Positions 1-43,641 of a DNA stretch of 43,641 nt are shown in pieces. The position numbers were made by a program, and so were the translations under genes. Position 1 is the stretch's first letter. Each line of letters begins with the position of its first letter. Under the pieces are notes generated by a model that had not been told where the DNA came from, made no database searches, and worked only from the letters and a program-made list of their open reading frames with translations. The DNA is from Ignavibacteriales bacterium (GTDB lineage Bacteria > Bacteroidota > Ignavibacteria > UBA10030 > UBA8401), in NCBI GenBank assembly GCA_016182545.1, contig JACPGG010000070.1, forward strand, positions 3,182-46,822, read 5' to 3'.

Positions 1-1446
1 AGGAAGGAGACCGAACACCGGCTTTCCAGTTCGGAAAAAAAATACAGATCGTTGATCGAAACTGCGCGAGATGTTATCTACACACTTTCTCCGGATGGAA
101 TAATCACATCGCTGAATCCGATCTTCGAAAAATTGACCGGATGGAACCGCGACGAGTGGCTCGGTCAGCATTTTGCTCCTCTCGTGCATGAAGATGATCT
201 GATTGTTGCCGCTGAAATACTTACAAAGGTCCTCCAGGGTGACAATCCAACGATATTTGAATTGCGGATCAAAACCAAAGAGAACGGGTTTATGATCGGC
301 GAGTTTATTACGACGCCGCGTTACCAGGGCGGACAGATCATCGGTGCACTTGGGATCGCCCGCGATATCACGGCACGGAAGATAGCGGAGCAAAGATTGC
401 GGGAAAGTGAACATCAATTGGCTACTGCGCAACAAATTGCACGCATTGGAAGCTGGGAATGGGATATCTCCTCAAATACCGTCCACTGGTCGGATGAATT
501 GTATAAGATATATGGATTGCAGCCTGGTCAAACCACTGCAACGTACGAATCATATATTGAACGTGTTCATCCTGATGATAGATCAATAGTTCGCCGGAAT
601 GTTGAAAGGGCGCTACAAGAGAAAAGATCATACAGATCAGAATACAGAATTGTTCATCCCGATGGAACAGTCCGGACTGTTGAGGGACGCGGTGAGGTTG
701 TTGTTGATGAAAAAGATAGTATCATTAAGTTGAGAGGTACATGTCAGGATATTACAGAGCATAAATTAGCCGATGAGGCGGTTCGGTCGCTTGCTAAAAG
801 GGTGGTTGAAGCCCAGGAGAACGAACGGCGGCGCATTGCGCGTGATCTCCATGATAATATTTGTCAGCGCCTGAGTGCAGTAAAGCTTCACTTGAGTGCG
901 CTTGAGACGGGCATAAGAAATAAACAATCGAAAAATTATGTGCAAATTCAAAACCTTAAACGACAGGTAGGAAGAACTATCAAAGAGGTACGTGGTATCT
1001 CCATCGAGCTTCGACCAACAACACTCGATGATCTGGGACTTCCTGTCGCACTGCAATTGCTTTGCAGGGAATTTGAAAAAACATTCAGTATTGCCATACA
1101 ATGCTCCATTGACGGAGTGGTAAAAGAGATGTTCGATGTGCATCAGGAAACCGCCCTGTACCGCATTGCACAGGAAGGATTGATGAATATTGCAAAGCAC
1201 GCTCAGGCGAAAAAAGTGACACTTTCGCTCGCGTCTCAACCGTCATCAATATCGATGATGATACAGGATAACGGTAAGGGGTTCGATCAGTCAAAACTCT
1301 CAAGCCGTAAAGACGGTTCGGGATTTGGTCTTATGAACATCAAAGAACGGGCGCTGTTACTTGGTGGATCTTTTAAGATTAGTTCTGAAAAAAACAGGGG
1401 GACAACGCTTAATTTAGAAATTCCAATATTAGCAAAAGCACTATGA
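1..1446 (+). CDS. PAS-PAS sensor histidine kinase (5' end cut by window)
   Basis: The reading frame is open to base 1, so the gene starts upstream and only its last 481 codons are visible. Two PAS domains come first (about residues 15-130 and 145-250 counted from base 1; the second has the GSWEWD start of the PAS_3 type). A HisKA_3 dimerisation domain follows, with the phospho-acceptor His in ARDLHDN at about residue 284. A HATPase_c domain comes last, with an N-box (EGLMNIAKHA), DNGKGFD and GFGLMNIKER. This is the NarX/UhpB/DegS class of kinase, which phosphorylates NarL-type regulators. No membrane segment is visible in this part. The stop overlaps the start of the next regulator gene by 4 bases (ATGA), so the two are probably translationally coupled and form a cognate pair. 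The signal sensed is unknown. Confidence 0.93.
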   Translation, partial: RKETEHRLSSSEKKYRSLIETARDVIYTLSPDGIITSLNPIFEKLTGWNRDEWLGQHFAPLVHEDDLIVAAEILTKVLQGDNPTIFELRIKTKENGFMIGEFITTPRYQGGQIIGALGIARDITARKIAEQRLRESEHQLATAQQIARIGSWEWDISSNTVHWSDELYKIYGLQPGQTTATYESYIERVHPDDRSIVRRNVERALQEKRSYRSEYRIVHPDGTVRTVEGRGEVVVDEKDSIIKLRGTCQDITEHKLADEAVRSLAKRVVEAQENERRRIARDLHDNICQRLSAVKLHLSALETGIRNKQSKNYVQIQNLKRQVGRTIKEVRGISIELRPTTLDDLGLPVALQLLCREFEKTFSIAIQCSIDGVVKEMFDVHQETALYRIAQEGLMNIAKHAQAKKVTLSLASQPSSISMMIQDNGKGFDQSKLSSRKDGSGFGLMNIKERALLLGGSFKISSEKNRGTTLNLEIPILAKAL

Positions 1447-2108
1447 AAAAAATACGAATACTTTTGGCTGACGATCACAGCATTGTGCGGAGTGGCCTCC
1501 GTTCACTGTTCAAAACGACACGCGAATTTGTTGTGGTTGGTGAGGCATCGAACGGTGAAGAAGCGGTTCAACTTGCTGAGCGATTACGTCCCGATATAGC
1601 GATTGTCGACATCTCTATGCCGAAAATGAACGGCATTGAAGCGACCCGTCATATAAAACAAAAGAACGGGGCAGTAAAAGTACTGATACTGACAATCCAC
1701 GACAATGAAGAATATGTGTACGAACTCATCCGCGCAGGGGCGGACGGTTATGTGCTCAAAGATGCCGAAAAGCAGGAGATATTCACCGCAGTGCGCAAAG
1801 TTGCCGATTCGGAACCATTCTTCAGTCCCGGTGTATCAAAATTGATAATCGAGAAAATTGCACGTGACTCAAAGAACCATCATCAGGCAACCGATTCGGT
1901 ACCACGGCTGACGAAAAGGGAAGAAGAGATTCTTCGGTTGATCGCCCACGGAATGACAAGCAGAAAGATCGCTGAAAAATTATGTCTCAGCACCAGTACC
2001 GTCAATACGCACAGGGCGAACCTCATGCAAAAACTCGATATCCACGACACTGCAAGTTTGGTGCGATTCGCAATTCATAAAGGATTTGTCAACGTGAAGT
2101 CCACCTAA
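1443..2108 (+). CDS. NarL/FixJ-family response regulator
   Basis: This 221-residue protein has an N-terminal receiver with the acidic pair in LLADDH, phospho-acceptor Asp56 (IVDISMP) and Lys106 (YVLKD). A LuxR-type helix-turn-helix spans about residues 156-213 (LTKREEEILRLIAHGM to the VNTHRANLMQKL recognition helix). All receiver residues needed for phosphorylation are present. It overlaps the upstream kinase by 4 bases, so it is the likely partner of that HisKA_3 kinase and would act as a DNA-binding transcription factor in the cytoplasm. Targets cannot be read from the sequence. The two chitinases and the sigma-54 activator lie immediately downstream, but a regulatory link is only a guess. 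Confidence 0.95.
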   Translation: MKKIRILLADDHSIVRSGLRSLFKTTREFVVVGEASNGEEAVQLAERLRPDIAIVDISMPKMNGIEATRHIKQKNGAVKVLILTIHDNEEYVYELIRAGADGYVLKDAEKQEIFTAVRKVADSEPFFSPGVSKLIIEKIARDSKNHHQATDSVPRLTKREEEILRLIAHGMTSRKIAEKLCLSTSTVNTHRANLMQKLDIHDTASLVRFAIHKGFVNVKST

Positions 2109-2368
2109 GACTCTCGGTAACTCCTCATTTATATCTAATCAGTTCTCATAGCCGCGCCGGTAGTATACTGTAGAAAAAAATTACACCATTTCCCGTATTG
2201 AAAATCCCGATCAAGGTTTCTTATTTTGTCCTTCGTCAATAACCAACAGAGGGGGGAATTTAGCACTGTCGGTGTTGCGAGTTTGCTTTTTCAGGGGTCG
2301 CCACGGTGGCGTATAGAAGTAAACGCCGCTCCTGTGCTCACGCATCACAAACAGAATGGGAGAGAGAA

Positions 2369-3727
2369 GTGAAACCATACAAAATTTTGTTTTTTTCTAC
2401 AAACGGATTACCGGCTCAAAAATTAAAAGAAGAATTCGTCAAGTCGGGAATTCAGGTGAAAGAGACTCAGTACATCGAGACCGCGCGAAAGGAGTTGCAT
2501 GACGATACCTTTGATGCGGTGATCTATCGATGTGAACGGGCAGCCGATGCAGATATTTTATTGCTTCAAAAGTTACGAGGCATCTCACAGGATATTCCGG
2601 TCATCATGACAGTAAAAAAAGGAGATGTGACATCGACAGTCCACGCCATAAAATCGGGCGCCAATGATTTGATCGTGGCACCGTCCTTAGATTCTACGAT
2701 CATTGACGCTATTTTGAGAAATGTGGATGGATCGAAGAATAACAACGATGTTTCTTCTCAGCCGACTATTTCCGAAATCTCACTTATCGGCAAAAGTCTT
2801 GCGATTGAAGAAGTCAAGTCGGCTATCGATCTTGTTGCAAATTCACATACGGCAGTAATGATCACAGGCGAGAGCGGGACGGGAAAAGAGGTTGTGGCAC
2901 GGTTGATTCACTTAAAAAGTGACCGCTCTCGCCAACCTTTTATCGCATTGAATTGTGCGGCTCTACCCAAAGACATCATTGAAAATGAATTGTTCGGGCA
3001 CGAGCGGGGGGCGTTTACAGGTGCGTTGAAAAAGAAAGAGGGGAACTTTGAAGCAGCGAACGGAGGAACATTGTTCTTTGACGAGATCGCCGAAATGAAT
3101 CCGGATACGCAGGCAAAATTGCTCCGCGTGATCGAACAAAAAGCATTTCGGAGACTCGGCGGAGACAAAGAGATTCACGTTGATGTGCGGACCATTGCTG
3201 CAACAAATAAAAATATTCACGACGCGATGAGCAACGGAGAATTCAGACAGGATCTGTATTATCGATTCAGCGTGATAGAGATCCATATGCCTCCTCTCAG
3301 AGAACGCAAAGAAGACATACCGCTCTTGATCGATCATTTCTTCCCCATATTCAAAGAGAAACATAACAGACCGGAGAGGCATTTCCGTGAAGACACCCTG
3401 GAACTGCTCAAGCAATATGAATGGCCGGGGAATGTACGAGAATTGCGGAACGTCATCGAACGGGTTGTCGTCACCAGCAGTGCGGATGCAATTGCGCCGG
3501 AAGAACTTCCACTCACGATCAAAAAATCGGAGACCAACAGTGTCTACGTGAACATCCCGCTTGGCACTACCTATAGGGAAGCGGAACGAATGTTATTGAT
3601 CAAAACGCTTGCGTATGCAAAGAATAACAAATCAAGAACAGCAAAACTGCTCGGCGTAAGCCGTAAAACGCTCCACAACAAGTTGCATGAATTCGGGCTC
3701 ACTCAGAATGCCAATGCTGCTACTTAA
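2369..3727 (+). CDS. Sigma-54-dependent activator with degenerate receiver domain
   Basis: I chose the GTG at 2369 because a GGGAGAGAG Shine-Dalgarno precedes it and the receiver fold starts directly after it. An upstream in-frame GTG at 2306 is the alternative. From 2369 the protein is 452 residues. Residues 1-120 look like a receiver, but the phospho-acceptor site reads AVIYRC (Arg in place of Asp), the acidic pair is gone (FFSTN) and the conserved Lys is Ala (IVAPS). The AAA+ domain has Walker A GESGTGKE (167-174), an intact GAFTGA sigma-54 contact loop (214-219) and Walker B TLFFDEIAEM. A Fis-type helix-turn-helix ends the protein (RTAKLLGVSRKTLHNKL). It should open sigma-54 promoters using ATP, with its activity controlled by something other than receiver phosphorylation. 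Two sigma-54-type promoters occur at 31.7-32.0 kb. Its 3' end overlaps the convergent chitinase gene by 8 bases. Confidence 0.93.
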   Translation: MKPYKILFFSTNGLPAQKLKEEFVKSGIQVKETQYIETARKELHDDTFDAVIYRCERAADADILLLQKLRGISQDIPVIMTVKKGDVTSTVHAIKSGANDLIVAPSLDSTIIDAILRNVDGSKNNNDVSSQPTISEISLIGKSLAIEEVKSAIDLVANSHTAVMITGESGTGKEVVARLIHLKSDRSRQPFIALNCAALPKDIIENELFGHERGAFTGALKKKEGNFEAANGGTLFFDEIAEMNPDTQAKLLRVIEQKAFRRLGGDKEIHVDVRTIAATNKNIHDAMSNGEFRQDLYYRFSVIEIHMPPLRERKEDIPLLIDHFFPIFKEKHNRPERHFREDTLELLKQYEWPGNVRELRNVIERVVVTSSADAIAPEELPLTIKKSETNSVYVNIPLGTTYREAERMLLIKTLAYAKNNKSRTAKLLGVSRKTLHNKLHEFGLTQNANAAT

Positions 3728-6700
3728 GCATCAGCATTTTTTTTGTTGAGACAAAATCTCCCGCTTGAAGCCGGCAATAGTATACGCCGCTTGCAAGACG
3801 AATACTTCTCGTTGTTCTGAATTCAACGGTATATTCACCCGGCTCTTGTACTGCGTTCCGGAGAAGAGCAACACGCTGCCCGATTGAATTGAATACATCC
3901 AATCGAACATGAACCCGTTCCGCTATTCCGTAGGAGATCATCGTGGCGGGATTGAAGGGATTGGGATAGTTCTGTTCAAGATAGTGCGTGAACGGCACAT
4001 TCTTCGACGTCCCAATCAAAACAGATTCCGCACTGTACTTGAGTGACGGCGAGACATGCGTCTTTGAGATCCCGTCTTTAAGAGAGGAAATCATCAATCG
4101 TGCCTCTTTACGTAGATTTTTTTTCCACAGAGTTAATCTCAATGGTTCTCCTTCGTCCGCACCGTTTTGTTCCGAAAGCAACGGATCCTTTCCCCACAGT
4201 ATGACAACACACTTTCCAGAAATTGCTTTTCCCGTGCCGACAAGTATTTCTTTCCCTGACCATGCACCGATCTCATCTCCGTCACTCAGTTGCGGTGATT
4301 GGATGAGCAGAATTGCACTGCTCCCCGTCCCCGAAACTTCCGGATAGTACTCCATTCTTACGTCGCTGTACTCTGCCGCAGCTGCTTTCTCAAGTACCGT
4401 TTGACCGGAGTTCGGTGGGTACGTGAGTATGTCGTTTTGTTTGACGCTGATCTTGTACCCTTGACCGGGATGCATCATCTTCATCGTATTAATACCGAAC
4501 TCAGGCCAATAAATTTTTCCGTCGTTATTTTTAACGAGAGTAAGATCGGCTTTTACGGTTGTAAGGGCAGTATCCGGCGACATGGGACTTGTACGGAGAT
4601 ACGGAACCATATTCCAGCCTGCAGATAAGGAAATTGCTGTTGACTCAGGATAGACTTCGTCACCCTGCATAATCAATGTATCGTTATCACGCATATAGAA
4701 TTGATATCCTTGATCCAATCTCCACGCTCCAATCGTATTGATATTTGAGTCAGGCAAAAAGATATTTCCGTTATTGTCCTTTACGAGGATAAGATTCGAT
4801 CTGATCGGCGATGTAACATGTTCTATTGATGAATTGGTATTGCGGATATAACTGGAGATCATATTCCATCCTGATTGCAACAGAATGAACTGTTTATTAT
4901 CCGCAGGTGCAACGAGACTTTGAAGAGTGTAGATACCGTCTTTACTGTACGTAGGTCCACCCGAAGAAAAACCTGGCGAAGCATTATTTTCGATGCCGAA
5001 TTTTCTCTCCCAGAATTTAAAATACATTGTATCGCCTGAAGCAAAACCGTCTTTCACTGTTGTCAGTGAATTGTCTCCCCAGACTGTGATGGAAATATTC
5101 TTTCCCTGTTCCCATTGAGCGTAGCCGGCACATAGTAAAGATGTATTTTGTTTGTAAAACACTCCAATGAGATCTCCGTTTTGTAGAACTCGCTTTCCCA
5201 CTCTTGGAACGACCGTTGATGGGATCAACACCGTCGCATTGTCTCCGGTATTGGAAATAAACTGCCATGATTGCGGGATCAAAGAATCGATTGCAGTTCC
5301 AAAGATTGATGTTTGTGTCCATTCGCTTTCTGCAAAAGCGTTCAACGATCGAACGCGCCAGTAATAGGTCGTGTCGGGCGGGAGGTAGTTGACGGTATAT
5401 GTGGAATCGATGATCCATGATTGATCAAGAACAGGTGACGTAAAAAGTGAATCGTATGCGATCTGAACACGATACCAGGGAACATCATTCGGTGCATTCC
5501 ATCTGAGTGTCGGTTTCAACGGGACGCCGCGTGTAAAGTGGGCTGGTGTGATTGTCGTCTGTGGTGGCGGGGGTGACCCCGTTTCATTGAGCATTGCTTT
5601 TTTAACGCTTTGTAAGAGTCGATCCCGATTTGTAAAATTTTTCGGCAGCATTCCGCCCCCCAGTTCCCAAATAATCACACCGCCGATCCCCTTCGACCGC
5701 ACGTACTCCATTTTCATTCGAGCTGTCATTTCATTATCGTAGGTTACAAATTTGTCGTCTGCTGAGCCCGGATTGTCGATACTTAAATACGATGCATGTG
5801 CAATGGAATCCCAGCGGTAATAGTGCGGAGCGTAATACTGCTGTATGAGCGAATAATACGGCACGTTGACTCGCACTTGAGGCGGCGACGACCATGTTTG
5901 CCGTGGCGCAGTTACTCCGCCGGTCGATGTACCGGAACCTCCGCTCCATACATAACCGTAAAAATCAATGCCGATCCCCAGTTTATTTTTTGGTACGCCC
6001 GCCAATATAAATTCTTCGATCATATCATCCGCCGAAGGGATCAGCCTGCCGTTGCTTGCAAACCGAAATCCGCCGTTGTACACAGGTGAGTTATGCCATG
6101 CAACCCATCCGGGCCAGGCACCGGAAAGATCGTACGTCATCAGATTGATCTGATCCAGTTTATCGTGGACCAATGCGAAAATGGGTGCTTCCCATGATGT
6201 GGCTGCAGTGAGCAATGGTCGCGGTGAAATATGATCCAGCCGTGCCCGCAATTCCGTGATGAACACCGTGTATTGTGACAGATCCGAAAATGAAAGTGGT
6301 TCCCAATCGATATCGATTCCGTCATACCCGCGATCCTGCATGAAAGCAATAAGATTGCCGATGAATGCAGATCTTGTCAGCAATCCTGTTGCATTTCGAA
6401 ACTCCCTGTCTGTGCCCCAACCTCCGACACAGATCAGAACTTTTTTCCCGGCTGCATGAGCGAGTGGAATCAGTGCATCGGAGTTTGATTTAACTACGCT
6501 GTTCGCATCGCCGTTCACAGTTCCGTCCGACCGGGGAACTAGTCCGAAATGAATGATATGTGTGACTGCTGAATAATCGATAAGCTCGGCAGGCAAGACG
6601 CCGTTGTTATACCAACCCTGAGTCCACCCCGCATAATATGCAGTGACCCATGGGGTGGATTGAGCATGGAGTGAATGAAAGAACAAATTCACTCCGGTGA

Positions 6701-6728
6701 TGCAAACTATGATGAACCATTTCCTCAT
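3720..6728 (-). CDS. Secreted GH18 chitinase-like glycoside hydrolase with T9SS sorting domain
   Basis: This is a 1002-residue secreted protein. The ATG at 6728 follows AAGGAG by six bases. A signal peptide ends near HAQS (residue 24). The GH18 TIM barrel spans about residues 28-385. The catalytic DxxDxDxE motif reads DGIDIDWE (136-143), so Glu143 is the expected proton donor, and the barrel ends in IIWELGGG. A fibronectin-III-like domain follows (about 395-490), then two copies of a 'GWNMI' repeat module (about 620-790) flanked by related beta-domains. The C-terminus carries a T9SS sorting domain (QNYPNPFNP, ending in KKMLMLK), so the protein is probably exported by type IX secretion and anchored or released at the cell surface. 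Chitin or a related N-acetylglucosamine polymer is the likely substrate; peptidoglycan-derived glycans are possible. It is a paralogue of the chitinase at 7009-10332. Confidence 0.93.
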   Translation of the reverse strand: MRKWFIIVCITGVNLFFHSLHAQSTPWVTAYYAGWTQGWYNNGVLPAELIDYSAVTHIIHFGLVPRSDGTVNGDANSVVKSNSDALIPLAHAAGKKVLICVGGWGTDREFRNATGLLTRSAFIGNLIAFMQDRGYDGIDIDWEPLSFSDLSQYTVFITELRARLDHISPRPLLTAATSWEAPIFALVHDKLDQINLMTYDLSGAWPGWVAWHNSPVYNGGFRFASNGRLIPSADDMIEEFILAGVPKNKLGIGIDFYGYVWSGGSGTSTGGVTAPRQTWSSPPQVRVNVPYYSLIQQYYAPHYYRWDSIAHASYLSIDNPGSADDKFVTYDNEMTARMKMEYVRSKGIGGVIIWELGGGMLPKNFTNRDRLLQSVKKAMLNETGSPPPPQTTITPAHFTRGVPLKPTLRWNAPNDVPWYRVQIAYDSLFTSPVLDQSWIIDSTYTVNYLPPDTTYYWRVRSLNAFAESEWTQTSIFGTAIDSLIPQSWQFISNTGDNATVLIPSTVVPRVGKRVLQNGDLIGVFYKQNTSLLCAGYAQWEQGKNISITVWGDNSLTTVKDGFASGDTMYFKFWERKFGIENNASPGFSSGGPTYSKDGIYTLQSLVAPADNKQFILLQSGWNMISSYIRNTNSSIEHVTSPIRSNLILVKDNNGNIFLPDSNINTIGAWRLDQGYQFYMRDNDTLIMQGDEVYPESTAISLSAGWNMVPYLRTSPMSPDTALTTVKADLTLVKNNDGKIYWPEFGINTMKMMHPGQGYKISVKQNDILTYPPNSGQTVLEKAAAAEYSDVRMEYYPEVSGTGSSAILLIQSPQLSDGDEIGAWSGKEILVGTGKAISGKCVVILWGKDPLLSEQNGADEGEPLRLTLWKKNLRKEARLMISSLKDGISKTHVSPSLKYSAESVLIGTSKNVPFTHYLEQNYPNPFNPATMISYGIAERVHVRLDVFNSIGQRVALLRNAVQEPGEYTVEFRTTRSIRLASGVYYCRLQAGDFVSTKKMLMLK

Positions 6729-6950
6729 GACAGACTCCTTCGTCTACATTGCTGGATCAATGCAGCGATGAACGTGAGCGTGAAAGAATTTTTAGATGGT
6801 GCGGAAAAAAGCCGCATCCTTCGCCTGCGAGGAAGGAGTGACAATAAGACTTATAGATAGAAGGTCGCAACCAACGTATATACAAAAATAAAAAAATCAC
6901 AGCGATGTTCAAGGGAATAAAGGGTGGGCAGATTAAAAATAATTAAGTGT
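6729..6950. other. Intergenic region upstream of first chitinase
   Basis: This stretch of about 220 bases lies between the terminator after one chitinase gene and the start of the other. It probably holds the promoter and leader of the 3720-6728 gene. Two short inverted repeats are visible near 6797-6838 (a GCGG/CCGC stem around an A-run, and CCTTC/GAAGG around CGCAGG), both in the predicted 5' leader. No convincing -24/-12 element or other recognisable promoter was found, and no gene. Confidence 0.4.
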
Positions 6951-6992
6951 AAAAAAGAAACAGCCCGAATAATATCGGGCTGTTTCTTTTTT
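6951..6992 (-). terminator. Strong intrinsic terminator after chitinase gene
   Basis: A perfect 18-base-pair inverted repeat (6951-6968 pairing with 6975-6992, core ACAGCCCGA/TCGGGCTGT) has a six-base loop and A/T tracts on both sides. It lies 17 bases past the stop of the 7009-10332 chitinase gene. Because it is flanked by A-run and T-run it can work in both directions. It probably separates the transcription of the two chitinase genes. Confidence 0.85.
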
Positions 6993-7008
6993 ATTGAGGA
7001 GGGACTTT

Positions 7009-10000
7009 TTATTTCATCATGATCATTCTCTTTGTAAGAACGAAAGGTTTCGCCTGCGGGTCTTCTAAATTTTTAGCTGTCAGCCGGTAGAAGTAAACAC
7101 CGCTTGAAAGAGACTTACCGTCAAATGTGGCATCATATACTCCGGTGCTCTGTGTTTCGTTGACAAGTAAAGCAACCTGCTGTCCTGCAGCATTGTATAC
7201 TTCCAGGCGAACCGTGGCATTGAACGGAATTGCGTATCTGATCGATGTCGTCGGGTTGAACGGATTCGGGAAGTTCTGTTCCATCGCGAATTCCGTCGGG
7301 ACCATATCGAGTTCACTGACGTCCATCGTACTCTTTGCCATCGATTGCGGCAGGCCGTTGAACTGGACATCATCAATGTAATACGTCTTTGTCTCCCCGG
7401 TTGCGTTCTGAATGACAATACTATTGATGACGTAGTTTGAGGGATTCAACTGGCTCATGGGATATGTGAATGAATTCCATTGATTTGCAGGAACGGTCAC
7501 ATTTTGAATGGTGGGGAAGGAATTCCCCCGGTCATTTTCTAACCAGATACCCAATGTAAGACCTGTTGTTCCGCCATAGATAGTAAAGCTGACACTCGGG
7601 AACTGAGTGGAGACGATATTAACGGGTTTGCTCCACGAGCCGTTGTGTAAGCGCAATGCGCCCCACCTGTTTTGAACCACTTTGATCGACTTTGCGCCTG
7701 AATATTTCTGTTCAGCGCTGCCGAATGTTGCCGTCGTACTCCACGATGTGTTGATCCACGGATACCGAAGCGAATCGTCGAACACAACCAATGCCGTTGT
7801 TGTCGGAGGAGGTGTCGTGATGTTCGAAACAATTACCGAAAGGGAAGCACCGTTTGTATTTCCGGACGAGTCCCGAGCAACAGCGCTTAATGTATGTGTG
7901 CCGTTTGCAATAGAAGTCGTATTCCACGAGATAGTGTACGGTGATGCGGTCAGTTCGTTACCAAGATTTGTTCCATTCAATTTGAATTGAACGCCGACGA
8001 CTTTTTTATTGTCAGAAGCATTTGCACTGATTGACACCGTGCCTGAAACTGATGTACCATTTGCAGGTGATGAGAAAGCAACTATCGGTTTGGTCGTATC
8101 GGCTGCCGGTGGCGGCGTTGAAGAGTTTCCGACAAAGCGGAAGTTATCAACGTAAAAGGTCTTTGGCGTTCCGCTCAATTCCTGGATCGAGATACGGTGA
8201 ATGATCTGTCCGTTCGGACTCAATTGACCCATCGGGATTGAAACGATGATCCATTGATTTTTTGTTACTGCGCCGTAGTTCACGTACGGGAATGACTGCC
8301 CGAGATCGTTTTCGGCGAAGATGGAGAGCTGTGTTCCATCTGCCGGAGCGAAGAGGGTAAAATCAAGACTTTTGTACTGTGCCGGTGAAACACTCGATGT
8401 ATTTCCCCAGTTGCCGTAGTGCAAGCTCAATCCTCCCCAAGCGGCTGTGATAGCAACTTTCATTGAGTTCGAGCCGGAGAATATTTGCTCCGTGCTGCCG
8501 ACCGTCAGCGTAGCATTCCAGGACGAATTGATCCATGGGGATTGCAGAGCATCGTTGTACACCGCAAGATCTGATGTCGTACCGCCGGTCGTGTTTGAAA
8601 CCGTCACTGTAACCGATGAAGTAGTTTTATTCCCTCCCGCATCGCGCGCAATTGCACCGATTGAATGCGATCCGTTTGCTGCCAGTGCAGAATTCCATGA
8701 AAGAGAATACGGAGCGCTGACATCTTCACTTCCGAAGTTTACACCATCGACGGTGAATTGTACTCCAGCGACGCCGACATTATCTGTCGCAGTAGCACTG
8801 AGAGTCGTAGTTCCGGAGACCGTTGAATTGTTCGTCGGCGACGTAAGTGAAACTGTCGGAGCTGTGATATCAGGAATACTGAGAATGACCGTTACCGAAA
8901 CAGTTGCTGTTTTTGTATTTCCGGCAGCATCGCGGGCGACAGCGGAAATTGTATGAGTACCGGCGGTCAATGTCACGACATTCAACGAGACGGTATACGG
9001 TGCAACGGTTACTTCTGCACCAATGTTCGCGCCATCGACTTTAAATTGAACTCCTGTAACTCCGACATTATCCGAAGCAGTTGCAGCAACGACGACGACA
9101 TCGGTGAGAGATGCGCCGTTCACTGGTGAGGTGATTGCGACATTCGGCGGAGTAATGTCCGGGACGCTCGTTCCGCCAAGTGCGTTTTTTACTGCTTGTA
9201 ATAAGAGATCTTTCTGTCCTGCCGGCATATTACTGCGATATCCGCCACCAAGCTCCCATATGATCGCTCCGCCGAGTCCTTTTGATTTTACATAATTGTA
9301 CTTAGCAGTGATCGTAGCTTCGTCATCGTACGAGATGAACTTATCGTTTGCCGATCCAGTATTGTCGATGCTGAGATATGAAACGCCGGTGGCATTATCA
9401 AAGCGGTAATATTGGGCTTGATAGTACGTATCCATAATAGTGGAGTACGGTACGTTTGCTTGAACAGTCGGTGCAGATGTCCAAGTTTGGCGCGGTGCGG
9501 TAGCCCCCCCTGTGGGCGTTCCGGCACCGCCGCTCCAAACATAACCGTAGAAGTCAATACCAATTCCAAGTTTTGATGCAGGAATGCCTGCTGCAATAAA
9601 CTCATTGATCATTCCTTCAGAAGAAGGGGGTGGATTGCCCGTACTCGGGAATTTGAACCCGCCGTCCGTGATCGGGGCATTGTGCCATGTTACCCATCCG
9701 GACCATGCGCCGGCAAGATCGTAGGTCATAAGATTGATCTGATCGAATTTATCCTTTACCTGTGCGAAGACCGATGCACCCCAAGCGGTAGCGGCAGTCA
9801 ACAGTGCGCCTGGTTTTGCGGTGTTCATTGCGGCACGTAGTTCAGTGATGAATGCTACGAATTGCGGACCGTCTGAAGAACTGAGCGGCTCCCAATCGAC
9901 ATCGATACCGTCATACCCGCGGCTTGTCATAATATTGACAAGGTTGTTGACGAACGTCGTCCGGTTGGCGCTGCTCGTTGCACTCCTGAAAGAGCCGTCG

Positions 10001-10332
10001 GTGTAAAATCCGCCGACCGTAATGATCACTTTTTTTCCGGCAGCATGAGCCGCAGAAATGATCGCGTTGGCATTGAATGCCGTAACGCTGTTCGAGGCAT
10101 CATCAAGCGATCCGTCTGCGCGCGGTACCAACGCAAAGTGCACAATATGCGTGACTCCGCCGAAATCGATATTCTGAGCGGGGAGTAATCCTGTGTTGTT
10201 GTACCCTTGTGACCAACCTGCGTAGTACGCCGTTGACCATTTTCCCGATTGGGCGAATGCGGGTGTGCTTGTCGCTGTCATCATCAGAAGCGAGAGCAAG
10301 CAGGTTGTGAGTACTGTGAAAAGTTTTTTCAC
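7009..10332 (-). CDS. Multidomain secreted GH18 chitinase with Ig-like and CBM-like domains, T9SS cargo
   Basis: The GTG at 10332 is chosen because AAGGAG sits eight bases upstream and a normal signal peptide (VKKLFTVL to TPAFAQS) starts there. The product is 1107 residues. The GH18 domain is about residues 30-385, with the catalytic motif DGIDVDWE at 141-148. Then come two tandem bacterial Ig-like domains (Big-type, each starting with D-x-T-x-P and ending in A-x-A-x-D-x-x-G-N), a carbohydrate-binding-like beta-sandwich (about 595-745), a third Ig-like domain, a second copy of the CBM-like domain (about 855-1000) and a C-terminal T9SS sorting domain (QNFPNPFNP). The two CBM-like copies share the order SPWINSSW/YPWINTSW, LENDRG/AENDLG and YYIDD/FYVDN. 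Its GH18 domain closely resembles that of the adjacent chitinase, pointing to duplication. It sits 77 bases downstream of a small receiver gene on the same strand. Confidence 0.94.
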   Translation of the reverse strand: MKKLFTVLTTCLLSLLMMTATSTPAFAQSGKWSTAYYAGWSQGYNNTGLLPAQNIDFGGVTHIVHFALVPRADGSLDDASNSVTAFNANAIISAAHAAGKKVIITVGGFYTDGSFRSATSSANRTTFVNNLVNIMTSRGYDGIDVDWEPLSSSDGPQFVAFITELRAAMNTAKPGALLTAATAWGASVFAQVKDKFDQINLMTYDLAGAWSGWVTWHNAPITDGGFKFPSTGNPPPSSEGMINEFIAAGIPASKLGIGIDFYGYVWSGGAGTPTGGATAPRQTWTSAPTVQANVPYSTIMDTYYQAQYYRFDNATGVSYLSIDNTGSANDKFISYDDEATITAKYNYVKSKGLGGAIIWELGGGYRSNMPAGQKDLLLQAVKNALGGTSVPDITPPNVAITSPVNGASLTDVVVVAATASDNVGVTGVQFKVDGANIGAEVTVAPYTVSLNVVTLTAGTHTISAVARDAAGNTKTATVSVTVILSIPDITAPTVSLTSPTNNSTVSGTTTLSATATDNVGVAGVQFTVDGVNFGSEDVSAPYSLSWNSALAANGSHSIGAIARDAGGNKTTSSVTVTVSNTTGGTTSDLAVYNDALQSPWINSSWNATLTVGSTEQIFSGSNSMKVAITAAWGGLSLHYGNWGNTSSVSPAQYKSLDFTLFAPADGTQLSIFAENDLGQSFPYVNYGAVTKNQWIIVSIPMGQLSPNGQIIHRISIQELSGTPKTFYVDNFRFVGNSSTPPPAADTTKPIVAFSSPANGTSVSGTVSISANASDNKKVVGVQFKLNGTNLGNELTASPYTISWNTTSIANGTHTLSAVARDSSGNTNGASLSVIVSNITTPPPTTTALVVFDDSLRYPWINTSWSTTATFGSAEQKYSGAKSIKVVQNRWGALRLHNGSWSKPVNIVSTQFPSVSFTIYGGTTGLTLGIWLENDRGNSFPTIQNVTVPANQWNSFTYPMSQLNPSNYVINSIVIQNATGETKTYYIDDVQFNGLPQSMAKSTMDVSELDMVPTEFAMEQNFPNPFNPTTSIRYAIPFNATVRLEVYNAAGQQVALLVNETQSTGVYDATFDGKSLSSGVYFYRLTAKNLEDPQAKPFVLTKRMIMMK

Positions 10333-10409
10333 GTATGTTTCTCCTTGTAATAGTTGGTGAAAAAAGTTGCCAGCCGTTGGCTGAATGTTTAAGTTGCAAT
10401 TCGTTGGAT

Positions 10410-10805
10410 TCATTTTTTTTTCTCCTTAGCGGATTCGTGTTCACATTGCGCGGCAAGTTTTTTTAACGTGATCGGTATCAGCGAAAACTCGGTTGACTTA
10501 TCGAAGAAGTATTCCGCCCCGAGTTCTTTGCACCGTCGTCGGTATTGTTCGCTTGCCGCATTTGTCAAGATGATGAAGATCGTATCGGGCATCTCATGTT
10601 TGATCATCTTCAGCACGTCGATGCCGTTCCTTCCGCGCATATCCAGATCGAGTATCACAACCTGCGGTTTTACAGTCTGAATGGAGATGATCGCCGCCGT
10701 GACATCTGCCGAATACCCGACAAGTTCAAATTCTTTCTTGTCGCCGAGCAGCATCAGCAATCGACGCAGTCCCAGTTTCGATCCGTCCGCTATAAAAAAT
10801 TTCAT
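10410..10805 (-). CDS. Stand-alone receiver-domain response regulator
   Basis: A receiver with a short charged tail and no DNA-binding domain (132 residues from ATG 10805). A TTG six codons further upstream is the alternative start; neither has a strong ribosome site. The phospho-acceptor Asp is in VVILDLDMRG, the Ser/Thr position is in IILTN and the conserved Lys is in FFDKS. Of the acidic pair, only the first Asp remains (IADGS). The C-terminus is a lysine-rich tail (ESAKEKKK). It lies upstream of the larger chitinase gene on the same strand (77-base gap) and divergent from the expansin gene. This hints at a role in controlling the polysaccharide-attack genes, or simply at co-expression. 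It could act by phosphorelay or protein-protein contact, not by direct DNA binding. Confidence 0.85.
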   Translation of the reverse strand: MKFFIADGSKLGLRRLLMLLGDKKEFELVGYSADVTAAIISIQTVKPQVVILDLDMRGRNGIDVLKMIKHEMPDTIFIILTNAASEQYRRRCKELGAEYFFDKSTEFSLIPITLKKLAAQCEHESAKEKKK

Positions 10806-11034
10806 GTTGTATTTCGTTTTCAATGGTATCAGTGATACATTATTGTGGAACTAAAATACCATAAAGCCTCTCCGCACAGTATCGGCATGGACTGATTCTG
10901 CTGCGGGATTATCGAAGGGGGAGTTGTCGGTCAATTCCTACAAGCACTTGTGATTGACGGCAATGAATTGTTTTGAAAGAAGTGGTACCTAAAGGAACTT
11001 CGCTTTGTGTACATTGCGTTGATAGAAGGTATGC

Positions 11035-11799
11035 TTGACGTTAATGTGGGGGAAGATTTGGAGAGGAATTGTGCGGATATCATCCATAGTAGTACATCTG
11101 TCTGTCGTGCTGTTATTCAGCCTTACCTCATGTTCCGACCAACCGTATTCGTTTCAAGAACCGGTGCTTCGCTGTCCCGATGAAACAATCGTACATTACG
11201 GAGAAGGGACATATTATTGGGGAGCGAACGGCGAAGGGAGTTGCTCGTTTGATTCATCCACAAGCGATCTGATGATCGGTGCGATGAATGCGTTCGATTT
11301 TTCCGGTTCTCAAATTTGCGGCGCATGCATCCGTGTTACCGGTCCCGACAGCACGATCCTGATCAGGATCGTCGACCTCTGTCCCGAATGTCCGCGAGGG
11401 AACATCGATTTGAGTCCGCAGGCGTTCTCAAAGATAGCGGATACATTGCTCGGACGAGTACCGATCAGCTGGGAGTTGGTTGCGTGCGCGACGAACGGTT
11501 CAATAACCTACCGATTCAAAGACAGCATTAATTATTGGTGGACTGCGGTTCAGATACGGAATCACCGATACCCGATCTACAGCGTTCAGTACTTGACCTC
11601 GCAAAATTCATTTCAACAGTTGCCACGGATGTCGTACAATTATTTTGCCGGATATGCCAATATGGGCTCGAACCCGTTTACATTCAGGGTGACCGATATT
11701 TACGGTCATGTTCTTATCGATAGCGGAATCGTGCCGATGTACAATAAGGATATCGCCGGGACGAATCAGTTTCCATTATGTCCGATCCATGAAGATTGA
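11035..11799 (+). CDS. Bacterial expansin (EXLX1/YoaJ-like), lipoprotein
   Basis: This protein (254 residues from TTG 11035, which has AGAAGG five bases upstream) has a signal sequence with a lipobox (LFSLTSC, Cys33). ATG 11044 and GTG 11071 are alternative starts. Domain 1 is a double-psi beta-barrel with IVDLCPECPRGNIDLS. Asp114 and Asp125 correspond to Asp71 and Asp82 of B. subtilis EXLX1, while the Tyr73 position is Cys116. Domain 2 is the CBM63-like module: WW (168-169) in NYWWTAVQIRNHRYP and Tyr191 in MSYNYF match Trp125, Trp126 and Tyr157 of EXLX1. Expansins loosen cellulose or other polysaccharide networks without hydrolysis. Extra cysteines (CGAC, CPEC) suggest disulfides, as in plant expansins. 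The gene is followed after 17 bases by a TonB-C lipoprotein and lies next to two chitinases. The match to the expansin fold is strong; the substrate is not known. Confidence 0.9.
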   Translation: MTLMWGKIWRGIVRISSIVVHLSVVLLFSLTSCSDQPYSFQEPVLRCPDETIVHYGEGTYYWGANGEGSCSFDSSTSDLMIGAMNAFDFSGSQICGACIRVTGPDSTILIRIVDLCPECPRGNIDLSPQAFSKIADTLLGRVPISWELVACATNGSITYRFKDSINYWWTAVQIRNHRYPIYSVQYLTSQNSFQQLPRMSYNYFAGYANMGSNPFTFRVTDIYGHVLIDSGIVPMYNKDIAGTNQFPLCPIHED

Positions 11800-11816
11800 A
11801 AAAGAAAGGAAACAGA

Positions 11817-12170
11817 ATGAAAAATACTTTTGCCCTGTCGCTTGTAGTCGCTCTATTGTTGTGCAGCTGTGCGTCTCGAAAAGTGGAAACGGACAACAAC
11901 AATCGCGGTCCGATCATGATCAGCACAGTAAAAGCGGTGTATCCAAAGGAAGCAATGGATAACGGCATTGAAGGAGATGTGTGGGTAAAGATGTGGGTGG
12001 ATACGCTGGGGAAGGTGACGAGCGCATTGATAGAAAAGACTCCTGATCAGGTGCTCTGCGATGCGGCGATGACTGCAGCGCTTAAAACAAAATTCAAACC
12101 GGCAATGCTTGATGGAAAGCCGATCCGGAGACAAAAGGAAAAAGGAAGTAGAAGCGGTTTCAAAAATTAA
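11817..12170 (+). CDS. TonB C-terminal domain lipoprotein
   Basis: A 117-residue protein starting at ATG 11817 with AAAGGA six bases upstream. A lipoprotein signal with a Cys in LLCSCAS comes first. About 80 residues of TonB C-terminal fold follow, including the YPKEAMDNGIEGDVWVK start and the TKFKPAMLDGKPI segment. Unlike true TonB there is no membrane-spanning N-terminal helix or proline-rich spacer, so it is not expected to transduce energy by itself. Such short TonB_C lipoproteins are common in Bacteroidota-related genomes and their role is unclear. The last 15 residues (RRQKEKGSRSGFKN) do not follow the usual final beta-strand (WVxxPFxF), so the end may be altered. It is probably co-transcribed with the expansin gene. 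Confidence 0.82.
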   Translation: MKNTFALSLVVALLLCSCASRKVETDNNNRGPIMISTVKAVYPKEAMDNGIEGDVWVKMWVDTLGKVTSALIEKTPDQVLCDAAMTAALKTKFKPAMLDGKPIRRQKEKGSRSGFKN

Positions 12171-12308
12171 AAATCGTGACACCGAGCGAAGCGAAAGTGT
12201 GTCAGTTCATAAAGAGCCATTCCTCGACACAGTTCATCCCGCCGGAACGGAACTCAGCAGGACATTAATTTATCATTGATGAGAAGACTTCGATGTATTT
12301 AAAATAAA

Positions 12309-12338
12309 AACTCCGAAGCGGGGGAGTACTTCGGAGTT
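12309..12338 (-). terminator. Terminator for the minus-strand barrel/regulator unit
   Basis: A perfect ten-base stem (AACTCCGAAG pairing with CTTCGGAGTT, ten-base loop) is followed on the minus strand by a T-rich tract (TTTTATTTTAAA). It lies 78 bases beyond the stop of the 12416-13108 gene and would end the long minus-strand transcription unit. Confidence 0.75.
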
Positions 12339-12343
12339 CTTTC

Positions 12344-12377
12344 CCGCTTTACGGAATGCCGTATAGCGGTTTTTTTT
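12344..12377 (+). terminator. Terminator for the expansin/TonB-C operon
   Basis: A stem of 11 positions with one T-T mismatch (12344-12354 with 12359-12369, CCGCTTTACGG/CCGTATAGCGG) has an AATG loop and is followed by eight T on the plus strand. This is a typical rho-independent terminator about 175 bases past the TonB-C stop codon. Together with the neighbouring minus-strand hairpin it insulates two convergent units. Confidence 0.85.
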
Positions 12378-12415
12378 CCATCCGATGTCAGGGGGAGGAG
12401 CACCGGATGAAAACT

Positions 12416-13108
12416 TCAGAAATAGACCGCAAATGCTAACGCACCGCCGGTTGTAATTCCCAAGAGACTTGATGAACCTGTTTTTGTTGTGACAGTCGTG
12501 TTGCCTGTGGTTGTCTCTTCGTCGTATCGGGATGTCGTTCCGTAACCGAAACGATATTCCGCGCCGAGACTGACATTGTTTGTGATGAAGTATTCCAATC
12601 CGCCGGCGGTAAAAATGTTCAGCATCATTCCCCCGAAGTAGGAAGCACCGTCGATCGCTTCGCCCGCGGTATTATTCTTCGTTATCGTTTGCGCTGTCGC
12701 ACCTGTGACGGCGTTCTTCGATTCGGTACTGGTGAATGAAATCCCCAATCCTGCCCCGATGTACGGGCTGACCCGTGTTCGAGTAAGGTGGTACTCCAGC
12801 ACTCCCGAAACGCCGAATGTATTTGCAGAGACCGATCCATCGGTTCCTGTCTGTCCTGCGGGTGGGTTTGCGGGCACATCTCGTCCTGCAATAGCAAATT
12901 GCAGACCTCCTCTGATCATCACTACATCGGTCATTGCATATTTTGCACCGATGCCCCCTTCAAACTGGTTGAGATTCAGATTCCCAAGCCCGGAGAAAGA
13001 AAAAACCAAACCTTTTCCTCCCGCAGCAGGGAGTCCCGGTTCCTGAGCGTACGATGCCGCAGAGAAGAACATCATCAGTGAAACGGTGCAACGCGAGAGA
13101 TACTTCAT
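12416..13108 (-). CDS. Outer-membrane beta-barrel protein
   Basis: A 230-residue protein with AAGGAGG four bases before ATG 13108. A signal peptide is cut near SYAQE. The rest has alternating beta-strands, for example GGIGAKYAMTDVVMIRGGLQFAI, glycine-rich turns and a terminal aromatic residue (LAFAVYF), all typical of OmpA/OmpW-size eight-stranded barrels of the OMP_b-brl type. No OmpA-like peptidoglycan-binding domain is present. It starts 15 bases after a NarL-type regulator and is the last gene of the minus-strand run, so it may be an output or a reporter of envelope state. The exact function is unknown. Confidence 0.85.
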   Translation of the reverse strand: MKYLSRCTVSLMMFFSAASYAQEPGLPAAGGKGLVFSFSGLGNLNLNQFEGGIGAKYAMTDVVMIRGGLQFAIAGRDVPANPPAGQTGTDGSVSANTFGVSGVLEYHLTRTRVSPYIGAGLGISFTSTESKNAVTGATAQTITKNNTAGEAIDGASYFGGMMLNIFTAGGLEYFITNNVSLGAEYRFGYGTTSRYDEETTTGNTTVTTKTGSSSLLGITTGGALAFAVYF

Positions 13109-13123
13109 AGAACCTCCTTCTTG

Positions 13124-13756
13124 TTATTCGATGATACGATGTTCAACAGCGTACCGGGCGAGTTCCGCATTTGAGCGCACATTTATTTTGTCGAGAACCC
13201 GCGTGCGGTACGTGCTGACAGTTTTTATACTGAGCGACAATTGTTGAGCGATTTCCGATACCGATTTCCCTTGTACGATCATCCGCAAGATCTGAAATTC
13301 GCGCTCCGACAAGCGGTCGTGCGGGAGTTTTTCCACATCTGTTTCCGTCAAGGTAGCCAACAGTTCTGCAAGCGTTGAACTGACATACTTGCCCCCCTGC
13401 GCTACTTTACGGATCGCCCTCACAAGTTCTTCGGGCGCACTTTCTTTTGTCAAGTATCCTGAACCGCCTGCACGCAACACCCTGAGTGCAAACTGCGCTT
13501 CGGGATGCATGCTGAGAACAAGAATGTGCATCTTCGGCGCAGTCTGCTTCAGATCTTTAATGATATCCAATCCGCTTTTTCCCGGCATCGTCACATCGAG
13601 TAGAAGGACGTTGCAATGTTGCGTCCGGATCAGACGGAGCGTTTCATCCGCAGAAGATGATTCGCCGATCACTTTCATATCCGACTCTTCCCCGAGCATT
13701 TTTTTCAGTCCCTGACGCACGATAGCATGATCGTCGGCAATGATGATATCAATCAT
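13124..13756 (-). CDS. NarL/FixJ-family response regulator
   Basis: This 210-residue regulator has a receiver with the acidic pair in IIADDH, phospho-acceptor Asp54 (LLLDVTMPG) and Lys104 (YLTKE). A LuxR helix-turn-helix covers about residues 148-205 (LSEREFQILRMIVQG, then IKTVSTYRTRVLDKI). Its start overlaps the end of the upstream HisKA_3 kinase gene by 8 bases, which strongly suggests coupled translation and a cognate pair. It is a separate pair from the one at the window's left edge. Confidence 0.95.
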   Translation of the reverse strand: MIDIIIADDHAIVRQGLKKMLGEESDMKVIGESSSADETLRLIRTQHCNVLLLDVTMPGKSGLDIIKDLKQTAPKMHILVLSMHPEAQFALRVLRAGGSGYLTKESAPEELVRAIRKVAQGGKYVSSTLAELLATLTETDVEKLPHDRLSEREFQILRMIVQGKSVSEIAQQLSLSIKTVSTYRTRVLDKINVRSNAELARYAVEHRIIE

Positions 13757-14555
13757 GACGTTGCTTCTGCTCTTCTCCCTTTGTTCTCGGTAGTGAAACG
13801 GTTATGCTCGTTCCTTCATTCGGTTGACCGGTAATATCGATCGAACCACCCTGCAGTTCCGCCCGTTCTCCCATGCCGAGCAGCCCGAGCGATCTCGGAC
13901 TGTTGATCTCTTCAGAACGTATTCCTCTGCCATTGTCTTCAACTGTCAGGATCAGCTGAGTGTTAGTCATCTCGAACCGGATGTACAATTTTGATGCTTT
14001 CGAATGTCGCACAACGTTTGTCAGTGCTTCCTGAAGAATTCTGAAGATAGCTGTGGACCGTTCGCGCTCGATGTTTGCTTCACGCACCGAGGAACTGAAT
14101 TTTGTAAGAATGCCTGTCCGCTTTTCGAATTCTTGAGACTGCCATTCGATAGCGGGGACAAGTCCGAGATCATCCAATACACCGGGACGGAGATCGGTGG
14201 CAATACGTCTCACGGAATTGATGGTCGAATCGATAAGAAAAGTCATCGACTTGATCGTTTCATCGAATTGTTTGACCGGCTTGTTCGCAAGTGCGGAAAT
14301 TTTTCCATGAAGCCATAAAACGTCCATTTTCAATGCAGTCAACATTTGTCCGAGTTCATCGTGGATCTCCCGTGCGATCCGTGTTCGTTCTTCCTCCCGA
14401 ACAGATTGTAGATGCGCTGAGAGTGCGCGGAGATTCTCCCGCGACGTTTTGAGGTCATTGATCGCTTTATATCGTTCTCGTTCTATTTGTTTCTTGCTGA
14501 TCGCATTCAGAAGCGACGAAGGGAGCCGTGTCAGGCTTTGTTTCAACAGATTCAT
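13749..14555 (-). CDS. HisKA_3 histidine kinase (C-terminal part of a frameshifted receiver-kinase)
   Basis: This 268-residue frame carries a HisKA_3 domain with the phospho-acceptor His65 in AREIHDELGQ and a HATPase_c domain (EALTNVVRHS N-box, VEDNGRGI, LGLLGMGERAEL). Its first 25 residues (LLKQSLTRLPSSLLNAI) are not a kinase N-terminus. They read as the last helix of a receiver domain, and the missing part is in the overlapping frame at 14467-14964. A single-base deletion near 14550-14556 would explain the split. Adding one base restores a GAD-D-N/Y-LLK junction and one receiver-HisKA_3-HATPase protein of about 405 residues. An ATG at 14555 could still start a free kinase, but no ribosome site is visible. 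It overlaps the downstream NarL regulator by 8 bases. Confidence 0.88.
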   Translation of the reverse strand: MNLLKQSLTRLPSSLLNAISKKQIERERYKAINDLKTSRENLRALSAHLQSVREEERTRIAREIHDELGQMLTALKMDVLWLHGKISALANKPVKQFDETIKSMTFLIDSTINSVRRIATDLRPGVLDDLGLVPAIEWQSQEFEKRTGILTKFSSSVREANIERERSTAIFRILQEALTNVVRHSKASKLYIRFEMTNTQLILTVEDNGRGIRSEEINSPRSLGLLGMGERAELQGGSIDITGQPNEGTSITVSLPRTKGEEQKQRHD

Positions 14556-14964
14556 CGGCGCCCTGCTTGATACATTCGACTGCGATCTCTTCCGACTGCG
14601 ATCCGGTCACAAGGATGAACGGTATGTCGATATTCATTTCTTTCACGATGCGCAATGCCTGTATAGCGGAAAACGCGGGAAGATGGAAATCCGAGAGGAT
14701 GGCATCGAAGGAAAATCCTTTTATCGACCGGATGAAATCTTCTTCTGTTTCCACCCTATTTAATATGAACGGGATGTCTGCATTGCGCAATTCGAATTCG
14801 ATCAACATTGCATCACTTTCCACATCTTCTATTAGCAGGAGGTGGAGCAAAGCCTTTGACGATGATACCGGTCTCCGTTCATTCTTGTTCCTGGTCATTT
14901 GAGAGACGGTCATTGGTTCTGCGATACCGATTGTCGGTTGTCTGTTCTTTCGTGTCATATTCAT
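14467..14964 (-). pseudogene. Receiver-domain N-terminal part of the split receiver-kinase
   Basis: The frame encodes a receiver domain (LLLIEDVESD acidic site, phospho-acceptor Asp92 in ILSDFHLP, Thr in ILVTGS). The fold stops abruptly after CIKQGAD. The remaining ~50 residues (from about 14555 down to the stop at 14467) are out-of-frame translation of the kinase region and have no receiver character. The domain continues in the 13749-14555 frame, so this is the 5' half of one gene broken by an apparent one-base deletion. The start at 14964 is 25 bases after the preceding receiver gene; later ATG codons within the first 24 codons are possible starts. Whether the break is in the genome or in the assembly cannot be decided here. 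Confidence 0.85.
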
Positions 14965-14989
14965 ACGTTGCGTGCGTATCGGGAGTTGT

Positions 14990-15463
14990 TCATGAATCGA
15001 CTTCCTGTTGTGTCTGTTGTATGCTGTATTCCTTTACCGATTCATTATGGTGGGACCAATAGTGTACGATGTTTGAAACAACATCTTCGAATTGTTCCAT
15101 GGCGATCGGTTTAACGATGTAGCTGTTTGCCCCGTACCGATAGCATGTTTCGACATCTTTCAATTCCCGCGATGACGTGAAGACGACGACGGGAATCAAT
15201 CTGGCGATCATGTCGGTCTTCATCCGTTTTAATACCTCAAACCCGTCAATGCCGGGCATGTGAAGGTCCAGCAGTACAATTTTGATATTGAGCAAATGCG
15301 CCGACGCTCCTGAAGCGGGGAAGAGATATTGCAATGCTTCTACTCCGTTTCCTACCGTAATGATCCTCATGGATGGCGCCTTTGCTTTGATGATTCTGGT
15401 CGCAAGTTCAGTATCGATCTCATCATCTTCGATGAGTAAAATGGTATCCAGTCCTGTCTCCAT
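14990..15463 (-). CDS. Rcp1-like single-domain response regulator
   Basis: The ATG at 15463 is preferred because AAAGGA lies five bases upstream and the receiver begins directly after it; the frame is open further upstream only inside the kinase gene. The 157-residue product has ILLIEDDEID, phospho-acceptor Asp in VLLDLHMPGIDG, Thr in VVVFTSS and Lys in YIVKPI. The expanded loop after alpha-2 (YLFPASGASAHLL) is typical of the Rcp1 group, which partners phytochrome- and PAS/GAF-type kinases. It starts 10 bases after the GAF-PAS kinase gene, so it is very likely that kinase's partner. There is no output domain, so it would work through a phosphorelay or protein contact. Confidence 0.92.
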   Translation of the reverse strand: METGLDTILLIEDDEIDTELATRIIKAKAPSMRIITVGNGVEALQYLFPASGASAHLLNIKIVLLDLHMPGIDGFEVLKRMKTDMIARLIPVVVFTSSRELKDVETCYRYGANSYIVKPIAMEQFEDVVSNIVHYWSHHNESVKEYSIQQTQQEVDS

Positions 15464-15473
15464 ATCATTCCTT

Positions 15474-17126
15474 TTATACATGGTGTGTTGGTAGTGTGAA
15501 ATAAAATGTCGCACCCTTTCCGGGCTGCGTTTCAGTCCAGATGTTCCCGTGATGCCGATGGACGATCCGTTGGACGATTGCCAAACCGACACCTGTTCCT
15601 TCAAAATCTTTTGCACTGTGCAGGCGTTGAAACACGCCGAATAATTTTGCTGCGTGATTCGGATCGAAACCGACGCCGTTGTCTTTGACAAAATATGTAT
15701 GTTGTTCAGATCCGGGAATCGAGCCTAAAGTAACTTCCGGATTTGATTCATTTCGTGAAAATTTTAATGCGTTCTCGATCAGGTTGACAAATACCTGTCG
15801 GAGAAGTGATGTGCTGCCGAGAGCGGGGGGCAATTCCTTAACGACAATCGTGACATGTGCATAATCATTCGTTCTGCGGACCTCTTCGATAATCCCTTTG
15901 ACCAGTCCGCCGATGTCAACAGTCTCCGTTCTGATATCTTGTCGGCTGATGCGCGCGAACTCTAGCAGGTCGTCGATCATGGTTCCCATTTTTCGGGTCT
16001 TATCTCGAATGATCTGCAAATAATGTGTGCCTTCATCGCCCAAGCGGGGAGAATGTTTTTCGACCAACTCACGTGAAAATCCGTCGATTGCACGGAGGGG
16101 AGAACGAAGATCGTGCGAGATGGAATAACTGAACGTTTCCAACTCCTTGTTGGCATGTTGAAGTTCCGCTGTTCGTTCAAGCACCCGTTGCTCGAGCGTT
16201 TCATTCAACCGCATTATTTTTTCTTCTGATTCCTTCCAGTCTGTGACATCGCGCGTGTTGATCACGATGCCGCGAATGCTCGGTTCACTCATCAGGTTGG
16301 TAGCGATACTTTCTACCCAGCGTATGGTCCCGTTCTTATGGCAAATGCGGAACTGCGAGCTTCCTGCGGTTTCGGTGTTTACCAGGCAACCGGTAATAAG
16401 ATCCATCACGCTGGATTGATCATCCTTTACGCTGAATGACACCAGATTGCGTTCGGTCAATTCTTCGGTCGTGTATCCGAAGATCTTTTCTGATGACGTA
16501 GAAGAATACTGGATATCTCCTTTTGTGTTCAGCACCATGATGGCATCCGAACTGTTCTCGATCAGAGCGCGAAGACGTTTTTCGCTTTCACGCAAAGATT
16601 CTTCCATCTCAGCCCGTTTAAGGAAATCACCAATTTGATTTCCCAACGACACATACAATTCGACCGTATCTCCGTCCGGCTTTTGTGTTGTCGTGGAGAA
16701 CAACAGCAGTACGCCGGTCAAAATATTGTTATTGCGGATCGGGATGCCGAGAGCTCCTTTTGGCTTTTTGCCGTTGAATATTTCCCCTTCGTCGGCATTC
16801 ATATCGTGCGAAAGGTCGGTGATCCATTTCGCCTTTCCTTGCGCCCACACTTTCCCCGGTATTCCTTGTCCGGATATGACGGACTGACGTTTCATAAGAG
16901 CGGAAATATCGACCTGTTGAGAAGGGGAGAACCAATGAGATACATTCAAAAGCATCTTTCGATGTGTATCGAATTTCCAAAGTTCTCCGCCGCGCCAACC
17001 GCCGATAATGCAGAGGGTCTGCAGGATCATCGGACCGGCTTCCTGAAGCGAATGCTCCGTTGAAGTATTCATTGAGTCAATCGGATTTTGCTCATCGGCT
17101 GATGTCTGTCCTGCAAGTGTGATCAT
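15474..17126 (-). CDS. GAF-PAS sensor histidine kinase
   Basis: A 550-residue cytoplasmic kinase with no membrane helix. It has a GAF domain (about residues 30-170, with GIPGKVWAQGKAKWITDL), a PAS domain with PAC (about 180-300), a coiled-coil linker (NETLEQRVLERTAELQHAN), a classic HisKA domain with His338 in SISHDLRSPLRAI and a HATPase_c domain (NLIENALKFS, DNGVGFD, GTGVGLAIVQRI). This is the arrangement of phytochrome-like kinases that signal to Rcp1-type receivers, and such a receiver follows after 10 bases. Upstream, the stop codon of the malate-synthase-like gene is only three bases away from this start, so the three genes appear to be co-translated. The GAF domain lacks an obvious bilin-binding Cys in the usual region, so a small-molecule signal is more likely than light. 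Confidence 0.94.
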   Translation of the reverse strand: MITLAGQTSADEQNPIDSMNTSTEHSLQEAGPMILQTLCIIGGWRGGELWKFDTHRKMLLNVSHWFSPSQQVDISALMKRQSVISGQGIPGKVWAQGKAKWITDLSHDMNADEGEIFNGKKPKGALGIPIRNNNILTGVLLLFSTTTQKPDGDTVELYVSLGNQIGDFLKRAEMEESLRESEKRLRALIENSSDAIMVLNTKGDIQYSSTSSEKIFGYTTEELTERNLVSFSVKDDQSSVMDLITGCLVNTETAGSSQFRICHKNGTIRWVESIATNLMSEPSIRGIVINTRDVTDWKESEEKIMRLNETLEQRVLERTAELQHANKELETFSYSISHDLRSPLRAIDGFSRELVEKHSPRLGDEGTHYLQIIRDKTRKMGTMIDDLLEFARISRQDIRTETVDIGGLVKGIIEEVRRTNDYAHVTIVVKELPPALGSTSLLRQVFVNLIENALKFSRNESNPEVTLGSIPGSEQHTYFVKDNGVGFDPNHAAKLFGVFQRLHSAKDFEGTGVGLAIVQRIVHRHHGNIWTETQPGKGATFYFTLPTHHV

Positions 17127-17129
17127 CCG

Positions 17130-18737
17130 TCACTCAATGTGGTTGTACGCCAGTGTCGAAAAAAAATCACTGAAGCTCTTATCCAAAATAAGCCGGTCGA
17201 GAATCGATTTTGAAACCGTATATTGCTGGATCATCTCTTTTCGTTTTTCGATCGACAGGATCCGTTTCAATTCCTCGCCCGACGATTTTTTGTACATTTC
17301 GTCTGTCAGCATCGTTCCTTCGGTCCTGCTGGGGCGAACGATATGTTTCCATTGCCACAGTTGTGTCCGAGCGATCTCTGCTTCGGTTGCTGTCAAAATA
17401 GTATCGTTCTTGATCAGCATCCCTTTACCGCTTATCCACGACGAAATATATTCCAGTAGAGAGCGAATGGTGGATTGGAAATCCTGAATATTCATCTCAC
17501 CGCGGTGCACTGTCAGCAGATCACTTTCAGTAACGATCACATCGTCGCGTTTGCGATGCAGTTGATTCGGACCTTTCATCGCCTCATCAAAAGCCATCTT
17601 GGAGATGGGCAGGATCGCCGGGTGCATGATCCACGTACCGTCAAATCCCTCTTCAGCTTCACGGGATTTATCGACGTGGATCTTGATCATCAACGCTTCG
17701 TTATGCGTGCCGTCTACTGTTGCAGGGTGCAATGTTGTCGGTCCCGCCAATGCATGTACGCCCCGTTTATGACTTGTTTGAATCGTCAAGAGAGAGAGAG
17801 AATGGAGGAAATTCGTCATGGTTGAAAGGCGTACGACATCCGGTACGACATATTCGCTAAGATGTCGGACCTTCTTCATGAAGCTGAAGACGTAATTCCA
17901 CCAATTGCATTGCAGCCCGACGCAATGATCGCGCAGCTCGTACATGATCTCTTGAGTTTCGAATGCAGCCGTGAGCGTTTCAATGCTAACCGTTGCCTTA
18001 ATAGTTCCGTGTGGGACTTGTAACTCGTCCTGTGTCATGAGAAAAATATCGTTCCACAGTTTTGCTTCCTGTTGATTTTCTATCTTTGCCACGTATATGT
18101 ACGGCCCTTTTCCTTGTGCTCGAAGTTCCTCCGTATTGTGGAACACGAATAGTCCGAAATCGAAGATCGACGCTGATATCGGTCTGCCTTCGACAAGAAT
18201 ATGTTTCTCCAATGCCTGTAGTCCTCTCGGGCGGACAATCAGCGTTACACTGTTTTGCACAATAGCGTGCTGTCTTCCTTCATTGTCAGCGTACATGAGT
18301 GATCCATGAATACCGTCATGAATATTACTGTGTCCTTGTACGACATTCTCCCAGGTGGGTGAGAATGTATCTTCGAAATCGGCAACGAACACATTTGCAC
18401 TGGAGTTCAATGCGTCCACAATCGTTTTCGTATCGGGTGGACCAACTAGTTCAATGCGCCGATCGAGCAGGGGATAGGGAATTGGAGCTACCTTCCAATA
18501 CGATGTCCGTATGTGTTCAGTCTCTTTCGGAAAAGAAGGCATTTTTCCTATAATAAGTTCGTTCTGCCGTTCCTGTCGCCGCCGTAAAAGTGCTCGCCGT
18601 CGTTCACCGAATTCGCGTTCAAGTGTTACAATGAACCGTAACGCTGCGGGAGTCAAAAGATCGGGATGTTTTTTCACAGCATCAGAGATACTGACGCCTT
18701 CCTGTAAATGGTATTGAATTTGGCTCATCATCGTCAT
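17130..18737 (-). CDS. aceB: Malate synthase A homologue with altered active site
   Basis: The 535-residue protein (ATG 18737, GGAG five bases upstream) aligns along its whole length with malate synthase A: FVADFEDTFSPTW, KATVSIETL, SFMKKVRHL, TSHKRGVHAL, FDGTWIMHP and RTQLWQW. Canonical enzymes condense glyoxylate and acetyl-CoA. Here key positions differ. The Mg-binding Asp of GRWDYIF is Asn281 (NWWNYVF), the catalytic base of the LMEDAATAE motif is Thr449 with its Glu neighbour replaced by Leu (TILTATEAE), and the GGMAAQIP loop is AGPTTLHP. Arg169 and Glu253 are kept. It is therefore unlikely to make malate by the known mechanism; it may be a pseudo-enzyme, a sensor or an enzyme of changed specificity. 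No isocitrate lyase is nearby, and the gene sits three bases from a GAF-PAS kinase gene. Automatic annotation would probably call it aceB. Confidence 0.87.
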   Translation of the reverse strand: MTMMSQIQYHLQEGVSISDAVKKHPDLLTPAALRFIVTLEREFGERRRALLRRRQERQNELIIGKMPSFPKETEHIRTSYWKVAPIPYPLLDRRIELVGPPDTKTIVDALNSSANVFVADFEDTFSPTWENVVQGHSNIHDGIHGSLMYADNEGRQHAIVQNSVTLIVRPRGLQALEKHILVEGRPISASIFDFGLFVFHNTEELRAQGKGPYIYVAKIENQQEAKLWNDIFLMTQDELQVPHGTIKATVSIETLTAAFETQEIMYELRDHCVGLQCNWWNYVFSFMKKVRHLSEYVVPDVVRLSTMTNFLHSLSLLTIQTSHKRGVHALAGPTTLHPATVDGTHNEALMIKIHVDKSREAEEGFDGTWIMHPAILPISKMAFDEAMKGPNQLHRKRDDVIVTESDLLTVHRGEMNIQDFQSTIRSLLEYISSWISGKGMLIKNDTILTATEAEIARTQLWQWKHIVRPSRTEGTMLTDEMYKKSSGEELKRILSIEKRKEMIQQYTVSKSILDRLILDKSFSDFFSTLAYNHIE

Positions 18738-18774
18738 GTTCACTCCGTCGTGTATGCGTATTGCATCCTGTTAA

Positions 18775-19329
18775 CTACTTAGGCCTCCCGGGAGGGAGAG
18801 GAAATTTTCCGGGTGCAGCGTCCTTCTCTTTTTCCTCTGAGGCAATGAAATACGTCACGATACCAGTCGCAACCAATGCCGCTCCCGCGCCATACCAGAG
18901 GTATTGCGAGGAGCCAGCCGGTTCAGCCGGTACAAGTGCGACTTCGAAATAAAAATCGGTGTCATCAACACCTCCCGGCAATTCGTCCAGGATATTCCAT
19001 ACGATCGTTTTATCTTTTCCTGTCGTCGTTACAATTCCGACATCGCCCGAGATTTTTTCAGGACGATACATGAATTCGCTGTCACTTTCTTTTTTCAGAA
19101 ATAATTCGGTACGGTATTCACCGTCAAGAGCATATTCTGTGTTTCCGCTTTTCTTTTTTTCCGCTATTAAAAGGTCATATTGTATGAGAACAGTACTGTC
19201 CTGAAGATCAAATCGGACATTGACAATTGACGGAGTCTGTCCATAGCTCCATTGACTTACCCAGAGAAATGTCATCACAATCATGAAAATCATACTATAT
19301 CCTCGATGGAAAGAATTGTGAATATGCAT
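18775..19329 (-). CDS. Unknown exported protein with one beta-domain and C-terminal membrane helix
   Basis: The start at ATG 19329 is chosen for its AAGGTGG site and the signal peptide it gives (FMIVMTFLWVSQWSYGQ). The 184-residue product has one predicted beta-sandwich segment (VNVRFDLQDSTVLIQYDL through IVWNILDELPGG). A C-terminal hydrophobic helix (WYGAGAALVATGIVTYFIA) follows, then a charged, proline-rich tail (LPPGRPK). I do not recognise the family with certainty; similar domains are found in Bacteroidota-type surface proteins. It lies between the subtilisin-like protease gene (116 bases upstream) and the malate-synthase-like gene (37 bases downstream). The layout suggests a periplasmic domain anchored in the membrane by the C-terminal helix. 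Confidence 0.75.
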   Translation of the reverse strand: MHIHNSFHRGYSMIFMIVMTFLWVSQWSYGQTPSIVNVRFDLQDSTVLIQYDLLIAEKKKSGNTEYALDGEYRTELFLKKESDSEFMYRPEKISGDVGIVTTTGKDKTIVWNILDELPGGVDDTDFYFEVALVPAEPAGSSQYLWYGAGAALVATGIVTYFIASEEKEKDAAPGKFPLPPGRPK

Positions 19330-19445
19330 GACGGCACCACCTTTTACGTTGTTACAGATTTGCAGGGAAGAATCCTCTCTCGCAGGCTGTAACAGAGAGG
19401 ATTCATTTCCTGCAGTATGTCTACGATACCATGACATACACTCGT

Positions 19446-21860
19446 TTATTTGATCAATAACATTCTGCGTACTGTCGTGTACCCGTTTTCTGCTTCAAAC
19501 CGGTAAAAATACATCCCGGTCGGAAGATTTGTTGCATTGAACTGAACAGTATGTTTTCCCGCATCACGGATTCCTTCTGCAACCGTTGCGACTTCCAAAC
19601 CGAGCAGGTCGTATATCTTGATCCGGATATTCTGTCGTTCCGGAAGCGAGTACGTTATTGTTGTTACCGGATTGAACGGATTCGGATAATTTTGCGATAG
19701 CGTGATCGCTGACGGAGTTGCAGCAATGCCTCGTCCTGTTTTTGAACTGCCGGACGATTTCTGGAATGCCGATTGTTGAGAAACTACCGCTCTGGTCTGC
19801 GTGCTCGTCAGGGTATAATTGGCAACCACAGTTGCATACCCGACGATTTTGTACGTATATGTACCCGGCGTAGTGACCCAGTAGGTCAACACTTCAGGAT
19901 TTTCCAGAGAAGCTCCTGAGGTCACTTCGTTGCCGTCAGGATCGAGCAGATAGAAATCAACATCGACACCTCCTGTCCAGCCGAGCTCGGCACTGATCTG
20001 GATCGTATTGTCTGCGACATCGAACGGGATCAATTGCGTTTCGGGGATTCCTTCCACAGATGGTCCCACGGTCCCGTTGTACGTTGTCGATTCATCGACA
20101 AATTCTGTGTTGTTGGGAAAAATTTTACCATCGAGATACACATTGTCGACGTAGATCTTTCCGGTGAGTGCGCGTATTTCAAGTGTGTGGTTGGTATTGT
20201 CCAATCCGGCAAATGCACTTCGCACATCCCATTGTGGATTATCACTATAGTAATTGATCTTCCCGCGCGATACACCGTCAATGAAAACTTCAGCAACTCC
20301 ACCGTCAGAATTTGTCGGGTATCCTACCTTTACACTGGTTCCGAAGAATACGGCACGCACCGACGGTCGTTGAACGATCTTTTTTCCCTTCACTTTCATA
20401 AGACCTGTTTTGTATGTGCCACCGGAGGCATTTTCGTTTTCAACCGTCCGCCAAGAACCGAAGTAGCCGAGATCAACGTGATCTTCTTCCACGATGGTCC
20501 ACGCTCCCTGACTTGACCATTTCGTGTCGCCCGCGAGAAATTGTATTCGATTCCCCGGAATGGTCAACGCTTTTTCAACAGCCGCACGGACATTTATATA
20601 TCCCGTGCCAACCTGGTGATATTGGTAGCCGGACATCGGATCCGCAGTCGACGTGAGTATCTCTTCGATCTGATCGGGGGAGAGCTGCGGATTGGCATTT
20701 AACAAAAGGGCAACGGATCCGGCAACGAACGGTGTTGCCATGCTCGTTCCGCTGAGAGATGCATAGTAGGTGTAGTACGCCGGGTGATTGACATCAACGA
20801 CCGGACCTAATGCACCAACCGGAGTTGCAAGCGCACGTGTGGATATTATGCTGACACCGGGTGCGGTAAGATCGGGATGTTCATACTCTTCGGTTGCTTC
20901 GCCGCGGCTTGAAAAATCTGCAAGCACTTTTGCTTTTGTTCCTGCTGCAACACCGATTACCCATGGATTGATCGAGTACGTTCTCATTGTATTGTTATCC
21001 GGTCCGTCATTTCCGGCGGCGAACGTTACGACTATTCCATTTCGGTACGCTTCATAGCTTGCTTTGCTGATAGGATTGTTGGGATCATATTCGCTTGTAC
21101 TGTTTCCCCAACTGTTGGTGATTACCGATGTTTTAAAACGATCCTGTGTTGCAATGGCATAGTCAAAACCGACCAGCGCACTGAGGATTGAAAGTCCTTC
21201 ACCTGCACCGACGCCAACCAGTGATGCTTCGGGAGCAACTCCTCTATAGTAGTAAGGGTTGCGTTCATCTGTTGCTGATGCTTCACCGGTTCCGGCGACG
21301 GTTCCCGCAACGTGCGTGCCGTGTCCGCTCGTGTTATCTGTGTTGATGACACCTTCGACAAATGCCGACGTTCCGGTCAATCCCAGGTCGCTGATGACCT
21401 TCACATTCTCGATCACTTTGTTGCGAAACGGAAGATCGGGATGTGCCGCGTCGACGCCGCTGTCCAGGACAAGAATTGTTGAACCTTTCCCTTTATACTT
21501 CAATACATCCTGCACATAATGCGCGCCGGTTATTTCACTCGCCACATAGTTGAAATATTGCAGCGGTTCATTGAAGTACACGCTTTCAACATTCTCCCAG
21601 TCCAAAACGGCGGTGATCTGTTCTTTTGTCAGCAACGCACCACACATCGGTAGCGATTTCAATGCGAGGTAGGGAACGCCGAGTGAAGTGATCGTTGAGA
21701 CATCATCTGTATGCCTGAAAGTGACGATCACCTGGAAAGGTCCCGGTTCCGCCGAGATCTTTTGTTGAAGTTTTGAATCTACAATTCCTTTCGAAACACC
21801 GATGCTTGTTCCCACAAGCACGACAATAAGGATAGCAATAAAGCGGTTAACGATAGTCAT
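19446..21860 (-). CDS. Secreted subtilisin-like serine protease (S8) with T9SS sorting domain
   Basis: ATG 21860 lies five bases after AGGAGG, giving 804 residues. A signal peptide is followed by an I9-like propeptide region (FQVIVTFRH to VESVYFNE). The catalytic domain carries the complete triad: Asp133 (VLDSGVD), His180 (GHGTHVAG) and Ser373 (GTSMATPF), with the oxyanion Asn in AAGNDGP. A jelly-roll-like domain (about 430-590) and a PPC-like beta-domain (about 600-700) come next. The protein ends in a T9SS sorting domain (QNYPNPFNP, ending in VRRMLLIK). It is thus an extracellular or cell-surface protease, likely nutritional or for processing of surface proteins. It lies in the minus-strand run behind the exopolysaccharide export genes, 72 bases after a small barrel gene. 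Confidence 0.95.
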   Translation of the reverse strand: MTIVNRFIAILIVVLVGTSIGVSKGIVDSKLQQKISAEPGPFQVIVTFRHTDDVSTITSLGVPYLALKSLPMCGALLTKEQITAVLDWENVESVYFNEPLQYFNYVASEITGAHYVQDVLKYKGKGSTILVLDSGVDAAHPDLPFRNKVIENVKVISDLGLTGTSAFVEGVINTDNTSGHGTHVAGTVAGTGEASATDERNPYYYRGVAPEASLVGVGAGEGLSILSALVGFDYAIATQDRFKTSVITNSWGNSTSEYDPNNPISKASYEAYRNGIVVTFAAGNDGPDNNTMRTYSINPWVIGVAAGTKAKVLADFSSRGEATEEYEHPDLTAPGVSIISTRALATPVGALGPVVDVNHPAYYTYYASLSGTSMATPFVAGSVALLLNANPQLSPDQIEEILTSTADPMSGYQYHQVGTGYINVRAAVEKALTIPGNRIQFLAGDTKWSSQGAWTIVEEDHVDLGYFGSWRTVENENASGGTYKTGLMKVKGKKIVQRPSVRAVFFGTSVKVGYPTNSDGGVAEVFIDGVSRGKINYYSDNPQWDVRSAFAGLDNTNHTLEIRALTGKIYVDNVYLDGKIFPNNTEFVDESTTYNGTVGPSVEGIPETQLIPFDVADNTIQISAELGWTGGVDVDFYLLDPDGNEVTSGASLENPEVLTYWVTTPGTYTYKIVGYATVVANYTLTSTQTRAVVSQQSAFQKSSGSSKTGRGIAATPSAITLSQNYPNPFNPVTTITYSLPERQNIRIKIYDLLGLEVATVAEGIRDAGKHTVQFNATNLPTGMYFYRFEAENGYTTVRRMLLIK

Positions 21861-21932
21861 ACACACCTCCTGTATAGTGGTTGTAAAAAAAGTTGATTAG
21901 GTATTTGGTAATGAGAATTTCATATTTTGTTT

Positions 21933-22391
21933 TTACAATACGTACCGGAAACCAAACCCGCCTGTCATCAGCAGATCGGTCGAAGGGACAAGACCGATCT
22001 TTGGAGAAACTTCCAGAAAAAATTCAAAATGCTGTTTGAACAGCCATGCAATGCCGACGTTTCCGCTGAATCCCACGACCGGATCGTCCCTTCGTGCGGT
22101 TTGAAGGAAAATTCCCGGACCTGCGTACAAACCGATGTTATATTCCTGTCCTTGTTCAAGCGTACGGATCCTGTAATCATAGTGGCATTGCAGAAAGAAC
22201 CAATTGTCCATTCTCCACGCAAAAAGAAAGTCGAGAGAATTGGATGACGGGTACCGTGCTTGCGCCGAGACCGCAGTTGGTGCGCCGACAATAACTCCGA
22301 TCCCAAGTTTGTCTTGCGAGTATGCCACCTGACGATCAAACGAGAACAAACAGAGTGCAAGAATTAGAATGACATGTGATGAATTTTTCAT
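21933..22391 (-). CDS. Small outer-membrane beta-barrel protein
   Basis: ATG 22391 has GAGGAG just upstream and starts a signal peptide (VILILALCLFSFDRQVAYSQ). The 152-residue product shows alternating hydrophobic strands with aromatic girdles (WFFLQCHYDYRI, YNIGLYAGPGIFL, HFEFFLEVSPKIGL) and ends in GGFGFRYVL, typical of a short eight-stranded outer-membrane barrel. The exact family is not recognised. It begins 16 bases after the acidic lipoprotein gene, so the two are likely co-expressed. Confidence 0.8.
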   Translation of the reverse strand: MKNSSHVILILALCLFSFDRQVAYSQDKLGIGVIVGAPTAVSAQARYPSSNSLDFLFAWRMDNWFFLQCHYDYRIRTLEQGQEYNIGLYAGPGIFLQTARRDDPVVGFSGNVGIAWLFKQHFEFFLEVSPKIGLVPSTDLLMTGGFGFRYVL

Positions 22392-22407
22392 CGTCTCCTC
22401 ATACAGT

Positions 22408-23406
22408 TTAGTGTACCGTGTACGGCATTCCCCACACATGTGTCGAAACCTGTGCAGTGCTGTCGTACAATGATTCATGTGTCCACACTTCGACTAAAGA
22501 GTGGAAACTCCCTTTATTGAAATGCGGGGACATCGATATTTCATAGAGACGCTCATACACACCGTTGGTGTTTGTTTCGGATGTCAGATCTAATTGCTGT
22601 TTCATCGAAACTCTTCCATGTTCGGCACTGCCGCGACGGACCAGGACGATCTCAGGATCCGGTTTTGAACTTTCGACGCGGACCTTGATCTGCACCTCTC
22701 TCTCTTTCCAGCAATGTGGGAAGAGCGGTTTATATTTTTTCCAGTACAAATAGAAATCAAGCGGGGAAGTGACCGAAAAAATTGTCGTGTCGGAGAATAC
22801 GATGCTGATTTCCACTATCCGTGCCGATCGTACTGTTGTGCCACCCTCCATCAACGAGAGTGCTAATTTTTTCCATTCGATCTTTCCGCTGTCGTTATCG
22901 TCATCTTCTTCATTGTCATCCTGATCGTCGTCATGATTTTTTGAATCCTGTTTATTAATGAAGAGTATCTTTCTGGTAAATGTCTCTTCCAATGGTTTTC
23001 TGAACACTACCCAGGATTTTGAGGAATCGGTGAACGTTACTGCCGCAATGACCGCTTCTCCCGATGTCTTTTTTTGTAATGTCAGCACGGCTGTCGAATC
23101 GCTTGTTGGATTCAACGAAGAGGTATGAGAAATGAGACGTGTCTTCCTCACAAGCTTTATCTTTTCCCGCGGTCCATGAGCCGGATAAATATGTCTCATG
23201 ATGTCAACCGGCTCACTTTCATTGTCATTCAACGGAGCAAGTTCGGTGGAGACAAATCCATCCTGTAATGCCGTACGTTCCAGAGCACTTTTATCTATGA
23301 CGGCTGCCAATGGTCCCGTAACATTATTCGGATCATCGGCACAGGAGGGAAGAACGCAGAACAGAGCAACGATACCGGCGAATAGTGCTTTTTGTGTTGT
23401 TCTCAT
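22408..23406 (-). CDS. Lipoprotein of unknown function with acidic Asp/Glu-rich loop
   Basis: ATG 23406 is preferred over the in-frame ATG four codons upstream because GAGGTGGG directly precedes it. The 332-residue product has a lipoprotein signal (VALFCVLPSCAD). The body is predicted to be beta-rich and hydrophilic, with no family I recognise. About residues 160-180 hold a striking acidic stretch (DDDQDDNEEDDDNDSG) that could bind calcium or act as a flexible linker. It follows the giant FN3-repeat gene by 12 bases and precedes a barrel gene by 16 bases, so a role at the outer membrane with these partners is plausible. Confidence 0.8.
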   Translation of the reverse strand: MRTTQKALFAGIVALFCVLPSCADDPNNVTGPLAAVIDKSALERTALQDGFVSTELAPLNDNESEPVDIMRHIYPAHGPREKIKLVRKTRLISHTSSLNPTSDSTAVLTLQKKTSGEAVIAAVTFTDSSKSWVVFRKPLEETFTRKILFINKQDSKNHDDDQDDNEEDDDNDSGKIEWKKLALSLMEGGTTVRSARIVEISIVFSDTTIFSVTSPLDFYLYWKKYKPLFPHCWKEREVQIKVRVESSKPDPEIVLVRRGSAEHGRVSMKQQLDLTSETNTNGVYERLYEISMSPHFNKGSFHSLVEVWTHESLYDSTAQVSTHVWGMPYTVH

Positions 23407-23418
23407 AACCCACCTCAT

Positions 23419-26400
23419 TTATTTTGTAAGGAGCATTTTTTTGGCTATGGAAATGCCATTGGATGTTGTCAGTTGAGAGAGATACACACCGCTCGGAGCT
23501 GTCGATCCATCATGGTTTTTGCCGTTCCATCGGAACCAGTAATTCCCCGGTTCAAGCGTACCGGACTGTATCGTTTGTATTCGTTGTCCAAGAATATTGA
23601 AGATGCTCAGTTCAACGAATGAACGGAACGGTATCGTCACAGGAATCGATGTCTCGGGATTGAACGGGTTTGGATAATTGTTTCCCAGTGTAAATGATGC
23701 CGGTGTCTTTACAGATTCCAATATTTGCCGTATCGAATCGCTTGTCCCGACAACAATCTTCATTGTTGTCATGCGATCAGCCGGTGAGAAGACGTACGTC
23801 GAATCATTCCGCAGATTCACGCATCGCGATGCTTTTAAATCGATCAAATACACCTCGAATTGATCCGGAACTGAATGTATGCCCGACACCGTCACTTGAG
23901 ATTTATTTCTTGCAGGAAGCCAGACGTTGAATTCCCACGATTGGCGATGGTCGAACGCAGATCGCATGTCGGTTGCAAAAGTTCGGTGACGCTCATTCCA
24001 ATCCGGGCGATCAAAATAAACTGCAGGAAGCATGTCGAAGCCCGCCGGCTTGTGGATTTGTCTCCGAAATTTTTCTTCTTCAATACCAAACCATGTCGCA
24101 CGGTCTGCGTACTCATTATTTGTCAGTCCGATCGATAATTTCCAACCTCTATCCGTTGATTTCGGAAGCGCAGCGGAAGCCGGTGCCGGAGCAGGAGATG
24201 AAAACAACGTAGCATACGGGACTCTTAAATAATTCTTTGCCGAGTCATTGAAGAAATAATATCCGACATACGGTCGCAGTGTATCCGAAATCGAAAAACT
24301 GCCGTCGAATGAATAGATCGGTTGTGTGATGCCGTTGACAGATTGCAACTGTGACCAGGCAACGATCGAATTGAACGGGTTGGTGATCAAATTCCATCCT
24401 GGATGTAATTGTATCTTGACCTCTTGCATCGAATCCAGTGCCGCCGCAGAAATTGTCCGTTCAATCTTTAGCGGACCTTTTTTGATGAACCAGTATGCAC
24501 GTCCCGTTGTGAAGGAAAAATTTTGACTTCCGTCGAACGGTACCAATATTCGTTCGCCGTCTCCGTTATCCCAATAGATTTCCCAATCACTGCGTTGAAT
24601 TCCCAGCATCATTGAATCGACCCTGGTATTGCAATTTCCCGGAAGTCCTATGATCCGGTAGTGAGTTGGCTTATAGTCCGAGGGATTTTTATATGTCGGA
24701 AATTGGAATGAAGCGTCGATACTGATTTGACCCGGATACGGAGGAAGCAACGTTGTGAACGAACGGTCCTCACCTTCCGTTGAACCCAATTGATTCGTTG
24801 TGCTGACACGGTAGTGATACGTTGTATTGGGAGTGAGACCGTACAGGGTATTCGTGATTTTTCGCCCCGTTGCGGTATCGGGAATTGTCAGCGGGATGCC
24901 ATCTACCGAGTTGCCGTAGGCATTGGTTGTCCCATACTGGAATCGAACAGTAGTTTCGTAGCCGTTCGCTGAAACGAGCGCGCTGATCGTTGCTGATGTG
25001 GATGAGAGAGCGCTTGGCGGTTCTGTTGTTGCTGACGGAAGATCACCCGCTTTCGTTGTAAGAGTCCAGTACGGTGAAAAAGCGCTCCACAAACCATCTT
25101 TCCCTGCACGAACGCGCCAGTAGTATGATCTATTGACAGCAAGTGTCCGCAATTCTTTGGATGTAGTTGACAGTGTTGTATCGTTCTCCGTGAGAGAAGA
25201 AAAAATTGAATCGGTTGCAACCTGCAAATGATATCGAAGAGTATCCGGTGATGATGACCATCGCACGGTGACACGTAACGGCTGATTCGTTGCGCCGTTT
25301 GCGGGGGATACGAGCGTCGGTACATTTGGTATTTGTGATGTTGTGGTAAACTTCCATACGGACGACCAATCGCTCGACACAAGAAGGTAATTCGATCTCA
25401 CACGCCAGTAATATGCAGTTCCGTACTCTAACGAGGATGTTTGTATCGAAGTACCTGTCACCGAATAATCCTCAAGCACGGTCGGAGAAAAATTTTGATT
25501 CTTCGAAAGTTGCACATGGTACGACGCTGCCCCTGCATCCTGATCCCAACGCAGCGTAATTGTTGTCGGCTGGTTCGTGGAATTATCTGCCGGAGAATTC
25601 AACGACGGTCCGGCGGATGATGATGTTTGTCCGGTCGTAAAATTGTTCGGCTGTGACCATTGACTGTTATTCTGTGATTGATTGGATCGTACTCGCCAGA
25701 AATACCGAGTTGATCCAACGAGTCCGGATATTTTCCGCGATGTTGTTCCGATCGTAGAATCGTTTAGTACGATCGCGGTGAATGCAGAATCGAATGCCAA
25801 TTGCAGCCAATAGGAAATGGCATTCGGCGCAGAATTCCATGAGATCGTTACTGTATTTGATTCAAGCGTCAATCCGTTTGGTGGATATATTGGATCGGGG
25901 GGCGGAGGAAGTACGATGTTGGTCTCAAACGACCATGTGGACGACCAACTGCTTGCTCCTCCGTTGTTGAGTGCTGCAACGTGCCAATAGTATTTGGTGT
26001 TCTCTGCGAGAGATTCGATCCTGCAAACGGTGTCGATGACCGAAGCATCATTGATTATTAGAGTAGAAAAACTCTGGTCCGTACTCACCTGTAGATGATA
26101 TGACGTTGCTGATGTGACCGGTCTCCACAAAAATCGCATCCCAGTCGGAACGTTTGTTGCATTATTCAACGGTTCAACAAGGGCGGGAACCGAAGGGGAG
26201 TTCGGAACGGTCGTAAAGTTCCATACGTCTGACCATTCACTGGCAAAAATGAGGTAGAGCGATCTGACTCTCCAATAATATTTCGTGCTTCCGTCAAGAG
26301 ATTCCACCTGAATGGATTCTGTGAGCAACGATGAATTATCAAATACGATGGATGTGAAACTGCTGTTTGTTGACACTTGCACTTGATAGGAGAGGGCAGT

Positions 26401-28005
26401 CAGTACCGGTTTCCATCGTAGTGTTATTGTCTGCGGTTGATCGACTGAGCCGTTACCTGGTGACTCCAATTCCGGTCCGGCATATGAATCTTTCGATCGT
26501 GTGATGAAACTGTATGCTGTTGTCCACGGACTGCTGCCGCCTGAATTTTTTCCTTTGATCCTCCAAAAATAACGGTCATTATATTTCAACTCCGGAACTC
26601 GATGCGAGATACCTGTGATGGCAGAATCATTAAAGGCAAATGTGCCGAACAGTGAATCCTGAGACACTTGTAGCCAGTAGGATGATGTTTTTGAAACCGC
26701 ACTCCAGGAAAAAAGAACTGCGTTCGTGTCGACAAATGAACCATTGACAGGCGATGAAACGGTCGGAATGGCAGGCTGCTGCGGGATAGTTGTAAACGAC
26801 CACACCGCGGACCAAACGCCTTGTCCGCCACTATTCGCAGCAGCCACTCTCCAAAAATATGTTGTATCTACCAGCAGTGATTGAATCTGAAAGATCGTAT
26901 CATTCATCAACGCCGAATCAAGTACAAGCGTCGAAAAATTCGAACGGAGCGACATCTGCAGCCGATATGATGCTGCAGTGTTTACCCTCGACCAGCTCAA
27001 GTGAAGCGTGACGGGTTGATCCGTTGCACTGTTGATTGGAGATCGTAATGTGGAGACAGAAGGCGGATTTGGTATCGTTCTGAATTGCGAAGAGGATGAC
27101 CATCCGCTCGTACCACCGGCGTTGATCGACTGAACTCTCCAAAAATAGAGGGTATCTCGTTGCAGTGATTCAATCTGCACTGTAGTATCTGCTACGAGCG
27201 AATCGTTATATACCACAGTGGAAAAATCGGAACGTATAGACAATTGAACATGGTACGATGTTGTTGTTGATGTTGGAGTCCATGAAAGCGCAAGTGCGAC
27301 CGGTTGATCCACGACATTATTTGCAGGAGTATGCAACGCAGGGATCTGCGGGGGATTCGGTATTGTTGTGAAGCGGTACGTTGTTGACCAGGCACTTGTT
27401 CCACCAGCATTAAATACCTGTACTCTCCAAAAATATTCAGACTCACGCTGGAGATTTTGTAACGACAATGTCGTTGAAGAACCGATCGTTGTATCGCGTA
27501 GTGAGTTTGTAAAAAGTGAATTTCGGGCGCTCTGCACTCGATAGCCCGTTGCTTTCGGTGTAACATTCCACGAGATCGTCAGCGATAACGGCTGATTAGT
27601 TGAAAGATTTCCGGGAGAGGATAATGTTGGCGCTGCCGGCGGATTGGGTATAGTCCCAAAATTCCAGGTGTCAGACCACGCTCCATCAATTCCCAGGAAC
27701 TCTCCTCTGACACGCCAGTAATATATCTTTTCGCGTTCCAACGGACCCACTTCATGTGTTGTGGAGTTTATTCCCGATTGATCAACGATGGTTGATGCAA
27801 ACGTTGGCGACGTTGAGACCTGTATGTGGTACGAAGACGCACCGGATGCCGATTGCCATTGAAGTGTGGCAGTTAACTGTTGATTTACTGCTCCGTTAGT
27901 CGGTGAGGCAAGGGTTGCCTTTTCTACCACCTGCGCTGCAGCAATTGTAACAGTGGCAAAGAGATAGAAAAAGAAAGAACGATATTTTTGTATGTTCACA
28001 TTCAT
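23419..28005 (-). CDS. Giant FN3-repeat surface protein with T9SS sorting domain
   Basis: A 1528-residue secreted protein. After a signal peptide (FYLFATVTIAAAQ) come ten tandem fibronectin-III-like repeats of about 96 residues. Each starts near 'L.SP.N....QP' and contains YHxQVSTxxxF and YYWRVR, with conserved Trp. A more typical FN3 domain follows (about 1010-1100), then a region with a GWNLITNPFN module, and a C-terminal T9SS sorting domain (NNYPNPFNP, ending in KKMLLTK). No catalytic domain is visible, so it is likely a surface adhesin, matrix scaffold or polysaccharide-binding protein. Its ATG overlaps the stop of the polyprenyl-phosphate glycosyltransferase gene (ATGA, 28002-28005), suggesting coupled translation and a link to exopolysaccharide production or attachment. 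Confidence 0.94.
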   Translation of the reverse strand: MNVNIQKYRSFFFYLFATVTIAAAQVVEKATLASPTNGAVNQQLTATLQWQSASGASSYHIQVSTSPTFASTIVDQSGINSTTHEVGPLEREKIYYWRVRGEFLGIDGAWSDTWNFGTIPNPPAAPTLSSPGNLSTNQPLSLTISWNVTPKATGYRVQSARNSLFTNSLRDTTIGSSTTLSLQNLQRESEYFWRVQVFNAGGTSAWSTTYRFTTIPNPPQIPALHTPANNVVDQPVALALSWTPTSTTTSYHVQLSIRSDFSTVVYNDSLVADTTVQIESLQRDTLYFWRVQSINAGGTSGWSSSSQFRTIPNPPSVSTLRSPINSATDQPVTLHLSWSRVNTAASYRLQMSLRSNFSTLVLDSALMNDTIFQIQSLLVDTTYFWRVAAANSGGQGVWSAVWSFTTIPQQPAIPTVSSPVNGSFVDTNAVLFSWSAVSKTSSYWLQVSQDSLFGTFAFNDSAITGISHRVPELKYNDRYFWRIKGKNSGGSSPWTTAYSFITRSKDSYAGPELESPGNGSVDQPQTITLRWKPVLTALSYQVQVSTNSSFTSIVFDNSSLLTESIQVESLDGSTKYYWRVRSLYLIFASEWSDVWNFTTVPNSPSVPALVEPLNNATNVPTGMRFLWRPVTSATSYHLQVSTDQSFSTLIINDASVIDTVCRIESLAENTKYYWHVAALNNGGASSWSSTWSFETNIVLPPPPDPIYPPNGLTLESNTVTISWNSAPNAISYWLQLAFDSAFTAIVLNDSTIGTTSRKISGLVGSTRYFWRVRSNQSQNNSQWSQPNNFTTGQTSSSAGPSLNSPADNSTNQPTTITLRWDQDAGAASYHVQLSKNQNFSPTVLEDYSVTGTSIQTSSLEYGTAYYWRVRSNYLLVSSDWSSVWKFTTTSQIPNVPTLVSPANGATNQPLRVTVRWSSSPDTLRYHLQVATDSIFSSLTENDTTLSTTSKELRTLAVNRSYYWRVRAGKDGLWSAFSPYWTLTTKAGDLPSATTEPPSALSSTSATISALVSANGYETTVRFQYGTTNAYGNSVDGIPLTIPDTATGRKITNTLYGLTPNTTYHYRVSTTNQLGSTEGEDRSFTTLLPPYPGQISIDASFQFPTYKNPSDYKPTHYRIIGLPGNCNTRVDSMMLGIQRSDWEIYWDNGDGERILVPFDGSQNFSFTTGRAYWFIKKGPLKIERTISAAALDSMQEVKIQLHPGWNLITNPFNSIVAWSQLQSVNGITQPIYSFDGSFSISDTLRPYVGYYFFNDSAKNYLRVPYATLFSSPAPAPASAALPKSTDRGWKLSIGLTNNEYADRATWFGIEEEKFRRQIHKPAGFDMLPAVYFDRPDWNERHRTFATDMRSAFDHRQSWEFNVWLPARNKSQVTVSGIHSVPDQFEVYLIDLKASRCVNLRNDSTYVFSPADRMTTMKIVVGTSDSIRQILESVKTPASFTLGNNYPNPFNPETSIPVTIPFRSFVELSIFNILGQRIQTIQSGTLEPGNYWFRWNGKNHDGSTAPSGVYLSQLTTSNGISIAKKMLLTK
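25045..27924 (-). repeat. Ten tandem ~290-bp FN3-coding repeats
   Basis: The region encodes ten consecutive protein repeats of about 96 residues, most visible as the recurring YYWRVR or YFWRV strand and the 'SPxNxxxxQP' opening. DNA copies have diverged (third-base changes and substitutions), so the array is old rather than a fresh expansion, although repeats 3 and 4 are closer to each other. It can complicate short-read assembly. Confidence 0.85.
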
Positions 28006-29321
28006 TGAGATTGAGAGAGAGTGACATTCGGTTCAAGTTGTTCCAGTACTTTTCGTTTTCGTCCCGTCAGCGCCGGCGTCAGTTCAATTTCTTCAAAAAA
28101 GATTGTCCGTTTGCGGATCGGAATGTGCATTTCATCCGCGATTTTCTTCGCACGGCGGAGGACTTCCGGCTTCATTGTATCGCAGGCGATCAGAATTTCA
28201 TTGACGGAATATTTCTTCAACAATCGTTTCAGGAACCAGTGACCGCCGAGGACAGTGTATCCGCTGATACGCTTTCCTTCAAGCGACGGATCGTCGTCAA
28301 GAAATCCGACAGGATTGTAGTTTAACTGTTTATTATGCAATATATGGTTGAGAAGGAGAATGCCGTTTGCTCGTGCACCATAGATAAGCACATTGTAGCC
28401 GCTCGTATTTTTCCGTTCGAAAAAGAAATTGAGAATATGGAACGACATTCTGCTTCCCGCTACCAGTGAGGTAAGGATGTAGAAATCTGTCAGGACTGTC
28501 GCAGCAGTGATATTCATCCACGGTTGCCACAACGCCAAGACGATGCATCCACCGACTATCACTGCAATGAGGCATGCTTTTGCTACTTGCAGAAATTCTC
28601 CAATACCGGCATAGCGGAATGAATTGTCATACAATCCTGTCGCAAAGAAAATCGCAATTTGAATTCCGCTGATGACCGTTACGATCATCAGAGCTTCATC
28701 CGAAGGAATAGGGAGAGAACCGGTCTTCGTGAGGCTAAACGCAAGCGCGCACGAAATTGCACTGAATGCGAGATCCAAGAATCCTTGAAAGAATCGTTGG
28801 CGGACAAGCGGCCATTCGTAGAGCGGGAGAAGTATTCCGTTGCTCAGGATTGCCATCTCTTTGTATTGCAATTGACGTACACCGATGAACATTGCAATTC
28901 CAACTGCCGCAAAGACGAACGACGCCCATGCTGTATTTACGATCGTCACTGCAAATGCACCGATGCCAAAGAGAAATGAGACACAATACAATACCAGTAC
29001 GACATTGCGATGAGACAAACCGAGCGATATCAATTGATGATGAATGTGTTTTCTGTCGGGGAGGAACATTGAATGCACCTTTGTCAACATTCCGCCGGAC
29101 ATATTCCGCTGTTCAGGCAACAACGAAAAGAGGAGACGTCGTATCATTGCCAGCGTGGTATCCATGATCGGCAGACCGAGTGCAAGTAACGGAACAACAA
29201 GAGCAAATGCGGTTGATCCTTTTGTTTCCGTATGAATGGAAATAACGGCGAGCAGGAATCCTATCAACAGGCTTCCGGAGTCGCCCAAAAATATTTTTGC
29301 AGGATGGAAATTGTAAAACAA
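28002..29321 (-). pseudogene. WecA/MraY-like glycosyltransferase, C-terminal part, fused to FlaA1-type N-terminal module
   Basis: This is the second part of a gene interrupted by an in-frame TGA at 29325-29327; the frame is the same on both sides. It begins with FYNFHPAKIFLGDSGSLLIG, the family's catalytic loop, and contains the RKHIHHQL histidine motif. Both belong to the polyprenyl-phosphate glycosyl-1-phosphate transferase family. After the last transferase helices a second block of about four helices (from about DLAFSAISCALAFSL) and a Rossmann-like domain (GYNVLIYGARANGILLL, VGFLDDDPSLEGKRI) follow. These match the N-terminal membrane and CoA_binding_3 part of FlaA1/WbpM/CapD-type proteins, without the epimerase domain. 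The stop overlaps the FN3 giant gene (ATGA). The TTG at 29321 is not a credible natural start. Confidence 0.85.
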
Positions 29322-29324
29322 GAA

Positions 29325-29948
29325 TCAGCCGAGAGAACCGACGAGCGCAAGAATGACCAATGCACTGTTGTAATGACCGTTTGATGCGGATATGACGAAC
29401 ATACTCCCGGCTGCAATGATCCCCACGCCGGTTGCGAGTCCATCAAGCCCGTCAATGAGATTGAATGCATTCGTGATCCCTACAATCCACAGGAGAGTGA
29501 GAGGATAATCCAGCATTCCGATGTCGATAGTTCCCGCCGACAAAAGGCTGGTCATCGTAGAAATTTTGAAACCGCCGGCATAAACAATCGTCGCGGCGAT
29601 CGCCTGGACGAGGAATTTTTTTCCAGGGTTCAACGGATGAACATCGTCAGCCACACCGACAAAAAAGATGATCACCAGTGCCGCGATGAACGAGATCCAC
29701 TGATACGAGACGATCGTCGTCGTAATGTTTGAAATGATCCCCACTTGTAAAAAAATGAACAGTGATGCCAAATAGCTGATACAGATCGAGACACCTCCCA
29801 AACGTGGTGTGGGATGTTGGTGTATCTTTCTCTGGTTCGGTGTATCTATCGCACCCACCAGCGCGGCATACCGGATGACTCCCGGTGTAATCAAAAGCAC
29901 CAGAAGTGCGGGAACGATAAAAACGATGATGTAATAATGTTCGATCAT
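29325..29948 (-). pseudogene. WecA/MraY-like polyprenyl-phosphate glycosyltransferase, N-terminal part
   Basis: These 207 residues are the front part of a GT4-type (WecA/TagO/MraY) integral membrane transferase, which would load the first sugar phosphate on undecaprenyl phosphate. Motifs seen: DTPNQRKIHQHPTPRLGG, the catalytic VGVADDVHPLNPGKK and NAFNLIDGLDGLATG. The frame ends at TGA directly before FLFYNFHPAKIF. In homologues a Gly commonly precedes FLxYNF, so GGA to TGA is the simplest change. If read through, the whole gene spans 28002-29948 (648 residues). TGA ends other genes here, so this is not a genetic-code difference. It begins 23 bases after the PorV-like gene with only a weak ribosome site. 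Confidence 0.87.
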
Positions 29949-29971
29949 AAGTTCATCCGGAAAGTGATGCG

Positions 29972-30886
29972 CTATAAAACTATCGCAAATGTGAATTCAT
30001 GGAATCTGTTTGTTGCCGTACTTGGTGAAAGAGCATAATCGAATTGAATGCCTCCCGTCCTTGTTCCCAATCCATATTTTGCCCCTGCATATGTGGGACT
30101 CACGACATATCCTGCGCGGAGATCAAAGAACTCGCTCAGCGACCATTCTAATCCGCCATTGTATCTTATACCGGTTTGCCCGAATGTTTTATCATTGGAA
30201 AGAATGATGCTAAAGATCCGTTCAGAGCGTGCTGAAGGGAAGCGCATGGTCAATCCGAGATGCAGTCTTTTTGGTAATTGACTTTGGACCATAAAGATTG
30301 AATCGTCTTTGGTGACAAAGGAGATTGTATTCCCAATACCGCTGAATACCATTCCATAGCTGATCTCAGGGGACGGCGCATATAAAAGACCGATGGATGA
30401 TGATGCATTCCATTCCGATCCGTTTTTCATTGAATGAGTTTTGATTGACCCGAGAATACCTGCGCTGAAGGTTGGTGCAATTTTGAATGAGAGTGCGCAA
30501 TCGATGCCGTACACCGCAGTCATTCGATCGTTCCCCGATTTATCAGAGATCAACAATTGCGCAGCATTGACTCCAAGAGCGATTGATGTCGTATATCCGG
30601 ATGTCAGCGGAAATGCCGCCAATTCTGTTTTTGACCTCCCATTCCATCCCTGCTGATAATTCCAGACGATCGTCCTTCGTTGCATCTGTGAAATTGAAGA
30701 GGGATTCCAGTACATGCTGCTGATATCGTACATCTCCGAGACGTACGCACCTGCAAATGATCCGGCTCGCGCACCGTACTGAAAGAGCCGTTCTTCCGGA
30801 TCATGGATCGATTGTCCGAATGTTATTCCGCAAAAGATCAGCGTGAATAAAAGTGGAGCAATAATATTTCTATCAGTCTGTTTCAT
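29972..30886 (-). CDS. PorV/PorQ-like outer-membrane barrel protein
   Basis: ATG 30886 is chosen because the signal peptide begins there (LLFTLIFCGITFGQS). The 304-residue mature protein starts with YGARAGSFAGAYVSEMYDISSMYWNPSSIS, the N-terminal signature of the PorV/PorQ/UPF0164 family related to FadL, followed by repeated amphipathic strands and ending in FHEFTFAIVL. PorV proteins of T9SS organisms shuttle or bind cargo at the cell surface. Here the gene sits between wza and the polyprenyl-phosphate glycosyltransferase gene (16 and 23 base gaps). A role in exopolysaccharide secretion or attachment is therefore possible, instead of or besides T9SS work. Confidence 0.85.
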   Translation of the reverse strand: MKQTDRNIIAPLLFTLIFCGITFGQSIHDPEERLFQYGARAGSFAGAYVSEMYDISSMYWNPSSISQMQRRTIVWNYQQGWNGRSKTELAAFPLTSGYTTSIALGVNAAQLLISDKSGNDRMTAVYGIDCALSFKIAPTFSAGILGSIKTHSMKNGSEWNASSSIGLLYAPSPEISYGMVFSGIGNTISFVTKDDSIFMVQSQLPKRLHLGLTMRFPSARSERIFSIILSNDKTFGQTGIRYNGGLEWSLSEFFDLRAGYVVSPTYAGAKYGLGTRTGGIQFDYALSPSTATNRFHEFTFAIVL

Positions 30887-30902
30887 GTGGTTGTCCAATG
30901 AT

Positions 30903-31637
30903 CTAATACAGTACTCTGAAAAATCCGAGCAATAGGACTGCATCCCGCAGAAAGTCGGAAAATGATCTGACGAAATTTTCCTTTTTCGGAATATAGACCG
31001 TATCGCCGGGACGGACTTTTGGTAATGTTTCAACTTCTCCGGTCTCCATTGCGTCTGCAAGATTTACCTCAACAGGGTCCCGATTTCCACGAAATCGAAT
31101 AATGCGCACATGTGTCAGATCCGATTCGGTTGTCGCACCGCCTGCCGATGAAAGTATCTCCAAGAGAGATACTTCGGAGGTGACCGCGTAATTATCCTGA
31201 CGCGTTACTGCTCCGATGACCGCCACTTTCTGCGCTGTCGGGCTTGATATAGCAACTGTCAATCGCGGCTCACCCTTCACATACTCGGTAAATTTCTTTT
31301 TGGCAAAAGCACTGAAATCTTCTTTTGTTAACCCCGCTGCCTTCAGATCTCCGACAAGAGGCACGGGGATTGTTCCGTTTGCATTGACGGTCGCAGTGGT
31401 GTTGAATTCAGGATAATCCCACACAGAGAGATCGATCTTGTCCCCTTCCTTTATCGTGTATGCCTGTGATTGCATTTTCACGAAGAGAGTACCGGGTGTG
31501 GAACGGGAAGAAACCGATGTCTCTCGTACTGCATTTCCCGTTGTGCATCCTGTGAAGAAAAAACTGTTTAACATCGCGAAGAGCATGACCATGACATGCG
31601 CCATAGCAATAAGTGAGGAGGAAAATTTTTTGTACAT
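30903..31637 (-). CDS. wza: Wza-type polysaccharide export lipoprotein (Poly_export + SLBB)
   Basis: ATG 31637 starts a signal sequence with a lipobox (FFFTGCTT). TTG 31649 is a possible in-frame alternative; neither has a clear ribosome site. The Poly_export domain begins with YTIKEGDKIDLSVWDYPEFN and includes NGTIPVPLVGDLKAAGLT. An SLBB domain follows (KVAVIGAVTRQDNYAV to LSSAGGATTESD) with the closing VRPGDTVYIPKKE. At 244 residues it is a short Wza homologue without a C-terminal amphipathic barrel helix as long as in E. coli. It should form the outer-membrane channel for exopolysaccharide. A -24/-12 promoter lies just upstream (31679-31695). It heads the minus-strand unit, divergent from the wzz operon. 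Confidence 0.93.
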   Translation of the reverse strand: MYKKFSSSLIAMAHVMVMLFAMLNSFFFTGCTTGNAVRETSVSSRSTPGTLFVKMQSQAYTIKEGDKIDLSVWDYPEFNTTATVNANGTIPVPLVGDLKAAGLTKEDFSAFAKKKFTEYVKGEPRLTVAISSPTAQKVAVIGAVTRQDNYAVTSEVSLLEILSSAGGATTESDLTHVRIIRFRGNRDPVEVNLADAMETGEVETLPKVRPGDTVYIPKKENFVRSFSDFLRDAVLLLGFFRVLY

Positions 31638-31678
31638 AGTAGTTGTCAATCGATAATCTTTTTTTTCTCAATAGAGAC

Positions 31679-31695
31679 GGCAAATGATGTGCCAG
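31679..31695 (-). promoter_or_regulatory. Predicted sigma-54 (-24/-12) promoter of the wza unit
   Basis: The minus strand reads CTGGCACATCATTTGCC. It matches the TGGCAC-N5-TTGC consensus, with GG at 31693-31692 and GC at 31681-31680, exactly 12 bases apart. The predicted transcription start is near 31668, about 30 bases before the wza ATG. The match is full in both core boxes and correctly placed before the first gene of the strand. Activation would need an enhancer-binding protein such as the one at 2369-3727. Confidence 0.8.
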
Positions 31696-31990
31696 CATGA
31701 ATTGACTCATGAAATTGCTCACACGCATCGTGTTTTTATTTCGCTAACTCATAATGAAAACATAACGTTGCAGTAGTTTGACGCAAGATACATCCACGTC
31801 ACTTTTTGTCTTACTATGAAATCTCAATAGTGATTGTCCGGCTCTTCAAAAACATTCTTTACACACTTCGTACAATTTTGTGTTTCGTATTTACTCACCC
31901 TGAGTCTCATGATTTTCAATTCAGCCTTGTCATTCTTCAGAAAGAAGCCACTTCGTTGCTGATTCCACCGTTTTTCTTAATCGTATGCGG
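31696..31990. other. Region between divergent sigma-54 promoters, likely activator-binding
   Basis: These ~295 bases between the two -24/-12 elements carry no gene and are A/T-rich. A perfect inverted repeat ACACG-CAT-CGTGT lies at 31721-31733, and a looser ACACA...TGTGT pair occurs near 31862-31883. Either could be an upstream activator site for a Fis-type helix-turn-helix protein. One shared activator region serving both promoters would be economical, but this is inference. Confidence 0.35.
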
Positions 31991-32007
31991 TTGGCACGCG
32001 AGTTGTT
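31991..32007 (+). promoter_or_regulatory. Predicted sigma-54 (-24/-12) promoter of the wzz operon
   Basis: The plus strand reads TTGGCACGCGAGTTGTT. The -24 box is perfect (TTGGCACG), and the -12 box is TTGTT in place of TTGCW, with GG (31993-31994) and GT (32005-32006) at the required spacing. The start of transcription would be near 32018, giving a leader of about 40 bases to the wzz TTG at 32057, which has GGAG eight bases before it. The single mismatch lowers certainty compared with the opposite promoter. Confidence 0.7.
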
Positions 32008-32056
32008 TTGACTACAGATACCTTTCAATCAAAGTATTATTCACGGAGCGTATTCA

Positions 32057-32203
32057 TTGACACGAGGACAACTGACTGCTCAAGAGATTCTTTCGGCATT
32101 ACGCCGCAGGAAAAAATTGATCGTCATTCCAATTCTAATTGTGACAGGGTTGTGCACGCTGGGTGCATTTGTTCTGCCGAGGAAGTACGAGTCCGGACTA
32201 TAA
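32057..32203 (+). pseudogene. Wzz/GNVR chain-length protein, N-terminal fragment
   Basis: TTG 32057 has GGAG eight bases upstream. It reads TAQEILSALRRRKKLIVIPI and continues through the first membrane helix to FVLPRKYESG, then stops at TAA 32201. This is the N-terminus of a GNVR-type chain-length determinant (typically a LPRKYES element followed by a beta-strand region). The following part is out of frame and about 50-65 residues are missing at the junction near 32190-32205, so the gene carries an internal deletion. The remainder is at 32163-33245. It is the first gene behind the sigma-54 promoter. Confidence 0.8.
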
Positions 32204-33245
32204 ATTACTTTCAGAAGAAGAACGGCAAGAATTGATCAAAGAAGTACAGAAGAATATTACCACAGAACGCCCCGGATCGTCGACTTTTTCCATGTCCTAC
32301 ATGGATGAAGATCCTGTCCGGGCTCAGAAGGCGGTCACGTTGATAGCAAATCTGTTCATCAAAACGATACTGCAGGTTGAGAATCAGCGGAACGAGCTGG
32401 CAGTCGATTTTTTTGAGACGAAACTGGAAGAACTGCGGATTCGATTTGAAAAGAGTCAGCAGGAGATGTTGACAAACATTCGGCGCCATATCCAGGAGAT
32501 GCCGGGAGATGGAAGAATGCTCTCGACAAATTTGGAGGAATCCGAACGTGAAATCAGGAGGGTGGATGAGCAGTTTAAAATATACCACCAGGCGCTGCAA
32601 TTGCTCCGTAAATATCCCGATCCAATATCATCCGAAGAAGGACGGAAGGCGCTCTATGAACTGCAATTGATGGAGGTCCCCTACGCGGGAAACTTGCAGC
32701 AATTCATGACAAAGTACGACGACTATTCAAGAAAGTACACGCCCCGGTATCCCGAAATGCAAAAACTCATCAACCAAATCAAAGACCTGCTGGTCATGAT
32801 GAACAATACCCTTGAAAAAGAATCCGATAAGATGAGAACGATGAGGTTGGAAGCAGAAAAACGGAGGTCGCGTTCGATATCCGATCTGCAGTATTCTTCC
32901 GTTTCTCAAACTGAAGCGGGGGATAAAGAATCCAACTATGATATCTACCGCAATCTGTACAACGAGATGAAGATCAAACTTGAACAAGCCAGGGCAACGC
33001 GGGATCTGGGACGGAAGCAAAAGGACCGTTTCCTGATCATCGATCCTCCCGTTGTTCCCACTGAACCGTCGAAACCGAACCGGTTGCTGATCATTCTCGG
33101 CGGATTTGCTTCCAGCATCATCATCGGATTGGTGAGTGCAGCGTTTGCAGAACTGCTTGATACAACAATGAGAAAGAAGCAAGACTTTGAAGTGTACGAC
33201 AAGCCGATAATCGCATACATACCTGATGGAAGGTTTCAGCAATGA
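32163..33245 (+). pseudogene. Wzz/GNVR polysaccharide chain-length determinant, main part
   Basis: The genuine protein begins near 32200 (SPDYKLLSEEERQELIKEVQ); codons before that are out-of-frame. The following region matches Wzz/GNVR proteins of exopolysaccharide loci (RAQKAVTLIANLFIKT, VENQRNELAVDFFETKLEEL). A long coiled coil (about 70-250), the YTPRYPEMQKL element and a closing P-x-x-P-x-x-P-x-x-P motif before the second membrane helix (IDPPVVPTEPSKPNR, LLIILGGFASSIIIGLVSAA) follow. Polysaccharide co-polymerases of this type set chain length with the Wzc-type kinase, whose gene overlaps by 4 bases (ATGA, 33242-33245). Because the front is deleted and frameshifted, normal protein cannot be made from this sequence as given. 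Confidence 0.87.
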
Positions 33246-34057
33246 GCCGGACAGAAATAATGGAGATACGACACATGAGCGATGAAAACGAAGAGAACGG
33301 ATCTCACCCATTCCAACAGATGCTTCCTGCTGCAACGGACACAGAGCATGAATCTCTCGTTGCGCTTCCCAAAGCGATCGTGATGAATCCGGGACGAAGC
33401 AAAGTGCTGGACCAACATACCGTGGCATTTCAGTATTACAATTCGTTCAACTATTCACTCTTGAAGAAGAAGAACAAAGGAATTCGTCTCGCCATCGGCA
33501 TTACAAGTGCAAATCCCGGAGAGGGCAAATCATTGGTCGCGTCCAATTTGGCGGTCTCGCTGACATTGGGCTACAAGAAAAAAACCGTGCTTGTCGATTT
33601 GAATATCAACCGCCCGTCGCTTCATGAAATTTTCGGCACGTCAACCGGTCCGGGATTGATCGAAGCGTTGAACGACGGGGACATCCATCTCTGGGAAACA
33701 CCTGTAGATCATTTGCATCTGCTTTCCTGCGGCGGAAAGTCGCGCACAAACGGATCGAGCCGCAACGGGCATCACGGAAGCTCGTTCAAGCACCGGTATC
33801 TGGATCTGGATCAAATGACCTCATTCAGCGATGTGATCACTTCGCTTCAGCAAGAGTACGAATTTGTCATTGTGGATATGCCGTCCATGAACAACGAGGA
33901 TTTTCCGATCCTCTTCGCTAACCGGTTGGACGGATTGTTGATGGTGGTCGATTCGGTGACCACAAAACGGAACGACATGGAAAAAGTGTTCCGGCGTTTG
34001 AACGAACAACAAATTCTCGGATTCATTCTCAACAAAGTCAGCGATAAGCAGGAGTAG
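33242..34057 (+). CDS. Wzc/CapB-type ATPase (BY-kinase-like) of exopolysaccharide system
   Basis: A 271-residue cytoplasmic P-loop protein of the MinD/BY-kinase family. Walker A is SANPGEGKSL (with the PGEGK of capsule kinases). The Walker A' segment reads VLVDLNINRPSL, where the usual IDADLRRP has Asn replacing the second Asp. Walker B is VIVDMPSM. The protein ends in KVSDKQE, and the tyrosine-rich tail of Wzc is missing. It is therefore more likely an ATP-driven partner of the Wzz protein than a strong autophosphorylating tyrosine kinase. It overlaps the wzz gene by 4 bases and precedes a tiny membrane protein gene by 12 bases. Confidence 0.88.
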   Translation: MSRTEIMEIRHMSDENEENGSHPFQQMLPAATDTEHESLVALPKAIVMNPGRSKVLDQHTVAFQYYNSFNYSLLKKKNKGIRLAIGITSANPGEGKSLVASNLAVSLTLGYKKKTVLVDLNINRPSLHEIFGTSTGPGLIEALNDGDIHLWETPVDHLHLLSCGGKSRTNGSSRNGHHGSSFKHRYLDLDQMTSFSDVITSLQQEYEFVIVDMPSMNNEDFPILFANRLDGLLMVVDSVTTKRNDMEKVFRRLNEQQILGFILNKVSDKQE

Positions 34058-34069
34058 GAGCACAGACTC

Positions 34070-34237
34070 ATGGCAATACTGGGAGGAGTCATCCTGTGTT
34101 ATATGCTCTCAATTGTCATTGGGAGAAACACAAAACGGATGAAAGTATCGACGATAGCGTTGCTGGCATTCCTTGCAGCGGTACAGGTTGCGATCGTGTT
34201 GCACCAACTGTATACACTCGAATTTCCAATTGATTAA
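34070..34237 (+). CDS. 55-residue two-helix membrane protein of unknown function
   Basis: A short reading frame starts at ATG 34070 with GGAG about nine bases upstream. It encodes MAILGGVILCYMLSIVIG, a charged turn (RNTKRMK) and a second hydrophobic helix (TIALLAFLAAVQVAIVL), ending in HQLYTLEFPID. It fits snugly between the Wzc-like gene (12-base gap) and the polymerase gene (11-base gap), so I consider it a real gene. Its position suggests an accessory subunit of the chain-length or polymerase machinery. No homologue is recognised from memory. Confidence 0.7.
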   Translation: MAILGGVILCYMLSIVIGRNTKRMKVSTIALLAFLAAVQVAIVLHQLYTLEFPID

Positions 34238-34248
34238 CCGATAGAAGA

Positions 34249-35781
34249 ATGAATACTGAAACATACACATATCAGTACGAAGCGTCCGAACCGTGGCTGC
34301 TGAGTCAAGAAATGAACAGGGGGAATGCGATTGCATTTTTACTGATGCTGCTGGTTTCAGTGGCGGCATCGCTGATCCTGGTACTTACCTACGGAAATAT
34401 CTTTGCCGCCGGAGCGTTTGTCGGAATGACCGTGGTTGTGGCGCTGACGTTGTACCGGGTTCAGTGGGGATTCTATCTTTTTGTAGGTTTTGTACTATTG
34501 TTCGACCAATTCGATATTCCAGAGTTCTATCCGTTCACGTTGAAAGTTTCGTATTTCCGGAATATCAAAGAAATTCCTTATCTGCCGTCGCTTGACGCGG
34601 CTGTCTTCAATCCTCTTGAACTTCATCTCTTGTTCATTTTGCTTGTGTGGTTTATCGTTACCGGGTTCAAGAAACGCGTTCACTTCAACAGAATACCGTT
34701 GTGGGGTTCGGCTCTCGCATTCTTTCTCGGACTCTTCTTTTTTGTCGGGTATGGATTGCAACGGGGCGGAGAATTTCTTGTTGCACTGTGGGAAGTGCGC
34801 GCCCTCTTCTACTTTGCCGCGCTGTATTTCCTTGTTCCGCAGATCATTCAAACCAAGGACGATCTTCGCTCACTCATGTGGGTCTGTATCATCGCGATAG
34901 CGCTGAAAGCGTTCCAGGGAATAGCGCGTTTTGTCGTGCTTGGATTTACACTGGGAGGCATCCCAACGCTGACCAACCATGAAGATCCTCTGTTTATGCT
35001 CACTCTGATCGTGTTTCTCTTTGCGATGGTATTGTACAATGCACAGGAAAGTCAGCGTTTCACATTGCTCCTTTTACTCTTTCCATTGATGATGGGTTTT
35101 TTTGTCGCTCAACGACGCGCGGCGTACGCTGCAATGGCAATGTCATTCGTTACGTTGTTCGTCGCTCTTTCTGCTAAAGAGCGACTGCTACTGGCGAAAA
35201 CAGGAATGATATTCATTGTCATCGTCGGTGTTTATTCCGCGGCTCTGTGGGAAAGCGAAAGCAGATTCGCGTCGCCGGTACGATTGATAAAGACCGCCGT
35301 CAGTGACGATAAAGAAGCGCAGGGAGACCGGTACTATTCCAATTTGTACAGGGAATTCGAGAAGTATAACCTCGCTTCCACAGTAAAATTTTCGCCGGTT
35401 ATCGGGGTAGGATTTGGCAACAAATATTTTCAGCCGATACCGCTTGCCAATATTCCGTTCCCATTGCGCGATTACATTCCTCACAATGAAATATTGTGGT
35501 TGATCGTAAAGACGGGCGCAGTCGGATTCTTTTTGTTCTGGTTCTTTCTCAACTGCTTTGCGTGCAACGCGTCGTCCGTGCTAACACGATTGACCGATCC
35601 GTACGTGAAGTCCGTGTGCGTTGTTGCAATTGCCGCTGTTGTCGGACAGATCACAGTATCGTATTACGATCTCCAGTTGACCTATTACCGCAATATGGTC
35701 TATCTGGGAACATTAACGGGAGTGGTTCATTCACTCGAGCATATTGATTTGCAGGTGAGAGCGGCTGCCAAGAATTCTTAA
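34249..35781 (+). CDS. Wzy-like O-antigen/exopolysaccharide polymerase
   Basis: A 510-residue integral membrane protein with about 12 hydrophobic helices, for example AIAFLLMLLVSVAASLILVL and MVVYLG-type segments, and a large loop containing RYYSNLYREFEKYNL to YIPHNEILWLIVKTGAVG. The HNEILW motif in the Wzy_C-type loop is typical of O-antigen ligases/polymerases. It should join repeat units at the periplasmic face using undecaprenyl-linked substrates made by the other enzymes. The ATG at 34249 has AGAAGA upstream. It sits between the small membrane protein gene and a WecG/TagA glycosyltransferase gene. Confidence 0.88.
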   Translation: MNTETYTYQYEASEPWLLSQEMNRGNAIAFLLMLLVSVAASLILVLTYGNIFAAGAFVGMTVVVALTLYRVQWGFYLFVGFVLLFDQFDIPEFYPFTLKVSYFRNIKEIPYLPSLDAAVFNPLELHLLFILLVWFIVTGFKKRVHFNRIPLWGSALAFFLGLFFFVGYGLQRGGEFLVALWEVRALFYFAALYFLVPQIIQTKDDLRSLMWVCIIAIALKAFQGIARFVVLGFTLGGIPTLTNHEDPLFMLTLIVFLFAMVLYNAQESQRFTLLLLLFPLMMGFFVAQRRAAYAAMAMSFVTLFVALSAKERLLLAKTGMIFIVIVGVYSAALWESESRFASPVRLIKTAVSDDKEAQGDRYYSNLYREFEKYNLASTVKFSPVIGVGFGNKYFQPIPLANIPFPLRDYIPHNEILWLIVKTGAVGFFLFWFFLNCFACNASSVLTRLTDPYVKSVCVVAIAAVVGQITVSYYDLQLTYYRNMVYLGTLTGVVHSLEHIDLQVRAAAKNS

Positions 35782-35819
35782 TTGACAAAACGGGGGGATA
35801 AAGGAGCGGGAGAAATCGT

Positions 35820-36710
35820 ATGGCAACAGTGGTCGATCGGGAAAAGGTTTTGAGTGATGTATTCACTGAAAGTACACATTCGATAGAGAGAAGATCAAAG
35901 AAGCAAACACAACAGGTCCGTTTTCAATTACGCAGTTTTTATCTGATGGGAACAAGAGTAGACAATATCGACAGTGATCTCGCACTTCGCATCGTACGGC
36001 ACTACGCCGTCGACCATGGTGCAGACCGTGCACGAAAAATATTTTTCACGAATGTGCACAGCATCTGTTCTGCACAGCAGAATGAAATTCTCAAGCAGTG
36101 CATCAACCTGGGTGATCTTGTCCTTCCGGACGGAAGCGGGTTAAGGATCGGCGGAAAAATGACGGGGAATCCGATCATAGAAAATTTGAACGGAACAGAC
36201 TTTACTCCCAAAGTACTTCGCATGGCGGAGGATGAAGGTTTATCTCTCTTCTTTTTTGGAGCGGAAGAGCCGGTCGTTCAGCAATGCTGCAACCGGATCC
36301 GCAACGCCTATCCGAAACTTCGGATCGCCGGGTACCGCAACGGATATTTTCAAGAGAGTGAAGATAAAAATATTGTGGAACAGATCAATGCAGCCCGTCC
36401 GGATATACTGTTGGTCGCTCTTGGTACGCCAAAGCAGGAGATATGGCTTACGCGGTATTCACACGACCTGAATGTGAATGTTGCAATGGCGGTGGGAGGA
36501 TTGTTCGACTTTCTTTCAATGACAAAGAAAAGGGCGCCATTGTGGATGCGCCGTCTCGGAATCGAATGGCTGTTCCGTTTTCTTCACGAACCGAAGGCGA
36601 AATGGAAAAGAATTATCATTGAAATACCGATGTACTTTTCAATGCTCTTTGCCAAAAAATATGTGCCCGCATCATTTCAGCGGACACTGCGGAAGGCTAT
36701 CTTCTCATGA
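35820..36710 (+). CDS. WecG/TagA/CpsF family glycosyltransferase (GT26)
   Basis: A 296-residue enzyme, soluble and probably membrane-peripheral, starting at ATG 35820 after GGAGCGGGAG. The family signatures are clear: FFTNVHSICSAQQN, LVLPDGSGLRIGG, LFFFGAEEP, PDILLVALGTPKQEIW and AVGGLFDFLS. Such enzymes add the second sugar (for example N-acetylmannosaminuronic acid or N-acetylmannosamine) to the lipid-linked primer made by WecA/TagO. This fits with the WecA-like gene on the opposite arm. About 40 residues at the N-terminus are an extra, charged extension. It overlaps the flippase gene by 4 bases. Confidence 0.93.
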   Translation: MATVVDREKVLSDVFTESTHSIERRSKKQTQQVRFQLRSFYLMGTRVDNIDSDLALRIVRHYAVDHGADRARKIFFTNVHSICSAQQNEILKQCINLGDLVLPDGSGLRIGGKMTGNPIIENLNGTDFTPKVLRMAEDEGLSLFFFGAEEPVVQQCCNRIRNAYPKLRIAGYRNGYFQESEDKNIVEQINAARPDILLVALGTPKQEIWLTRYSHDLNVNVAMAVGGLFDFLSMTKKRAPLWMRRLGIEWLFRFLHEPKAKWKRIIIEIPMYFSMLFAKKYVPASFQRTLRKAIFS

Positions 36711-38206
36711 ATGGAAGCATCGCACATTCAGTAGCAAAAAACACCACTGTGATGATCGTGTCGCAATCGATCACCTGGGCGTCGAGTTTTGTCCTTATGC
36801 TGTTCCTGCCGCGCTACCTCGGCAGCGAAGAGTACGGGAAATTATTCCTTGCGATCTCCATTACAACCATATTCCAAATGGTCGTCGAATTCGGCGGAGG
36901 ATATTACATCGCAAAGGAAGTGTCACGTGAGAGGGAGAAGATCTCCGTCATGCTCTCCAACTCAATCGCGTTTCGCTTTGTTGTGTGGCTGGGAGGATTC
37001 GTTGCGTTAATGTGGATCGCGGTTGCTGTGGGCTATTCCCCAACTGTCATCTCCGTGATCTATGTTCTTGGATTCTCGAAGTTGTGGGAAGGTGTCGGGA
37101 AAGTATATCATAGCACGTGTCAGGGATTGGAGATGATGCACTATCCCGCAATCAGTGCCATCGTTGAGCGCGTTGTCGTGACTTCATTAAGCGTCACTGC
37201 GCTGCTGCTCGGCGCTGACGTGGTGACGATATCGGTGATCATGGCGTTGAGCACATTGTTGAATTTTTTCATCCTTTCGAAATTAATGAAGAGCCATGTG
37301 CAGTACCTGTGGACACCACGTTTGACGGAAATGGCAAGGATCGCCAAAGCATCGATACCGTACTTTATGTGGATGATGTTCTCGGTTGTGTATTATCGCA
37401 TTGATGCCGTGATGCTCTCACTAATGACGCCGGAGAATGTTGTGGGATGGTACGGCGCAGCCTACAGATTTTTTGACGTGTTGATGTTTCTTCCCAGTAT
37501 TTATTCGATGGCTCTCTTTCCGTTGTTATCCAAGTTGTGGATGACAAAACAGGATGCGGTCGCCGTGACGACGCAGAAGAGTCTTCAGTTCATCGTATTA
37601 GCGGGGATTCCCATCAGTGTCTGCGTCTTTACATTCTCCCATGAGATCATCGAGTTATTCTTTGGAACAGCGGAATATGCCCCTTCTATTTTACTGTTGA
37701 GAATATTTTCCGTCGGTTTGCTTCTCATCTACGTCGATTTTGTCCTCGGTACCGCACTCTTTGCATCCGACCGCCAGCGGCAATGGACACTGACAGCATT
37801 TTTTGCAATGCTGCTGAACCCGGCACTGAATTATTTCTTCATTCCCTTCACGCAACTTCATGAAGGGAACGGCGGTATCGGTGCTGCACTGGCAACGTTG
37901 TTGACAGAATATTTTGTGATGATAATGGCATTGAGGTCCCTGCCGCGATCTGTCTTTCAGGATGCCAATCCGAATTTTCTCTATAAAGGCTCTGTTGCCG
38001 CAGCACTTATGGGATTGACCTTGTGGTTGTTCCATGAAAGTAATGTCCATTGGATGCTGACGGCAGTTGTCGCCATTGCGGTGTACTGTGCCGGATTAGT
38101 AAACCTGAAAGCGATCGAGCCGGCTGAAATGAATTTCCTGCGCTCATTTTTTTCATTAAAAAACCTGAAGAACCTTTTTGTCTTATCCAAGGAGTCCCGT
38201 ACATGA
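36707..38206 (+). CDS. Wzx-like flippase (oligosaccharide translocase)
   Basis: A 499-residue polytopic protein of the polysaccharide-transport MOP superfamily. It has an N-terminal SITWASSFVLMLFLPRYLGSEEYG, roughly twelve or more membrane helices and the typical pairs of PlxxR/GxxEY loops. Wzx proteins flip lipid-linked repeat units across the inner membrane to the polymerase. The ATG overlaps the previous stop by 4 bases and its own stop overlaps the next gene by 4 bases, so translation is coupled along this stretch. Confidence 0.92.
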   Translation: MNGSIAHSVAKNTTVMIVSQSITWASSFVLMLFLPRYLGSEEYGKLFLAISITTIFQMVVEFGGGYYIAKEVSREREKISVMLSNSIAFRFVVWLGGFVALMWIAVAVGYSPTVISVIYVLGFSKLWEGVGKVYHSTCQGLEMMHYPAISAIVERVVVTSLSVTALLLGADVVTISVIMALSTLLNFFILSKLMKSHVQYLWTPRLTEMARIAKASIPYFMWMMFSVVYYRIDAVMLSLMTPENVVGWYGAAYRFFDVLMFLPSIYSMALFPLLSKLWMTKQDAVAVTTQKSLQFIVLAGIPISVCVFTFSHEIIELFFGTAEYAPSILLLRIFSVGLLLIYVDFVLGTALFASDRQRQWTLTAFFAMLLNPALNYFFIPFTQLHEGNGGIGAALATLLTEYFVMIMALRSLPRSVFQDANPNFLYKGSVAAALMGLTLWLFHESNVHWMLTAVVAIAVYCAGLVNLKAIEPAEMNFLRSFFSLKNLKNLFVLSKESRT

Positions 38207-39465
38207 AGATTCTTTTTGTCGCCCCGTATGCACCCGTACCGCCGACATTCGGCGGCGCACTGCGCATCTATCATCTGCTCAAACAATCTGCGCTTCGGCA
38301 CGAGGTATCGTTGATTGCGTACGGAGGGAACGCGGAGTATCAATTGCTAAGGGAACACTTTGGTCAATCACTGCGCCATATCTATTTACTGCCGTATCCG
38401 TGGACGGACAGATTCCGGCGGCTGGGGCAGTTGTATGCGCTGTGTTCCGGTCACAGTTTCTTCCATCATTTGATCTATTCGCAGCAGATGCAATCTCTGA
38501 TCGATGCAGTGATCGATAAAGAGCAATTCGATCTGATCCAAACAGAATTTGCTGTTGTCGGCGCTTTCGACTTTAAGACAGATGCAGTTAAAATCCTCGA
38601 TGCGCATAATGTAGAATACGATAATTTTCTCAGGATGTCGCAGCGGGTCGGCTCATTGTTGCGAAAGATCCACTACCGGCGTGAGTATAAAAAATTTTTC
38701 CGTGAGGAGATCGCCGCGTGCAGGAAGTACGACGCTCTGTTCATTACGTCGCAGCGGGATAAATATATTCTTCACAAGGATGTTCCCTCTGTGCCAAAGT
38801 TTGTGATACCCAACGGAGTTGACACGGACTATTTTGCGTCGTCATCGTCCGTCCGCGAAGAAAATTCTCTTGTTTTTACCGGAATGATGGGATACGTGCC
38901 GAATTACGACGGTATGGAATATTTTCTGGACCAGATATTCCCTCATGTCATCAGCCAACTACCTGATGCAAAAGTATATATCGTGGGCGGTAAACCTCCG
39001 AAGCATCTGCTGCAACGAAGATCGGACAACATTATTGTGACCGGATATGTTAACGATGTGCGTCCTTTTATCGACAAGGCAAAAGTATATGTCGTTCCGC
39101 TCCGCATGGGAGGCGGGACACGGCTAAAAATACTTGAGGCGATGTCTATGAAGATCCCGATCGTTACAACGTCGATCGGGTGTGAAGGTATCGAAGTGAA
39201 AGATAACGAAACGGCGTTTGTCCGGGATGAACCGGTCGATTTTGCACATGCCGTCGTGAATTTGCTGAGAGATGAGCAGACCGCTGCGAGGTTGATAAAA
39301 AACAGCTACGACAAAGTCCGAGCGACGTACGATTGGTCGATCATTGGTGAGCAGGCGGATTATTATTACACCAGACTTGTGAACAATAGACTCACGGTCG
39401 ATGCTGAGCATGAAGAAACAGTGCTTGTTCCAAGTTCAGCCGTTGAATTTCAACACGCAGGATAA
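38203..39465 (+). CDS. GT4-family glycosyltransferase
   Basis: A 420-residue GT-B enzyme. The N-terminus MKILFVAPYAPVPPTFGGA is typical of GT4 donors with a glycine-rich start. The C-terminal domain has VVPLRMGGGTRLKILEAMS followed by IPIVTTSIGCEGI, which is the nucleotide-sugar binding E-x7-E region of GT4 enzymes. It would add a sugar to the lipid-linked repeat unit in the cytoplasm. The donor and acceptor are unknown. It overlaps the flippase gene by 4 bases (ATGA) and the next gene starts 12 bases later. Confidence 0.92.
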   Translation: MKILFVAPYAPVPPTFGGALRIYHLLKQSALRHEVSLIAYGGNAEYQLLREHFGQSLRHIYLLPYPWTDRFRRLGQLYALCSGHSFFHHLIYSQQMQSLIDAVIDKEQFDLIQTEFAVVGAFDFKTDAVKILDAHNVEYDNFLRMSQRVGSLLRKIHYRREYKKFFREEIAACRKYDALFITSQRDKYILHKDVPSVPKFVIPNGVDTDYFASSSSVREENSLVFTGMMGYVPNYDGMEYFLDQIFPHVISQLPDAKVYIVGGKPPKHLLQRRSDNIIVTGYVNDVRPFIDKAKVYVVPLRMGGGTRLKILEAMSMKIPIVTTSIGCEGIEVKDNETAFVRDEPVDFAHAVVNLLRDEQTAARLIKNSYDKVRATYDWSIIGEQADYYYTRLVNNRLTVDAEHEETVLVPSSAVEFQHAG

Positions 39466-39477
39466 CAGGGACGCAGA

Positions 39478-40395
39478 ATGAGACTCCAGACAACATACAA
39501 AGATACCTCGCATACCAATGGAAGTACGCGCATGGTGCATCATCCGCATCTCATTGATATTAAGATACTAATGTTTCATCGCGTCGTAACGAACAAGGAT
39601 CTTGCACGCAAACATCCGTTCTGCCTCCATATGTCGGAATTCCGCCGCCACATAGAATGGCTCGATCGTCACGGTTTTGTTCCGATCACGTTGGAAGATT
39701 ACCGCCTGTATAATGATGGACAGCTGGAACTTCCGCGCAAGCCGATCATTCTGACATTCGATGACGGATACCTCGATACGTATGAGGTCGCGTTCCCGGT
39801 CTTGAATGAATTCGGCATGAAGGGTGTAGTGTTCGTGCTCGGCGATCGATCGGTGAAAGAAAACAGATGGGATTGGAACTACAATGGCTCTGCGGCGCCG
39901 TTGATGGAAAACCATCATATCCTTGAAATGTCGGAAGCCGGGATTGAGATCGGCGCACATTCGATGACACATCCAAAATTAACCACGCTGGATGAACGGG
40001 CAGCATGGAATGAGATATCAAGGTCGAGGATCCTGCTTGAAATAGTATTGAACAGACCTGTCTTGAGTTTTTCGTATCCGTACGGATTTGTAAATGAATC
40101 GGTGAAAGCGATGGTCTCCGATGCCGGATTTACACATGCATGCAGTGTGTGGTCCGGTCCGCTGATGTTCGGGAAGGACAATTTTGAGCTGCGTCGTATT
40201 CCGATCCTTAATTCCAGCACCACTGTCAGTTTGGCGATGAAACTCTCCGCTCCATTTCAATACTACAGTTGGCTCCGTTCAAAATTCAAGAACATGATAG
40301 TGACCGGCAGCGGCAGCCATAGCGGAACGCCGTTGCCCAAAACCTTTGATCCCGTAGCAGCGGCAAATATCCAAAATATCCGTGAGGCAGTATGA
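39478..40395 (+). CDS. Polysaccharide deacetylase (NodB homology domain)
   Basis: A 305-residue enzyme. The catalytic ILTFDDGYLDT motif (residues 91-101, with Asp95/Asp96) and the metal ligands His161 and His165 (HSMTHPKL) are visible; the later FSYPYG is the third motif. There is no signal peptide, so it may act in the cytoplasm on a lipid-linked intermediate, as known for deacetylases in exosortase-type EPS loci. It would remove N-acetyl groups from an amino sugar. The start at ATG 39478 has GGGA six bases upstream; an ATG after about 18 codons is an alternative. Confidence 0.92.
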   Translation: MRLQTTYKDTSHTNGSTRMVHHPHLIDIKILMFHRVVTNKDLARKHPFCLHMSEFRRHIEWLDRHGFVPITLEDYRLYNDGQLELPRKPIILTFDDGYLDTYEVAFPVLNEFGMKGVVFVLGDRSVKENRWDWNYNGSAAPLMENHHILEMSEAGIEIGAHSMTHPKLTTLDERAAWNEISRSRILLEIVLNRPVLSFSYPYGFVNESVKAMVSDAGFTHACSVWSGPLMFGKDNFELRRIPILNSSTTVSLAMKLSAPFQYYSWLRSKFKNMIVTGSGSHSGTPLPKTFDPVAAANIQNIREAV

Positions 40396-41564
40396 ACCAT
40401 ACAAAAATTGAAACCCGTCCAGAAATCGATCGCCCGGTTCACAAAGCGAAGCTGAATCGCGATGCAGCAGCGCGTGATGAAAAGACAAGGCAAACGCCGT
40501 TGGTGAGCCGGGTTATTTCCAATGAGAATGGATTCTTATCGTTGCGCGCAGAATGGAATTCATTGGTTGATCATTCCCCGGTCCACATCTACCAGACATT
40601 CGATTGGCAGTGGTTTTGGTGGAAACATTACGGCGCGAACAATACCCTGCACATCGTCACATTTCGCTCGGATGATCGACTGGTAGGGATCATCCCGATG
40701 TTTGTCCAGCCGTACACGGTCTTCGGGAAGACGTTATACAAACGACTGCGCATGATCGGATGCGGGGTCGATTCCAAAAACAATGTCGGTCTGCCATCCG
40801 AATACGGTCCGAGCGATTATCTAGATGTGATCGTTCTTCCGGAATACGCTTCGGAGATTGCGGAACTGTTCGCATCGTATGTGATGTTGAGCGGCGACGC
40901 ATTTGATGAAGTGCAGTTCTCAAACGTACCGCAGCGCGGATTCCTTCAGGAATATTTCGTCTCGCCATTCGAAGCAAAAGGATTTGAATTGACACTGCAC
41001 AGCAATGACAATTGCCCGTACCTTTCAATGCCTCCATCTGCTGCCGATTTTTTAGACCGCCTTCGTCCCAGTACCCGTTACAGGGTGCGACAGTCCAAAA
41101 AAGAGTTCATCCAGAATCCCCCATTCGGACTCGAGTCAGTCGTCTATCGTTCAACGCTCGACCAAGCATTCACAGATCTCATGCACCTTCATCAGATACG
41201 ATGGAACAGGCTCGGATATGCCGGGCTCTTCTCCGATCCGCGATTCACCGCTTTTCAAAAAGATGTACTCCATTCATTCTATGAACAAGGATTGCTCTGG
41301 TTCAAAGCGGTCCGTATGGGAGGGATCCGTACGGCAGCGAGGCTTGGTTTCTTTTTCAAGGGAAGGATGTACGATTACCTTTCAGGATTTGACGAGACGT
41401 TGCCGGGAGCAAAGAAAAGGCCGAGTCTGGCGCTGTTGATCTCAATGATCGAGGATGCTATTGAGAAGGACGCCGGGACGGTCGACTTCCTGCGTGGAAA
41501 TGAAGCATACAAATTTGAGATGACCCGCGAATCGACGCGCAACACAGAGATATTTCATATATGA
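40392..41564 (+). CDS. FemAB/CelD-like GNAT-fold acyltransferase
   Basis: A 390-residue protein of the Acetyltransf_6 group. The N-terminus (LSLRAEWNSLVDHSPVHIYQTFDWQWFWW) is a strong signature of CelD/BcsL-FemAB enzymes, and the C-terminal GNAT part includes LRPSTRYRVRQSKKE, RMYDYLSGFDE and VDFLRGNEAYKF. It probably transfers an acyl or aminoacyl group to the polysaccharide or its precursor. Partner enzymes are the overlapping deacetylase (4-base ATGA overlap) and the ComA-like enzyme. Such deacetylase plus FemAB pairs occur in exosortase-associated EPS loci. The substrate is unknown. Confidence 0.88.
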   Translation: MNHTKIETRPEIDRPVHKAKLNRDAAARDEKTRQTPLVSRVISNENGFLSLRAEWNSLVDHSPVHIYQTFDWQWFWWKHYGANNTLHIVTFRSDDRLVGIIPMFVQPYTVFGKTLYKRLRMIGCGVDSKNNVGLPSEYGPSDYLDVIVLPEYASEIAELFASYVMLSGDAFDEVQFSNVPQRGFLQEYFVSPFEAKGFELTLHSNDNCPYLSMPPSAADFLDRLRPSTRYRVRQSKKEFIQNPPFGLESVVYRSTLDQAFTDLMHLHQIRWNRLGYAGLFSDPRFTAFQKDVLHSFYEQGLLWFKAVRMGGIRTAARLGFFFKGRMYDYLSGFDETLPGAKKRPSLALLISMIEDAIEKDAGTVDFLRGNEAYKFEMTRESTRNTEIFHI

Positions 41565-41620
41565 AATTTGTCTTCTCCAGAGTGAAAGCAAAATTGTTCC
41601 CTCAAACTGCAACTGCATAA
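41561..41620 (+). CDS. Possible 19-residue peptide at operon junction
   Basis: An ATG overlaps the acyltransferase stop (ATGA, 41561-41564), the same coupling used four other times in this operon, and opens a frame MKFVFSRVKAKLFPQTATA ending in TAA. It is too short to judge. It may be a coupled small peptide, the remnant of a degraded gene, or chance. The 76 bases between the acyltransferase and the next gene hold nothing else. Confidence 0.3.
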   Translation: MKFVFSRVKAKLFPQTATA

Positions 41621-41643
41621 GCGACAATGAAAAAGGTGATGTG

Positions 41644-42543
41644 ATGAGAGAGGAAACAACAAAAGAAATAAAAGAGCATTTGCTCAAAAGACGATTCCAT
41701 TCCGCTGAATTGATGCGGACGCTGGGCGTACTCCAGGTTCCGCCGTTGACGGCAGTGCTCGACACGGGGTTCGATCCGTTGACCGTTGAGAGTCATTTGA
41801 CCCAAAGCGGGCACCTGATGTCGATGATGAAGATGGCATCTGCCGGATGGCTTATTGCGGACGAGAATGCCCTCCGCCAGAAAGTATCTGCTGCGCAACG
41901 GTACAACGTACCGGTCGTCATGGGGAATGATATCTTTGTACTCTCACAGGCAAAGGGAAGAGTTGATGATTTTCTTGAACTGTGCGCGGACATCGGGGTT
42001 TCGAGGATCGAGGTGGACTATTTCACAGTTCGTTCATCCATGAAGCCACGTGATTTTGCCGTGACTGCTTTACGACGCGACCTCCAATTCATCGCAGAAA
42101 TTGCATTGCATGATCATGGTCTGTCCCATAGAAAAACGATCGACGCGTTGGTGGAGCGTGCGCAACACTGGCTCGATGCCGGCGCCGTGCAGCTGCTGGT
42201 AACATCCATTGAAAAGCAGCCATCGTTCAACACATTCTCGTCGAGAGCCACGCTCAATTATAAATACGTCGATGCGTTTGCAAAAACATTCGGTTTGCAT
42301 TCTGTCGTGTTTGATACCCCATCACAAGGAATGAGCAGGACATTGCTCGATTATTTCGGACCCGATGTCAATCTCGGCGGAGTGCGATTCGGGGATCTCT
42401 TGAACATCGAGGCGTATCGCCGTGGTCTTCATACACGGGCACTTCACAACCGCAGCAAACGCCGCTTGGTCACTGCTGAGGATGCAGAGAAGGCGAAAAA
42501 TATCGAATCAAAGCGAACACTTGAACGGAAGGAAGATCAATAG
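41644..42543 (+). CDS. Phosphosulfolactate synthase (ComA)-like TIM-barrel enzyme
   Basis: A 299-residue protein (ATG 41644, AAGGTG six bases upstream; a GTG sits one codon before). It follows the ComA family (phosphosulfolactate synthase): VLDTGFDPLTVESHL, MMKMASAGWLI, LRQKVSAAQRYNVPVVMGN, a ' IFVLSQAKGRVDDFLELC' stretch, GVSRIEV and FVKLG-like positions. ComA adds sulfite to phosphoenolpyruvate, giving phosphosulfolactate, the first step of coenzyme M synthesis in archaea; bacterial homologues make sulfolactate. Finding it inside an exopolysaccharide operon, between a FemAB-type acyltransferase and a methyltransferase, is unusual. It may supply a sulfolactate or other PEP-derived group for glycan decoration. 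The family match is fair to good by eye; the reaction here is inferred. Confidence 0.8.
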   Translation: MREETTKEIKEHLLKRRFHSAELMRTLGVLQVPPLTAVLDTGFDPLTVESHLTQSGHLMSMMKMASAGWLIADENALRQKVSAAQRYNVPVVMGNDIFVLSQAKGRVDDFLELCADIGVSRIEVDYFTVRSSMKPRDFAVTALRRDLQFIAEIALHDHGLSHRKTIDALVERAQHWLDAGAVQLLVTSIEKQPSFNTFSSRATLNYKYVDAFAKTFGLHSVVFDTPSQGMSRTLLDYFGPDVNLGGVRFGDLLNIEAYRRGLHTRALHNRSKRRLVTAEDAEKAKNIESKRTLERKEDQ

Positions 42544-42545
42544 CA

Positions 42546-42908
42546 ATGGAAACTGTACTCTCCGAATATAGCGATCAACAGCAGCGAGTGCGAAGCTTCT
42601 TTGACACGGCTGAAAGTTGGAAAGGAAGAATGTATTCCGACAAGGAAGACAGGTTCAACAGGGCAATGATACGTCGGAAGGACTATGCATTCGACATGTT
42701 GAAGCGCGTGAACGACCTCACGATCGGCCGTTCTCTCGATATCGGCTGCGGATGCGGAATTTATAGTAAAGGATTGGAGAGAATGGGTTTTGAAACATAC
42801 GGTGTGGATGTCTCGCCGGAAATGATTGAGGAGTGTAGGAAAATTCTTTCAATTCGGTGTATTTGGTTACCTCCTGAACGATCATGCTGCCCTGCAGGAA
42901 ATTCTTAG
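42546..42908 (+). pseudogene. SAM-dependent methyltransferase, N-terminal part of a broken gene
   Basis: ATG 42546 starts two bases after the ComA-like stop. The frame holds the SAM-binding motif I, SLDIGCGCGIYSKGL, and the acidic motif TYGVDVSPEMIEECRKIL, then runs out of frame (SIRCIWLPPERSC) to a TGA/TAG stop at 42906-42908. The remaining part of the fold, starting with FGVFGYLLNDHAALQEIL, is in the next frame. About 30-40 residues between the two parts (the third and fourth motif region) are missing, so there is an internal deletion as well as a frame change. The enzyme was probably a class I methyltransferase acting on the sugar or on the attached group. Confidence 0.82.
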
Positions 42909-43341
42909 AGTTCTTCGACCGGGAGGGTATTTCTTTCTCTCCGTACAGAATATCGTTTCGGCATCAAATTTCGATTACGCAATGCGTGTGTGGGTAAGAG
43001 ATCAATTACGTGGCAAACGTGAGAGTGGAAAAGCGGCGATCCCGGTACCGTGGGTGACATCTCATTCCGCCACGCATTTATTTTATAAGTCTTATTTCCC
43101 GAGAAAACTAAAACAACTTATTGCCGGGTACGGATTTACAGTGGCGGATGAAATGAGCCTTGGATATGAATTGCGTACCGCTCGAAGGTTGGGATTCTTT
43201 TCGAATGCGCTTCTGATCTCGATTGAAGAAGCGTTGGAACGATTCACCCGTTCCTTTTCAATCCCGCCGTTCAAGTATGCCGGCGATACATATTCTATTC
43301 TTTTTCAAAAAAATACAACAGAAGGAATGCAAGGAGTATGA
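42826..43341 (+). pseudogene. SAM-dependent methyltransferase, C-terminal part
   Basis: The real homology begins near 42862 with FGVFGYLLNDHAALQEIL followed by RVLRPGGYFFLSVQN, which is the class I methyltransferase core strand pair. An AmtB-sized C-terminal lid with VPWVTSHSATHLFYKSYF follows. The codons at the listed start are only the tail of the other frame. The stop overlaps the next gene by 4 bases (ATGA, 43338-43341). The break at about 42850-42865 matches the end of the N-terminal fragment. Read alone, this fragment lacks the SAM-binding motif and would be inactive. Confidence 0.82.
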
Positions 43342-43641
43342 TCATTCACAATGCATCAATACCAGTCGAAGTAATGAAGACCGAGCATTACGGAGGTCTC
43401 GGCATCATGAGAAGTTTGGGGCGGCTTGGTGTGCGAATGTTCGGCATTGATAAATCTGAATTTTCTCCCGCGCTGCGGTCACGGTACTGTCATCAGAGTT
43501 TCGTATGGGACCTGGAGCAGCACACTGCGGAAGAGTCGTTGAATTTTTTGCGTTCAGTAGTGTATCGCACGGGACCGTTCCCCATCCTGGTACCCACGAG
43601 CGATGAAACGATGATGTTTGTTGCGAAGCACGCGCAGACGT
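43338..43641 (+). CDS. ATP-grasp family enzyme (3' end beyond window)
   Basis: ATG 43338 overlaps the methyltransferase stop and has AAGGAG just upstream (at 43331). The visible 101 residues contain GGLGIMRSLGRLGVRMFGID and then LRSRYCHQSFVWDL, LVPTSDETMMFVAKHA. These are the N-terminal features of ATP-grasp carboxylate-amine ligases of the carbamoyl-phosphate-synthase/PylC-like group often found in surface-polysaccharide loci. The ATP-grasp core lies outside the window, so the reaction cannot be confirmed; an amide or peptide-type bond to a glycan carboxylate is a common role. It is the last visible gene of the operon. Confidence 0.7.
   Translation, partial: MIIHNASIPVEVMKTEHYGGLGIMRSLGRLGVRMFGIDKSEFSPALRSRYCHQSFVWDLEQHTAEESLNFLRSVVYRTGPFPILVPTSDETMMFVAKHAQT

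Follow-up and report, generated by a model that had tools for sequence, protein, structure and literature searches.

Gene content of the polysaccharide locus

The window, by which we mean the whole 43,641-nucleotide stretch of Ignavibacteriales DNA analyzed here, carries a Wzx/Wzy-type exopolysaccharide (EPS) locus whose two arms diverge from a 407-bp gap between a wza-like and a wzz-like gene. The two arms comprise the following genes.

30903..31637, minus strand: wza-like outer-membrane polysaccharide export lipoprotein (Poly_export PF02563; TIGR03027 below cut-off)
29972..31060, minus strand: PorV/PorQ-family beta-barrel protein, second gene of the wza arm (NF033709 at 56.9 bits, below cut-off; true start inside the frame)
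28002..29948, minus strand: WecA-like phosphoglycosyltransferase with a CoA_binding_3-type domain (profile match; frameshift at about 29322)
32057..33245, plus strand: wzz-like chain-length determinant, first gene of the plus arm (TIGR03007 below cut-off; internal deletion and frameshift at about 32200)
33242..34057, plus strand: XrtA-type tyrosine autokinase-like protein (TIGR03018 at 88 bits, below cut-off)
34249..35781, plus strand: Wzy-like polymerase (Wzy_C; NF041870 below cut-off)
35820..41564, plus strand: rest of the wzz arm, with a WecG-type glycosyltransferase, Wzx flippase, glycosyltransferase, polysaccharide deacetylase, and FemAB/GNAT-like protein (profile matches; order largely conserved)

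Gene order across the locus is largely kept in relatives, 17 of which have a PorV/PorQ homologue adjoining wza. For the export, chain-length, and kinase proteins, the closest families are those associated with XrtA and PEP-CTERM proteins, all below the NCBIfam cut-offs, and Wzy and Wzx match the exopolysaccharide models NF041870 and NF041871, likewise below cut-off. Assignment to the XrtA/PEP-CTERM EPS system was rejected, with TIGR03027, TIGR03007, and TIGR03018 all falling short and no exosortase (PF09721) found in the genome (an 88%-complete assembly) or in 57 of 60 relatives.

Compared with relatives such as G015, the wzz gene of the window lacks its frame and some 56 codons from KYES to KLLSEE; the deletion may be real, or the assembly may be at fault. 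Other genes are split over two frames, namely, the WecA-like transferase (29325-29948 and 28002-29321), which is a single open reading frame in relatives such as G002 and G010, and probably a methyltransferase (42546-42908 and 42826-43341). Such splits suggest indel errors in the contig.

Sigma-54 elements in the wza-wzz gap

Each strand of the gap carries a predicted -24/-12 element close to the first start codon of its arm, as an earlier note on this DNA had proposed, and the two are the best matches to a sigma-54 weight matrix anywhere in the window.

31679..31695, minus strand: predicted sigma-54 -24/-12 promoter of the wza arm, CTGGCACATCATTTGCC (predicted start 31668; best matrix match in the window; conserved 5' of wza in most orthologous loci)
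31991..32007, plus strand: predicted sigma-54 -24/-12 promoter of the wzz arm, TTGGCACGCGAGTTGTT (predicted start 32018; second-best matrix match in the window; conserved 5' of wzz)

Both elements show GG-N10-GC(T) spacing in a TGGCAC-N5-TTGC context. The exact string TGGCACN5TTGC occurs in the window at the minus element only; the plus element departs from it, again as had been noted, by a single T for C in the GC of the -12 box. Scores are 16.7 bits (minus) and 13.8 bits (plus), ranks 1 and 2 in 43.6 kb, from a matrix that is approximate and built on published frequencies. In first-order shuffles of the 407-bp gap, a match at least as good as the minus element arose in 0.1%, and both together arose in 0 of 3,000. 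The wza ATG (31637) follows its predicted start by 31 nt, and the wzz TTG (32057) follows its own by 39 nt. The -12 box of the plus element reads GC in two of the three nearest relatives (TTGGCACACGAGTTGCG) and GT in the third, as in the window; locus L049 likewise has T at -12 and has an intact wzz.

The genome encodes rpoN (PF04552, 194.6 bits, in a 486-aa open frame), as sigma-54 control presupposes. Other -24/-12 matches, for which the earlier note had suggested searching the genome, do exist, but not in excess: with up to one mismatch, the pattern occurs 177 times genome-wide, against 216 for the reversed pattern. Pattern counting was accordingly set aside as uninformative by itself, and the case for the elements rests on conservation and position.

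Conservation of the divergent pair

Among 60 relatives searched, 20 had a wza orthologue that scored above 140 bits. All 20, which belong to the same order as the window, have a divergent wzz upstream of wza, and most have a -24/-12 site directed toward each gene. Extending the search to the phylum brought in another 14 loci from outside the order; in 13, a divergent wzz-like frame is present. Tested together, the 35 loci (the window, 20 of its order, and 14 from the rest of the phylum) include 24 with divergent sites that each reach 10 bits, one per strand; 9 of these are among the 14 from outside the order, and the number expected from shuffles is 0.08. As the genomes are related, these counts are not independent, although the presence and absence of the locus and of the candidate activator described below alternate among genera. 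Loci L062 to L064, from one genus, retain only a recognizable wzz-side site, and L201 has no divergent partner. A Bacteroidota-type housekeeping promoter (TTG-N17-23-TAnnTTTG) was fully matched in none of the loci.

On sequence comparison, it is this conservation that decides the reality of the predicted promoter pair. The earlier note had considered a symmetrical divergent pair uncommon; for this wza family, the predicted pair is instead the usual arrangement and no oddity of this genome.

Palindromes between the promoters

Three palindromic elements of the gap bear on where an activator might bind.

31879..31897, no strand: candidate activator site 1, TGTGTTTCGTATTTACTCA (plus-strand letters; 11 of the 14 consensus bases of TGTGTAA-N5-TTACACA; best motif match in the gap; position as in relatives)
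31847..31865, no strand: candidate activator site 2, CAAAAACATTCTTTACACA (plus-strand letters; largely a single half-site; site 1 is 32 bp away)
31721..31733, no strand: ACACG-CAT-CGTGT palindrome, ACACGCATCGTGT (window only)

In an unbiased count of gapped 4+4-mers over 15 representative gaps, GTAA-N7-ACAC came first, in 9 of 15, with a maximum of 6 in shuffled gaps. It is part of a longer palindrome, TGTGTAA-N5-TTACACA, which a palindromic matrix recovered at P of ≤0.034 in 18 of the 21 loci of the order under leave-one-group-out testing. Copies per locus often number two or three, and two copies at the same 32-bp spacing are present in the nearest relatives, L048 to L051. The copies in the window are degenerate, site 1 being weak when taken alone (leave-one-out P of 0.11), and lie about 100 to 190 bp from the two -24 elements, a usual distance for a sigma-54 enhancer.

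The ACACG-CAT-CGTGT palindrome to which the earlier note had drawn attention is indeed present between the promoters, but it is conserved in 0 of the 20 relatives of the order and is probably not functional. These comparisons point to TGTGTAA-N5-TTACACA as the likely enhancer in its place. Genome-wide, with up to one mismatch, counts of TGTGTAA-N5-TTACACA about equal those of the control, so that it is no general regulon marker, and its use as one was rejected.

A candidate activator

A gene elsewhere in the window could supply the protein that reads these sites.

2306..3727, plus strand: probable activator, an enhancer-binding protein, LGVSRKTLHNKL (PF00158 at 229 bits; HTH_8; alignment; co-occurrence with wza)

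Its product has the features of an enhancer-binding protein, with an AAA+ domain containing Walker A and a GAFTGA loop and a C-terminal Fis-type helix-turn-helix (HTH). Its receiver is degenerate: the acceptor Asp is missing from the place where the third strand ends (FDAVIYRCERAAD), and the match to PF00072, at 28.4 bits, is below cut-off, so it does not qualify as the phosphorylatable receiver of two-component members.

In a profile search of the 60 relatives, orthologues turned up in 19 of the 20 that carry this wza, whereas the 40 that lack it had 0 (Fisher 1e-14). The sole exception, G049, has the locus and a palindrome, and an activator orthologue was undetected there. Presence and absence alternate between genera inside several families, so the distribution is not that of one clade. 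Within the order, orthologues score at least 462 bits, and the best other enhancer-binding proteins in control genomes that lack wza score at most 402. The activator gene is linked to the EPS locus in the window and in G023, G054, G027, and G051; the alignment was made from linked copies, but most of the orthologues counted are located on other contigs and were independent finds. In most genomes with wza from outside the order, the protein that matches best is a receiver-less form of about 345 aa, which lies on the wza contig within about 3 to 25 kb in 10 of the 14 loci. These forms score no higher than paralogues in control genomes, so orthology there rests on linkage and the shared recognition helix.

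That helix, (S/A)RKTLHNKL, is nearly constant. In G033 and G046, where no trace of the palindrome is seen, the proteins lack a receiver and the helices read SRRALLYKL and SRKALYDRL. This parallel change of helix and site is, among the sequence comparisons made, the strongest single hint that the activator may read the palindrome. The existence of a single co-occurring activator gene fits the suggestion that one enhancer-binding protein could serve both arms. A sigma-54 site with a good palindrome was not found 5' of the activator gene itself.

In some relatives, good palindromes occur at further places. One, in the G030 stretch (L150, about 11871), lies upstream of a strong -24/-12 site, and another is at G015:C67:9806-9822 (L187); both lie at most about 11 kb from the EPS wza gene. 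In certain genomes, the locus may contain additional targets of the activator.

A proposed bidirectional control region and its alternatives

Our preferred reading, to which we give a probability of about 0.8, is that the 407-bp gap acts in both directions as an enhancer-dependent control region, in which one dedicated activator opens both promoters. Much of the phylum shares the pair and, with it, one dedicated activator gene, so both arms are probably activated together. Sigma-54 RNA polymerase would occupy both -24/-12 sites in closed complexes, and the 2306-3727 product would bind between the promoters, at the palindromic sites near 31847-31897, and could then open both by looping the DNA and hydrolyzing ATP. 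The result would be co-induction of wza-porV-wecA on one side and of wzz, the tyrosine kinase, wzy, wecG, wzx, the glycosyltransferase, and the deacetylase on the other. As the receiver here has no phospho-acceptor Asp, and linked relatives from other classes of the phylum have no receiver at all, gating by phosphorylation is improbable; the activator is probably gated by its level, by a ligand such as c-di-GMP, as with EpsI/Nla24 (PMC4877007), or by a partner protein.

Several observations stand against this reading, among them the degenerate palindromes of the window and the T that replaces C at -12 of the plus promoter, as well as the lack of a recognizable wza-side site in L062 to L064 and the undetected activator orthologue in G049. 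The first two would be expected if only the wza-side element worked here and the wzz side had decayed, leaving a degenerating remnant of a locus, and the shortened, frame-broken wzz and the split wecA-like gene could be taken in the same sense. We nevertheless regard such decay as unlikely, as frameshifts in several unrelated genes of a MAG contig resemble assembly error, the rest of the plus promoter is intact, L049 combines the same T with an intact wzz, and the activator gene itself is intact. It is similarly improbable that both promoters are real and each arm answers to its own enhancer-binding protein and its own signal: the genome has ten strong enhancer-binding proteins and the palindrome is often present more than once, but a single motif family was found in the gap, and one activator, the one of the ten that was profiled, fits the phylogenetic profile of the locus. 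That both -24/-12 matches arose by chance, with transcription starting from ordinary promoters, would agree with the unremarkable genome-wide pattern counts; it is very hard to reconcile with the orientation and position conserved in 24 of 35 loci and with the lack of any full housekeeping match among them, and we give it next to no credence.

Comparison with known systems

That EPS and envelope functions can be under sigma-54 control is already known (PMC3162934). In the PrsK/PrsR system, PEP-CTERM genes are under sigma-54 control through a box reported for Proteobacteria only (Haft 2006, PMC1569441); this PrsR box spans 17 nt, ends in TTTACA (motif 1, sometimes repeated), and is followed by a -24/-12 site (PMC1569441). 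The present locus is similar in its association with EPS, in its pairing of a candidate activator box with a -24/-12 site, and in its NtrC-family activator with a Fis-type HTH (PMC1569441), and its export, chain-length, and kinase proteins are kin to XrtA-associated families. It differs in that the box there precedes PEP-CTERM genes, whereas here the EPS genes themselves have the predicted promoters; in Aquincola, EPS biosynthesis genes are reported to be independent of RpoN1 (PMC9850573). Membership in the PrsR, PrsK, and exosortase families was rejected on the curated cut-offs: the 2306-3727 product scores 348.6 bits as PrsR (TIGR02915) against a cut-off of 502.6, and PrsR and PrsK reached cut-off in 0 of the 60 relatives.

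The eps locus of Myxococcus xanthus is likewise a Wzx/Wzy-type EPS locus with its own NtrC-like activator, EpsI/Nla24; Nla24 is phosphorylated by MXAN_7439 and binds c-di-GMP (PMC4877007, PMC7484181). The activator described here differs in lacking the acceptor Asp, and the parts of those reports that were consulted describe no shared divergent sigma-54 promoter pair (PMC4877007, PMC7484181). In Burkholderia cenocepacia, RpoN and the enhancer-binding protein BerB turn on the bep EPS genes, as is proposed here, but by an indirect route via the regulator berA and not at promoters of the biosynthesis operons (PMC5552954). In Desulfovibrio vulgaris, a shared predicted activator motif is known for divergent sigma-54 operons of type III secretion (DVUA0100), which parallels the present arrangement in another function and in Desulfovibrio (PMC4641369).

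The literature covered, which is a part of the whole, held nothing relevant on divergent sigma-54 EPS promoters in Bacteroidota, and on that partial coverage a shared, bidirectional, phylum-wide EPS module appears to be undescribed. Little work has been done on the sigma-54 regulons of Bacteroidota and Ignavibacteria, and the analysis provides a named candidate activator gene, a predicted DNA site, and two target promoters for a widespread Wzx/Wzy-type locus, all of which can be tested in cultivable relatives. It suggests a single on/off switch for export, length control, and polymerization, and would extend the PrsR-like idea of a palindromic box with a -24/-12 site beyond Proteobacteria and from matrix proteins to polysaccharide genes.

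Accessory genes of the locus

In 11 of the 20 relatives, the wza arm encodes a sister of the activator, a degenerate AAA+ protein of about 280 aa that resembles sigma-54 activators and is absent from the window. It retains the PF00158 domain and lid, has the GAFTGA loop replaced, and has no HTH or other DNA-binding domain. Examples are the following.

L151:15226-16038, L153:3307-4110, L129:691-1545, L142:17932-18876, L140:17968-18780, L133:1436-2281, and L135:1157-2074: degenerate AAA+ protein

It is a possible feedback partner of the EPS activator. A wider reading, which is conceivable and which we advance only tentatively, would have a bidirectional switch operating phylum-wide under a phosphorylation-independent activator, on which this sister, present in about half of the loci of the order, could feed back by mixed assembly.

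Next to the activator gene, at 3720-6728 and 7009-10413, are two large adjacent proteins that, from a reading of their sequences, resemble GH18-type chitinases with T9SS C-terminal sorting domains, and homologues of these lie near the EPS locus in several relatives. At 41641-42543, 3' of the EPS genes, is a ComA-like phosphosulfolactate synthase (PF02679, 116 bits), with homologues near the locus in G010, G015, G045, and G047; it could possibly provide a sulfolactate-type decoration of the polymer.
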